This document shows positions 1 to 64,000 of a DNA stretch of 64,000 nucleotides, piece by piece. Under the pieces are notes generated by a model. That model searched no databases, had not been told where the DNA came from, and was given only the letters and a program-made list of their open reading frames with translations. Position 1 is the stretch's first letter, and each line of letters starts with the position of its first letter. Where the stretch lies: positions 26,420,052-26,484,051 of the forward strand of contig CM026565.1 in assembly GCA_015143295.1 (NCBI GenBank). The letters are read 5' to 3'. This DNA comes from Tetracentron sinense. Taxonomy: Eukaryota > Streptophyta > Magnoliopsida > Trochodendrales > Trochodendraceae. The position numbers and the translations under genes are program-made.

Positions 1-2
1 AA

Positions 3-182
3 AATGAGAGCATTCAAGAAATACAACCTTGGAGAATTGAAACAAAATCAGCCCGTTTAGGAGCAATGAAGCATGAAAAAGAAAAGGTAAGCTTTCCTCC
101 AATAAAGTTAGTTGAAGAAACAGAAGGAGAAATCAACCCAGGGAATGAATTATGGAAGCCGAAGTTTCAGCCCAAACTATGA
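3..182 (+). other. Open frame of 59 codons running in from the left edge, unidentified
   Basis: A plus-strand frame is open from the first bases to a TGA at 180-182. Its composition is protein-like (charged, with PWRIETKSARLGAMKHEKEK near its start). I do not recognise the family. It lies opposite the ClpB intron that follows exon 3. It could be the end of a gene or transposon entering from the left, or chance. A good splice-donor-like sequence (AAGGTAAGC) occurs within it at about 86-94. Confidence 0.15.
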
Positions 183-656
183 AAGGAAATGTCCGATGTA
201 TATGGAAATTAAAGCACCCTCAAGGCTCTAATTTCCAGGCAACATAGCTTTTCAACTTTCTGAACCTGTTATGCAGAACCTAGGAGCCCTCCCAGAAAGT
301 CTTAATAGCAATTGTTTATGCAGATTGCGGACCAACAAAAAACGTCCATCTTATCAACTAAATACATAGTATTTGTGTATTCTTCCCAAGAAGAAAGGTT
401 GAAAATCACCACCGCAAAGCACATGGTTCACCGTTCACCTACAGGTAGAGGGATCACCTTGCCACAGGGTGGCAGCCAAGGTAATTATTGCAGTCTAAAT
501 GAAAATAAGTGCATGCTACCAGAGTTCCAACTCGTTTAGAGAATCCAATATCAAATACAAGTTTACCACGACAGATATATGAGAATGAAGCACAGTTTTA
601 GTTATAGAATGGTAAAGCTTGTCAAGCATTGAACATATAACAGAGATGATTAGTAC
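183..656. other. ClpB intron 3 (part), nothing else recognised
   Basis: Minus-strand intron sequence after the exon 3 donor (GT at 656-655). The next ClpB exon, which should begin with the residues following RVTDQN, is not present before the left edge. No repeat or RNA gene was recognised. Confidence 0.5.
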
Positions 657-3264
657 TTTGATCAGTTACTCTCTGACTTCCACGAACAGCTAGAATGGCA
701 TCCTTCAATGCCTTCTCGCTAAGTTGGAGGTTCTTGAATAACTGCTGCCCGAACCTCTTATCAGAAAGGAATGCTAAAACCAGGTGCTCGACTGACAAGA
801 ACTCATCACCCATCTCTTTCTTATGCTTCTTGGCATTGTCCAAAAGAGACTTCAGATGTGAACCCATTATGGGCCCACTCGTGTCACCTACTACCTGCCA
901 CAAGCAAATGAAATAAGTACAATACATACATAATAAAATTTCCCTACTGAACTCGCATTTACATTCCGTACCTTAGGTTGCTGATTAATAAAGCTTTCTG
1001 TAGCCTGTAGAACCGATGTATTGTCAAGTCCTGCCTTTGTGAATATTCTCCGACCCAAACCATCCTTTTGCTCGAGAAGAGCTTTCATTAAATGCTCAGA
1101 TTCCACAATTTGTTGCTTGCTAAGCCTTGCTGCATCAACGGCACCAACAATTCCCTCCCATGCCATCTCAGTGAACTCTGACTGGTTAATCTAACAATAA
1201 CATAAAACAATTCAATCACATAACTGAGAAACAAACGCTGCAAAATGATGAATGCATCCCCGTAAGGCAAGATGCTAGCTCTGAATGGGGAAAAATATCC
1301 TCTAAGAAAGGAATTGACATATTAAGGAATTGAGAAATTTTAAATAGAAACTGACATTCAAAGTTCAGTGGATGGTCGTAACAAATTCAGCTGATCTCTG
1401 TCCTAGTCTTCAGAATTTTCTCTGATCTATTAAGTGTATGTATCTCCAATCCACATTTTACGGTATGGACAAACATGGTGGAGTTTAGGAGAAGAGATTG
1501 ATGTGTGTTTCATGTAAAGTTAAAAGACAACATAGATTATTGATATGGGTTGGAAGCAACAAGTCTAGCGATCTCAGTATAACCCACCGTTCTCCTTATG
1601 CAGTCACTTCTAGCAGGAGATTCAAGACTCTTAAGGTCTTGTTTGGATAGAGTTCTCTAAGAAGAGAATTATTTTTTCAAGAGTTACTTCGGAGGAAATA
1701 ACTCCTGAAGAAGTCTGCAGGAGTCATTCCGAAAATAAAACGACGTCTGGTTTGCACACAGGAAGATCTACTCATAAAAAAAAAAAGTCAAAATTTGTGT
1801 TTGGTTGCACTTGCGAGTTGCGAGAAGCTACTTCTCTTTTTGAACTCCCTTTCCACTTTCAATCGTAAATCTTCTCGTCCATTATGTCAACTTCCAACGA
1901 TTATCAACTTCCCAAAAAAGTCAATCCCTACCAACTTTCCATGGAAGTCAATTTTTCAACTTCCACTGACTTTCTAATTTCAGTGGGATGTCAAAAACCA
2001 AACAACAAACCTAACGCGGTCTATTTTTTACTTCTTGTTCGAGAAGTCTATCCAAATGGGACCTAACTCCTAAGAGGCATGACTGGACATGCATATCAGC
2101 TAAATTGACTCAGTGATGGATTAGCATACACTCATGTTGCAATTAGTTATCCCTAAAATACTATGGATGTAATAGCATAGTATACGATGACACGGCGCAT
2201 GTGGAGGGAATGAAGTATAGCATACTGGTGGATGATTATCTAATATAATATCTTACCTTGTGAAAGGAAAATCATCTTGGTTTTTTTCAAGTGTCTAAAA
2301 AGCAACCCTATCATGTTGGGGGGGGGGACAGAGAACATTCAGGGAACATTATATTCAGTAAATTAGAACTAATGCCACATGAGGAAAAAGACTCTAAAGT
2401 GAAATTGTGTATTTATATAGAGGACTAGAACTCAATATGTTTGAATATTAATGTTTGAAAAATATAACATTATTACTCACAGAAATCATAGACCAACTTC
2501 AATTTTCATCCTCACACTGCCTCCAACATTTTGGCAATTGAAGTTCCGATAAACTATAAGAAAATGCCTTCAATCCAAATCTCTATTATTTCCAAATTCT
2601 GGTTACTTTAAAATAGGTCCCGATTTGTTATTTCTAATTAAACTACATGGTTAACAAAACATAAGAGAATCCAAATTCCAATCATGTGCTGAATTTGACC
2701 TCTAGAAAAACATACATTTTTGTTAACTTGTCATAGGTTACAGCTCGAAATATTATAAAACCTGACAAATTTCGCAATTACAATCTACTTTCGACGTTGT
2801 TTGATTAACAAAATCATGTGTTTTTTTCCTTTCTAATAAATTCCTCATGAAAATTCCACAATTCTGTTGCTTTTCCCCTCAATTTCCCAACCCATCAAAA
2901 CAATCCAAATAAAGATCGAAAACAATACATTGCTCAAGCAAACAAATCAATAAATCTCAAAGAAAAAAGATAATCAAACCTGAGAAGCGCTCCCATTGGC
3001 GGAATAAGAGCGAGTAGAAGAGTAGAACTGGCTGCGAAAACCTTTCTCGACACCATTGAAAGACTTCATATCGGAAACTCCATCAGTGATTATGGTTGGC
3101 GAAGAAGCAAGCGACGAGATACCGTTGGAACCGATTGTCGCGCCGGAAAGTCCACCGGCGGGAGAGAGTAGTGGCAGAGGTTGACGGAGAGAAGATGAAC
3201 AGCTTTTTCCTGCTTTCAAGGCTACATGCACTGATCTCGCGAGCCTGACCGTTCTGGCCGCCAT
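657..3264 (-). CDS. CLPB4: Organellar ClpB/Hsp100 disaggregase, N-terminal exons 1-3 (gene continues past left edge)
   Basis: AAA+ disaggregase that, with Hsp70, rescues aggregated proteins in mitochondria or plastids. Exons on the minus strand are 3264-2980 (95 codons), 1190-972 (73 codons) and 894-657 (79 codons plus one base). All junctions are GT-AG and the frame is kept. Exon 1 starts at an ATG followed by MAARTVRLARSVHVALKAGK, an Arg/Ser-rich stretch without acidic residues that fits a transit peptide and ends near RSYSANGSASQ. Exons 2-3 encode the Clp N domain (FTEMAWEG, QQIVESEHLMKALLEQKDG, FLSVEHLVLAFLSDKRFGQQ, VRGSQRVTDQ). The AAA modules are outside the window. An in-frame ATG 29 codons upstream (3351) exists, but the downstream one gives the more typical presequence. 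The presequence suggests the mitochondrial paralogue (CLPB4-like); plastid CLPB3 is the alternative. Confidence 0.88.
1635..2063. mobile_element. Tourist-like (PIF/Harbinger) MITE in ClpB intron 1
   Basis: A 429-bp element with terminal inverted repeats: GGTCTTGTTTGGATAGAGTT at the left, and GGTCCCATTTGGATAGACTT reading in from the right. It is flanked by TAA on both sides (1632-1634, 2064-2066). A 3-bp TWA target duplication and a GG...GTTTGG terminus are hallmarks of Tourist elements. It has no coding capacity. It lies in the 1.8-kb first intron of the ClpB gene. The rest of that intron (1191-1631 and 2067-2979) shows nothing else recognisable. Confidence 0.8.
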
Positions 3265-3417
3265 GAATTGCAGTCTCTCTGTAAGAAAGGGTTTGGGTTT
3301 TCTTGGTCTGGGATTAATGGCTTCTGTAGAGAAAGCTTGAGGAAGGGGCAAAACTAAAAAACGTTTTTTTTTTTTGTTTTTTTGGCGGTTGATTGATGGG
3401 GGTACTGGAAATGAGAA

Positions 3418-3430
3418 GAAGTTTGTAGAA
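3418..3430 (-). promoter_or_regulatory. Heat-shock-element-like site upstream of ClpB
   Basis: GAAgtTTGtaGAA matches the GAAnnTTCnnGAA heat-shock element at eight of nine fixed positions with correct spacing, about 155 bp upstream of the ClpB ATG. ClpB/Hsp100 genes are known HSF targets. A single imperfect site in purine-rich DNA could be chance. Confidence 0.3.
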
Positions 3431-3539
3431 GTAAGGAGGAGTTTCTGGCTTTGGTTTGAGAGTTTAGCTTTGGCGTCGCTGTTTGGTTACGGGGTTAGCT
3501 CTGGCTAGTTGGATCCAACCCACAAAAATCATAATCTAG

Positions 3540-4310
3540 TGCTTGGTTGAGACTGGGTTAGGAATAAGATTGAACTGGGTCGAGTCAAGCCGAGTCATAA
3601 GATATTTAGGCTCGGCTCGTTAATTAAATGAGCTCGATATCAAATTCAAGTTTTGACTTTGTTTATTAAGTATAAATAAACTAAGTTTGATCAAGCTTTT
3701 AATGAGCCGAGCTCAAGCCATTTGGGAATAACTTAGTTCGTTAATTAATCCTATTAACGGATATGATGAAGTGTTTCTCCTGGGTTTTCTTTGATTGAGA
3801 GTTGAGAATGTTTTTTTTTTAATGTAGATAAAGGGAATGGTGTTAAATCAAACTTCAAATGGCTTGTATAGCATAGGATGACACTAGTATTTACTTAATT
3901 ACACATGCAAGTATTTAACAGTTAGTGTTCTCAAATAAAATTATGTGTACTTAATTTTAAGTATTTAAATATATTAAGTATACTTTAATTGTTTTAATAA
4001 CTTAAATATATTTAAGTATGTATATATATAATCATAATTGGGTTGCGTAGTGGGATGTTCACGTTGGCTCGTTAACTGACAAGCTCAAAAATAGGTTCAA
4101 GTTTGGCTTGTTTATTAAATAAACAAGTTTAATCAAACTTTTAACAAGCCAAGCTCAAGTCGTTGGTGTGCAAACATGGTTTGTTAATCAGCACTAAAGA
4201 ATGTGAATGGGTGACTGACCTTTTACGTAAGAATGGAACTTGTCCTTACCCCCAATTAAGTGGGCCCCAAAAATATGCTTTTACATATGCCTTTAGACGG
4301 TTGGATGGAA
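3540..4310. repeat. GGCTCG/CGAGCC dispersed repeat remnants (intergenic)
   Basis: Between the ClpB promoter and 4.3 kb the DNA is AT-rich and holds two inverted-repeat-like stretches. One is at 3600-3745 (GGCTCGGCTCGTTAATTAA ... AATGAGCCGAGCTCAAGCC). The other is at 4060-4195 (TTGGCTCGTTAACTGAC ... AACAAGCCAAGCTCAAG). Similar GAGCTCGGCTCG-rich DNA recurs at 23880-24030 and 27720-28200, so this is a dispersed family of unknown class. No gene seen. Confidence 0.45.
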
Positions 4311-4486
4311 ACTAATTTAGTCCCACATCGGAAGTTGATATACCTCTGTGTCCTTACAAGGCTCCTCTATCCCTTCAAAAGATATGCCCTTTTATAGGGA
4401 TGTATTGGGCTTCAGCCTCATAATGTGTGTGTGTTGGTCTACCGTGTGTGTGTTTAAATGATTAGTGTTTAACCAAAAAAAAAAAA
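4310..4486 (+). mobile_element. Poly-A-tailed dispersed repeat (SINE-like, unclassified)
   Basis: The sequence begins near TAGTCCCACATCGG, continues through a GT-rich stretch (GTGTGTGTGTTGGTCTACC) and ends GTGTTTAACC followed by an A run at 4474-4486. GT-rich stretches with A tails recur at 53140-53240, and a similar tail (TGTGTTAACCAAAAAA) occurs at 28384-28398. That points to a retroposed family. No clear A and B box was seen, so SINE status is uncertain. Confidence 0.3.
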
Positions 4487-7400
4487 TGCCACTAAAACTT
4501 GATGTGTGTTGCATTTGGATACGAAGTGGGTGCAAAAAGCTCTGCTTCCAAATACGCCCTTACAATTCCACATATGATCTGTTTGGATATTGAGAAAATT
4601 ATACATTGAAAATCAAAGATAAACATTAGGAAAAAAAATTTGTGACTATTTTTTCCGTTATCAAGTCTAATTACAAAATCTCTATAATTCATGAAAAAAA
4701 AATCCATATATCCACTTTGTACCTTCAATCAATGGCCAACTGTTAGGTTTTGAGATTAATTATGAATACAAGCTCTTGTTGAAGAGATAATCATTATGAC
4801 TTACCATAGGGATAGTTTATAAATCACAAATATAAAATAATGACAGTTATGCTTACTAATACTTTTTTTTCTATAATTGCCAAAAAATACTCATGTCAAT
4901 ACATATTTTGAGTTGTTCTGATTATCTCCTTAATCATAGCTCCTATTCATAATTAATCTCTTTGGTTTTGGAGTCAATTGACCAGTTGAAAATAGTTTTA
5001 TTGTAATGTCAATGTGGCAAAATGTAACGAAGCTTACTATTATTTATAAGTAAAAAATTATATATATATTCCCCTATATATGTGATAATTGTTATTTATG
5101 AGTAATATATATAATAAAAAAGAGGTCTACCAAAATATAAACATCAAGTTTGTCAACATTTCTCAAATGGATAACACACTCCATGACTTTGCACTCAAAG
5201 GAAGGGTCTCTTAGCTTCCAAATTTCCTATTACCTATAATAGGGAGAGACATATGGAATGAAATTATAAGAAACCAACCAATTGATTTAGAAAACTTCCA
5301 ACAAATGTTGCTATGAGCACACTAAAATTTAATAACTGAACATCAAACTTATTACTTCTACACATTACATACACCACATTCTTTCTCTTTCATATTTGGC
5401 TGAAAATGTGATTGAGAGACTGGTAGAATTATTACTTTGATATGTAACAAAGTTTCGATCCTTGAATTCGTCTAGGTATCTGTCAATTCTTAAAATAACA
5501 ATAAAATTCGATTCATAATTTATTTGTTCTTCATTTGGCATTGATTTTCAAACGATAAACTTTCATTTTTTTTCTCTTTTTTTAAAAAATATATATATTA
5601 AAATCTCTTTAAGGATTTTGAAATTTATTTCTCAAATTGAATGAAAAGTGGTTGTGGTGGTAGTCGGAAGCTTCATCTCTTTCAGTTATTTTTAGCCAGA
5701 GACGAGAGAGAAAAAAGATAGTGTATGGTGTGTGGAAGTAATTTTAAGTTTGGTGTCGAGTGAATGAATATTAGTGTGCTCGCAGTAGCCCCCATAAAAA
5801 GTATAGCACTGATCAGTCTTGTTTAACTTCTTACCCAACAAAAAAAACTTGTTTAGCTAGCCACTTATGACCTTGCATCCAAACACCCCAACATATAATA
5901 CCTAATTAAACCCGAGCAGAGGGAGGCCTATGTGGCATTTCGGGAGGGGTTTTAGGGATTGAACCACTACTTTTAAAAGACATCTTTTCAATCAAATTCA
6001 AATGAGTTTCAGACTTACTAAACTCTTAAATATTTTGAGGCACAACTCTTCAAATCTTACATCTAGCATTTCAAATAGTCGAAACTCTTTAAACTAAGCA
6101 GATTTTGTGGGTTACAACTCTTCGGGATAAGAGAGATGGAATATCTAACCATTGCATTTAACAACTTCTCTATATGCAACACAACTCTTGAAAATAAGAG
6201 AGACAATTTTGATCGATGCAATGCTTCCACTCGGGTGTGTGTGGAAACAACCTACAAAGAATCACGACTCTTGGTCTATTTATAATGTTGTCTCTTCCAT
6301 ATTTCCTAACAACAGCAACACCTCTGATGAATCACAACTCTTGGTCTCTGTAAAATGTTGTGTCCATCTTCTCTAACAACAGTGAAGGCCAAAATCGAAT
6401 GCTTTCCCCCAAAATGCACAGATAAAAGGTATGCATTGCAACAAATGTTGAGGATAGTTTGAAGCAAAATACAACTTATACAATCGATTTCTCCCTTATG
6501 AATTAATTATTTTCTGCAACTCTAATGCGATACAAAGAAATCCGGTTAGTAATAATAAACGTAATGCCTTTTTCATTCATCTCTGATTAGTTCAATAGAT
6601 GTTTCTTCGTGTTTATTTTATATCTGAATGAGGTAAAAATTAAGGAATATGATATTTATGTGGAATTAAACGATTATATAATTGCAGGGGCCATGAAATA
6701 TTGGCTTATGATATTTCTTACCCGTGATGATGTTTCTTTCAAGTTCTTTTTAGGAAGAATCTGATTTTCTAGAAAAAATGACTTATGTTTAATGATACAA
6801 CTAATCTACGTTGGAATTGGAGGGGTTGAATGTTGCAGCCTTTTGAAGATTTATTCAATGTAAATCGCATTTGAAAAGAAAAATCTAGAATATGTATATT
6901 CTTTTGGTTGTTTTTGAAAATGTTTGAGTGTTGTTTGATCTGTAAATAAATCACTAAGTATTTTTTATTTTAGTTGTTTTTGAAAGATTGGTTTATTTAC
7001 ACCATGCCCGTTTTGGTTTAAAGTAGGCATATCAAGGTTGATGCACCTCACCGATTTATTTGGACATATAACATGTAGAATTCTTGGTACATTTGATGAT
7101 CTAATTAATTTCACATGAAATGATGCAGGTATGTCGAGATTGATCTCCCAATCGATTAGGGTGTGAACTTTTTAACAAGGCCTATGAATTTTGAACGCTA
7201 ATTTAGTGGTATGATGTTGTCTATGTTCTTATATTTTCGTAAGAGATCTTAATGTATTTTACTTTTGTTAGGAGGTAATCACACACACTTGATAGGGCAA
7301 CACACAAGATGCATCTTCTTTACCTTCTACAAATTTAGTTTGTTATTAATTTTATTCTTTGTACTAAATTTTAATGTACTATCAATTCATTCATCCATAA

Positions 7401-8190
7401 CTATTACTGGACGATGGGCATATTCAAGGAACAGGAGGTTGGGCAATGACCTATGATACGTCCATGTGATTAAGGTGTTGAGCAACAAACCAATCTGACA
7501 TCACAAAAAAAATTATTTTATTAAGTAATTATAGTTTTTATTATTTTGTATTTTTATATTTTATATATTCATATTATTTATTCCATTTGTTCCATCTTAT
7601 CATTTATTTTTATTTTAACTTTTTCAGTTCATTATAATTTTTTTATTTTTTATTTTTATATTTTATATATTCAAATTATTTATTCAATTTGTTACATCTT
7701 ATAAATTTGTATTCCATATTGTCATTTATCATTTGTAATATTTTTTTCTTTAAATTTTTCAATATGATGCACTGGCCTCATTCTGTTATACTAACTTAAA
7801 GCGCGGCGATTTGAGAGCAATTATAACTTTTTCTTTTTTGGTTTACACGTGGTTTTTTCAGTTCTCACTTATCAGCTATATTACACGGGTTAAAAACTTA
7901 AAAGTTTAGCGATGGTATATGGGTATGGTGGTGGTCATAGATAGAACTCCAATATAGACACTTAGTCTTGTTTTTTTTTTTTGTTCCAGTCGTTCTCATC
8001 GATTTGTCTTTGCAAAAAACTTGATTTGCAACTTGATGTTCATTGGAATAAAGTTAGCATATTTTTGCTTATGATCCACGTTTATTATTATTGTTATTTT
8101 TAATGAATACCTTTATTATTATCAAATATTTTTCTATTAGGTCTTTTAATTCTATCATATTCTTTTTTTAACCATCTCATTTCTGTGCAC
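4487..8190. other. AT-rich intergenic DNA, no gene recognised
   Basis: No open frame with recognisable protein similarity and no paired terminal repeats were found. It contains A/T runs and short microsatellites ((TA)n near 5060 and 5590). An imperfect direct repeat lies at 7530-7700 (see separate entry). Confidence 0.5.
7535..7705. repeat. Imperfect AT-rich direct repeat, about 100-bp spacing
   Basis: The phrase TTTTTATATTTTATATATTCA, followed by AATTATTTATTC or a near variant and then a TTTGTT-like stretch, occurs twice about 100 bp apart. It looks like a local tandem duplication of AT-rich sequence. Confidence 0.4.
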
Positions 8191-8194
8191 CACA

Positions 8195-8375
8195 CATAGA
8201 GCTATCAACGGATATCCGAAAAATTCGAATCCGGTTCGAATGCGACTTTGTTTAGCCGGATAATATTCGAATAACATATCTGACGGATCAAATTCGGATA
8301 ATAAAGAGAGTATCCGATTAATAATCAGATCAAAGTCGGATATTGTTATGTCCACTCCGCTAAATATTCGGACCG
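8195..8375. repeat. GGATATCCGAA-type dispersed repeat
   Basis: A block rich in repeated CGGAT/ATCCG and TTCGAA words (for example GGATATCCGAAAAATTCGAA, CCGGATAATATTCGAA). Related words occur at 10160-10215. It resembles a palindrome-rich intergenic repeat. No family is assigned and no coding frame is supported. Confidence 0.35.
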
Positions 8376-8740
8376 CCAAGATACATGAAAGGTTAGGCTT
8401 TTTTGTCCCGTTTTCTTCTTTAATCCAATGGTCCAAATGAAGCCCCTAAAGTTAAAACCTTAAACCCATTAAACTTAACCACTTTTATAGAGAAAACCAT
8501 GTTGTTTCACAACCTTTGGTCTTACAAAACCATGAGGCAAGAGAGAGAATCATCTCTCTCCCCATTTGGCTGGCTTGGTCTCCCTCCAAGCCTCTCGTCT
8601 CCCAGAGGGCGGGGGGAAATCTTTCTTTAGCTAGTACTATATAGTGGGTCCCCACAATTTTTAAGCTATATTTATATATAATGCCTCCCTTCCCAAAATA
8701 TTTGTCCTATTTTTACAGTGGCCCCCTCAATTGTTGTGAA

Positions 8741-9763
8741 CAGGGGTGGAGCCAGGATTCTCTTGTAGGGGGGGTTTATAATGGGGGTTCAGGGGCTACG
8801 GCCCGATTTTTTTTTTTGGGGGCCAAGTTCATGGGACATCGCCTCTGTTTGTGTCCGTTTTGTAAAGAAAATCATTTTTTTTTCAAAAATTAAGGTGGGG
8901 CTAGAGCTCTCGTCCTCCGACTCCGCCTCTTTCCCAAGCTACACCCTTAGTATTGCTATAGTAAAAAAAAAATTCAAAAACTCATGGGGGGCTTCAGCCC
9001 CCCCGGGCCCCATGTGGCTCCACCAATGGTATTGAATTAGGTCCCGTAAAAGTTAAAACAGTAAAAGAACTGAAATCCTTTATTATAGGGAGATCATATC
9101 CAATTGCAATTGAACTCTTGGAGAGTTCAATTGCACCCCATGCCATCACTTTTAACTTCTATTAATTGTGGTTAAGATTCATTAACCCTCGGGGTTTAAC
9201 AATATAACCTTGATTTTAAAAAAGAAATATTAAAAAATATTAACCTTAAGAGTTATCTTAACTAGAGTTTAAAAAAAATAATATTTTTTCTAAAAGCCAA
9301 GGTTATATTGTTGAACCCCAAGGGTTAGTGAATGTTAATCATAGTTAATTGAGGTTAAAAGGGACATGTGTTGGCTTGTGGGTGAGATTGAACTCTCCCC
9401 AAGTTCAATCGTAATTGCCTATGTGATTCGATCTCTTATGCAAGTATGCTTTTTTTTTTAAGGCAAATGGTATCTAAATTTTAAATATAGCGGTCCCCAA
9501 ATTACATAAAATGTAAAATTTTATTATGTTGGAAGTTTGACCCCTCCAAATTTTGTAAATTTTTAATATGTATAATATAAAAAATTAAAAAATATAGTTA
9601 ATTTTATTTATATCATAACTCTATAAAAAAAATAAAAATTCTCAAGGGCTATGGCCCTGAACCCCATAATATTTCATGCATGCTTATTTTTTTTACAAAA
9701 CAATTAATTTTTTTAATACATGTACTTTGGCCCCCCCAAAGAAAAATTACTGGCTCCGCCCCT
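8741..9763. mobile_element. Composite element with GGGGYGGAGCCAG terminal repeats
   Basis: The left end ACAGGGGTGGAGCCAGGATT (about 8741) is inverted at the right end (CTGGCTCCGCCCCTGT, ending about 9763). An internal copy of the right terminus (CATGTGGCTCCACC, about 9011-9024) suggests two related elements side by side. A similar element lies at 53300-53560, sharing the GTCTGTTTGTGTCCGTTT and GGGCCCCATGTGGCTCC stretches. A hairpin-ended MITE is inserted at 9090-9435. Non-coding; superfamily not determined. Confidence 0.5.
9090..9435. mobile_element. Hairpin-ended MITE (copy 1 of a family also at 29.2-29.9 kb and 54.9 kb)
   Basis: The whole element is a fold-back: GAGATC at the left pairs with GATCTC at the right, and the arms pair almost to the centre (AACAATATAACCTTG against CAAGGTTATATTGTT). 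Just inside each end is a separate small palindrome: AATTGAACTCT-tgg-AGAGTTCAATT at the left, and GATTGAACT...AGTTCAATC at the right. The arm also carries TGGTTAAGATTCA and AAAGGGACA words shared with the 29-kb elements. Non-coding. A target duplication was not clear. Confidence 0.55.
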
Positions 9764-10225
9764 GTTGTCTCCCTCTCCCTTTCCAACCCTGGCACCAACC
9801 CCAACTCCTTTATTCTCTGACGCCTACTATTTCAATAAAATAGCTTCCTTGGCATCGCTTCATTGTTGTTGCCAACACCAACTCACGCCGTGGAGCATCG
9901 TTTTCCTTTGAGGCATGGTCCCATCTCGTCTCTTTCTTTCCCTTTCCAACTGATTTTGAACATTTCCCTCTCTAAAATTACAGTTTTTTCATATATTCAG
10001 AGATTTAGAATTTCAAACCCCTAAATATCAGTAATATTATTTGAAACCCTAATTTTTTCTCAAATCCTTGAAGGGGATAAGGAGTTAGGGATTTTGCAGT
10101 AAACTAATTTCAAAAATGGTGACAACCATGTCTTGATCTTCTCCTCTGTAATTTATCTAATTGGATATTATTCGAATAGGAATACTATATTTTAGTATCC
10201 GTCGAACTGGATACGAGTAGTGATA
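9764..10225. other. Intergenic DNA upstream of RTF2
   Basis: No gene recognised. It contains GGATATTATTCGAATAGG-type words at about 10160-10215, resembling the repeat at 8195-8375. Confidence 0.4.
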
Positions 10226-10340
10226 GGCGTACTCATGAATTCCATTTCCCAAAACACCACCTCATTGGTGGATGCCTCCTCTTAAATACTTACCAACTCT
10301 GGTGGTGCCTTAAGTTAGAGAAATAGAATTCATGGGTACC
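10226..10340. mobile_element. Short inverted-repeat element next to the RTF2 promoter
   Basis: The left arm GTACTCATGAATTCCATTTC (10229-10248) is matched in inverse orientation by GAAATAGAATTCATGGGTAC near 10319-10339. The element is about 115 bp and is MITE-like. It ends about 20 bp upstream of the putative RTF2 TATA box. Target duplication not certain. Confidence 0.45.
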
Positions 10341-10358
10341 TTAATTATTTCCCTAATG

Positions 10359-10368
10359 GTTATAAACA
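10359..10368 (+). promoter_or_regulatory. Probable TATA box of RTF2
   Basis: GGTTATAAACAG lies about 100 bp upstream of the RTF2 ATG, a plausible distance given a short CT/AC-rich 5' UTR (10395-10468). Confidence 0.4.
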
Positions 10369-10468
10369 GTCGTTAGCATCTATAAGACGAATCCATCTAA
10401 ATTACTCCCTCCCTCACCTGTCGTCAACGTCGATACTCGATAGGCAAAATCCCCAAAAAAACAGAACC

Positions 10469-11623
10469 ATGAAATCCAAAAATCAATTACAGATCTTCGT
10501 TCAATCTCCAGACCTCCAAATCCCTTCTCGTGCCCTAACTGTAAACCCTAATCACACTCTTCGACATCTCAAACTCTCCTTTCTCCCCCAAACCACTCCA
10601 TCACAAACCCTAGATTCTCTGTACTTTTCCTGCCACGGCAAACCCCTCGGCGATTCATCAACCTTCAGCGATTCTCGAATTCTCCCTTTCTCCAACTTAA
10701 TCCTCCGAATTAGGGTTTCCGGTGGCGGTGGCGATGGGGGTGCAACCGGAGCTGAATCACGCGACTGTTATCTCAACATGTATGCAATCAAGAAACCAGA
10801 TAAAGTCGATCCGAACGAAACAAGGTTATCGCGATGGACAAATTGCGCACTGTCATTCGAGCCTCTCAAGCACCCTTGCGTGGTCGATCGACTTGGGAAT
10901 TTGTTCAACAAGGAACCGCTTGTTGAGGCGTTGTTGGGGAAGAAATTGCCCAAGGAATTTGGGCATATTAAGGGTTTGAAGGATATGATCCCAATTCAGC
11001 TTTCGATGATTCCTGGAGCAGAATCTGATTATGAAATTAGCTTTGAAACGAGGTTTCAGTGCCCAATTACGGGTCTTGAGTTTAATGGGAAGTACAAGTT
11101 CTTTGCTTTGAGGAACTGTGGCCATGTTTTGAGTGCCAAGGCTTTGAAAGAAATTAAGTCATCGACTTGTCTTGTTTGTCATAAGGGGTTCTCAGATTCT
11201 GATAACATTGTGATTAATGGGAACCCCGAGGAGGTTTCGGCATTGAGGCAAAGGATGGAAGAGGAAAAGGCGAAATTGAGGGAGAAGAAAGAGAAGAAGT
11301 CGAAGAATGGGGAAGTGGGTGTGGTTGTTGCTAGGGAGGAGGGTGTTTGTTTGGATTCTTCTCGGTTAAGCGGCACAAAACATGTTATTGATGTTCAGGC
11401 TGTGGAAAAGGTTTCAGCAAAACTAGAAGGTAATGGGAAAATTGCAAATGCGGGTGTTGCTGTAAAGGTTACAAGTAATGGTTCCGCGAAAAGGTTCAAA
11501 GCAGCTAATGTAGCCCCACCTAATGCTACGAAGGAAGTGTATGCATCTATCTTCACCTCATCGAAGAAATCGAATTTTAAGGAAACTTATTCTTGCAGAT
11601 CTCTCCCGCTTGGTAGAAACTGA
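10469..11623 (+). CDS. RTF2: RTF2 (replication termination factor 2 domain protein), complete single exon
   Basis: 384 residues with no intron. Residues about 7-82 form the ubiquitin-like region found in plant RTF2 (QIFVQSPD ... LPFSNLILRIRVSGGG). The Rtf2 domain follows from about residue 97 (RDCYLNMYAIKKPDKVDPNE). Its first zinc-finger-like half contains C126 and C137 (TNCALSFEPLKHPCVVD). The second, RING-like half has C198, C217, H219, C234 and C237 (FQCPITGLEF, RNCGHVLSAKAL, CLVCHKGF). After residue 255 there is a Lys/Glu-rich, probably coiled-coil stretch and a low-complexity tail. Rtf2 proteins act at stalled replication forks. The plant protein is nuclear and is linked to pre-mRNA splicing. 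The ATG lies in a good context (ACCATGAAA), and the UBL start supports it. The gene looks intact. Confidence 0.93.
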   Translation: MKSKNQLQIFVQSPDLQIPSRALTVNPNHTLRHLKLSFLPQTTPSQTLDSLYFSCHGKPLGDSSTFSDSRILPFSNLILRIRVSGGGGDGGATGAESRDCYLNMYAIKKPDKVDPNETRLSRWTNCALSFEPLKHPCVVDRLGNLFNKEPLVEALLGKKLPKEFGHIKGLKDMIPIQLSMIPGAESDYEISFETRFQCPITGLEFNGKYKFFALRNCGHVLSAKALKEIKSSTCLVCHKGFSDSDNIVINGNPEEVSALRQRMEEEKAKLREKKEKKSKNGEVGVVVAREEGVCLDSSRLSGTKHVIDVQAVEKVSAKLEGNGKIANAGVAVKVTSNGSAKRFKAANVAPPNATKEVYASIFTSSKKSNFKETYSCRSLPLGRN

Positions 11624-12400
11624 ATGATGGTAAGGGTATGATGATGTCGTGGCTACTTTGAAGTTGATCTTTTATTATCTTGTTTGGTTTTGTTTTAATT
11701 TGTAGCCCATTAATAGCAGACATTGGAATCATTAGGTTGTTAGTACGTTTTCATTGTATTATTGGATGTTAAGCAAATAGTATTGTAGTACATCTTTTGT
11801 TTATAATATTGGGTTTCATTGGATAAGGATTCTACATATTTGTGTGTGTGTGTTGTGCTGTTAATTTTTTAAGGGAAGGAAACCATGATATGAAACCAAA
11901 ATAGATTTGCTTGTGTTCTGAGTTGCTGAAATCACAAACTTGAGAAAATATAGATTTGCTTGTGTTCTGAATTACTGAAATCACAAAACTCGAGAAAATA
12001 TACTGTCAGCTTCAGTGCAGATTGAAAGAAGTTTTTGTATTGTTAAATGACCTTTTTCTAAAGAAGAAGGATGCAAAACAAAGGATAACTATGGATAAAC
12101 AAATTTCGGCAAACAATCAGGAGAATCTTTGTAAAGAAATTAAAGAGGAGAAAACAAGGCCTGGCTCCCGCCTCACGGTGCCTTTGTCCCAGTTTTCTCT
12201 GTCTACAACTTTCTTGATCTCTCAATAAACGCTTGTTGAAGAAATATCCAGCTGATTTCCCTTTCTTAACTTCGGTCATCGTCCCTCATCTTTGAGGAAA
12301 GTAAGTTCTGAATCCTAATAGACTTGGTAGTTTAGCTTGTGATACCAGACAAGAACGAGAGCTTTTGGGCTTTAGGTTTAACGGGGAGTAGGGTTGTGTA
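11624..12400. other. RTF2 3' flank
   Basis: Holds the presumed 3' UTR of RTF2 and a 49-bp tandem duplication (11901-12000). Nothing else recognised. Confidence 0.45.
11901..12000. repeat. Two tandem copies of a 49-bp sequence
   Basis: ATAGATTTGCTTGTGTTCTG starts at 11901 and again at 11950, each followed by a near-identical CTGAAATCACAAA...GAGAAAAT stretch. It is a recent local duplication just downstream of RTF2. Confidence 0.75.
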
Positions 12401-12949
12401 CAGTGTTACCTAGGCACGTGGTACGGGTGCCAAGTGTCTAGGGGTGTTCGGCACGGTAAGCTCTGAAAATCTCAATATGGCGACACGGACATACAATTTT
12501 AAAAAAAATGATTATATATATATATATATATATTAAAACTCAAAATTTTTATATAACAATAATAATAAAAAGAGGGGGATCACCAGTCCCCAAATTTTTT
12601 TTTAAAAGTGTATACTTAAGTTATAAAAACTACTCATATAGGGAATAGAAATGAGCAACAAGAGAAGAGAAGAGAAGAGAAGAGAGAGACGTACATATTG
12701 ATCGTTGTTATTACTGCTGCTCTCCTAGTAAAATTCTGTCAATGTTTCAAAAAAAGCAACACAATTTGATAAAAAGTTCATTCCAATTGTATTTTTAAAA
12801 TGACACGACATACTTGAAGTGCCATGTGCCTAATCATAATGTTAATGTCACCATGACATGATATAGGCACGTACCAAGAAATGTCGTGTCATGGAGTGTC
12901 GCGTCGGCATGACAAAATTTGGGAAAATTGAAGTGCCTAGGTAACACTG
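12401..12949. mobile_element. hAT-type non-autonomous element with perfect 8-bp target duplication
   Basis: A perfect 17-bp terminal inverted repeat, CAGTGTTACCTAGGCAC, starts at 12401 and is inverted at 12933-12949. GTTGTGTA is duplicated immediately outside both ends (12393-12400 and 12950-12957). An 8-bp duplication with a CA...TG terminus fits the hAT superfamily. The 549-bp interior is non-coding and includes a (TA)n run near 12515 and a GAGAA microsatellite near 12660-12690. Confidence 0.88.
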
Positions 12950-13264
12950 GTTGTGTAAATAAGAAAAAAAAAGATTAGGGAGGAAAAGAAAATGAGAAAT
13001 TAGACAGAGATTAGAAGAATGATAGATGTGGTTGATTTGTTACTAGGCCTTGATTCTTGATTGGGGTCTCACCAACCTAGAATCAAGGTTGATGATGGAG
13101 TAGATGAGGAATCTCACTTGAGCTCAAGAACTTGCATTGGATTTCATTCACTAACTATTGAAAGAAGCATTACATTGGATGTTTACGAGATTAGGGACAT
13201 ATGGTCCTTCCCTTAAGAAAGTTGAACCAGGGAGTCATTTGCTTTTGATCCACGATGAAGGTTG

Positions 13265-13475
13265 ATTCTTCCATTTAACAAACCTGGTGGAGCATCTTCA
13301 GGAAAAATGGGTTTCTTCTCCATGGGATTCACAGGCTCCTTTGGCTAATGCTGTTGGTTTGTTTTCTAAATTCCTTCGAGTAAATCTTTCCCATGTTCCT
13401 CATAGTTTGATTAGGGCAGTCCACTTTTTGGCTAAAGAAGCCCTCCAGTCTAGTAGGTCTCTTGTCTAGAAGCCT
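13265..13475 (+). pseudogene. Possible RNase H-like fragment of a LINE, degenerate
   Basis: The plus frame reads ...ANAVGLFSKFLRVNLSHVP, then SLIRAVHFLAKEAL, before a stop. A pattern of -LSHVPR/HS-N/IRAAH-LAKEA- is typical of the end of the RNase H domain of plant non-LTR retrotransposons. Upstream sequence has no continuing frame. Only a fragment could be present, and chance similarity is possible. The flanks (12958-13264, 13476-13767) show nothing else. Confidence 0.25.
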
Positions 13476-13776
13476 TCTCAGATCTGTTAGAAATAGCTCA
13501 TTTCCTTCCAAGTTCCAACCAAGTGTTTCTGGCCTAGGTGTCTAGGCTGTCCAATGCATGGAAAAACCAATACGGCACAAAATTAGAAAATAGTGTCGAA
13601 TTGCATTGTTTTTAGCCGACTCCAAACAACTCCAAAGTGAGACAAATCCTGGGACTTGGCAAGCGCTCGCTCCCTATATTTATTTATTTATTTTTTGCTC
13701 GTGATAGACTGTTTTGAAATTTGACCGTTGGATGTTAAGGTAGGTCTCTTGAAAACTTGATATGTGATAGATTGTT

Positions 13777-13960
13777 GGGAAGTGATTGAAAACTCTCAAT
13801 AGCACCAGCTATCAAGAGTTAGGTCTTGGTCGCCTGATCAAGAATCCAAGAGTGGTCTGTCATGCATTAAATGGTGGGCCCCACTTGGTGCCGTTGAATT
13901 CTTGATCGGGTGGTCCAACTCTTGATAGTAGGTACTATCGGGAGTTTTCAATCACTTCCC
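13777..13960. mobile_element. Mutator-type MITE, 184 bp
   Basis: Inverted repeats of about 70 bp begin GGGAAGTGATTGAAAACTC at both ends and contain CTATCAAGAGTT and CTGATCAAGAAT/CCGATCAAGAAT words. Flanking 9-bp sequences TAGATTGTT (13768-13776) and TAGATTGAT (13961-13969) differ at one base, as expected for an aged Mutator-like target duplication. Confidence 0.7.
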
Positions 13961-13969
13961 TAGATTGAT

Positions 13970-14700
13970 TTAAGATTCGACCATTGGAGGTTAAGGTGGG
14001 TCTCTTTGACGATGTGACAAAAAAAGGCCAATCATACGTTTATAGGCTATTCAATTAAAAAAAAGTTGAAAACTCAAAGATTTTTATAGCTTAGGCAAGG
14101 TCTAGTGAATTCTAGAAGATCAATGCTAAAAAACAAGGGTCAAATTGTGGAAGGTCTAAAAACGTTTGATCAGACTGATTTTTTGTCATCTAAAAATGTT
14201 TGATCAGACTATTTTTTGCCATGTGTCTAAGAAGAGACCTATCTTAATTTACAGAACCAGATTCAAAAACAGATTACCACATGTCATATTTTTAGAGGGG
14301 CACTCACTAGAACTTGCACTAAATGTGTCGTTTGTTGAAGTGAAATTCTGCTAAGTGCTATGGCAGCGCATATCAACCTACTGATATTGATCAAGGAGCT
14401 ACTATGATTTGTTAAGGGCTTAGTCTCAGTCACAACCCTTCAATTAGGAGCAGGTCCACTGCTTAACTGGTGGTCCATGGTCCAGAAACCTGATAGATCG
14501 TGGAGTGTAACTTGTGTGGGCCACCACATAACAACCATGCAAGCACTTGTGATTGAGACCCCATGCTAGGGTGGACTTGTAGTGGATCAATCCTTTTTTA
14601 GTTTAATCTGTATCCTATAGGGTGGACTTGTAGTGGATCAATCCTTTTTTAGTTTAGTCTATAGCCCAAATAAAAAGAGCGTGGAAGCACACTACTGTTG
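13970..14700. other. Intergenic DNA with a 51-bp tandem duplication
   Basis: AGGGTGGACTTGTAGTGGAT begins at 14568 and again at 14619, each followed by CAATCCTTTTTTAGTTTA. Otherwise no gene or element recognised. Confidence 0.5.
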
Positions 14701-14759
14701 TTGAATGTTTTCTTACCGAAAATACACCCCTCATCATTCGGTTAACAGCCAACTTCCCT

Positions 14760-15390
14760 TTTTTTTTTTTTTTTCGTACTTCTTCCTTTCTCTTCCAAAA
14801 AAAACAAAAACCACCGCAACACAAAAAACGCCACCGCTTCACCATAATGAATTCCTTGTTCTCATCTATGACCTTTCAAAAAATTTCTTGAAAAACCATG
14901 TGTCCTCCACCTCCTTTACCATGTCATCACCGACTCCATGCATTACAGGCTTACAACATAGGCATGTCGACCTTAAAAATAGAGCATTCATGTCTTCTTT
15001 CACATAGGTGCCTCGATCCACCTCCATTTCCTCTCGAAGCAGATAGGAATGGGTTCACTTCCTCAACCGATGCCTTTTATCTTCATTCTTCACCACCTCT
15101 TGGTTTCCTTAGCTCCTCCTCCTCCTCTTCTCTACTCCTTCTCATTCAATTTACATTCACAGGGTTCTAAAGAGTGAGATCTATCACCTCCCTCTCTATC
15201 AGACAACCTGATACAGGCAAAGCTCTCTTTTCTTTAAACTCTAGGCCATTTTTTTTATTTTCTGAGCTTAATTTTCTCTTCAGATTTCTTAGATTTTGCT
15301 ACTTTTTTTTCTTCTTCATCGATTTCCTAGTTCCCGCATCATCTCGTACCAGGCGCAAACTCAGTTGACTGTAATGGCAAACATAGAGAG
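14760..15390 (+). promoter_or_regulatory. CT-rich leader-like region with a possible orphan first exon
   Basis: From about 14760 to 15370 the plus strand is strongly pyrimidine-rich, like plant 5' UTRs. It leads to an ATG in good context at 15374 (GTAATGGC) that starts MANIERDR and meets a donor-like GAG/GTCAGC. No second exon with matching phase or recognisable protein was found in the next 3 kb. This may be the 5' end of a lost or duplicated gene, a non-coding transcript, or chance. Confidence 0.2.
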
Positions 15391-18300
15391 AGATCGAGGT
15401 CAGCTCCTTCTCTTCCTCTCTCCCTCTGTCTCTCAATCTTTTACTCTCTCATTTTCCTCTATGATTCGATTATTTCTCTTTGTTGTTCATTTGTTTGCCT
15501 CCCTTTATTTTTCAAGATTCGGTGTAAGTACAAGTATTTTACTTTGCTTTGCTGTCATGGCTAAAGGCGATTAGTTTGTTTTCCCTCGAATAGTTGGCAA
15601 ATTCAGTTGGGGTTTGGGGAAGAGGATGTTTTATATTTCAGGATTGACACTATAATTTCAAGGATTATACCTTTTAAATTGGTTCACATGATAAATCCTA
15701 TCATGACTTAAGGTTTGCCATTGTTTATGTTAGTTTACCATGATAACTGTGTGATAGCAGGGGTTTGGTTGTTCATGGTTTATGTGAAATCTTGGTATTA
15801 CTCTTTGAGTTTTTTCATGCATGTAATTGTACATTTATCTCCTTTTCTTTTGGTGTTCCATAAGCCAAATATAATTTTCAGAGCCATTTCACTCATTTGA
15901 CTTCTGTATGGTAGTTAGTGATGATAAAGTAAAGATTTGTTGGTTTTCAAAGTTACTTTAGCATGGATATACTCTTTGTTTCTATATTCACTATTTTGGT
16001 ATTGAATTGGAATCAACATTTATGTTACCTACGTTTTGAATCTCCATGTATTGATTAGCCCATTTATGTTGTTTTCCGGAAATGTTTTCTGATACCTCCG
16101 TGGTATGTCCATGCACAGATGTAGCTTATTGCATTCATGATTTTCTCCTACAAATGATATCCTGCTTCATGGATTTTCTCTCTGTATTTCTTGTATTGTG
16201 CAAAGTTTTTGTGTATTGATTTTATACTTTTTTCTTTCTAAATATTAATTACCTGGATTTATTTTGTCAACCATCATTTGAATCTTTTAGTTGGGATGCC
16301 AGCTGATTGGCTACATCCTGATTAATAGTCTATTGGAATGGAATAAGTTGCAGTTAAATGGTTTCTTCATGATCACAACTTTTCAAGATGAACATATGAA
16401 TGTCGAATTTCATATGTAGGTCCTAATTTATTTATTTATTTTTTCATGACGTTCTATGTTTCATGTTGGGTTTTGGTTACTTAGATTTTGGTCAAGGTTG
16501 GGTGCGCCCCAACCTACAGCAAGTCTTTGATAGAGTCTAGAGTCTCAATCATCGACCAATATCTTTATAGTTTATACTGTCACAAAGCATAACAACTCAG
16601 CCGCTTGGATCACACAATGTGTTTGATACTTCACCCATACATCATTTGTGTGATCCACCCCTTCATCAAAATTGAAGAGCAGCTTCCAGAAGTGAGATTT
16701 AAAATTTGTTAACTAATTTTTAATCATTATTTTTTTAATCTATCAAGGCCACTTATGTGTTTATATTTTTAACAGTTGGCTATTTCAATATGAACTTTGG
16801 TACATAAATTATGTACTCTTTGTTGGTTGCCTATACTGATTTTTTTTTCGAATTACTTAGTGGATTTAAGCCCTAGATATTTTGAAAATTGTGCTTCCCA
16901 GTTCTTCTACTCATTAAAATTGAAGTGCAGCTTCAAAAGGCGATACTCAGTTTTTTTGTGAGAGTTTTTATTAATTTTTGAAACTGTCTATGTGTTTATT
17001 TAAGGGTCGTTTGTTAAAAAAAAGGAAAAAATGAAAGGAAAAAAAAAATCAAATTACTGAGTGGATTTTAGCCCCCAAGTCTTTTGGAATTTTTGCTTCC
17101 CAGTTCTACTCATAAATATTGAATACTAGCTTTCAAAAGTGAATTTTTTAAAGAGTATTTAATCACGATTTTTAAAAGTTTTTCATTCTCAAATCTCAAC
17201 ATAGATTTTGTGTTTTCTTTTTTCCTTTATTCCCTATATTTTCAAAGTTTTTTTGCCCATTTTGTTACTTGTAAAGTTATTGATAGTTGCTTTAGGTATT
17301 CCAAAGTGCATTTGAGTTGGTAAAACTTGTCTGCCAAACTTCATTACAGATGAACTAGGAAGTTGTGCCTGACCCATTCTGGCCATTCCTAATGAAGATG
17401 AAAATTGCCAAAACTTCATTACTTGTGCATAATGTTGGTAAATCAGGTATATCAGGCTGTTACTATCGTGGGGAAATAATTAATGGAGTGTAAATATGAG
17501 TTGAAGTGGAACTGCCCTTGGTCAATGTTGACTATTTCAGTTTTTACTTATAATTTTAGAGTTATGATTATATGATCTTGGGTTGTGAAGAATTTATGCT
17601 TAGACATCATTACAGCCCCAACTACGGATGCTCCTTTGACATTGTTTCTATCTGCACTACAAATTGTCTTTCTCTGCTTCATTTAACATCAATCCTGGCA
17701 GTACTGGAGCTGCTAAGGTGCTAAGGTAGTTTACTGACTCCATGGAATGAAATTTTCAGATGAGATGTATTGATTATTGATATTATGTACTTTATAACAG
17801 AATATGTGAATGCAGAAGAACAATACACCACCTTATTTAAACCAGCATTAAAATTTACGGATGTGCTAGCCTATTTCTGACTACTTATCCAGATGAGATT
17901 ATAACATCTTTGAAGCTTGGCTGCTATCAAGTAAGGATTCATAGTATTTCAATTTTTTACAAGTTTCTTTAGCAAAATGGTTATGTGATCAACTTTTGGT
18001 ATAAACAAAACATGGTTGTTTACTAGATTTGTTTCATATTCTAGGTGCTAATGGTAACAAAATAGCATCATTATGCATCGTGATGCTTCAACTTTCCATT
18101 AAAAGAGGCTGTTGTTATGTTCTGAATCTTCAGTTGCATCGAAGATTTTAGAAGCTATTTCTTTGGGATGTATTCCCAAGAAGGCTAATGCAAATCTCAA
18201 ATTCTATTTTGGTTAGCTCCTGCATAACTTGATCACCTTGTCCTACTTGACCAAAGAATTTAATCAAGAACTTGAGATGTTTCTCGAAGGCTTACCACCC

Positions 18301-18950
18301 TTGCAAGCTAAAACCCACCTCTTAATTATTCTTACATCTCACCTCTTCTTCTTCGCAGGGGCCATCAACCCTCCTTAAGACAGGTCCTTTTGGAGTGGTT
18401 GCTTGGACTTACCCTTTAAGGCACCTTAGCGGCTATCTTAGGGCTGGCTGTGTGTGTTAGTTACATGATATCATTTCAACCAAAAATTGTAATATATTGC
18501 ATGTTTACATTTATAAAAAAATATTATAGAACACAATGTAAAATTTAAAAACATCAATTCCTCTCAATTACAATTTTTTTTTATATTAATGTTTTAAGAA
18601 AACATAATTCACTATATGCAATATGTACATATAACATTATATATTATAACAAAATAATATATATTTTTTGCATTATTTTATTAAAAAAATTTATTTTAAG
18701 CACGTGCAGCGTCAACTAGTTATATATATATAAACACCTTGATAGAGTTTCGCTTCACCCAATGTTGCAATGCAATGCCATTGTTGCGCACATCGTAGCT
18801 CTTCGAGTGTCCTTTTCTAGTGAAGGTGGAAATGGCAAATGCAACATGGCTCACCAAAGTTGACTAACGTTACTCTCCCTTCTCATCTGCCTCCATTTGC
18901 ACTAAAAATGGAAACCCAGTTTGTCTTCCCGAGTAACACATTCCTTACGT
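15391..18950. other. Intergenic DNA, no gene recognised
   Basis: There is one diverged duplication of about 110 bp: 16835-16945 and 17040-17150 share 'GCTTCCCAGTTC(TT)CTACTCAT' and neighbouring words. A TG-rich stretch ending CAACCAAAAA near 18445-18490 resembles the tail of the repeat at 4310-4486. The region 18690-18718 (AAGCACGTGCAGCGTCAACTAG then T) resembles a Helitron 3' terminus, but no matching 5' end was found. Confidence 0.4.
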
Positions 18951-19436
18951 ATACAAGGTTTAAAATTTTGAAATTTCGGTCGATTTCGGATGTCCCATCA
19001 AAAACGAAATTTTCTGAAATTTCAAAATTTCGGCCGACATCTCACCTAAATCGTATTTAATAATAAAATATTATTCGAAAATTTGATCCGAAATATTCCG
19101 AAATCTCGGGTCCGAAATTTCGAAATATTTATTTATATATATATATTTTTTTATATAATATTAATTATATATATATTATTATTTTATTTTTAAAATTAAT
19201 ATATAAATTTTTCAAAATTTCAGTAAAAATTTCGAGATATTTCGGAATATTAATTAAAAAATATTTAAAAATAAAAAAAATCAGATTTTGGCTGAAATTC
19301 CGAAATTTTCGAAATCCGAAATTTCACCCGAAATTTGGACCGAAATCTGATTTCCGAAATAAACCCAATTTCGATATCGGTGGGGTTGTCCAAAACCGAA
19401 ATTTCGCGAAATTTTAACGAAATTTTAAACCATGTA
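18951..19436. mobile_element. Fold-back MITE rich in CGAAATTTCG
   Basis: Left terminus ATACAAGGTTTAAAATTTTG, right terminus (inverted) ATACATGGTTTAAAATTTCG, about 480 bp. The interior is built of CGAAATTTCG-type palindromic words in both orientations. Non-coding. Flanking duplications are not clear. Confidence 0.6.
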
Positions 19437-19498
19437 TGTATATACATATCGTTGAATTGAATAGTCCTTGGAATAATTCTATTCACAACATGCCTCAA

Positions 19499-19677
19499 CC
19501 CCCGAGGGTGTAGCCCAGTGGTCACTTGGACGAACCGTAAACCCGGAGGTCTTGAGTTCGATTCACTGGCTCCCCTCAATAACGGCTGCATGGGGTGGGG
19601 GTATTCCCTATGACAGCCCGTGTGATTAGTCTCAGCTTTCAAGGCCACGGTTATCCCAAAAAAAAAAAAAAAAAAAA
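19499..19677 (+). mobile_element. tRNA-derived SINE, family 1, copy in unit A
   Basis: Pol III-type promoter: A box TAGCCCAGTGGTCA (19511-19524) and B box GAGTTCGATTC (19554-19564). A unique body with GCATGGGGTGGGGGTATTCC follows, then a poly-A tail at about 19658-19677. The target duplication CATGCCTCAA lies at 19489-19498 and 19678-19687. All parts are intact, so this is a confident SINE. Confidence 0.9.
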
Positions 19678-20349
19678 CATGCCTCAAACTATTCTAACCG
19701 CTCTTTCATAATGCAAAATGACAATATCTATAGTCTGTACTACTACATTAACAAGAAAAAATAGTCTGTACTACTATTACTATATAACATAGTGTTTTCA
19801 TGGATGTCACCTAGGCCTTTCTATTTCTATTGATGTTATTTAGGACTCCTCTTCATTGTGAGGCCTCATCATTGAAATAAAATCAATAAATGTAACCAAT
19901 AAATTTATATCAGTATTTTCATTTATCTCTTATCTTTGTTAAAATTTCTCCCCTCGTTATTTATTTTTAAAGATAAAATGTTATTTGCAAACCTCTGCCC
20001 ACACACAGTTCTGCATATGCACACTTGTAAAGGTGCACGTGCCTTGCACATATTAATTTTTCATTAAAGAAGTAAAATATTTTCATCATTAATTTTATAT
20101 TAAATTTCATAAAGGCATTAATTGCTAATTTTGAAGCACCACTCTATTCAAAATTATGAACTTTCCAAGCTATAACCCAATCCTTGTGATCAACAACAAC
20201 GCAGTCAATTTAGAACTAAGCTTAGCTAGGACTAAACTTTCAATTCACAATTTTTTTTTTGTTTGTTGCATAGAGCCTCCCTTTACAAAATACAATGTCC
20301 TCCTATGGGCCTGGACTGCCTCCGCCTCCATCCACCTATACTGTGTCCA

Positions 20350-20786
20350 TGCTTGATCTCCAGGCCTACAAAATGCCAATTTACCAGTACTATGAGTAGT
20401 CAAAACCATGCGAAGTCATTGGAATCATAAGTTACTGCACGCTCTAAGCACAGCTACTGCACGTTATGGAACTCCCCAAAGTCCTCTTTGGGATTGCCAA
20501 ACAGGTTGATGTTCAAAAAAGCCCAGGTTGTGAACTGGTCTTTGACCATGAAGGCCTCCAACAGTGGTCCTAAACATTGGAGTTTCAGATCTCTTCCGAA
20601 GCTTACTTAGCCAAGAGCTTTGCTTGTGAATTGAAGTTGGTCAATAATGGCGTTCTTCTAGCACTGAAGAGATAAAGAGTGCTTCAACTTGACTTTGATA
20701 GCAAAGGATATGTATGGGGCTGCATTGGCAAGCCCCACAACGGAATTAAATGATGAAACAACAGCCTGCATCTGCTGGTAGTGGTA
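20350..20786 (-). pseudogene. BEL1-like homeodomain (BLH) gene fragment, intronless and disabled, copy A
   Basis: Minus-strand translation from 20786 reads YHYQQMQAVVSSFNSVVGLA, NAAPYISFAIK..., then (after a stop replacing Leu) KNAIIDQLQFTSKALG, stop, VSFGRD. After a frame change come LFEHQPVWQSQRGLW and RAVAVLRA. These match the BELL/MID domain and the PVWRPQRGLPERAV-VLRAW start of the homeodomain region of plant TALE proteins. A faint VxNW-F remnant of helix 3 follows. BELL and homeodomain parts that are normally split by introns are contiguous here, suggesting a processed or RNA-derived copy. At least two stops and one frameshift are shared with copy B. Confidence 0.72.
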
Positions 20787-20830
20787 TACTCTTGTACTAA
20801 CGTCATATAAAATCTACTACTTATATTATA

Positions 20831-21000
20831 GAGGCATGCTAGCCCTACTCTCGGTCAAACTCTACTCTCTGCCTCCACCAACCACTTATCCATTATCAAA
20901 TCAGTTATGATGGTTAAAGCACGATCTCTCATCAAGAATGGAGAAGTGGTTGGTGGAGATTAAGAGTAGAGTTTGATTAAGAGTAGGGCTAGCATTCCTC
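20831..21000. mobile_element. Mutator-type MITE with perfect 9-bp target duplication, only in unit A
   Basis: The 170-bp element is nearly a perfect fold-back. Ends GAGGCATGCTAGCCCTACTC and (inverted) GAGGAATGCTAGCCCTACTC pair through about 75 bp. TATATTATA is repeated exactly at 20822-20830 and 21001-21009. The corresponding site in unit B (near 25550) has no insertion. Confidence 0.85.
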
Positions 21001-21520
21001 TATATTATAAAGAAATAACTCTCTATTTGCTCTCAAAACTCTCATCCCTCCAATCTTATGATTTCTATTTTAGATATGACACGTGGCTTTTCTCTTTAAT
21101 CCCCACCGATCAAGTTTGGGACCCACTATCTCATCTTAGAACCCTCTATATCTCCACAATTGTAGAGTCCTCTCTTATCTCCAACTATTGCATGTAGGTT
21201 TAAAACTCACTATCTCATCCTAGAGCCCTCTCTATCTCTACTACTATAGAGTCATCTCTTATCTCCAACTCTTGGGTTAATACTAAGAAATTTATGATTT
21301 TCCAATAAATGTTATTAAAATAATAATTTCATTATTTATAAAATCAATTAATTAATACAAATAATTGTGTTTAGAAATAAAAAAAATTATATTATTAAAA
21401 ATAAAATTTAGTAAATATTCTTAAAATATATTACTTAAAATTTAAATAAATAAATAATATTATTTAATTCTAGATGTTCTTAAATTATTACATGTGCATC
21501 TCGCACATGGTCTTTGTTAG
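21001..21520 (+). mobile_element. Possible Helitron-like segment (unit A; counterpart 25549-26076)
   Basis: The segment starts with a TACTATAAAGAAAT-type sequence (clearer in unit B) and ends with a CATGTGC-atctc-GCACATG hairpin (21491-21509), then GTCTTTGTTAG before T. A hairpin about 10 bp before a CTRR-like end and an A/T insertion context fit a Helitron. However, the 5' TC and the C of CTRR are not preserved. Confidence 0.3.
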
Positions 21521-24200
21521 TATATATATATATATATATAGGTATCATTCATGTAATACGTGAAGTTAATAATTTTTATGTAGAAAAAACAAAACAAATT
21601 TCACGTGATAGGGGTTATGTGCTCCCGTGTCCTTATATTCGTATGTTGTGGATTCTTCATCTTTTCTGAGTTCGGGCTCGGTGCTCGCCATTGCAATGCA
21701 AAGAGGGAGAGAGATGACAGGTTTGAGTCTAACGCTCAACGATGAAAGTGAAAGGTCTCTCTCTCTCTTTCTTTTCGGTGTAGGTAAGAGAAGATTTGTA
21801 TATAATTTTTTTTTTGGGTTTCATACGATACACAATACTATTTGTTCTTGTAGAGTGCAATATCCTTATTTTTGTTTTGGGCGAGGGTGGGGGCGGGGGG
21901 AGGTAATTAATAGGTTAGAGATAAGTTTAGAGAATACAAAGTGGTGTAATAAGGTGAGATGAGATACACTCATCTCTAGGTAAATTTGAATTTGAAATAG
22001 AATAGTATCAAAAATTAGATTTGATCATGATATGATTATGTTTCTATGTTGAGACTCATATGATCTCTATATAATCTTCAATGAGGAGTCAATTGTAATC
22101 ACTCAAGAATTATCGATAAATCAGTTTCTCTTTATTGTATCAGAGAGGGTCGATCAGATCTTATTTTTAATTTTTTCTTTATTTAAATCTTGTTTTTTCG
22201 GCGGGAGATAGTATCGCCCGTCCGGTTTAAACATTTTTTTTACTAGAGCTGTAGCCATCACCAAATCTAGAAATCTCTCTATCATTAATACCTTCGAGTT
22301 TCTTTTTTTCCCCTTCAAACGATTGGTCGGCTCCGCTTTATGTGTTATTAGGAGAGATCATGATATTTTACTCTAGTGGACCACCGACTCCTACAGACTT
22401 TTAGATGAGTGGGATGCGATAGTAATGGATTTCACAGATTGATGGTGACCACCAATATGTATAATTGGATTTTTCGATGACTTTTCAACAAAGCTCAATG
22501 ATCGCGAGCTATTTTTTTGTTTGTAACAATTGCAAGATCCTTCTTCAAAGGATCATGCAATTACGGGATATTACAGATAAGTTTAGAGAATACAGAGTGG
22601 TGTAATAAGGTAGATTTGAATTTGAAATAGAATAATATCAAATATTAGATTTGGTTATGATTAGACTTGATTTGATTATGATGTGATTATGTTTCTATGT
22701 TGAGACTCATATGATCTCTATATAATTCTCAATGAGGAGTCATTTTAATCACTCAAGAATTCTCAATAAATTAGTTTCTCTTTAGTAATTAGTAGCTTAG
22801 GGAGTTAGGTTAGTATGGGTCTCAACTGTCACACCCTTGGACTTAAATCCGAGTCTTCTCACGAAGGAGAGATACAACCTACCACTTGACAACAGCCAGG
22901 AGGTGTCCGCAGAGTGTATCTTGCAAGTGCTATTTCTTTGATAATTTTACAAAATTGAACCATAAGCTATTGGAAAATGGTTCTAATTGTAAATCAAGTT
23001 TGAGTCTAATAAGCCAACATGGTTCCAACCAATACCAGTTACATCCTTATCCGAAAGATGTCAACTCTTTTGCTAGTGTTGTTAGGTTCTGGCGTGATTT
23101 TAAGGAACTAACACATATTTTCTTAATAACTTTTGCAATTTTATTCTAGTTTACTCTTTGGGTAAGCAATATAAACTTTGTCACCAAACACCCCTAATAA
23201 ACTTCCATCCAATCAAGGCTGTTATAGGCATGAATAGTCACCAAATACCCCTAATATTTTTCACCTAATGAAAGGCTCTTTAGGTTCCATTCTTTTGCCG
23301 AGACTTATAAAACTTACCATTTTATACTTTGTCATAATATTTGTTTAGAAATTTGTGCCACTTTGTCAAAGTATCTAACAGAATAATTCTTACCATTGTG
23401 AGATTTTAAGCCTTATAATTTTTTTTATGAGATTTGAAATCATATATTTTGATGCATTTAATTTCTTATGGAATTGCGACCTAAGAGATGAAAATCACAA
23501 TACATCTAGGTCTCAAAAGAAAATGCATATTGTCAAATGACAAAACTTGAAAAATACCAAACTTTATTAGTCTCAACATGGAAGTAAAGCGAATTCCACT
23601 AAACCATATTGGTTGCGCATCTTGAAAATATCTACTACAATGGAGTGAATTGTCATATATATAAGTCTTAGCAAAAGACCGGCCCACCCCAATACACATT
23701 TAGTTTCCATCAAACATTTGAGGTTAGTAATTACTTTACAGTTTTGATTCAAATTTTGTGGAAACGACTTAGTGAGGTCTTTAAGGTTCCATTCTTTTGG
23801 TGGTACTTTTAAAAGTATGGAACATTAATACTTTGGAACAAGAGGCAAGAGTCTTAGAGGAGAGGAGTGGAGAGTAGGGGTGTCAATGAACCGAGTTGAG
23901 CCGAGCTGGGCATTGCTCAGGCTCGGCTCGTTGGATTTTGATGTTGTTCAAGCTCGGCTCGAGCTTAGCTAGAGCTCGGCTCGTTATCTAAACGAGCTCA
24001 CTCACTTGGCTTGGCTCATTGAGAGCCCATTGAAGAGGGGAGAGGGTTTCTAACTCTTTTACATGATAGTATCTTAGATTTATTGGGCCTTATACGGTTG
24101 GTACCCATTTTGAGGTTCACTTGGGTGAAGCTTCATGGGCTGTGTGTGTGGCTGTGAGGTGCGTGTTTCCTTTCCTTTGCCTACAATAACACCTTGTGGT
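21521..24200. other. Non-coding remainder of unit A
   Basis: Contains a (TA)n microsatellite (21518-21541), the local duplication 21914-22143 / 22575-22790, and a GAGCTCGGCTCG repeat at 23880-24030. The last stretch, 24115-24207, is GT-rich (GCTGTGTGTGTGGCTGTGAG). No open frame with recognisable similarity. Confidence 0.45.
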
Positions 24201-24213
24201 GTTTCTGCCTCAA

Positions 24214-24390
24214 CCCCTGAGGGTGTAGCCCAGTGGTCACTTGGACGAACCGGAAACCCGGAGGTCTCGAGTTTGATTCACTGGCTCCCCTCAATAACGG
24301 CTGCATGGGGTGGGGGTATTCCCTATGACAGCCCGTGGGATTAGTCGGAGCTTTCAAGGCTCAGGATATCCACGGTTATCCCAAAAAAAA
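24214..24390 (+). mobile_element. tRNA-derived SINE, family 1, copy in unit B
   Basis: Near-identical to the SINE at 19499-19677. A box TAGCCCAGTGGTCA (24226-24239), B box GAGTTTGATTC (24269-24279, one change), A tail ending 24390. The right target sequence CATGCCTCAA (24391-24400) is complete, while only GCCTCAA precedes the SINE. So the copy arose by the segmental duplication, not by a new insertion. Confidence 0.88.
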
Positions 24391-24743
24391 CATGCCTCAA
24401 CTATTCTAACAGCTCTTTCATAATGCAAAATGACAATATCTATAGTCTGTACTACTACATTAACAAAAAAAAAGAAAAAGTCTGTACTACTATTACTATA
24501 TAACATACATAGTGTTTTCATGGATGTCACCTACGCCTTTCTATTTCTATTGATGTTATTTAGGACTCCTCTTCATTTGTGAGGCCTCATCATTGAAATA
24601 AAATCAATGAATGGAACCCACAAATTTATATCATGATTTTCATTTACCTCTTATATTTCTTAAAATTTCTTCCTTGTTATTTATTCTTAAAGACAATGTT
24701 ATTTGCAAACCTTTGCCCTCACAAAGAGTCCTACATATGCACA

Positions 24744-25530
24744 CTAGTAAAGGTGCACGTTCCTTTGCACGTATTAATTTTTTTATTAAAGAAGTAAAAT
24801 ATTTTCATAATTTATTTTATAATAAATTTAAGAAAGGCATCAATTGCTAATTTTGAAGCACCACTCTATTCAAAATTATGAACTTTCCAAGCTATAATCC
24901 AGTCCTTGTGATCAACAACAACGCAGTCAATTTAGAACTAAACTTAGCTAGGATTAAACTTTCAATTCACAATTTTTTTTGTTTGCTGCATAGAGCTTTC
25001 CTTTACAAAATACAATGTCTTCCTATGGGCCTGGACTGCCTCCGCCTCCATCCACCTATACTGTGTCCATGCTTGATCTCCAGGCCTACAAAATGCCAAT
25101 TTACCAGTACTATGAGTAATCAAAACCATGCGAAGTCATTGGAATCATAAGTTACTGCACGCTCTAAGCACAGCTACTGCACATTATGGAACTCCCAAAA
25201 GTCCTCTTTGGGATTGCCAAACAGGTTGATGTTCAAGAAAGCCCAGGTTGTGAACTGGTCTTTGACCATGAAGGCCTCCAACAGTGGTCCTAAACATTGG
25301 AGTTTCAGATCTCTTCCGAAGCTTACTTAGCCAAGAGCTTTGCTTGTGAATTGAAGTTGGTCAATAATGGCGTTCTTCTAGCACTGAAGAGATAAAGAGT
25401 GCTTCAACTTGACTTTGATAGCAAAGGATATGTATGGGGCTGCATTGGCAAGCCCCACAACGGAATTAAATGATGAAACAACAGCCTGCATCTGCTGGTA
25501 GTGGTATACTTTTGTTCTTTTATTAATAGA
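24744..25530 (-). mobile_element. Possible Helitron carrying the BEL1-like fragment
   Basis: On the minus strand the segment begins TCTATTAATAAAAGAAC (5' end 25530), typical of plant Helitron 5' termini. It ends with a GTGCA...TGCAC hairpin and CTTTACTAG before T (3' end 24744). The BEL1-like pseudogene lies between these ends in the same orientation. The base before TC is T rather than A, and unit A shows CAAG in place of CTAG, so the assignment is tentative. Confidence 0.3.
25075..25506 (-). pseudogene. BEL1-like homeodomain (BLH) gene fragment, copy B
   Basis: Same features and same disabling changes as copy A (20350-20786), from YHYQQMQAVVSSF through LFEHQPVWQSQRGLW. Shared stops show that it was dead before the 4-kb duplication. 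The plus-strand frames over it are shadows. Confidence 0.72.
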
Positions 25531-28384
25531 AGGTCATATATATATATATATATACTAATACTATAAAGAAATTAGACTCTCTCTCTGTGATCTCCAAACT
25601 CTCATTCCTCTAATCTTATGATTTCTATTTTAGATATGACATAGTTTTTCTCTTTAATCCCAACTCTTTAAGTTTGGGACCCACTATCTCATCCTAGAGC
25701 CCTCTATATCTCCACTATTGTAGAGTCCTCTCTTATCCCCAACTATTGCAGGTAGGTTGAAGATTCACTATTTCATCCTAGAGCCCTCTCTATCTCTACT
25801 ACTGTAGAGTCATCTCTTATCTCTAACTCTTGAGTTAATACTAAGAAATTTATAATTTTTCAATAAATGTTATTAAAATAATAATTTTATTATTTATAAA
25901 ATCAATTTATTAATACAAATAATAGTGTTTAGAAATAAAAATTATTATATCATTAAAAATAAAATTTAGTAAATATTCTTAAAATATATTACTTAATATT
26001 TAAATAAATAAATAATATTATTTAATTCTAGATGTCCTTAAATTATTACATGTGCATCGCACAGGGTCTTTGTTAGTGTGTGTAATATATATATATATAT
26101 AGGTATCTTTCATGTAATACGTGAAGTTAATAATTTTTACGTAGAAAAAACAAAACAAATTTCATGTGATAGGGGGTTATGTGCTCCCGTGTCCTTATAT
26201 TGGTATGTTGCGGATTCTTCATCTTTTCTGCGTTTGGGCTCAGTACTCATTATTGCAATGCAAAGAGGGAGAGAGAGATGACAAGTTTGAATCTAATGCT
26301 GAACGATGAAAGTGAAAGGTCTCTCTCTCTTTCTTTTCAGTGTAGGTAAGCGAAGACTTGTATATAAATTTTTTTCTTTGGTTTCATACGATACACAATA
26401 CTATTTGTTCTTGTAGAGTGTAATATCCATATTTTTTTTTTGGGAGGAGGCGGGGGGAGGTAATTAATAGGTTAGAGATAAGTTTAAAGAATACAGAATG
26501 GTGTAATAAGGTAGATTTGAATTTGAAATAGAATAATATCAAATATTAGATTTGGTTAGGATTAGATTTGATTATGATGTGATTATGTTTCTATGTTGAG
26601 ACTCATATGATCTCTATATAATTCTCAATGAGGAGTCATTTTAATTACTCAAGAATTCTCAATAAATCAGTTTCTCTTTAGTGATTAGTAGGTTAGGGAG
26701 TTAGGTTAGTATGGGTCTCAACTGTCACAACCCTGATTAAATCCGAGTCCTCTCACGAAGGAGAGATAATACCTTCTTCAATAATTTTAAAAAATTAAAC
26801 CCTAAGCTATTGGAAAATGGTTTCAATTGTAAATCAAGTTCGAGTCTAATAAGCCAACATGGTTCCAACCAATACCAGTTACATCCTAATCCGAAAGATG
26901 TCAACTCTTTTGCTAGTGTTGTTAGGGTTTGGCGTGAATTTAAGGAACTAGCACATATTTCCTTGATAACTTTTACAATTTTATTCTAGTTTACTCTTTG
27001 GGCAAGCAATATAAACTTTGTCACCAAACACCCCAAATAAACTTCCATCTAATCAAGGCTGTTATAGGCACGAATAGTCACCAAATACCCCTACTATTTT
27101 TCACCGAATGAAAGGCTCTTAAGGTTCCATTCTTTTGCTGAGACTTATAAAACTTGTCATTTTGCACTTTGTCATGATAGTTGTTCAGAAATTTGTGCCA
27201 CTTTGTCAAAGTATTTAACAAAATAATTCTTACCATCATGAGATTTAAAGTCTTGTAATTTTTTTGATGAGATTTGAAATCACATATTTTGATGCATTTA
27301 AAGTCTCGTAGAATTGCAACCTAAGAGATGAAAATCACAATACATCTAGGTCTCAAAAGAAAATGCATATTGTCAAATGACAAAACTTGAAGAATACCGA
27401 ACTTTATTAGTCTCAACATGGAAGTAAAGCTGAATTCCACTAAACCATACTTGTTGCACATCTTGAAAATATCTACTACAATGGAGTGAATTGCCATAAA
27501 TATAAGTCTTAGCAAAAGACCGGCCCACCTCAATACACATTTAGTTTCCATCAAACATTTGAGGTTAGTAATTACTTTACAGTTTTGATTCAAATTTTGT
27601 GGAAAGGACTTGGTGAGGTCTTTAAGGCTCTGTTCTTTTGGTGATACTTTTAAAAGTTTGGAATATTAATACTTTGGAACAAGAGGCAAGAGTCTTAGAG
27701 GAGAGGAGTGGAGAGTAGGGGTGTCAACGAACCGATCTGAGCTGGGCATTGCTCAGGCTTGGCTCGTTGGATTTTTGATGTTGTTCAGGCTCGGCTCGAG
27801 CTCAGCTCGAGCATGAAAATGTCAGCTCGGGCTCAGCTTGTCCACAAATCATCGAGCTTGAGCCGAGCTCGAACCAACTCGTTAAGCTCTGATTTTTTTT
27901 TAAAATTATATAGTGGAGACGATATTCTAACAATTAAGGGATTAAGAGTGGGTACAAAGAAAATTGGAAGATAAAATAGTGTTTTCACTAACATGATGAA
28001 CATTTCATGTTTTTAATTAAAAAAACTTATTTCATTTTCTTATTTTTGTAATGTAAAACTCAATATTGGTAGGGGTATAATTGTTCATGGGTATTCATTG
28101 AATTAGTCGAGTCGAGCTCGACTCGTTAGCTAAATGTGCTCACTCACTTGGCTCGGCTTGGCTCGATGAGCTTTTTAATCATGCTCAAGCTCAGCTCATT
28201 GATAGCCCACTGGAGAGGGGAGATGGTTTATAACTCTTTTACACGATAGTATCTCAAATTTAGTGGGCCTCATACTGTTGGTACCCGTTTTGAGGTTGAC
28301 TTGGGTGAAGCTTCATGGGCTGTGTGTGTGGGTGTGAGGTGCGTGTTTCCTTCCTTTGCCTACAATGACCTTGTGGTGTTTCTG
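25507..28384. other. Non-coding remainder of unit B
   Basis: Holds a (TA)n microsatellite (about 25530-25553), the Helitron-like segment 25549-26076, a second (TA)n (26083-26100) and the GCTCGG-type repeat 27720-28200. No gene recognised. Confidence 0.45.
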
Positions 28385-28544
28385 TGTTAACCAAAAAAGA
28401 TTTGATTAGAAGTTCTCCATGTAAGGAACTTAAAAAATCTAAGTTTTTTTTGATAGAATAAGTTTCGTATTTATATAACTTTTTCATTCTATGAAATAAT
28501 ATAATTCTAAACATTAAGGAAAATTATGATAGTGTGTGGTAGTC

Positions 28545-28692
28545 ACCACTCCATTGATCTCCATTTCCCGAGAGGGGGTGTGAGCGTCATCTCCACCCGG
28601 CCATGACTTAGAACATATACTAACCACTAACCAGGGTTGCGTCCTAACTGCATATCTCTCACTCAAAAAACAAAAACAAAAAAAAGACATGA
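28545..28692 (+). mobile_element. SINE family 2, 5'-truncated copy
   Basis: CATTTCCCGAGAGGGGGTG ... CTCCACCCGGCC ... AACCACTAACCAGGGTTGCG followed by an A-rich tail matches the 3' half of the full SINE at 51365-51542 (TTCCCGAGAGGGTGGGAG ... CTCCACCCGCCC ... GGCGTTGCGGCC). The A/B-box half is missing or degenerate. Confidence 0.6.
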
Positions 28693-29170
28693 AATAATGA
28701 AAATTCTAGATTTTAAAAGTTCTACCAAAATAAACTAGGATTTTTTTATTTATAAATTAGGCCAAACCTAACAGGCCGAACCTTCCAACCACAAAATTTA
28801 AAAAACAGGCCGAACCTAATAGTTGGCACGCTAAAATCTCATACCATCAGGGATTTATTTTTATTTTTATGGCTGATTCATATATGGTTAGGCCGCAACC
28901 CCGGTTAGTATTAGTATGACACCTATTAATTACATATAATTGTTTAAAAAAAAATTAAGATTAGAAATATAACCTTAAGGTTAAATATTTGTAATTCACA
29001 ATAAAAACACGCGTTACGTTGTAGGAGAAAGCCAGAGAGGACGTCTCTTGCCATTGCGGAGACGATCCTAAATGAAAAGTCAAATATTCCCCGTCATTTC
29101 GAAAATGATAAAGAAAACATTCGTAATTTCACACACTCAGATACAGTGACCCTATCACCCTCCACGATTA
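28693..29170. other. Intergenic DNA, nothing recognised
   Basis: AT-rich, with two short CAGGCCGAACCT words (28770-28815). No paired termini or coding frame. Confidence 0.4.
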
Positions 29171-29932
29171 GAAACCAAATCCTCTACGGTGATAACCGGA
29201 TTTCGCAAATCCGGTTATCACCTCATGAGGTGGCTACGTGTCTCTTTTGACACCCCTTAATTCTGGTTAAGATTCGCCCACCGTCCCACCCATCTTGGTT
29301 TTCAGAAAAAAATATTAATTTATTTTAAAAATAGTTTATATAATATGAAAAAAAACTTAAAAATATGTTTTTAATATTTAAAAAAAATTAATATTAAAAA
29401 AAAGACTCGTAATCATCTCCTATTGTAACCGATTTTTGGCAAAACCGGTTACACCCTTGTGGTCATCACGTGTCCCTTTTTACACTCCTTAACTATGGTT
29501 AAGATTCACATACCCCTAGGGTTCACCCACCTATATTTGGTTTTCTGAAAAAAAATATTTTTAAAAATTAATCCTAGGAGTTTATAAATTTTAACTACAG
29601 TTAACAAATTTTTGTATTTTTTTAAAAGAAAAACCAAGGATAGGGATTGAACCTTAGGGGTGACTGAATCTTAACCACGGTTAAGATGTATCAAAAGGGA
29701 TATGTGGCCACCTCAGGAGTGTAACTGGTTTTGGCAGAACCGGTTACAATTGGAGAAGAATACATCCCTAAAAAAAAAAAAAAACTAAGGATGAGTGAAT
29801 GAACTCTAGGGGGTGGGTGAATCTTAACCACGTTTAAGAGTATCAAAAGGGACACGTGGCCACCTCATGGGGTTATAACCAGACTTGCCAAATCCGGTTA
29901 TTACCGTAGAGGATTTGGTCTCATCATCATCA
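29171..29932. mobile_element. Hairpin-ended MITE (outer copy), split by a related element
   Basis: Termini GAAACCAAATCCTCTACGGT and (inverted) GAGACCAAATCCTCTACGGT. Just inside the left end is a perfect 15-bp-stem palindrome, GTGATAACCGGATTT-cgc-AAATCCGGTTATCAC (29189-29221). The right end carries a diverged counterpart. The arms share GAGGTGGC-ACGTG-C and TGGTTAAGATTC words with the elements at 9090 and 29411. The centre is occupied by the inner element. Confidence 0.65.
29411..29766. mobile_element. Hairpin-ended MITE (inner copy) nested in a relative
   Basis: Ends ATCATCTCCTATTGTAACCG and (inverted) ATTCTTCTCCAATTGTAACC. Each is followed by a small palindrome of the form GTAACCG-n-CGGTTAC, and by arms with TAACTATGGTTAAGATTCA and CACGTGTCCCTTTT. 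It has the same architecture as the outer copy but a different terminal palindrome. Confidence 0.6.
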
Positions 29933-30200
29933 ACATTTCACCGTTTCACAGCTCACCACGTAGCCTCTCAACCGACCACTGGGCCCCTATCTTTTAATAT
30001 ATTTCAAAAAAATCTTTTATTTAAAACATTATTTTTATTTTATTTTTTCTCTCTCTCTTTGTTATAAGATGAAGATCCATTAATGGAACCAGAACCCGAG
30101 TTCTAAGCCTCTCTCTCTCTCTCGTTTTTTTTTTTTTAAGAAGCTGCTTTCATTTTCGACAAAACCTTCAATGTTGACCTAAAATTATTCTCTCAACCAC
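29933..30200. other. CAF1 upstream region
   Basis: AT-rich sequence followed by a CT microsatellite (CTCTCTCTCTCTCTCG, about 30108-30124). No element recognised. Confidence 0.35.
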
Positions 30201-30202
30201 CT

Positions 30203-30219
30203 TATAAAATTTATATACA
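30203..30219 (+). promoter_or_regulatory. Probable TATA box of CAF1
   Basis: CTTATAAAATTTATATACA lies upstream of an A-rich, then CAAACAAG-type leader typical of plant 5' UTRs. The start codon is about 400 bp downstream and is probably preceded by a leader intron. Confidence 0.4.
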
Positions 30220-30370
30220 TGTATTCAAACAAGAAGAAGATTAAAACCCTAGAAAAGCTCCGTGGTTCTCTCGCTCACGATCGTGCTCTTCACTGATATT
30301 CAACGAAGATCAAACCAGTGGTCGTGATTCAAGCTCCGTCAATCGATGCCTGAGATTTCACGGATTTGAG

Positions 30371-30489
30371 GTCAGATCTCAGATCTACTCGTTTTTTTTT
30401 TTTTTTTTTTATTGGTGGTATATTAGGGTTTGATGGATTTTTCGGTTTTTGTTTATTTTTTTAGGCTTGTTTTGATGGGGTTTTTGCAG
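30371..30489 (+). other. Putative 5' UTR intron of CAF1
   Basis: Donor-like GAG/GTCAGA at 30371, a T-rich interior including a run of about 20 T, and acceptor TTTTTGCAG/AT ending at 30489. Leader introns are common in plant housekeeping genes. A spliced transcript would be needed to confirm it. Confidence 0.4.
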
Positions 30490-30613
30490 ATCTGGTTGAA
30501 GGAAGTGGGTTTCCGGTAGATCGGTTAGGGTTTTGGGATTCGATTGCTTATGGTTGATTACGGATCTAGGTTTGAGGAGATTTGTTGTTTGATTAGATTT
30601 CTTCGTTGCGGAA

Positions 30614-31438
30614 ATGTCGATTCTGCCGAAAAGCGATTCGATTCAGATCAGAGAGGTTTGGAGTGATAATCTTGAAGCGGAGTTTGATTTGATTCGGGAG
30701 ATTGTAGATGATTACCCTTACATCGCAATGGATACAGAGTTTCCAGGAATTGTTCTTCGACCTGTAGGGAATTTCAAGAACATTACTGATTATCATTATG
30801 AGACATTGAAGGCCAACGTTGATATGCTGAAGCTGATACAGATAGGGCTGACATTTTCCGACGAAAATGGGAACCTTCCTACCTGTGGGACTGACAAGTA
30901 TTGCATCTGGCAATTCAATTTCTGCGAGTTCAATGTCGGATTGGATGTGTTTGCGAATGACTCCATCGAGCTTTTGCGCCAGAGCGGGATCGATTTCAAG
31001 AAGAACAATGAAAATGGTATTGATGCTCAACAATTCGGCGAGCTCTTGATGTCATCTGGGATTGTATTGAATGATAGTGTGCATTGGGTTACCTTCCACA
31101 GTGGATACGATTTCGGATATTTGCTTAAGCTCTTGACTTGCCAGAGTCTCCCCGATACGCAAGCCGGGTTCTTTAACCTGATCAATATGTATTTCCCCAC
31201 ACTATACGATATCAAGCATCTGATGAAGTTCTGTAATAGCCTCCATGGTGGGCTGAACAAGCTTGCAGAGCTGTTGGAAGTGGAAAGGTTTGGCATTTGT
31301 CATCAAGCGGGTTCCGATAGTTTGCTCACATCTTGTACATTCAAGAAATTGAAAGACAATTTCTTTAATGGCTCAACTGAGAAATATGCTGGTGTGTTGT
31401 ATGGTCTTTGTGTTGAGAATGGACAGAGTAGTAATTGA
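30614..31438 (+). CDS. CAF1: CAF1/POP2 (CNOT7-like) deadenylase, complete single coding exon
   Basis: 274 residues, the usual length. It removes poly(A) tails as the DEDD-type nuclease subunit of the CCR4-NOT complex, in cytoplasm and nucleus. Active-site residues are all present: D40 and E42 (AMDTEFPG), D166 ([12 protein letters not shown]), D235 with H230 ([12 protein letters not shown]). Other conserved blocks are [52 protein letters not shown] and [20 protein letters not shown]. It starts [11 protein letters not shown] after a short N terminus, like Arabidopsis CAF1-6/CAF1-7. There is no intron in the coding part. The 530-bp satellite array begins about 400 bp downstream. The gene looks intact. 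Confidence 0.96.
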
Positions 31439-31845
31439 ATAAAAAGATGGAAAACAAATATGAAAAGCTGTTAGTTTGGTTTAATGTGGGTCTGATATTC
31501 CCATGTCTGTATGTACACCTTTGGTAAAAAAGTTGATTAAGTTATGAATTTTCTCTTCTGCTTGCTATTTCATTCTCTGAAACTTCTGTGTGAAATCTCT
31601 TATCTGTCTTGTAGAACTGAAGCCATTCTTTGTGCACCTAATCTTTGATAAATTTTTTAGGTTGTATCCTGTAAATTAATAGAGTGTTGCTTCCTAAACA
31701 AACTTAATTATTCACAATTTCTGTTTTGGAGAATTGCTTATCAGAGCTTACTATGATCTTGAGTATGCAGAAATTTTGTTCCCTTTCTTTATCAGAACAT
31801 CTATTTATCTCATAACCCAAGTAATAGAGATCCTTATATCCGCTA
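31439..31845. other. CAF1 3' UTR and flank
   Basis: Presumed 3' UTR and about 200 bp of ordinary AT-rich sequence up to the first satellite monomer. No other feature. Confidence 0.45.
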
Positions 31846-34470
31846 GCGGCATAAGGAGTTTGTCCCAATGCCTCCATCCTTTGAATTTGAAATCCACCTG
31901 TTTGAGAGAGAAACCAGAAAACGCTTGTTGGCACGTTTTTGCACATCCAAGAGAAGAGCATAACTGCCACCATAAAAACCCTAATTCAAACTCGTCTTGA
32001 CTACTCTGTTCCATTCAAACAATGACAACCAGAGATGTTACTCCTTGATCAACAAGTTTAAGAAAATAAAATTACAAAATAGAAGTTAATGATTCATATC
32101 GGTTCTCAAAGGTTGCAAGGAAATCTCACGACAAATCTCACAGCCAAAGTGAAAGTTTGAAAATCTACGACTGCTAGCATTTCCAATAGTAAAGGTTTGG
32201 ACCAAAATTATTTACTAGCAAACAAGAGGTAAGGGGAAATAAAAATGAATTTTCTCAGAAAATTGGCTATGTATCGGTAATTGGTCGAAGCATATCGTCA
32301 TATAGAAATTAGCCGATATGTAATTTTAGCGGTAAATGAGTGTCGGAGAGGTATTAGAGATTTATAATTGAAGGAGTTTGAAAGATCCTTCCCAATGCCT
32401 CAATCCAATTTGAATCTGAAATCCACCTGTTTGAGAGAGAAGAACAAAAGAATAGAACTGCCATAATAACCCTAATCCGAACTTGTCTCGACTACTCTAT
32501 TCCAGTCAAACAACGACACGAGATTTTAGCGGCTAATAACTGTTTGAGAGGTATTAGAGAAATAAAATTAAAGGATTTTGAAAGATCTTTCCCAGTGCCT
32601 AAATCCAATTGGAATTTGAAATTCACCTGTTTGAGAGAGAAACCTAAAAATGCTTGTCGGCGTGTTTCTATGCATCTAAGAGAAGAACAGAACTACCACC
32701 ATAAAATCCTAATGCGAACTCGCTTCAACTACTCTCTTTCATTCAAACAACGACACGAGATGTTACCCCTTTAATAAATCCAAGAAAATAAAAATTTCAA
32801 AACAGAAGTTAACGATCGATTTATGTTCTCAAAGGTTGCAAGGAAATACAACGACAAATGTCATTACCACAGTTAGAGTTTGAAAATTAGCGATGGTAAA
32901 CATTTCTAATCTTTTTAAACAAAGTTCTGAACCAAATTTATTTAGTACCAAATAAGAGGTAAGGGGAAATAAAAATGTATTTTCTCAAATGATTGGCTAT
33001 ATATTAGAAATCCGTCTAAGCATATTGTCATAAAGAAATTAGCCGATATGATATTTTAGCGGCAAATGACTGTCTAAGAGTTATTAGAGATTTTGAATTA
33101 ATGGAGTTTGAAAGATCTTTCCCAGTGCCTCAATCCAATTTGAATTTGAAATCCACCTGTTTGAGAGAGAAGAACAAAAGAATAGAATTGCCATAATAAC
33201 CCTAATCCGAACTTGTCTCGACTACTCTATTCCAGTCAAATAACGACACCAGAGTTTACCCCTTCAACAAGTTTAAGAAAATAAAAAATGTCAAAACATA
33301 AGTAAATGATTGATATCAGTTCTCAAAATTTGCGAGGAAATGTAACGACAAATGTCACTACCACAGCGAGAGTTTGAAAATATACGTCGGCAAGCATTTC
33401 CAATGTTTTAAAGTAAAGGTCTAGAACAAAAGTATTTAGTACCAAACAAGAGTTAAGGGGAAATAAAAATGAATTTTCTCAAATGATTGGCTCTGTATCG
33501 ATACTAGGTCGAGGCGTATCATCATATAGAAATTGGTTGATATGATATTTTAGCTGAAAGTCGTTCACGAGGTATTAGAGATTTAAAATAGAAGAAGTTT
33601 GAAAGATCTTTCCCAATTCCCTGATCCAATTTGTATTTGAAATCCACTCGTGAGAGAGAAACAAAAAAACGTTTGTTGGCGCGTTTCTACTCATCGAAGA
33701 GAAGAATAGAACTACCACCACAAAAACACTAAACCAGACTCATCTCAATGACCCTTTTCCATTCAAACAGTGACAACTATATATGTTATCCCTTGAACAA
33801 GTTTAAGAAAATAAAAATTTTAAAACAAAAGTTAATTATTGGTATCGGTTTTCAAATGTTGCAAGGTGATGTAACGACAAATGTCGCTACCACAGTAAGA
33901 GTTTGTAAACATCTGTGACTGCCAGCATTTCTAAAATTTTTAAGCAACGGTCTGGACCAAAATTATTTAGTACCAAACAAGAGGTATGGGAAAATAAAAT
34001 TGAATTTTCTCAAATGACTGGTTATGTATCGGTAACCGGTCTATTCTTATTGTCATAAAGAATTAGCCAATATGATTTTTTAGCAGCAAATGACTGGCCA
34101 AGAGATTTTAGAGATTTAAAATTAAAGGAGTTTAAAAGATCTTTCCTAGTGCCTCCATAATTTGAAATCCACCTGCCAGAGAGAGAAACTAAAAAACGCT
34201 TGCGCATTTTTTTTGCACATCCAAGAGAAGAATAAAGCTACCATCATAAAACCATAATTTGAACACATCTTGACTACTCTATTCCATTCAAATGACACCA
34301 GATATGTTTCCCCTTCAACATGTTTTAAGAAAATGAAAATTTCAAAACAGAAGTTAATTATTGATATCGGTTCAAATTTTGCATGGAAATGTAACGACAA
34401 ATGTCGCTACCATAATGTGAGTTTGAAAATTGGCGACGACTAGCATTTAAACATTTTAAAGCAAAGGCCT

Positions 34471-37400
34471 TGTAGAGACCCGCATCTTTTCATGTCATTG
34501 CCTAGTTTATCAGGGGTATTTTAGTCTTTAATGCTTCTTCATGCGTGCGTTCTTGCATAACTGGTTATCTTGAGGGTTTTTTTTCTCATGGCCCAAGTTT
34601 GTTGTGAGTTTAATGTATGAGTCAAGAGGTGTGAGGTGTTTTTGGGAAGCAAACAAAGAGTATGAAACATACTCTATGTGTTAAGTGAATAGTGCTTATA
34701 GAGGTTAAGGTCTCTACGTATAGTCTTAGGTGTTTCTTAATGAAATAATGATTTGATGTAGGTGTATGTTGAGTCTAACCAAGAGGATTCGAGTACTCTA
34801 AATATCTAAGATCATAGAGTGTAAAATACCCTACCCTAAGTGTGTATGTAGAACTCTGGGAGTCATGTGGTTAGTGCTAGTGCGCAAGGCATAAAGGAGT
34901 CGGGACCTCTCATGTAAATTAGTGTGTGTTCAATGATCACCTAGTTGGGTTAGAACATATGGCAGTGGAATCATGAGATGAGAGTAGGGGTTGGAATCTA
35001 GGTAGATGGAGTATGAAAATAACCCGAGGGTCAGTGAGGGATGCCTTAACATACCCTAAAACTTTAGGAAGCTCTAATTTTGTCACTGTTTATCAGAATC
35101 GAGTGATTCTTGAACCATTAGAAAGGTAATGGAACCCTCTTCGAGGTTCATGTTTAAGGTTTTTCCAGATTTTGAATCTAAGTTAAGTCAAAAGTGGATT
35201 TTCCAATATTTTGTCTGATAAATTATAGATCATTCAACTTGTAGGCCCATTTAGACCATTTAAAACTCAAAATTAAGATTTTTGTAAAATATCAAAGTTG
35301 TTCCCCTTCAAAAGATGAGTCCAACGTAAGTTAAATCGTTAAAATCCAATGAACAAGTCAAAAGTTATGGTCAAAATACCAAAATGAAGTAAAATCTATC
35401 GGAATCCGGAAAAGGGATGTGCAATCGATTGCAAATTTCTGTGATCGATTGCATTCAGGTGAGTTTTTTTGATTGGCTTTCGGGTCTAAGTGCGATATAT
35501 CGCATCAAATGTGCGATCGATCGCACGCGGACCCATAAATTGTTAAAAAAGTGTTTTTTTAAGGTTTTTAACCCTTGGGGCTATAAATAGGGACCCTATT
35601 TCGAGGTCTTAGGGTATTCTACTCATTTATAACCTAATTTAGCAAAGGGAGAGTAAGAACTTAGGGTTCTAAGAGGGTTTGAGCTTGGAGAAGAAGGGTT
35701 TTTCTTAAAGAAGAAGAGGATTAGCTTGGAGATCTTCCCCAAAGCATCTCAGGAGCGATTTTGGATCCAAGGGAAGGATCCCTAAGATTGATATCCCCTC
35801 TAACTCAACCCTAGTAATGTTTTGATATATTAAAATAGAAATGATTATGGATTCTCAAGAGATTTACATGAATATGCATGGATTAAAGAATAGAAATATA
35901 AATTTTAGTCAATATCTTCTCTAATCTAATTTTTTGTATTATTTATGATTATTGATTTAACATGATAAATGATGGATTAATGTTGGATTTATATGTTAAG
36001 TAAGGATGTAGATGGATTGATATTTTAGAAGCTTAAATGGAATTATGGGATTGTGTTTATGGGTTATGAATGAATGAAATGACGGAGGATAGGCTAAAAT
36101 GGATGATGGATTGTGAATGTGTGGATTTCTGTTGTGTTTGGAATGGATGAATGTGGTTTATGGATGAGTAGGTTAAGGTTATAGAATATGAAAATGGGAA
36201 GGGCATTGTATACTTAACTAACACATGATAGGTGTTTGATGAAATGTTTAGGAAACACCAAGTATGGAAATGAAGATATTGAAAGGTTTTATGAGTACAA
36301 TAAGATATGCTATGATGAATTATGCTTAGAAATGATATTATAAATATTAGCATGAGCATGATAATAGATGAATTATGCTTAATCATGTTGCATGGTGATT
36401 GATATTCGGGTAGGCCAATGCTTAGAGGAAGTCCTCCATGTCGGGAATTCTCTAACTAAGGAGGTGTAACCTAGCGGAGTTTCTTGACGGAAGATGGAAT
36501 CTAAGTGATGACCGAACTCGGATACCAATCACAACACTCAAGCATAAGTCCACATGTGTGGTAGTTTACAAGTCTCATGGGTACACAAGCATGAACATGG
36601 TCACTGCATGGACACGAACATTGCATGAACATGGACATTGCATGGATACTGAAATATAAGGACAAGGACAAGTACAAGAACTCTGAATACTGAACTACAA
36701 GTACAAGGACACTGAATTACAAGTACAAGGACACTGCATGGTTTTACAAGGACCCTGAAATTCAAGTAGCTCCAGTATTCGTTGATGCTCTCCATGGATA
36801 AAGTTTCAAGTCCTGGATAATTATCATGGATATTTGGGATCTAAGAGCTCTGGGAGATTACGCTTTTGTCGATGCACCTCCATGGATCTAAATACAAAGA
36901 CCTCGATACCATTTCTATGGGAAAACAAGCATGCATTGTATTCATGTTACAAGTTCAAGAGTTACAAGTCCATGAGTCACAAGTTCAAGAGTTACACAAG
37001 TACATGAGTCAAGCTAAGTCATGATATTCACATGTTTCCGCATTCTGATTATGTTCACGTTGTATTAAATTGCTATTGACCTTTACAATTGTTACATGTT
37101 TTGGATATTTGACATATGCTTGTACTATGGTTGGTTAGTTTGGTTATCCATTGAGTATTCCATGCTCAGTCGACCTGTTATTGTCGTACAGGTCTAGCTC
37201 AAGATCAGGTGGCTTCTCTTGGGTTGGAAAATGAGTATTTTGAGGAAGCGAAAGAAGATGACCTTCCGGTTGATGGAGTCCGGGATCCTGACCGGTTCTC
37301 ATGCTATTAGACTATTTCCAGTTTAGCCTTGTTGATTAAGAACTTGTTATAGACTTGAGGCTTATTAGTAGATGTTGCTTTAGTTATGTTTTGGGTTTTG

Positions 37401-37578
37401 GATATATCAGTTGACGACATTTGGATGGATCCTTTTATATTGAAAGAAATTTTATAATCTCTATTTTTGGAGAATTATCTTTTAGTTATGTCTTATTGCT
37501 ATGGAGGTTAAGCAGAGATAAGTAATGTGGTGGACCCAAAGTCTCATTATGACCAAGGTGGGTTTTGGGGTCGTTACA
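34471..37578 (+). mobile_element. Solo LTR (Ty3/gypsy, Tekay-like), 3.1 kb, in the satellite
   Basis: Starts TGTAGAGACCCGCATCTTTT and ends GGGGTCGTTACA. Flanked by GGCCT (34466-34470) and GGTCT (37579-37583), a 5-bp duplication with one change. It has no gag or pol. It resembles the LTR of the element at 44256-50596 at its start, around the TATA box (CTATAAATAGG, 35581), at GATATTCGGG and near its end. A cluster of palindromes at 35421-35526 precedes the TATA box. Formed by LTR-LTR recombination. Confidence 0.85.
35421..35590 (+). promoter_or_regulatory. Palindrome cluster and TATA box in solo LTR 1
   Basis: GCAATCGATTGC (35421-35432), a GATCGATTGC half-match (about 35443), TGCGATATATCGCA (35491-35504) and the perfect 16-bp GTGCGATCGATCGCAC (35511-35526). 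These are followed after 54 bp by CTATAAATAGGG at 35581. Confidence 0.7.
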
Positions 37579-40500
37579 GGTCTGGAGCCAAATTAATTAG
37601 TCCCAAACAAGAGGTAAGCAGAAATAAAAATGCATTTTTTCAAATGACTGGCTTGTATTGGTAATCAGTCTAGGTTCATCGTCATAAAGAAATTAGCCGA
37701 TATCATATTTTAGCAGCAAATGAAAGCCCGAGAGGTATTGGAGATTTAAATTAAAGGAGCTTTAAAGATCTTTCTTAGTGCCTCCATCCAATTTGAATTT
37801 AAAATCCACCTATCCGAGAGAGAAACCAGAAAATGCTTGTGGGTGCGTTTCTGCGCATCTAAGAGAAAAATAGAACTGCGATCATAAAAACCCTTCAAAA
37901 CTGGTCTCGATTACTCTACTTCATTCAAACAACAACACCCGAGATGTTACCCCATTAATAAGTTTAAGCAAATAAAAAATTCGACACAGAAGTTAATGAT
38001 TGTTGTCGGTTTTAAAAGGTTGCAAGGAAATGTAACGACAAATCTTGCTACCACAATGAGAGTTTGAAAATCTGCGACAGCTAGAATTTTCAACATTTTT
38101 AAGCAAAGGTTTGGATCAAAATTATTTGGTACTTGGCAAGAGGTAAGGGGAAATAAAAAATGAATTTTTTCGAATAAATGGCTATGTATAGGTAATCGGT
38201 TCAAGCGTATCGTCATAAAGAAATTAATTAATATCATATTTTAGCGGCAAATGACTGTCTCAGAGGTATAAGAGATTTAAAATTAAAGGAGTTTGAAATA
38301 TCATTCCAAGTGCATCCATCCAATTTGTATTTGAAACCACTTTCCTGAGAGAGAAACCAAAAAACGCTTGTTGCCGCGTTTCTGTGAATCCAAAAGAAGA
38401 ACAGAACTACCATCATAAAAACCCTAATCCAAACTCGTCTCGACTACTCCATTCCACTAAAACAACAACACCAGAGATGTTACCCCTTCAACAAGTTTAA
38501 GAAAATAAAATTTTCAAATCAGAAGTTAATGATTGATCTCGAATCTTAAAGGTTGCAAGAAAATGTAACGTCAAATGTCACAACCATGGTGAGAATTTGA
38601 AAATCTATGACGACAAGCATTTCCAATATTAAGTAATGGTTTGGACTAAATTATTTAGTACCAAAAAAGTGGTAAGGGGAAATTAAAATGAATTTTCTCA
38701 AATGGCTAACTATGTATCAATAATCAGTTTAGGCTTATCGACATAAAGAAATTAGTCGATATGAGATTCTAGCGGCTAATAACTATCCGAGACGTATTAG
38801 AGAAATAAAATTAAAGGAGTTTGAAATATCTTTCTCAGTGCCTCCATCAATTTGAATTTGAAATTCAACTATTTGAGAGAGAAACCAGAAAACGCTCGTC
38901 GACACATTTCTGCGCATCCAAGAGAAGAACAAAATTGCTACCATAAAATCCTAAGTGAACTCACCTCAACTACTCTATTTAATTCAAACAACGACACCAG
39001 AGATGTTACCCCTTCAACAAGTCGAAGAAAACAAAATTTTCAAAATAGAAGTTGACGATTGATTTCGGTTCTCAAAGGTTGCAAGGAAATGTAATGACAA
39101 ATGTCATTACCACAGTTAGAGTTTGAAAACCAGTGATGGTAAGCATTTCCAATCTTTTAAAGCAAAGTTGTGGACCAAATTTATTTAGTACCAAACAAGA
39201 GGTAAGGGGAAATAAAAATGAATTTTCTCAAATGATTGACTATATATCGGTAATTCCCTAGGCATATTTTCATAAAGAAATTAGTTGATATGATATTTTT
39301 AGAGGCAAATAACTGTCTGAGAGGTATTAGAGATTTTAAATTAATGGATTTTGAAAGATCTTTTCTAGTGCCTCCATTGAATTTGAATTTGAAATCCACC
39401 TGTCTGAGAGAGAAACCAGAAAATGCTTATTCATGCATTTTTGCACATCCAACAGAAGAACAAAATTGCCATCATAATAACCCTAATCCGAACTCGTCTC
39501 GACTACTCTATTCCAGTCAAACAATTACACTAGAGATTTTACCCCTTCAACACGTTTAAGAAAATAAAAATGCCAAAACAGAAGTAAATGATTGATATCG
39601 GTTCGCAAAGGTTGAAAGGAAACGTAACGACAAATGTTACTACCATAGTGAGAGTTTGAAAAACTATGTTGGCAAGCATTTCCAATATTTTAAAGTAAAG
39701 GTCTAGAAAAAATTTATTTAATACCAAACAAGATTTAAGGGGAAATAAAAATGAATTTCCTCAAATGATTAGCTATGTATCGATAATTGGTCGAGGCGTA
39801 TCGTCATAAAGAAATTAGCTGATACGATATTTTAGCGGCAAATGATTGTACGTGAGGTATTAGAGATTTAAAATAGAAGGAGTTTGAAAGATTTTTCCCA
39901 ATGTCCCAATCCAATTTGTATTTTAAATCCACCCGTTTGAGAGAGAAACCAAAAAACGCTTGTCGACACGTTTCTGCGCACCGAAGAAAGAATAGAAAAC
40001 CGCCACCACAAAAACCCTAATCCTGACTCATCTCAATGACCCTTTTCCATTGAAACAATGAAAAATATAGATGTTACCCCTTGAACAAGTTTAAGAAAAT
40101 AAGAAATTTAAAACAAAAGTTTATGATTGATATCGTTGCAAGGTAATGTAACCACAAATTTTACTACCATAGGGAGAGTTTGAAAAGCTGTGATGGCTAG
40201 CATTTCCAATTTTTTAAAGCAAATGTGTGGACCAAAATTATTTAGTACCAAATTAGTGGTAAGGGGAAATAAAAATTAAAATTTTCAAAAGACTGGCTAT
40301 GTATAGGTAATCAATCTAAGCGTAGTGTTATAAATAAATTAACCGATATCATATTTTAGTGTCAAATGATTGTCTGAGAGGTATTAGAGATTTAAAATTA
40401 AAGTAGTTTGAAATATCTTTCCCAGTGCGTGCATCCAATTTGAATTGGAAATTCACCTCTTTGAGAGAGAAACCAGAAAACTGTAGAACCCCAGACCTAG

Positions 40501-40991
40501 ATGATATGTTATGGCATGTAGTAAGCCCTCAGAGTGTTTTCTTAAGCTTATGGATGTTTGAGATGAAGGAGTAGAGCATAAAATACTCTAAGTGTTAAGA
40601 ATGGAAATATCATAACATTACCCTCAACTTTAAGAAGCTTATTTTTGCCACCGCTTATCGGAATCGAGTGATTCTTGAATTTTTGGAAAGGTATTAGAAC
40701 CCTCTTCGAGGTTCATGTTTATCATTTTTTCATATTTTGAGTCGGGGTTGAGTCAAACGTTGAATTTTCGTAGTCGGATCTGTTGAAAATCCGGGCTGCT
40801 GAAACCCATTTCCAGACCAGTCGGCTTTAGAGCCCATTTAGGTAATTAAAAACTTAGAATTAGGTTTTTTCTATTGGACATAAAATTATTCACCTTTGAA
40901 TGTCGAGTCCAACACAAGTTGAATCGTCAAAATCTGATAAGCAAGTCAAAAGTTATGGCTGAAATACCAAAGCACATTTTTAAGAAAAGCC

Positions 40992-41150
40992 CTCTCGAGC
41001 GAGCTCCAAGCCCGCTTGAGAGAACTCGACCAAAAATTGTGTTTTTGAGTCCAGGGAGCAGCCCGCTCGAGCGAGACCCAAGGCCGATCGAGTGAGATTG
41101 CACAAACACATTTTTTTTAGGTTTTTCACTAACCTAACACTATATATACC
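40992..41150 (+). promoter_or_regulatory. Palindrome cluster and TATA box in solo LTR 2
   Basis: CTCTCGAGCGAG (40992-41003), CGCTCGAGCG (41064-41073, perfect palindrome) and CGATCGAGTGAG (about 41085). TATATATACC follows at 41141, about 45 bp after the cluster. Confidence 0.6.
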
Positions 41151-41638
41151 CAACTTTCGGGGGTCCAAGGGTTCCAACACTTAGAGAGAGACTTTTTGAA
41201 AGAAAAAGGAGGAAACCTAGGTTTCCAAGAGAGGGTTCTCATTCTTGAGTGAGAGAATTGAACATTGGGTGACCTAGATCATACCCAAATCCTTAGATTC
41301 TTCAAATCCAAGGCAAGGCACGCAAGGAGCACCTCCTTCAAGTTCAAACAACAACTTTCATGACCATTTGCTTGAGATTTCTCCCCCATTTGAAGGTCGG
41401 TACCCCTATTTCTCAACTTGTCACGTTTTCTTCTCTTTCTCACTTGTGTTTCTCCATTTCTTGCTTTTCCCTAAAATTTTCACATGATATGAGATGGATT
41501 TTTTAAATGGATGCCATGGATGGTTGAGATGTGATGGGAAAAATTGGAAGGGCATTGTACACATAATAAACACACATGATATGTTGGATGAAATGAGCTT
41601 TACTCGCTTTATAGAAAAGCATGATTGTAGATTTACTC

Positions 41639-42866
41639 TGTAAATCCCTAAATAGGTGTTGGCAAATTCTGTGATCATTAGATAGGTCATGTGAGTCGAG
41701 TCGTCGAGTCATGTTCAACTTGTCAGAAGAGAAGAGCTAAAGCTTAAAGAAGATTGAAGAAAGAGAAGAAAAAGCTTCTACTCTGGATCTAGACAGGTAA
41801 TGGACTTAGAGACCCCTACCTAGGTTGGTTTTGGCTTAGATAACTCTAAACATACCTAGGAAGATAGTTTTAAACCTAACAAAATTGTTTGATCTTAGTT
41901 GAATCAAATAAACATGAAAAGACATATGGTTTGAACAAAATTCTGTCTCAACCGATCGCTCGGTATTGGGACCGATCGATCGGTGGCCTACCGAGCGATC
42001 GGTGGCTATCGACTGGACAAAAAGTTTGTATGGGCTATTTTTCCAGAGAGATGATTTATAACCGAGCGATCAGTCATTTGGACCGAGCGATCCGTTTTGG
42101 ACCGAGCGATTGGTAATGAGCACCGATCGATCGGTCTCCGTAAAAATTTTTTTTCTTTTTCTGGATTCTTTTTTTAAACCCTATATAAACAAATTTTTGG
42201 AGACCTAATTCGTGTCTTTGATATTCTTGAAAGAGTAGAGGTCTGAGAAACTCTTCTAGGGTTTTTCTTATTGCTTTTATTAGATCTTTGTTGATCCCTC
42301 CTCTTTCTTTGATCCTAGAGAATGCAAGTATAGATCTAAACCTTTGATCTTGCATTGTGTGATCTCAAATCTATATGAGATCCCTCTAGGGTTTGAAATT
42401 TCATAAATTGATTCACAACCCTACACCTTGTGTGTGTGTCCGGTGTTTGATCCGGAGCCTTCGTGGAAGGAGATCGATCGTGTGTGATCGTGGTTTGAAG
42501 TAGCTTGAGAAGATTTGGTCGGTGTGGAACCGAAGCTGCTACGGCGGAGATCGAACCTGCTGGTTCGTGGAAATCAAGAGGAAGAGTCTATACCTAGGAA
42601 CGTCGTTTCTGTTTTGGTAAGGTCTTGTCTTGTACTTGATATCTTTTCATAGCGAAGTTTGTTGTTGGACGAGGTCCCGTGGTTTTTTCCCGTTAGGGTT
42701 TTCCACATAAAAATCTTCTGTGTTTGATTTGTGTGGATTGTCTGAGTATTATGTTCATTGATTTCTAAACATATTAATTGAAAAATTAAAATTGGTTAGA
42801 AATTTTTAGATAGACCTATTCACCCCCCCTCTAGGTCTTAGAGATCATAGATCTGGATATATTTCA
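41639..42866 (+). mobile_element. Nested solo LTR, Ty1/copia type, 1.2 kb
   Basis: TGTAAATCCC...ATTTCA with exact 5-bp duplication TACTC (41634-41638, 42867-42871). The 3' part carries GTGGTTTTTTCCCGTTAGGG, TTTTCCACATAAA and CTATTCACCCCCCCTCTAGG, phrases common in copia LTRs of plants. TATA CTATATAAAC is at 42181. It sits in a roughly 35-bp direct repeat of the host LTR (CTCGCTT..TAGAAAAGCATGATTGTAG on both sides). Confidence 0.82.
41951..42190 (+). promoter_or_regulatory. Palindrome cluster and TATA box in the copia solo LTR
   Basis: ACCGATCGCTCGGT (41951), ACCGATCGATCGGT (41971 and 42122, perfect 14-bp palindromes), ACCGAGCGATCGGT (41990) and several ACCGAGCGAT half-copies (42061-42111). 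The TATA box CTATATAAAC at 42181 is 45 bp after the last one. Confidence 0.7.
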
Positions 42867-44255
42867 TACTCGCTTCCTAGAAAAGCATGATTGTAGTAGA
42901 TTTACTTGCTTTCAATTAATTATTGCCTTGAAATGCTATGTTCATTTATTTCATGCGTTGAATTGTACACGATTTACGAACACGACATGTAGATCATAAA
43001 TTAGGATTTTCAAGCATGAACACCAAGTTTTGATTTTAAGAAAACAAGAATAAAATGACTCGATTCATGAACACCATGATAAGGACAAACATAAGGGTTG
43101 GTAAAAAGGTAGGGCATATCCTCGGGTATGTCTTACCCCATTTTTCACAAGGACAAGCAAGATGTTAGTGTGCCTTTCAAGCATGCATGTTTCCATGAAG
43201 GGTGTTTGCACCTGGCTTCAAGTTGCTTCTATTGCATTTTCACTGAAGGGAGTTTATACATCCGACTTCAAATAGTTTGACATGTTTCACTGAAGGGAGT
43301 TTACACTCTCGACTTCAAGTCGTTCAAGGGCACTAACATCCCAAGCATGCATGATAAGCAAGCACGTTTAATTCCAAGCAAGCAAGCATGTGCATACTAA
43401 TGTCATGACAAACATTCATGCATTTGCATCCGCATTCAAGCAAGTTTTTCACAAGAAATCAGAAATGACAAGACAAGGGACAAGACAAATTCTCACAAGC
43501 ACGAAAACTAGTTTTAAAATTTAAGAAAACAAGTCAAGACAAGAATACGATGATTTATCAAGGTTTTACCATTCATGATTCAAGCATGTATGAATATTCA
43601 CTGTTTATTGCTTTATTATTGTTGTTTATTGTTTGTTGTTCTGCTTATTATTATTATTATGCACTGCTTCTATGACTTGTTGGTTAGTAGTGAGTGTCTG
43701 CTGAGTGTTTCAATACTCAGCCGTACATTTGATGTCGGCAGGTGTTAGTGGAGCGACTGCTCCTTTTGACATATGCGCTCCCGGTCCATGAGAGGAAAAG
43801 GAATACGTAGAGGAGGTTCCAGCTGGTGAGCCTCATGGTGAGGATGGAGAGAAATTGCCCTATCTAAATTATGTCTAGTGAACATTGAGATTTGGTGAGG
43901 GAGAGATACTTGTATATTTTGTGGTGGTCATGTCCACCCTGTCTTTTGTATGTTGTACATAACTTGGGATACTTGCTTATATATATATGAAATAGATATT
44001 TTGCTTCCGCTGTGTCATGTATCTCTTCCGCTATTGCATGCTTTGACTCTCTTTTGCAGGATGGTTTGTCAAGTCATGTCAAGTCTCGTCCAAGATTCAC
44101 TCTAACTCTTAGGGTAGATTTTGGGGCGCAACAAAAACGCTTGTCGGTGCGTTTCTGCGCATTTAAGAGAAGAACAAACCTACTATCATAAAAAACCTAA
44201 TCCGAACTTGTCTCGACTACTCTATTCCATTCAAACAACGACACCAGAGATGTTA

Positions 44256-45149
44256 TGTAGAGACCCGAATCTTCTTTTATGCCTTTAATAGAATTAATAA
44301 GGATAGTTTAGTCTTTTGCTATATTTTTATGAATATTTAATTATATTTAAGTGGTGTAGTGTGGTTTAAAGGTTTAAGTGATAATAAGGTGAAAAAAAAT
44401 CAGAGGCGATGATCGATCGCAGGTGAACTGACGATCGATCGCCTAGAACCTGAAATCTTGGGAAGCCACTGTTTTGTGCGACAATCGATCGCACTAACGT
44501 GACGATCGATCGTCCTGAGCCAGAAAATCTGGGTAAGCTTTTGTTTCTTCGACGATCGATCGTAGCAGATGCAACGATCGATCGCTAGGCGAGTGACGAT
44601 CGATCGCCCAATATGAAGATCAATCGCAAGTTGCAGATCAGGTTTTTAAAAGAGTTATGGAAATGAGGATTTTAAACCCTTAGGCTATAAATAGAGGTTC
44701 TATTTCGAGGGTTTTAGGGTTCTAACCTTTCTAAACCTAATTTAGCAAAGAGGGGAGAGAAAACCTATGGTTCTAAGGAAGAGATTGCTTGGAGAGGAAG
44801 GAGATTGCTTCGAGATTACAAGAAAAGCTTGAGAATCAGCATCAAACCTTCTAAGGAGTATTTTGGATCCAAGGGAAGGATCCTTAAGGTCGATATACTA
44901 TCCAACTCAACCCTATTATGATGTTTTGTGAATATTAGTATGATAGAAATGATAGAAACAAAGATTAGTTATGTTTTTCCCCAATTATGTATGAATTAAG
45001 TTTATTAAAGATGGAAGTGTGGTTACTACTATGGATGGAATGTATGGAGGATGGAAAATAATATAAAGAATGGGATGAATGTCTGGAGGTGGATTGTGTT
45101 TGGGTTGTATGGATGGATTATGGTATGGTGAAATGTTGGAAATGGGAAA
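44256..45149 (+). repeat. Truncated 5' LTR of the Tekay-type element
   Basis: Matches the 3' LTR from its start to AATGTTGGAAATGGGAAA, then diverges into protease-coding sequence. It includes about eight CGATCGATCG-type sites (44411-44627; perfect palindrome GACGATCGATCGTC at 44501) and TATA GCTATAAATAGAGG at 44685. Confidence 0.85.
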
Positions 45150-45179
45150 AGTTTTGTAAGTCTGTTAAACCGTAAACTA

Positions 45180-48100
45180 TCTATCACCACTCATGTTGGT
45201 ACTTCAGTCATCATTGATAAGGTCTATCGAGCTTGTGATATTCGAGTGGGTCAGAGAGAAATGTCAGCTGATATGATTGTCCTTGAATTCTAAGACTTCG
45301 ACGTCATACTAGGTATGTATTTATTTTTCCAAAATCATGGGCATGTCGATTATTTTGGGAAATTAGTCAACTTTAGGCTAATCAGTGAACCCCCTTTTCG
45401 TTTCCAAGGATTGAAGAAGGAAGACTTAGCTCGATTTGCTGCATTGAGTCTTGCTACCTCGGAAGCATCAAATTCCTCAAGTATCCCTATTATAGAGGAA
45501 TTCATGGATATATTTTCGAAAGACTTGCCGTGTTTGCCACCAGATAGAGAAGTAGAGTTTACAATTGAGTTAGCTCCGAGCACGACACCCATCTCTAAGG
45601 CGCCATATAGGATGGGTCCAGTAGAGTTGAAAGAGCTAAAGGAGCAGATTGAAGAGTTGTTCGATCTTTGATTTATTCGCCCAAGTGTGTCACCTTGGAG
45701 AGCTCTGATTTTATTTGTGAAGAAGAAAGATGGTTCGATGAGGATGTACATCGACTATCTGTAACTGAACAAGGTCACTATCAAAAACAAGTATCATTTG
45801 CCTAGGATCGATGACCTATTCGATCAGTTGCAATGAACAAAGTATTTCTCTAAGATCGAATTAAGGTCAGGCTACCATGAGTTCAAGATAAAGGCCAAAG
45901 ATGTACCTAAGTCTGCTTTTCGAACCTGTTATTGGCATTATGAATTTCTAGTCATGCCATTCGGTTTGACAAATGCCCTGGGGAGCCTTTATGGATCTCA
46001 TGAACAGAATCTTCAAACCAACTCTTGACCGCTTTGTGATTGTGTTCGTGGATGACATTTTGGTGTACTCTAAGACTCAAAAGGAGCATGAGATGCATCT
46101 CCAGGTTACGCTGAAAAGACTCCGTGAGCATTAGCTGTTTGCTAAGCTTAGCAAGTGTGAATTCTGACTGGAAAAAGTAACATTTCTAGGTCATGTGTTG
46201 TTGGCAGAGGAGATTTCAGTTGATCCTGCTAAGATAGGAGCAGTGGAAGGTTGGAAAAGACCAAAGAGCGTTACAGAGATTCGAAGCTTCTTGGGCTTAG
46301 CTGGATATTATCGAAGATTTGTGGAAGGTTTCTCCAACTTGGCAGCACTGGTTACCTATCTTACTTGAAAGAACGCCAGATTTGAGTGGAATGAGAAATA
46401 CGAGAAGAGTTTCCTTGAGTTGAAGAAGCGTATCACCACCGCTCCGATCTTGACTGTATCGTCCAGTAGCGGAGGTTTTGTGGTGTATAATGATGCCTCA
46501 CTTATTGGGTTAGGATATGTTCTTATACAACATGGGAAGGTGATTGCCTATGCTTCTTGGTAGTTGAAAGACCATGAGAAGAACTATCCTACCCATGACT
46601 TGAAGTTGGCAGCATTAGTCTTTGCTCTCAAGATCTGGAGACACTACTTGTATGGTGAGCAGTTTGGGGTATTCACCGATCACAAGAGCTTAAAGTATCT
46701 GTTCTCGTAGAAGGAGCTAAATTTGAGGCAATGCCGTTGGGTGGAATTCCTTAAGGATTATAATTTCTTTATCCAATACCACCTAGGGAAAGCAAATGTG
46801 GTGGCGGATGCGCTAAGTAGGCAACCTACTAGACTCTTGGCACATTTGATAGTCTAAGAATGGAAGCTACTTGAAGAAGTGTCTAGCCTTGATGCGAGTT
46901 TTAGTGTTGGAACGTCTTGAGCTTTGATGGCCAACATTATGACCAGACCAACCATCTTGGAAAGGATTAAAGACTTACAGTGGGAGGATGGAGAACTGCA
47001 CGCTGCCATGAACAAGTCGATTAGCAGCGGGTTTGAGGATTTCTCTTAGAGAGATGGTGGAATTTCTTTCAAGGACAAACTTTGTGTTCCGGATAATGAG
47101 GATTTAAGAAGGGAGATTCTCGATGAAGCATACAAGTCTAAGTACACTGTCCATCCGGGGGGTACTAAGATGTACCAGAACCTCAAGAAATATTTCTGGT
47201 AGAAGGGCATGAAAAAGGACTCGACTACTTATGTACCCAAGTGTTTGGTTTGTCAGCAAGTGAAGACCGAACACCGGAGACCGGCAGAACTTCTTCAGTC
47301 TCTTCTTATTCCCGAGTGGAAGTAGGAAAATATCTTTATGGATTTCATTGTTGATCTGCCAATAACGGCTAAGAACTTTGATGCCATTTGGGTCGTAGTC
47401 TACAGGTTGACTAAGTCGGCTCATTTCTTTTTGTATCGAACCACGTTCAATTCCAACTAGTTGGCCAACCTTTATATCAAAGAAGTAGTTCATTTGCAAG
47501 GAGTGTTGGTTAGTATTGTTTCCGATTGAGACCCAAGATTTACTTCCAGATTTTGGAAGAGTTTTCGACAGGCTATGAGTTCTCGTTTAGATTTCAGTAC
47601 AACATTTCATCCACAGATAGATGGGCAAACTAAGAGGGTGAACCGGATCATAGAGGACATGTTACAGGCCTGCATGTTAGACTTCCAGGGTAGTTAGGAT
47701 GATCACCTGTCGTTGGTTGAATTTGCCTACAAAAATAGCTATTAAGAAAGTATTCAGATGATGCCATTTGAGGCACTCTATAGGAGGAGTTTTCGTTCAC
47801 CTTTGTGTTGGGATGAAGTCGGCGAAAGGAGGTTTCTGGGTCCCGAGCTCGTTAGTCAGACTGTGGACAGAGTTCAGTTGATCATAGAGAGGTTGAAAAC
47901 AGCTCAGAGTAGGCAGAAGATCTATGCTGACACTCACCAGAGATATCTTGAATTTCAGGTTGGAGACCTTGTGTTTGTCAAGATCTCACCTACGAAGGGG
48001 GTGATGAGATTCGGTAAGCGGGGCAAGCTTAGTCCGAGATATGTGGGTCCTTTTGACATCATCACCCGGGTCAGGGAAGTTGCTTATCGGCTCACCTTGC

Positions 48101-48378
48101 CACCTCACATAACTAGTGTGCTTAATGTCTTCCACATCTACATGTTGAAGTACATTTCGGATCCTTCGCATGTCATCGATTTAGATCTATTGGTAATCCG
48201 AGAAGATTTGACTCTTTTGGAGCAACCGGCACAAATTTTGGATCGGAAAGAGCAAGTCTTGCGCACCAAAGTCATTCCTCTAGTACTCTTGCAATGGGAG
48301 CATCACTTTCGGGAGGAAGCTACATATGAGCGAGAAGATGAAGTCTGTGAAAAGTACCCGTACTTATTTATCTAAGGT
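45180..48378 (+). pseudogene. Degenerate pro-pol of the Tekay-type element (PR, RT, RNase H, integrase, chromodomain)
   Basis: In order: protease end (MIVLEF, DFDVILGM); linker and RT ([35 protein letters not shown] at about 46045, [26 protein letters not shown]); RNase H ([38 protein letters not shown] at about 46800); integrase (HPGGTKMYQNLKKYF, CLVCQQVK, MDFIVDLP, VSD-DPRF with a stop, FHPQIDGQTKRVNR); and a C-terminal part ending ILDRKEQVLRTKVIPLV ... EEATYERED, chromodomain-like. Many in-frame stops and at least one frameshift (near 45980) make it inactive. The longest open parts are 45315-45671 and 47758-48375. Confidence 0.9.
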
Positions 48379-48406
48379 ACGTAAATTTCGAGGACGAAAT
48401 TCTCAT

Positions 48407-48419
48407 AAGGGAGAAAGGA
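48407..48419 (+). other. Polypurine tract
   Basis: AAGGGAGAAAGGA lies immediately before the TGTAGAGACC of the 3' LTR, where plus-strand DNA synthesis is primed. Confidence 0.75.
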
Positions 48420-50596
48420 TGTAGAGACCCGAATCTTCTTTCATGCATTTAATAGAATTAATAAGGGTATTTTAGTATTTTTCTTATGTTTTTATGCATA
48501 TTTAATTATATCTAAGCGGTGTAGTGTGGTTTAAATGTTTAAGTGATAATAAGGTGAAAAAAAATAGAGGTGATGATCGATCGCAGGTGAATCGACGATC
48601 GATCGCCCAGAACCTGAAATCTGGGGAAGTCACTATTATGAACGATGATAGATCGCACTAACGTGACAATCGATAGTCCTGAGCCAGAAAATCTGGGTAG
48701 GCTTTTGTTTCTTCGACGATCGATCATAGCAGATGCGACGATTGATCGCTGGGCGAGTGACCATCGATCGCCCAATATGACGATCAATCGCAAGTTGAAA
48801 ATCAGGTTTTTAAAAGAGTTATGGAAATGAGGATTTTAAACCGTAGGCTATAAATAGAGGTTCTATTTTGAGGGTTTTAGGGTTCTAACCTTTCTAAACC
48901 TAATTTGGCAAAGAGGGGAGAGAAAACCTAGGGTTCTAAGGAAGAGATTGCTTGGAGATAAATGAGATTGCTTCAAGATTGCAAAGGAAGCTTGAGAATC
49001 AGCATCAAACCTTCTTGGAAGTGTTTTGGATCCAAAGGAAGGATCCCTAAGGTCAATATACTATCCAACTCAACCCTATTATGATGTTTTGTGAATATTA
49101 GTATGATAGAAATGATAGAAACAAAGACTAGATATGTTTTTCCCCAATTATGTATGAATTAAGTTTATTAGAGATAGAAGTGTGGTTATTACTATGGATG
49201 AAATGTAAGGAGGATGAGAAAAAATATGGAGGATGAGATAAATGTATGGAGGCGGATTGTGTTTGGGTTGTATGGATGAATTATGGTATGGTGAAATGTT
49301 GGAAATGAGAAAGGGCAATGTATTCATAAATTACGTACCCAAAGTGTTTGTTGAAATGCTTGAGATGATAAATATTAATATGACACTATGAAATTGTTGT
49401 GAAACTAAGTCAAAGATGTATTGTTGTTTGTCATGATAATATCTAATAGATAATGAATAACTTATAAATGAATATTTGTGAAATTGATTATGAATTATGC
49501 TAAGAATTATGATAATGTATTTATATGTGATTGTTTGTTAAGTTATGCCTAATTATTTGCATGATAATTGATATTCGGGAAGGTAAGAACTTAGAAGAAA
49601 ATCTTTCAAACCGGAAATTCTCTAACTACATGGTATGAGACAATATAGTGGAGTTTCCATGGTGGGAGATCGGAATCTAAGCGATGACCAACTCGAATGT
49701 TAATCGTGACACTTATGCAACTCACGTGTATGTTCAGATAAGAGTCTCATAAGTCAAACATGTGGACCACAAGCATAAGCACTGCATGCGCCTAATAGGC
49801 TGAATAAGCCCAATGAGGGATCTAAATAAGTGTATGTTCTGAATGAATAAGCTGCTCAAAGACTCATAAACATAAGCATTGCATACGCCTGATAGACTTA
49901 ATAAGCCCAATGAGCGATCTAAATAAGTATATAATCTGAATACGTGCATAAGCATAAGCATAAGCATCTCACAAGCACGTGGTGTCATAAGCATGTTGTC
50001 TCATAAGTCTAAGATTCTCACAAGTACACGAGTCAAGGTGATGATATGATGTATATGAGCACATGTTTTTCCGCATTTTGATTATGTTATTATGCTATTG
50101 GTTATAGTTCTAACTAAGTGCAGAGATACTATATTGTTGGTTGGATTTTATATATACCGAGTGCTTTTGTACTAAGTCAGACTTTTGTCTTGGCAGGTGT
50201 GGAGCCCGAGTTTGTAGGTGAGCTAAGGATGGAGGAGGCTTACGGTATAGAGGAGGAAAACGATCCTCTGATGGAGGGAGAGCGAGAGTTGGACAGGTGA
50301 CCTTATCATTAGGCTTTTACTTTCGAACTGTGAGGAGTTTTGTAATAGACCCTTAGATGATGTTGCTTATTAGATTACTTTATAGTTGTGTATCAGAATA
50401 TTTGGTTTACGGTGAGTTATGTTTATGTTGACCGTAGACTTGAGTAGGATGATTTGGTTTTATATATCGAAATTTTATTACTCTCATTTTGGAGACTCAT
50501 GTTATATGCCTTGTATGTCATAGGAATTAAGCAGATTTAAGAAATGTGGCGACCCAAGGTCCTATTTTGGTCAAGGTAGGATTTGGGGTCGCTACA
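48420..50596 (+). repeat. 3' LTR of the Tekay-type element (2.2 kb, full length)
   Basis: Starts TGTAGAGACCCGAATC and ends GGATTTGGGGTCGCTACA. It contains the CGATCGATCG cluster (about 48575-48791, several sites mutated relative to the 5' LTR) and TATA GCTATAAATAGAGG at 48847. The CCGCATTTTGATTATG stretch near 50075 is also found in solo LTR 1. The frames inside are not coding. Confidence 0.87.
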
Positions 50597-51364
50597 TGTT
50601 ACCCCTTCAACAATTTTAAGAAAGAAAAATTTCAAGATAAAAGTTAATGATTGATCTCGGTTCTCGGAGGTTGTAAGGAAATGTAATGACAAATTTCACT
50701 ACCACTGCGAGTGTTTGAAAATCTACGACAACAAGCATTTCCAATATTTTTAAGTAAAGTATTGGACCAAAATTATTTAGTACCAAGGAAGAGAAATAAA
50801 AATGAATTTTCTCAAATGACTGGCTATGTATCGGTAGTCGATTTAGGCTTATTGGCATAAATAAATTAGGCGATATGATATTTTAGCAGCAAATGATTGT
50901 CCACGAGATATTAGAGATTTAATATTAAAGGAATTTGAAAGGTATTTCCCACTGCCTCCATCCAATTTGAACTTAAAATCCCCCTATTTGAGAGAGAAAC
51001 TAGAAAACGCTTGTCGGCGCGTTTCTGCGCATCTAAGAGAACCGTAGAACTGCCATAAGAAAAACCCTAATCTGAACTCGTTTTGACTACTCTATTCCAT
51101 TCAAACAATGACACCAGAGAAGTTACCCCTTCAAAAATTTAAGAAAATAAAATTTCAAAACAGAACTTCATGATTGATATCGGTTCTCAAAGGTTGCAAG
51201 GAAATTTAAGGACAATTGTCACTACCATAGTGGGAGTTTGAAAATTTGTCAGGGCTAGCATTTCCAATATTTTTAAGCAAAGGTGTGGACCAATATTATT
51301 TACAACCAAACAGGAGGTAAGGGAAATAAAAATAAAATTTCTATTTCTCAAATGACTGCCTATG

Positions 51365-51542
51365 ACACACCAGAGCTTTGTCCCAGTGGTAATGTATCTC
51401 CTGATTTGGGGGGAGGTACTGGGTTCCATTCCCGAGAGGGTGGGAGTTTGTATATACTCTCCACCCGCCCACTAACTGAACAAATACTAACACCTAACCG
51501 GCGTTGCGGCCTAAACGTATATCTCGAACCAAAAAAAAAAAA
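51365..51542 (+). mobile_element. tRNA-derived SINE, family 2, full length, inside a satellite monomer
   Basis: A-box-like TTTGTCCCAGTGGTAATG, B box GGGTTCCATTCCC (51420-51432), a body with CTCCACCCGCCC and GGCGTTGCGGCC, and an A tail to 51542. Target duplications GACTGCCTATG (51354-51364) and GACTGTCTATG (51543-51553) differ at one base and match the satellite consensus. Confidence 0.87.
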
Positions 51543-52521
51543 GACTGTCTATGTATGGGTAATCAGTTTAGGCATATCGTCATAAAGAAATTATCTGATA
51601 TGATATTTTAGCCGCAAATGATTGTCCGTGAGGTATTTTGAGATTTAAAATTAAATGAATTTGAAAGATCTTTCCCAGTGCCTCCATCCAGTTTGAATTT
51701 GAAATCCACATGTCGGAGAGAGAAACCGGAAAATGTTTGTCGTCGTGTTTCTGCGCATCCAACAGAAGAATAGTATTGCCATCATAATAACCCTGATCTG
51801 AACTCTTCTCGACTACTCTATTCCATTCAAAAAACGACATCAGATATATATGTTACCCCTTCAAAAAGTTTAATAAAATAAAATTTTCAAAACAGAAGTT
51901 AATGATTGATATCGGTTCTCAAAGGTTGCAAGGAAATATAACTACATATGTCACTACCACATTGAGAGTTTGAAAATCTACATCGGCAAGCATTTACAAT
52001 ATTTTTAGTAAAGGTATAAACCAAAATTATTTAGTACCAAACAAGAGGTAAGGAGAAATATAAATGAATTTTCTCAAATGATTGGCTATGTATTGGTAAT
52101 CGGTCTAGGCGTATCATCATAAAGAAATTAGTTGATATAATATTTTAGCGGGAACTGACTATTCGAGAGGTATTATAGATTTAAAATTGAAGGAGTTTGG
52201 AAGATCTTTCCCAATGCTCCTATGCAATTTGAATTTGAAAACCACTTGTCTGAGAGAGAAATCAGAAAACGTTTGTCGACGAGTTTCTGTGCAATAAAGA
52301 AAAGAATAGAATTGTCATCATAAAAACCCTAATCCAAACTCGTCTCGACTACTTTGTTCCATTCAAATAACTTCAGTAAGTTTAAGAAAATAAAATTTTC
52401 AAAACAAAAGATAATGATTGATATCGATTCTCAAATGTTGCAAGGAAATGTAACGACAAATGTCACTACCACAGTGAGAGTTTGAAAATATGCATTGACT
52501 AGAGTTTTCAATATTTTTTGG

Positions 52522-52760
52522 TGTTGCAACCTAAATCCCATCTAGGTCAAAATAGCACTTTGACTCATGACACTTCATTATCTTAAATATATAAAGCATA
52601 CTTAAAAATTCTCTAATAATAACTCCAATCTCATAATGTTTAAATTTACTGAACCTTAAAATCTGAAATCATCGGTCATGATGCAGGTTGGGCAGATTAT
52701 GGGTAATGGGGTCTGAAATTTCTCCTTATAAACAAGATTACCTTCAACTCCTTCTGTAAG
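52522..52760 (-). mobile_element. Possible LTR remnant, reversed, at the right edge of the satellite
   Basis: TGTTGCAACCTAAATCCCAT then CTAGGTCAAAATAG resembles the inverted 3' end of the Tekay-like LTRs (reverse of ...TTTTGGTCAAGGTAGGATTT GGGGTCGCTACA). The rest is too diverged to align by eye and its end is a guess. Confidence 0.3.
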
Positions 52761-53295
52761 TAGGCGAGAGTACATGGTGTACAATGCAGAACAACTTCGT
52801 TTACATCTGGATAGCGGCTACTGTCTAATCTTTGCAGTTATTGGATGTCTTCTTTCTCTGTTGTATTCAATGTTTCTTGGCTTTATGTCATTTTTCTTGA
52901 GTTATTTATCACACCTTACCCTGTTGGGGGTGTTTGAAAGAACTTGTGTTTCCAACTTAGCTTCTTAATTTTGTTTCCTCTTTTGATGGAATTGCTCACC
53001 TGAATCGAATAAATGGAATCGTAGGCCATCAGATGACAGATAATCCTGAGTTGGTTGCTGAGGTTTTAGCTAGATTAGGCAATGATGTAATTTGGACAGT
53101 AGTATTATTTTGGACTCTTGGCTCAAATGCGTATAAATGGATATGACCTATGGGGACCCAAGTCTCATAAGCCCAGGTGTATGTGTGTTGGCCTAATCTC
53201 TGTGTTGTGTGTGTTTATCATTTGCCAAAAAAAAAAAAGAAAAAAGGAAATGTCTCGTTTTCATGGACTCAAGACTCTTAAACGATCTGGCTGAT
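52761..53295. other. Intergenic DNA, unassigned
   Basis: A frame at 52774-52968 encodes a hydrophobic peptide without recognisable homology. At 53020-53075 a short stretch could read GHQMTDNPELVAEVLARLGN, which is protein-like but unplaced. The part 53130-53245 is GT-rich and poly-A-tailed like 4310-4486. Confidence 0.3.
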
Positions 53296-53299
53296 TTTT

Positions 53300-53560
53300 T
53301 TAGCTACGGACAGGGTGGGTAGGGTCAGGGAAGAAAAATTTTTGAGGGTCAATTTCATTGGTCATCGTGTCTGTTTGTGTCCGTTTGTAAAGAATATATT
53401 TTTTCTCGGAAGTTTAGGGGGGGTGGGGGGCATCCGCCTGACTCTGTTCCTCTCCTAGGTAATGCTCCTATAATACTATAGAATTTTTTTTTTTTCAAAA
53501 TTTCAGGGGAGGGTCTTTAGGCCCCTTGGGCCCCATGTGGCTCCGCCCTTGGGTAGGGTT
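53300..53560. mobile_element. Relative of the GGGGYGGAGCC element
   Basis: Shares ATCGTGTCTGTTTGTGTCCG, a G-rich stretch, CTCCTATAATACTATAG and GGGCCCCATGTGGCTCCGCC with the element at 8741-9025. Ends are G-rich (AGGGTGGGTAGGGTCAGG; inverted at right). Confidence 0.4.
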
Positions 53561-54852
53561 AGTCTGTGCTTGCAATTCAACTTTTGTATGTTCTAGCTCT
53601 GTTTCCTTCTCATGTTTTATTTATTTATTTATTTTAAAAATGTGTCCCTCCTGGCTGGGTTAGCTGCTCTTGCCAGTACTTTTTTAGCCTTAATGTGATA
53701 TCTGTATGCATAGTTACTAAACATTCGTATAATACTGTTAGGGAGGAGTCGTCGTTTAAAATTGTGTACTTTTGTCGTGTTATGTATTATAATTATACAC
53801 ATATCTCCGTATAATACTTGTTTAATAAGCGAATTACGTATTAAATGTGTACAATATATGTATTTTTACAGTACTTTTATTGTGTTAAATACATATTTTA
53901 TTTATTTATAATTATTAATTATTTTTAAATTTTTAGGTAATTTTACTGTGTTTAAACGGATCATTATTATATTATACCCATACTTGATAACCATGCGTGT
54001 GTGAGGTGAAAAATTGAAACTTTTTCTCGTGTAGATTGAAGAGTTGAAACTTTCCTATTACATCTGCCTGCTTGTGCTAATGGGCATCATCACGGATGAT
54101 CTATTCCTCTGAAGTAAGGCGCTTGATCTGCCCACTGCTTAGCTTAGCCTGACTTTCATTGCCAAGTCTCTAATCCACTGACTTTTTATCAGAATTGCAC
54201 CGCCCCAACTTGGGTTTAGGACGGGACGGAGTAGGAGTCTTCCCATTAGGGACGGAGTAGGGTTGGGGGTGTCCCAGCCCAAACCCGACCCTTTGTCATG
54301 CCTAGATGTGGGGGAGAGAGAGAGAGAGAGAGGTGACGTGTGCAATTGATTGCGACTTATGAGATAGAGGGAAAGGGATGAAATGACAAAACCACTCTTA
54401 AAAAATTTCCAGCATTTACAAACTTTTGTTTCCATCCTTCTATTCTTTATATTAAGGGGTACTTTAGGTATTACAAAAATTTCAATCAATGTTTTTAACG
54501 GAGCAATCCCTTTTATAATAGTAAAGATAAAGATATATATATATATATATATATAATACACGTAAATCTTCCTCAATATTGATGATTATATGAATGTGGT
54601 CAATGTAAATTAATCAATAGATACAAATTCCTAACTTCTAAAACATTGTCAAAGAATAATAGGAAAATGAAGAAATTTAATCCTAACAATGACATTGTTC
54701 AATAATCTAGATCAAAATCCAATTTCAATAAATTTTTATTTCATTAATTATGTTTATTGCGAAGGTCAAAAAATCTGACATTTAATTAATCCTATGAAAT
54801 TAAGAAAATAAGAAATGTATTACTAAAACAAAACACTTATCTTATAAAAAAA
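53561..54852. other. AT-rich intergenic DNA
   Basis: Contains a (GA)n run near 54312-54332, a (TA)n run near 54534-54555 and, on the minus strand at 54527, a Helitron-like 5' end (TCTTTACTATTATAAAAGGG preceded by A) with no 3' end found. No gene recognised. Confidence 0.4.
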
Positions 54853-55128
54853 CTAGCGGGTGGCACGTGCGATGCACGTGAGAGCGAGGGGAAGGAGTTA
54901 ACCACAGTCAATAGGAGTTAAAAGGGACACGTGTTAACCCGTGGGTGCGATTGAACTCTCCCCTAGTTCAATCGGGATTGATTGTGATTCTATCCTTTAA
55001 ATAGATAGATGAGGGTAGTTTGAGAATGAAAGTAAAACATTAAATTAAAGTTTTGTTTTATATAAGGATAGTTTAGAAATTTCGAAAAATTTAGGCTACG
55101 CCTACCTCTCCCATTATAATAGTAAAGA
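54853..55128 (-). mobile_element. Small non-autonomous Helitron
   Basis: The minus-strand 5' end TCTTTACTATTATAATGGGA (from 55128) is preceded by A. The 3' end has the perfect hairpin CACGTGC-atc-GCACGTG (54864-54880), seven bases, then CTAG (ending 54853) followed by T. TC start, subterminal hairpin, CTRR end and insertion between A and T are all present. The interior contains half of a hairpin-ended MITE (about 54893-54996). 276 bp, no coding. Confidence 0.75.
54893..54996. mobile_element. Half copy of the hairpin-ended MITE family
   Basis: AGGAGTTAAAAGGGACACGT ... GATTGAACTCTCCCCTAGTTCAATC ... TGTGATTCTATCC matches the right half of the MITE at 9090-9435. The left half is absent. Confidence 0.5.
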
Positions 55129-55258
55129 TAGTATTTTCACAAATAAAGCACTATTAAGGACCAGTAGGGAGAATATAAAGGTACATTTGGATTATATAAT
55201 TAAAAGTTCCTACTATTCTTAAATAAAACTAATGGGCATGCCGACGGTCTTGGACAAT

Positions 55259-56366
55259 TGTCGACACAAAATTTCGTGGACGAAATAATGATGAACAAAA
55301 TATTTTATTTATTTTCAGTTTGGTACAACTCTCAAGAAATCCTCTGATTAACAATCAGAAATTTCTAAAATAGAAGATGAGGGCCGAGGCGTGATCTCGA
55401 TCTTCTTTGAAGGTGTTGATGTAGCTTTTCCTTTCTTCCGGGCTTCGCACTTAATCGGCTAGAAAGTTATTTTGGAGGAGAACTGGCTTCTTTGCAGCTT
55501 TGTCTTCTCCGGAATGATTTGATTTCTTTTCTTTGAAGGCTAGAGAATGCTTCTGAGTTCTCTTCTTTGGCTTCTTCTGAATTTCTCTCTCTGAATTTCT
55601 GAATCTCTAAATCTCTAGCTTTGGCTCTTATTTATAGACTTTTAGAGATAAGGATCTCAAGAATCCTACTCCATCTAGTGGTTTAAAGGATTTAAGAGAT
55701 CTTAATAAGGCTTATCCATTTAGAGATAAGGATTTCAAGAGTCCCACTTTATTTAGTAGTTTAAGGGATTTAAGAGATCTTGATAAGACTTATCCATTTA
55801 GAGATAAGGATTTCAAGAGTCCCACTCTATTTAGTAGTTTAAGGGATTTAAGAGATCTTGATAAGACTTATCCATTTAGAGATAAGGATTTCAAGAGTCC
55901 CACTCTATTTAGTAGTTTAAGAAATCTTGATAAGACTTATCCATTTAGAGATAAGGATTTCAAGAGTCCCACTCTATTTAGTAGTTTAAGAGATTTAAGA
56001 GATCTTGATAAGGCTTATCCATTTAGAGATAAGGATTTCAAGAGTCCCACTCTATTTAGTAGTTTAAGGGACTTAGGAGGCTTTCATGGGCCCCACCCAT
56101 CTTCTTGGGTATTGAGTCCACAATCAGGTTTTTTGTATTGACGGATCGACCCACTTATCGAGTGTATGACCCATTTAGATTTGGACTTGAGTTTTGAGTT
56201 TATAGGCTTTCTACTTCGTGCCCAGACCCGAGCCGTAAAAGGCTCATGCCTTGTCATTAGGCCCAATTTAAATGTATAGGGCTTTTTAATGATTTTAGGC
56301 TTTTTATATAATTTTATCAGAGTGTAAGGACCTTTGCGTAAAATTAATAAATTTTAGGGTTCTACA
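55259..56366 (-). repeat. 3' LTR of the Tat element (1.1 kb)
   Basis: On the minus strand it starts TGTAGAACCCTAAAATTTAT (56366) and probably ends ...TTTGTGTCGACA (55259). It has a TATA-like CTATAAATAAGAG at about 55628-55640. Directly upstream of this lie six tandem 78-bp repeats. The 3' boundary is judged from the TG...CA rule because the second LTR is not in view. Confidence 0.72.
55643..56080. repeat. Six tandem copies of a 78-bp sequence in the U3 of the Tat LTR
   Basis: TAGAGATAAGGATTTCAAGA starts at 55721, 55799, 55877, 55946 and 56024, with a slightly diverged copy at 55643. One copy (55877-55945) lacks 9 bp. Each carries GTCCCACTCTATTTAGTAG and GAGATCTTGATAAG. They sit immediately upstream of the TATA box of the LTR promoter (minus strand). 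Confidence 0.9.
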
Positions 56367-56382
56367 AATTGCCCCCTCAAGG
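56367..56382 (-). other. Polypurine tract of the Tat element
   Basis: The minus strand reads CCTTGAGGGGGCAATT directly before TGTAGAACCC of the 3' LTR, like the GGGGGCA-type tracts of Tat/Ogre elements. Confidence 0.65.
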
Positions 56383-56728
56383 GTATAATGATGGAACCTA
56401 TGAGTGACATTAGTGTAACCCTTGATTTAGTGTTTGATTTGGATTTAATTTATTTGGAGTTTATCTTGATTTGGGTTAGACACGAATCCTATTCCTAATG
56501 GGATAAGGAGACAGGTTACCTCCCCTTACAAATAGGAAGAGAACGGCATTAATGCACCCATGTTTTTTTTTGTGCAGGTTTGGGTTTTAGACATTCGAGT
56601 GCCGAAAGACCCGAAACGGCCTGGACTAAGTCGGCGATGCCACTGTACGGTTCCCGTTTGTTGGAGACAACAGTTTGCTGCTAATGGGTTTTTTTTTTTT
56701 TTTTTTTTTGATCTGTTTTTTTTTTTTT

Positions 56729-56801
56729 ATGGTAGCTGAACCTGAGGTAACTTTACAGGCTGCCTACGTACCCGTAATGGGATCAAGCTTTAACGTAGTT
56801 C

Positions 56802-56842
<41 letters not shown>

Positions 56843-56930
56843 GTAGCTGAACCTGAGGTAACTTTACAGGCTGCCTACGTACCCGTAATGGGATCAAGCT
56901 TTAACGTAGTTCGATTTTTATTTTTATTTT
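56729..56930 (-). repeat. Duplicated module in the spacer between integrase and LTR
   Basis: A sequence of about 77 bp, starting ATGGTAGCTGAACCTGAGGT on the plus strand, occurs at 56729 and 56840, separated by a long T run. On the element's sense strand it reads GAACTACGTTAAAGCTTGAT ... GGGTACGTAGGCAGCC next to poly-A. This TACGTAGGCAGCC phrase is, from my recollection, shared by Tat-group spacers of many plants. Confidence 0.7.
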
Positions 56931-56999
56931 TATTTTTATTTTTTTTTTGAACCTTTTACAATTTTGGTTGTATAAGCCAAGAGTGACATGCATTTTAAG

Positions 57000-57117
57000 C
57001 TCATACGTCAAGGAGCGTTGTGGACACTTTAAACTCGTATCAAGGAGCGTTGTGGACACTTTAGGCTCGTATCGAGGAGCATTGTGGACACTTTAGGCTC
57101 ATATCGAGGAGCGTTGT
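57000..57117. repeat. Four tandem copies of a roughly 32-bp sequence
   Basis: AAGGAGCGTTGTGGACACTT and variants repeat four times, each followed by TA(A/G)(A/G)CTC(A/G)TATC, just downstream of the integrase stop of the Tat element. Confidence 0.8.
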
Positions 57118-57121
57118 TCTA

Positions 57122-58160
57122 TCATGGATAGTATTGCTTGAGGAACTTGCCGTTGATAGGACCAAGACGAACTCCATCGGGTGTTGAAAGAAGGTAAGCG
57201 CCGTTGGTGTAGACTTCTCTCACCACATGCGGTCCATCCCACTTTGGATCAAATTTCTCTCCAGACCGATGTGAAAGAATAATAGGCCTTCGAACTGCAA
57301 GTACTAAGTCACCTATTTGGAAGGAGCGAGGTCGAACTTTCTTGTTGAAAGCTCGAGACAAGCGAGCTTGATAGCACTCGAGGCGTTGCTGCGCTTCTAA
57401 CCTCTTTTCGTCCAAAGCTTCGAGTTCAGCAAGACGTAGCTTTGTATTGTCATCACCTGTGAGGCCTTCTTGGATCGCAATCCGTAGTGATGGAATTTGG
57501 CGTTCCAATGGAAGTATTGCTTCGACTCCATAGACAAGCGAGTAAGGTGTGGCTTGTGTAGGAGTGCGGTATGAAGTTCGGTATGCCCAAAGTGCTTCAC
57601 CAATCCGTTCATGCCAATCCTTTTTCGACTTGGAAACAACCTTCTCAAGGAGCTTGCAAAGAGTTTTATTGAAAGCTTCTGCGAGTCCGTTTGCTGGCGC
57701 ATTGTACATTGTAGAGCATCTTTGCTTGATTTCGAACTTCGCACAAAATTGATCCATCAGAGCATTCTTGAATGGTTTCCCGTTATCCGTTACTATATAA
57801 CGGGGGACCCCATAGCGGAAGACAATATTATTTTTGATGAAGTCTACAACCGTCTCTTTCTTGACTTCTTTGAGAGGGATTGCTTCTGCCCATTTGGAGA
57901 AATAGTCTGTCGCAGCAAGAATGTAGAGGTGTTGTTTAGAAGACTTTGGGAGTGGCCCGACAACATCAAGTCCCCAATTGTCAAAGGGCCAAGATGCTAC
58001 TGTTGGGTGAAGCGGCTCGGGTGGTTGGCGAATGAAGTCTCCATGGATTTGACATGCATGACATCTTTTGGCAAACTCGAGCGAGTCTTTCACCATGGTT
58101 GGCCAATAGTATCCCATTCTCTTTAGGCGATCATGCAACTTTGGTCCTGACTGATGAGCT
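57122..58160 (-). CDS. Tat element integrase (3' part of pol, after second frameshift)
   Basis: Zinc-binding N terminus (HQSGPKLHDRL, CHACQIH), then the DDE core: GLDVVGPLPKSS, YIVTDNGKPFKN and GLAEAFNKTLCKLLEK supply the two Asp and the Glu. The C-terminal part has GDLVLAVRRPI and FDPKWDGPHVVREVYTNGAY, a GPY/F-like module, and ends FLKQYYP. It inserts the element cDNA into host DNA. It is out of frame with the upstream RNase H part because of one extra base near 58160, so it would not be made as a fusion from this copy. Confidence 0.9.
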
Positions 58161-59735
58161 ACCACAGATACCTGAATGAGTTTCTTCAAGGGCCTCTTTA
58201 GCTTCATCATTTCCAAGACATCTCATCAAGATGTCATTGAAAGAGCGACGATACAGCTCATTGTTGAAGTATAGGAATCGGGGCGCACGACGACGAATTT
58301 CAGTCTTGTGCTTGAGATCATTCGGCAATTTTCCATATTGAAGATATTCAACGAGAGGTTGTCTCCAGTCTTCAACCTCAATCTCGAATACTTCGATGAA
58401 ATTTGTTGCTTGTTGAGCGATGTCATGGTGGATCAAGTGAGGGATGACCCATCTCCGACAGACAGGAACCGTCGTCACTTCTTCTTCAAGTACAGCTAAA
58501 GTTGCTGCAAGGTTGGCCAAAGCATCAGCTTGTTTATTCTCGTTTCTTGAAACATGCAACATAGTGATATCTTCGAACTGACTTATGAGCTCAGCAGCAT
58601 AGAGATAGTAGGGGATTAGATTGGGCTTGAGGATGTCGTACTCTGTCAAGAGCTGGTTAATGACAAGCTTTGAGTCTCCATACACATTGAGCTGGTACAA
58701 CTGCATGTCTCGGGCTAGTTCCAATCCAATTATGAGGGATTGATATTCAGCCACATTGTTTGAACATAACTCTGCCAATGTGAAGGCGAATGGAAGGACT
58801 TCATCTTGTGGAGTTACAAAGACGACTCCTGCTCCTGCTGCATTCTTTCTTGCAGCACCATCAAAAAACATCTTCCATGATGGTATTACATCAGTGTAGA
58901 AGATCTCTTCATCGGGCAAGTCTTGAGATAATTCCCAATCAGCTGGGATTGGATGATCTGCGAGGAAGTCAGCTACCGCTTGTCCTTTTACTGCCTTCTG
59001 AGGGATGTAAACGATCTCAAATTCTGACAGGAGAAGTGCCCATTTGGCGAGCCTTCCCGATAGAACTGGTCTCGTCATTATGTATTTGAGTGGATCGGCG
59101 TGAGAGATAAGTCGGACTGTGTGTGACAGCATATAGTGCCTCAACTTCTTTGTAGCGAAGATAAGAGCAAGACATATCTTCTCAATGGGTGAATAGTTCA
59201 ATTCTGCCCCCACCAGAGTTCGGCTCAGGTAGTAGAGCGCATTTTCTTTGCGATCATGATTTTCTTGTGCCAATAATGCCCCCAATGACTGCTCTTGAGC
59301 ACTGATGTAAAGAATCAGTGGTTTATTGGGGATAGGCGCTGCTAAAACCGGTGCTTTGAGGAGATACTCTTTGATGCTTTCGAAAGCTTTCTTACAAGCA
59401 TCATCCCATTTGAACAATGCATCTTTCTTCATCAACTTGTTAAAGGGGTGACACCGCCCTGCTAGGTTTGAGATGAACCTCCGGATGTAGGCGAGACGAC
59501 CTTGGAGGCCTTTAAGCTCGTGGATATTCTTAGGTTCTGGCATATTGTGGATAGCATCGATTTTAGCTTGGTCAATCTCAATACCGCGATGTCGGACAAC
59601 AAACCCGAGGAATTTGCCTGAAGTGACTCCAAATGCACACTTTAAAGGGTTCATCTTTAATTGGTACCTTCGAAGTCTGATGAAAATGTCACGAAGGTCT
59701 TGAAGATGATCCGCTCTCCTTTTTGATTTTACCAC
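58161..59735 (-). CDS. Tat element RT C-terminus, RNase H and archaeal-type RNase H
   Basis: Continues the RT after YVDDL in a shifted frame (VKSKRRADHLQDL, MNPLKCAFGVTSGKFLGF, IHELKGLQGRLAYIRRFISN). Then comes the RT-linked RNase H (LYISAQEQSLGALLAQ, ALYYLSRTLVGAELNYSPIE, VADFLADHP). A second RNase H follows with its four acidic residues in MFFDGAARKNAAGAG, NNVAEYQSLIIGLELA, VYGDSKLVINQLL and NKQADALANLA. The dual RNase H marks the Tat lineage. A connecting region leads to ETHSGICG, where a base insertion breaks the frame to integrase. Confidence 0.92.
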
Positions 59736-60549
59736 CTAAGTCATCGACGTAGCATTCAACCTTTGTGTGCAAGACATCATCAAAAATCTTTTGCATAGCA
59801 CGTTGATAAGTGGCACCAGCATTTTTTAGTCCAAACGGCATCACTTTATAGCAGTAAATTCCCTTTGGTGTACGAAAGGCTGTGAGTTCTTCATCCTTTG
59901 GATCCATACGAATTTGGTTATAACCAGATGAACCATCCATAAAGGATAAGACTTCGTGTCCTGTTGTAGCATCGACCATGAGCTCCGTAATTGGCAATGG
60001 AAAGTCATCTTTTGGACATGCATTATTCAGGTCGCGAAAATCTACGCATACTCGGATTTGTCCATTCTTCTTCTTGACTGGGACAATATTTGCAATCCAA
60101 CTTGGATACTTCACTTCTCGGATGAAATCAGCTTCGATCAGCTTGTTGACTTCAGCTTCGATCTGTGGAACCAGTTCAGGCCGATAGCGACGCTGCGCTT
60201 GCTTGATGGGGCGAACGCCATGTTTGATAGCTAGGTGATGGATTGCTACTTTGGGATCAAGGCCGGGCATGTCCTTGTAACTCCATGCAAAAACGTCTTT
60301 GTATTCTTGCAGTAGCTTGAAGTAATCAGCTTCTTCCTCAGGACTTAAGAGTGCACTGACAAAGATAGGGCGCAGTTCTTCTTCTGTACCAAGGTTTAAT
60401 TGTTTGAGCTCGTCGACGGTAGCTTGCCCCCCTTCTTCGAAGACTGGAGGAGCACTTTCTAGTTCATCGTTTGAAGATGATGACTCTTCTTCGACAGGCT
60501 CTTGGATGGTAATGTGATTGACGGTAGCAACATCTTCGATCTCGCTCAT
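59736..60549 (-). CDS. Tat element reverse transcriptase, N-terminal and palm part
   Basis: Starts at an ATG that overlaps the gag-pro stop as ATGA (60549-60546). An acidic leader of about 70 residues precedes DVFAWSYKDMPGLDPKVAIH, the usual Tat/gypsy RT entry. RT motifs: KLIEADFIREVKYPSWIANI, VCVDFRDLNNACPKDDFPLP, FMDGSSGYNQIRM, MPFGLKNAGATYQRAM and YVDDL at about residues 266-270 (catalytic). One extra base directly after YVDDL (about 59735-59740) shifts the frame. Confidence 0.93.
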
Positions 60550-63500
60550 CTCAATTGATTTGTTTGAGATTGTTTTCCTTGGTTAGTGGAGATGATAATG
60601 CGTCGTTTTACCGTCAAAGCATCTGTTGTTGAGACTTCCAAAATTGCTTGTCGTTTCATTTGCGATGGAATTACACTTTGTGGGTCACCAACATCTTTGC
60701 GACTGACATGCCTCTTCTCATGTCTACGTCGTCTTTTGGACTTGTTCAGAGGAGCAGGTTCGTCTTCTTTTCCTTGTGCTCCCAAGCGGGTGAGTGCAGA
60801 CTCACGCCATTGGAGAACTTGAGAGTTTAAGGTTGTATCACTTTGTGCTGCTCCTAAACGCTCAAAGACCGAAGTACCTTGTATTGGTGGGGCAAGTCGA
60901 TCAAAGACAGATGTACGAGCTGAGGGGACTTTGTTTTCACAATCGTCGGCTACTTGCACTGTAATGTGTTGAGTAGAGACTTTCTCCTTTACTGAGATTT
61001 TGATTGGTGTTTGAGGTGTAGAGCCAACTCCTTGACGGTTGATAATGAACTTTTCTCCTTTTCGAACTAGTTGGGCCTGCGCCTTTGTGAGGCCATGGAT
61101 TTGGTCAAGAGGTTGAAGCTTGCCTAAGCGTATGGGCTCACCTTTTCCATATCCAGCTGCTTCGAAGAGCTTTTCTGTCTTAGCTCCATACCAACCCTCT
61201 GAACTTTCTTGGGTTGAGATGTCTTCCTCTTCTTCAAACTTCATTGTAGATGCGACAAATCCTACAATTGGTGGCCTTATAATTGTGGATTTGACGAGCG
61301 GTGCTACTGGAAGAACTAACTCATCTTGCAAAGTGTTTAGGTTGGCTTTCGAAAAAGTAGAGTTGGTCTCTTTAGTCATTGCCACAAAAGGAAGTTGTCC
61401 CGGCTTTCGACGTGATTGCGGAATGTATTGAAGCACTGAGATTGGATTGGAGATGTTGGTAGAGTTCTTCGTTGATTTGTTCGTTTCCTCTCCTTTTGAT
61501 ACTTTTTGAGCTTTCTCATCCTTTTGGGACTTGGGGGATGAAAGAATTTTAGCTTCTTTTCCTTTGTTGATGTCGAGTCTGCTAGAAGATGGTACCGAAG
61601 TTGGAAGTGCTTCCGGGAGGACTTCAGTCTCTGTGTAGAACTTAGCATCAGCAAAGTGTGTTTCAGTCTTCTCAAAAGGTCGACTCTCAGCAACAATCTT
61701 TCTCTGCACACCATCCTTGTAATACTTGAAGCATTGATGCCATGTAGATGGAACCACACCCGTCTCGTGTAACCAGGGACGTCCAAGCAACAAGTGGTAT
61801 GATGTCTTGCAATCAATGACATGGAAGAGTACTTCGGACTCCAAGTCTTCGATTGTGAGCTTTAAGCGGACCATTCCGATGGCTCTCTGCCCCCCTTGGT
61901 TAAAGCCTTGGATCACCAGCCTACTTCGACTCAATTGATCTGGAGAGATGCCAACTTTTCTCATCGTACGGATGGGCATGATATTGACAGCAGACCCGCA
62001 GTCAAGAAGAATGCGCTGAACTTTGTGTTCTTTAATGGATCCTGTGACATACAACGGCCTGTTATGAAGATGAGAACCAAGTTGTAGGTCTTCGTCGTCG
62101 AAGGTAATGGTGGCCATGCAAGAGGCACATGTCTCCGACTTCTTTTGAACCCAATCTTTTTCCTTGTACTTGTGGGGATTAGTCAAGGCTTGAGCGAGGC
62201 TGAGCCGAGTCTTCTCCGGTAGTTGTAGGGCCTCAAAGAGACTCAAGTGTATTGACGTCTCTTCAATGTCAGAGGTATCATCTTCTCCTTTGGGATGGTC
62301 TTCTTCATGAATTGAAGGGGATGATTGGTCGGCAGGTACATCGTTCACTTCTTCTTTCGATGTGTCTGACTCGACTTGGTAACATGCGACAAAGTAGGCC
62401 GGCTCTCGTTGCTGTTTTTGGAGAAACCACTTTGGTATGAAGTCGCCAAATGTGATTGCCAAAGGAGGAAACTGCTGAAAAATCTCTTCAGGATCAGCAG
62501 GAGGCACTTTGAATGCTTTTTTCTTCACTACCTTCTTCTTCTTCTTTGACTTGATGGTTGGACGAGTCTTTCTTTTGGTCCGTCTTGCTCTTTGATGAAA
62601 AGGAGGTGGTGGATGTTGCACACGTCGTCGCCGTCGTGTAACCAATGTCCAACCGTCATCATCGATGAGAGAAGATTCTTCTGTTGACTCTCGTTCAATT
62701 TTTGTAGGGAGACATCGTTGTTGCTGTAGTTGCAACAATGGAATTTGCCCTTGACTGGATGCTACCACTGATATTGAATGGGGGATACCAAAGCCAAGAG
62801 TTCCGGCTGTGACTTGCTTCAAATTTTGTGGTGGCCATGGTGCTTTTATTGCTTGAGAAGACAACATTGCTACAGATGATGAAGGTGGAATCAAACTGTG
62901 GTTGAAAGACCCGAAGGCAACACTCGTCATATTCGAGGCTGCCACATCATTGACGGAGTCAAGTTCAATTTTTCCTTGTCGAGCTAGGTCCATAATCTTC
63001 TCTTTGAGGACGAAACATTTTCCAACCGGATGGCTAATCAGTTGGTGGTATCGGCAGTATTTTGGGTCATCAACGCGACCCGCTTCCTCTGGACGTTTAG
63101 AGGTTGGCAATTCAATCAACTTTAGACTTAGCAGTTGATCGAGCATGCCAGATACCTCAGAGTCTGGAAAAGGATATTCTTTTGCCTCGAGCTCCTTGAG
63201 CGTCATCCTGCCTTGCCCTCTTTCTTGAGATGTGCCTGCCTTCGGCGGTTCCTGCTTCTTTTGGCTCGAGATCTTGACCGGCTTGGTGGTAGTAGTGGTG
63301 ATCATAGCCTCCTTAGTTTTGGAGGGTTTGGATGTGTTCCACTGCTTCTTCTCCGACTTGAAAGAATCGATTGGTCGTGGATCTCCATGTGCGGCTATAC
63401 TGAGTTCCATGTCATGAGCCCGTGTAGCTAATTCTTCAAAAGAACGAGGCTTAATCCCTTTGAGGATGTAAAGAAGCCCCCAGTGCATCCCTTGGATGCA

Positions 63501-64000
63501 CATCTCAATAGCAGATGGTTCAGAAAGACGATCCTTGCAGTTAAGAGCAAGATTCCTCCACTTGTCGATGTAGTCAATAACAGGTTCATCTTTCACTTGT
63601 CGTACAGCGGCAAGCTCCACCATGCTCACTGTCCTTCTGGTGCTATAGAAGCGATTGAGAAACTCGCGCTCCAGTTGATCCCAACTGTCAATGGAACCAG
63701 ACTCTAGATCGGTATACCAGTCGAACGCATTCCCTTTGAGGGAGCGAACGAACTGTTTCACCATGAAGTCTCCGTACGTGCCGGCATTATTGCAAGTCTC
63801 GATAAAGTGAGCAACGTGTTGTTTTGGATTGCCTTTTCCATCGAACTGTTGAAACTTTGGCGGTTGGTATCCTGTCGAGAAGCGCATTTGCTCAATGCGT
63901 TGAGAGTATGGCTTGGCATAGACCAAGGAAGATTGTGACACACTCCCGTATTGAGCACAAATGGTATCAGTAATCATTGCTTGTAGCTGTTGGATGGAGA
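60546..64000 (-). CDS. Tat element gag-protease polyprotein, N terminus beyond right edge
   Basis: Open from the window edge (SIQQLQAMITDTIC...) to TGA at 60546, at least 1,150 codons. Gag core: STGYQPPKFQQFDGKGNPKQ, VKQFVRSLKGNAFDWYTDLE, LEREFLNRFYSTRRTVSMVE, MHWGLLYILKGIKPRSFEEL. A gag zinc-finger-like Cys/His region follows (KYCRYHQLISHPVGKCFVLK, about residue 306 counted from the Met at 63977), then a Lys/Arg-rich linker. The retropepsin-like domain has ILLDCGSAVNIMP (about residue 655) and LLLGRPWLHETGVVPSTWHQ. After it comes a long tail with SVFDRLAPP and SVFERLGA repeats and a basic stretch (KSKRRRRHEKRH). The active-site motif is DCGS rather than DSGA. Confidence 0.93.
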   Translation of the reverse strand, partial: SIQQLQAMITDTICAQYGSVSQSSLVYAKPYSQRIEQMRFSTGYQPPKFQQFDGKGNPKQHVAHFIETCNNAGTYGDFMVKQFVRSLKGNAFDWYTDLESGSIDSWDQLEREFLNRFYSTRRTVSMVELAAVRQVKDEPVIDYIDKWRNLALNCKDRLSEPSAIEMCIQGMHWGLLYILKGIKPRSFEELATRAHDMELSIAAHGDPRPIDSFKSEKKQWNTSKPSKTKEAMITTTTTKPVKISSQKKQEPPKAGTSQERGQGRMTLKELEAKEYPFPDSEVSGMLDQLLSLKLIELPTSKRPEEAGRVDDPKYCRYHQLISHPVGKCFVLKEKIMDLARQGKIELDSVNDVAASNMTSVAFGSFNHSLIPPSSSVAMLSSQAIKAPWPPQNLKQVTAGTLGFGIPHSISVVASSQGQIPLLQLQQQRCLPTKIERESTEESSLIDDDGWTLVTRRRRRVQHPPPPFHQRARRTKRKTRPTIKSKKKKKVVKKKAFKVPPADPEEIFQQFPPLAITFGDFIPKWFLQKQQREPAYFVACYQVESDTSKEEVNDVPADQSSPSIHEEDHPKGEDDTSDIEETSIHLSLFEALQLPEKTRLSLAQALTNPHKYKEKDWVQKKSETCASCMATITFDDEDLQLGSHLHNRPLYVTGSIKEHKVQRILLDCGSAVNIMPIRTMRKVGISPDQLSRSRLVIQGFNQGGQRAIGMVRLKLTIEDLESEVLFHVIDCKTSYHLLLGRPWLHETGVVPSTWHQCFKYYKDGVQRKIVAESRPFEKTETHFADAKFYTETEVLPEALPTSVPSSSRLDINKGKEAKILSSPKSQKDEKAQKVSKGEETNKSTKNSTNISNPISVLQYIPQSRRKPGQLPFVAMTKETNSTFSKANLNTLQDELVLPVAPLVKSTIIRPPIVGFVASTMKFEEEEDISTQESSEGWYGAKTEKLFEAAGYGKGEPIRLGKLQPLDQIHGLTKAQAQLVRKGEKFIINRQGVGSTPQTPIKISVKEKVSTQHITVQVADDCENKVPSARTSVFDRLAPPIQGTSVFERLGAAQSDTTLNSQVLQWRESALTRLGAQGKEDEPAPLNKSKRRRRHEKRHVSRKDVGDPQSVIPSQMKRQAILEVSTTDALTVKRRIIISTNQGKQSQTNQLR

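Follow-up and report, generated by a model that had tools for sequence, protein, structure and literature searches.

Why should LTR retrotransposons of different families carry clusters of CpG-containing palindromes at one and the same place, just upstream of the TATA box? The question is raised by five LTRs in the window, that is, the whole stretch of 64,000 nucleotides of Tetracentron sinense DNA that was analysed. The insertions concerned and their box arrays are collected in Table 1; the next sections will discuss whether the palindromes are real, which elements carry them, how they are spaced and how they change, and what they might be for.

Table 1. LTR insertions in the window and the arrays of palindromic boxes that they carry
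Feature	Position	Strand	Remarks
Solo LTR 1, chromovirus-type (TGTAGAGACCCG...GTTACA)	34471..37578	+	Inserted in ~530-bp satellite; ends read
LTR 1 box array	35420..35526	+	TGCAATCGATTGCA, TGTGATCGATTGCA, TGCGATATATCGCA, TGCGATCGATCGCA; start steps 20, 51, 21; TATA 35582
Solo LTR 2, chromovirus-type (TGTAGAACCCC...GCGCAACA)	40482..44133	+	Satellite break 40481/44133; ends read
LTR 2 box array	40990..41096	+	4 boxes, type CTCGCTCGAGCGAG; steps 21, 51, 21; TATA 41141
Sirevirus (Ty1/copia) solo LTR, 1228 bp	41639..42866	+	Target duplication TACTC; boundaries from 30 copies including the window copy
Sirevirus LTR box array	41951..42135	+	7 boxes, mostly ACCGA[TCGA/TCGC/GCGA]TCGGT; steps 20, 19, 71, 21, 19, 21; TATA 42182
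C-rich CTATTCACCCCCCCTCTAGG, candidate Sirevirus integrase signal	42816..42835	+	Near LTR end; read from sequence
Decayed Ty3/gypsy chromovirus-type element	44256..50596	+	Flanked by TGTTA; 3' LTR from 48420
5' LTR box array of this element	44408..44628	+	8 boxes, type GACGATCGATCGYC; steps 22, 50, 21, 50, 22, 22, 20; TATA 44686
3' LTR box array of this element	48572..48792	+	Same array as 5' LTR, partly decayed; TATA 48849

Palindromic boxes upstream of the TATA box

An earlier note on this DNA had placed CpG palindromes just upstream of TATA in the five LTRs, and all five indeed carry CpG-rich palindromic boxes, most of which contain two or three CpGs. The palindromic flanks reported there were correct as well, namely GTGCGATCGATCGCAC (35511-35526), ACCGATCGATCGGT (41971-41984 and 42122-42135) and GACGATCGATCGTC (44501-44514), while the TATA position was exact for LTR 2 and off by one or two bases for the other four LTRs, which are corrected in Table 1. 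LTR 2 lacks the CGATCGATCG core, its box being CGCTCGAGCG (41064-41073). The 3' LTR of the decayed element is a decayed copy in which a single exact 10-bp box remains.

The window contains 30 exact palindromes of at least 10 bp with a CpG, and 12 of them fall within the five stretches that the note had singled out, which together make up 830 bp (one of the 12 begins one base outside). When a cluster was defined as an exact palindrome accompanied, at a distance of 18-23 bp, by a second and similar one, a scan of 264 kb gave 17 clusters, of which 4 lay in the window and 13 in 20 stretches of 10 kb chosen arbitrarily. Ten Markov-1 resamplings yielded 0-2 clusters each. Genome-wide, CGATCGATCG occurs 74,402 times and the reversed word 822 times.

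By coordinates, the TATA box follows the end of the last box by 45-58 bp in all five window LTRs. From the centre of the last box, the distance amounts to 51-64 bp for the four arrays of the window in which it was determined, 51-81 bp in nine of the ten arrays of the placement set (the tenth is the decayed 3' LTR, for which only the first box was entered) and 62-84 bp in four further arrays. A phasing of these box-to-TATA distances like that of the boxes themselves is not claimed, as the values are few.

Identity of the carrier elements

The note had assigned the shared core to three families. The sharing holds, but two of the three belong to a single clade: solo LTR 1, LTR 2 and the LTRs of the decayed element have homologous flanks in common (the upstream flank of LTR 2 matches that of LTR 1 at 72% over 363 bp) and, judged by these flanks, are one Ty3/gypsy chromovirus clade and not independent families. 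Only the copia LTR has no flank homology to them. A single recent family behind the whole pattern was rejected, since the two LTR groups have no mutual flank homology and the gypsy group holds eight box spellings.

Satellite homology stops at 34470 and restarts at 37575-37579 on the two sides of solo LTR 1, and solo LTR 2 is split by the nested Sirevirus solo LTR. The element at 44256-50596 has a truncated 5' LTR and an internal region broken by stops. Its RT/RNase H and integrase C-terminal domains mark it as gypsy-type: Pfam matched RT_RNaseH_2 with 45.4 bits (cut-off 29.8) and SH3_Tf2-1 with 77.9 bits (cut-off 30), whereas RVT_1, with 20.7 bits, stayed below its cut-off of 29.6. Three of its six pieces had no Pfam match, and the last open stretch (47746-48372) had no match to a Pfam chromodomain. 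"Tekay-type", as this element is called below, is the label of the earlier note, and the RT of the element is broken. The Tekay-type LTR also holds a period-72 array, in which a tandem duplication is visible.

The copia LTR (41639-42866) is, by its sequence features, a Sirevirus. Thirty copies were compared, each with 1.5 kb of flank. In the PPT test (AGGGGGAG), a run of the AAAGGGGGAGAT type stood directly before the LTR in 13 of the 30, the other 17 being solo LTRs, 5' LTRs, a variant (L039), truncated copies or copies with other flanks; in the PBS test (CA/ATTGG then TATCAGAGC), CA/ATTGGTATCAGAGC was found after the LTR in 4 of the 30. The C-rich CTATTCACCCCCCCTCTAGG stops 31 bp short of the end of the LTR, and the published integrase signal of Sireviruses, with which it was compared by description only, lies on average 21 bp from the LTR end in the available part of that report (PMC2829016). 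Another Sirevirus, L017, has an ORF at the env position for which PF20167 was the sole match and no PDB relative was found at E 0.01.

Spacing and helical phase

Neighbouring boxes lie 19-22 bp apart, which is about two helix turns, and where a gap is longer it tends to measure about 40, 50, 62 or 71 bp, values that are roughly multiples of 10.2 bp. The same spacing is repeated across the genome, where a search for pairs 10-40 bp apart gave 19,512 close pairs for five box types against 5 for reversed controls; close pairs of CGATCGATCG number 16,389. Among the matches listed (50 places per pattern, on contigs C1 to C7 at most), 211 of 250 close pairs of the five boxes were spaced by 18-22 bp and 30 by 38-42 bp. 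The control palindrome CGAACGTTCG is rare in pairs (5), yet all five are 19-21 bp apart, so it is not a clean non-box. A spacing histogram split by palindrome class was set aside as too thin.

For the box distances in nine arrays, the phase at 10.2 bp gave an R of 0.56 with three doubtful boxes left out (one each in L003, L017 and L008b, the last being out of phase), and with one overlapping place and the isolated places removed from the genome-wide CGATCGATCG places, and of 0.46 with all boxes retained, and in both tests none of 5000 gap-jittered simulations equalled the observed statistic. At a fixed 10.2 bp, distances of 41-71 bp among the matches listed gave V values of 0.61 and 0.54 (0 of 100,000 in each case). 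Four new arrays, including L019a with its doubtful first box retained, gave 1 of 5000 at fixed 10.2 bp, and 9.9 bp fitted them better (0.69) than 10.2 bp (0.39). All these tests overstate the evidence because copies within one family are not independent; on unique distances alone, among the matches listed, the two test sets gave 103 of 100,000 and 314 of 50,000.

Box turnover, limits of symmetry and exchange of arrays

Behind related chromovirus flanks, eight box spellings were found (one weakly linked and one imperfect), the majority of which match NN-CG-n-TCGA-n'-CG-NN. The boxes turn over behind homologous flanks, and their identity shifts in concert. As other cores occur in LTR 2, L008a, L017, L045 and others, CGATCGATCG alone was rejected as the conserved thing. 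Within the arrays of the 30 Sirevirus LTR copies, non-CpG divergence was 0.0018 in the boxes vs 0.0071 in the spacers; these copies were chosen by similarity to the array region, which biases any comparison of the array with the rest of the LTR, so that boxes and spacers only were compared.

The proposal that symmetry is kept rather than exact sequence describes what is common, not what is obligatory. A census of symmetry covered 20 regions, 15 reached through the upstream flank (the search gave 16 places, one of them LTR 2 seen twice) and 5 picked for holding an array. Six of the 15 flank-matched regions are non-palindromic or lack an array, which rules out universal symmetry and indicates that dimer symmetry is not required clade-wide. 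One of these six, L001, has repeats mostly 19-22 bp apart all the same.

A high-copy chromovirus LTR, at locus L003, has an array that is homologous to the Sirevirus array, spacers included, and that is 75% identical to the window copy over 187 bp. LTR 1, LTR 2, L003 and the Tekay-type element have LTR flanks in common that Sireviruses do not share. The homology of the array, spacers included, implies that the module crossed superfamilies, and a whole array seems to have been swapped between a Ty1/copia Sirevirus and a Ty3/gypsy chromovirus at least once. Since the same boxes stand in a homologous array of a chromovirus LTR, exchange, and not only convergence, would explain part of the core sharing.

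Proposed mechanism and alternatives

We consider it probable that the palindrome clusters are enhancer modules of the U3 region. In this reading each box would be a site of two-fold symmetry to which a dimeric protein binds, the spacing would bring adjacent dimers to roughly one face of the helix, and the array would feed a TATA promoter located 50-85 bp further downstream. The specificity of the protein would turn over. Within an element family a single version of the box would be in use, in most cases NN-CG-n-TCGA-n'-CG-NN, in which the variable positions are symmetric; the boxes of one array would change together, and whole arrays could move between LTRs. Of the functions that the earlier note had suggested, a common DNA-binding dimer fares well to the extent that a dimer site at the DNA level is the best-supported reading, from the symmetry, the ~20-bp spacing and the ~10.2-bp phase. 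We infer the binding itself, the dimeric state, the activation or de-silencing of the LTR and the change of specificity with the boxes. No element-encoded binding protein was found among the few ORFs examined. In a more ambitious and rather doubtful version, a family of dimeric proteins, of host or element origin, might read a code with CG-n-TCGA-n'-CG as its constant frame, while the partner would be selected by the symmetric n and the outer dinucleotide; the two LTR superfamilies might use this code to diversify, with boxes that turn over in concert and whole arrays that are swapped, in the manner of an arms race or of activators (anti-silencing) being divided among the families.

The arrays fold unusually well as RNA, which a model at the DNA level only does not need: seven of eight beat dinucleotide shuffles with z of -2.7 to -6.4, and the remaining one had z -1.5. 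The palindromes of maize Sirevirus LTRs are small-RNA hotspots according to papers citing Bousios 2016. The boxes of the 3' U3 could pair in the transcript, and the hairpins could aid the element (RNA dimerisation, packaging) or be diced by the host into siRNAs, which has been proposed for maize Sireviruses. We regard this as unlikely, as neither the ~10.2-bp phase seen in the long gaps nor the fixed place before TATA would be expected from pairing at the RNA level. The LTR 1 box TGCGATATATCGCA, which has a different symmetric centre and keeps its self-symmetry while mismatched to its partner box, also speaks against pairing.

It is very unlikely that the arrays are a chromatin signal without a sequence-specific dimer, in which dense, phased CpGs would position a nucleosome or mark a target of methylation or demethylation before the promoter. 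The CpG content of the boxes would suit such a signal, and a repeat of ~10.2 bp comes near the periodicity of DNA in nucleosomes; Sirevirus boxes are also described as CpG islands in the part of Bousios 2010 (PMC2829016) at hand. However, CpG density alone explains neither the perfect dyads with one spelling per array nor the lower variation at non-CpG box positions than in spacers, and CGAACGTTCG, with three CpGs and the same composition, forms 5 pairs as against 328 for CGTTCGAACG. Also very unlikely, finally, is a functionless by-product, in which a ~20-bp unit would multiply through slippage or tandem duplication and palindromes would persist by promoting slippage. Such a process would agree with the duplication in the Tekay-type LTR and with the gaps that copies within a family share by descent, but gaps of about 40, 50, 62 and 71 bp do not form a tandem series of one unit and yet have a phase in common, the spacers diverge more than the boxes, and box identity changes in concert behind homologous flanks.

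A dimer-bound enhancer array would be a promoter module that is abundant, helix-phased, family-specific and common to both great LTR superfamilies, and a concrete handle on the ways in which LTR retrotransposons of plants evade silencing and find their activators. The boxes could be used as bait for the putative binding protein, the gap rule provides a sharp test, and the regulatory regions of LTRs may have a history other than that of the element that carries them.

Comparison with known systems

The statement that no described element matches has to be withdrawn, as the palindromic repeated motifs (RM) of Sirevirus LTRs are a described relative (Bousios 2010, PMC2829016). In the available part of that paper, which also mentions the symmetric box I of Tnt1, the RM are palindromic boxes, 3-14 per 3'LTR and 8-32 per element, with one spelling per element, and form CpG islands just upstream of TATA, which follows the island by 37 bp on average. 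The arrays described here resemble them in having palindromic CpG boxes before TATA and one spelling per element; moreover, the Vitis Sirevirus box CGGTCGACCG is the core of the L045 box (905 close pairs in this genome), and the core of ACAATCGATTGT from Tnd-1 is also that of the first LTR 1 box. RM were called Sirevirus-specific, from a comparison within Ty1/copia, whereas the boxes here also occur in Ty3/gypsy chromovirus LTRs, of which no description was found in the literature; the chromovirus arrays look like RM, but their carriers, to judge from the LTR flanks, are not Sireviruses. Most cores here are CG-n-TCGA-n'-CG as against CGG-CCG in RM, and this signature is absent from the window Sirevirus box ACCGATCGATCGGT, where the order is CCG-CGG; with Tnd-1 as an exception, the signature is usual and not required (PMC2829016). 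The ~20-bp spacing, the helical phase and the exchange between superfamilies go unreported in the part of Bousios 2010 (PMC2829016) at hand. Bousios 2016 (Genome Res 26:226) is cited by other papers mainly for siRNA mapping and, as far as cited, covers copia only; it has in common with the present case palindrome clusters that evolve fast and lie in the regulatory portion of the LTR, and RNA structure.

Elements of the Tnt1/Tto1 type are similar in their repeated U3 boxes before TATA, and different in that these boxes have few copies and an unrelated sequence. In the U3 of these copia elements, short activator boxes are repeated upstream of TATA; some of them are symmetric, and they vary from one subfamily to another. 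We know of no phased arrays of CpG palindromes in them. VANC anti-silencing proteins, which are element-encoded, act with motifs in VANDAL DNA transposons. Although that system concerns DNA transposons with a protein of their own and the present one LTR retrotransposons, it might serve as a model of how short motifs specific to a family and their binding protein turn over jointly.

Carrier elements

Enumeration of palindromes and reading of the sequence confirmed that each LTR marked in the earlier note carries boxes, i.e., short, mostly palindromic, CpG-rich motifs upstream of the TATA box, at the position given there, and 12 of the 30 exact CpG palindromes of at least 10 bp in the window fall in these five stretches. 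The note took the carriers to belong to different families, but the copia-type LTR is the sole independent case in the window. This LTR is that of a Sirevirus, because the Sirevirus PPT run precedes 13 of 30 genomic copies and the PBS (ATTGGTATCAGAGC) directly follows 4 of the 30, both being Sirevirus signs according to Bousios et al. 2010 (PMC2829016). The gypsy element at 44256 is called chromovirus-type on account of two domains, an RNase H of gypsy kind and an integrase SH3 domain of Tf2 type, although no chromodomain was detected. Since the 363 bp preceding the array (the row of boxes) are 72% identical between LTR 1 and LTR 2, and LTR 1 and the 44256 LTR share 75% over 291 bp downstream, these three gypsy cases are relatives within one clade. 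Relatives of LTR 2 also occur as same-strand pairs ~7.5 kb apart (G000:C5:29835808 and 29843329; C1123:23651 and 31120), which are probably longer LTR 2-type elements.

The satellite segments hosting the LTR insertions (31859-34470, 37579-40481, 44133-44255, and 50593-52518) consist of tandem units of ~530 bp, mostly 73-85% alike. The window also holds a minisatellite with a 78-bp unit (5.7 copies) at 55641-56079 and a T-rich duplication of 111 bp at 56693-56948. The word CGGATATCCG, probably another repeat family, occurs at four places in the sample, namely, window 8209 and the sampled loci L003:5882 (amid similar ATATCCG repeats), L006:7400, and L009:2283.

Features of the window and of loci sampled elsewhere in the genome (L numbers; position within the locus after the colon)
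Feature	Position or locus	Remarks
Satellite, ~530-bp unit	31859-52518 of window	interrupted by LTR elements
LTR 1, solo LTR	34471-37578	
LTR 2, solo LTR	40482-44133	contains nested copia-type solo LTR
Copia-type solo LTR, 1228 bp	41639-42866	nested in LTR 2; target duplication TACTC
Decayed gypsy element	44256-50596	
L017 Sirevirus-like element	528-559 and 808-1851	two PPT-like runs (2613, 3064)
AACCATGGTT pairs	L002:1231-1259, L011:2354-2382, L011:4546-4574, L014:9023-9051, L020:1290-1318	spacing 19 bp; some pairs have one altered copy
Box TGCGATCGATCGCA	LTR 1	behind upstream flank
Box CTCGCTCGAGCGAG	LTR 2, L010	behind upstream flank
Box ACCGATCGATCGGT	L003, L019	behind upstream flank
Box CTACGAWCGATCGTAG	L010, L049	behind upstream flank
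Box ACCGGTCGACCG	L045	behind upstream flank
Box AGGGGTCGACCGGT	L019	behind upstream flank; imperfect
Box GACGATCGATCGYC	44256 LTR	linked by downstream flank
Box ACCGTTCGAACGGT	L008	linked weakly by downstream flank

Spacing and helical phase

The window and 20 arbitrary 10-kb stretches (264 kb) were scanned for exact palindromes that have a similar palindrome at a distance of 18-23 bp. This yielded 17 clusters, 13 of them from the arbitrary stretches, against 0-5 in each of nine other 6-bp spacing bins and 0-2 in ten Markov-1 resamplings. Five of the 17 are the non-CpG palindrome AACCATGGTT, and no TATA-like word lies within 160 bp of four of these; its pairs, found in 4 of the 20 arbitrary stretches, are another repeat family with two-turn spacing. 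Nine of the remaining 12 lie upstream of a correctly oriented TATA box, seven by the scan and two by reading (at 41953 and 48574, where the TATA box is outside the reach of the scan). The three left over are an L019 pair whose TATA box, on our reading, looks decayed, a Sirevirus L017 pair that precedes an ORF, and the L014 case TTGGGCCCAA, which is probably unrelated.

Throughout the 1.16-Gb genome, close pairs (the same box twice with 0-30 bp between) numbered 16,389 for CGATCGATCG, 328 for CGTTCGAACG, 334 for CGCTCGAGCG, 905 for CGGTCGACCG, and 1,556 for GGGTCGACCC, versus 1, 3, 0, 0, and 1 for the respective reversed words. CGAACGTTCG, a palindrome with three CpGs and the same composition as CGTTCGAACG, may itself be a rare box, as its five close pairs are also all 19-21 bp apart. 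Among 250 pairs listed for five boxes, 211 stand at 18-22 bp and 30 at 38-42 bp, although these are not 250 independent events, because a single family probably accounts for many of the listed places.

Neighboring boxes of nine arrays, with three doubtful boxes dropped, are separated by gaps of 19-23, 49-51, 62-65, and 71 bp, to which array L008b adds 37 and 28 bp. The pairwise distances have a 10.2-bp period (phase statistic R 0.56, versus 0.10 at 9.5 and 0.04 at 11.5 bp), matched by none of 5000 simulations in which each gap was jittered by up to 5 bp. The result was again 0/5000 for seven arrays, close relatives dropped, and for the nine with every box retained (R 0.46). Further tests used other data, with the period fixed beforehand at 10.2 bp. 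Pairs of CGATCGATCG 41-71 bp apart number 5,168 in the genome; the 50 listed, a few of which were already in the earlier genome-wide word-search set, gave V 0.61 (0/100,000 uniform draws; 103/100,000 with each distance counted once). For CGTTCGAACG, 50 listed of 150 such pairs gave V 0.54 (0/100,000; 314/50,000 for unique distances), and four arrays found later gave 1/5000, with 9.9 bp fitting better. Since 10.0-10.2 bp is nearly one turn of B-DNA, boxes tend to lie on the same face of the helix.

Turnover and exchange of arrays

When the chromovirus flank ending just before the array was searched against the sampled sequence, 16 places were found, one being LTR 2 of the window seen again in locus L021. 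Most chromovirus boxes fit NN-CG-n-TCGA-n'-CG-NN, where n takes all four bases. Of the 15 flank-matched regions, six have a dyad by a strict de novo search, and three more (L010:8432 and L019 twice) show dyads on inspection. Palindromy is not a general rule, since a palindromic consensus is absent from the other six (L001, L004, L009 twice, L010:2385, and L018). Behind the same flank, L001:9410 (minus strand) has a non-palindromic array of about AACCATCGAAAATGAG in mostly 19-22-bp steps, and AACG/CGTT half-site repeats without clean palindromes fill L009:3797, L009:9063, L010:2385, and L018:2426 (minus).

Locus L003 is a chromovirus LTR, with 76% identity to the 3' LTR of the 44256 element over 1150 bp, down to the LTR end GGGGTCGTTACA; in the 95 bp of upstream sequence compared, identity to LTR 1 is 79%. 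Its array (109-295), by contrast, resembles that of the Sirevirus at 41951-42136, with 75% identity across 187 bp. With boxes masked, the spacers of these two match at z 13.9, and those of Sirevirus L017 match the Sirevirus array at z 5.2 and L003 at z 5.0. The Sirevirus is also matched by L045 (z 13.0) and L019:248 (z 6.8), whose upstream flanks are of the chromovirus kind. L003 is not an isolated case: of 5,278 candidates at first look, 40 were scored (L003 included), and every one of them matches at 95-100%, with the match spanning the full 669 bp in 38 and 662 and 664 bp in the other two. Three same-strand pairs stand ~7.4 kb apart, as expected of 5' and 3' LTRs.

Transfer from Sirevirus to chromovirus would tentatively be the simpler direction, because two Sireviruses with different boxes have spacer in common, whereas the spacer of Sirevirus 41951 finds no match in LTR 1, LTR 2, or the 44256 LTR (z -0.2, 2.0, and 0.2); L003 matches the spacers of LTR 1 and LTR 2 weakly (z 3.6 and 3.7). 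Exchange might proceed by nested insertion and then deletion between boxes. Nested insertion was seen twice, as the Sirevirus LTR in LTR 2 and as the L045 Sirevirus copy beside chromovirus LTR sequence.

Possible function and relation to known motifs

Each array has a single box spelling, and its symmetric sites share a helix face and precede the TATA box by 50-85 bp. Cooperative binding of dimers to the boxes, which would activate or de-silence the LTR, is the simplest account. Most Sirevirus boxes keep the outer arms ACCGA/TCGGT around a center of TCGA, TCGC, or GCGA, as expected if a dimer reads the arms. Among 30 Sirevirus LTR copies, 0.18% of cells at non-CpG sites differ from the majority in boxes versus 0.71% in spacers of the same array, and 1.6% at CpG sites versus 2.9% elsewhere in the LTR, these being small counts from related copies. 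Alternatively, the arrays could act at the RNA level, by folding and small RNAs: seven of eight arrays fold as RNA with z below -2.7, and maize Sirevirus palindromes are small-RNA hotspots according to papers citing Bousios 2016. The phase of the long gaps is not expected from RNA pairing, however, which is better regarded as a real side effect.

The earlier note knew of no described element of this kind, but palindromic repeated motifs upstream of the TATA box in Sirevirus LTRs are reported by Bousios et al. 2010 (PMC2829016), who call them Sirevirus-specific from a comparison within Ty1/copia. Thus, the Sirevirus boxes are already known. Among the matches listed in a search of titles and abstract openings, with subscription journals mostly missing, none concerned arrays in chromovirus LTRs, array phase, or copia-gypsy array exchange; the chromovirus arrays, phase, turnover, and swap look new. 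In L017, an ORF before the 3' LTR, i.e., in the env position, matches Pfam PF20167. The box pair upstream of this ORF resembles the arrangement that Bousios et al. 2010 (PMC2829016) describe for env-bearing Sireviruses.
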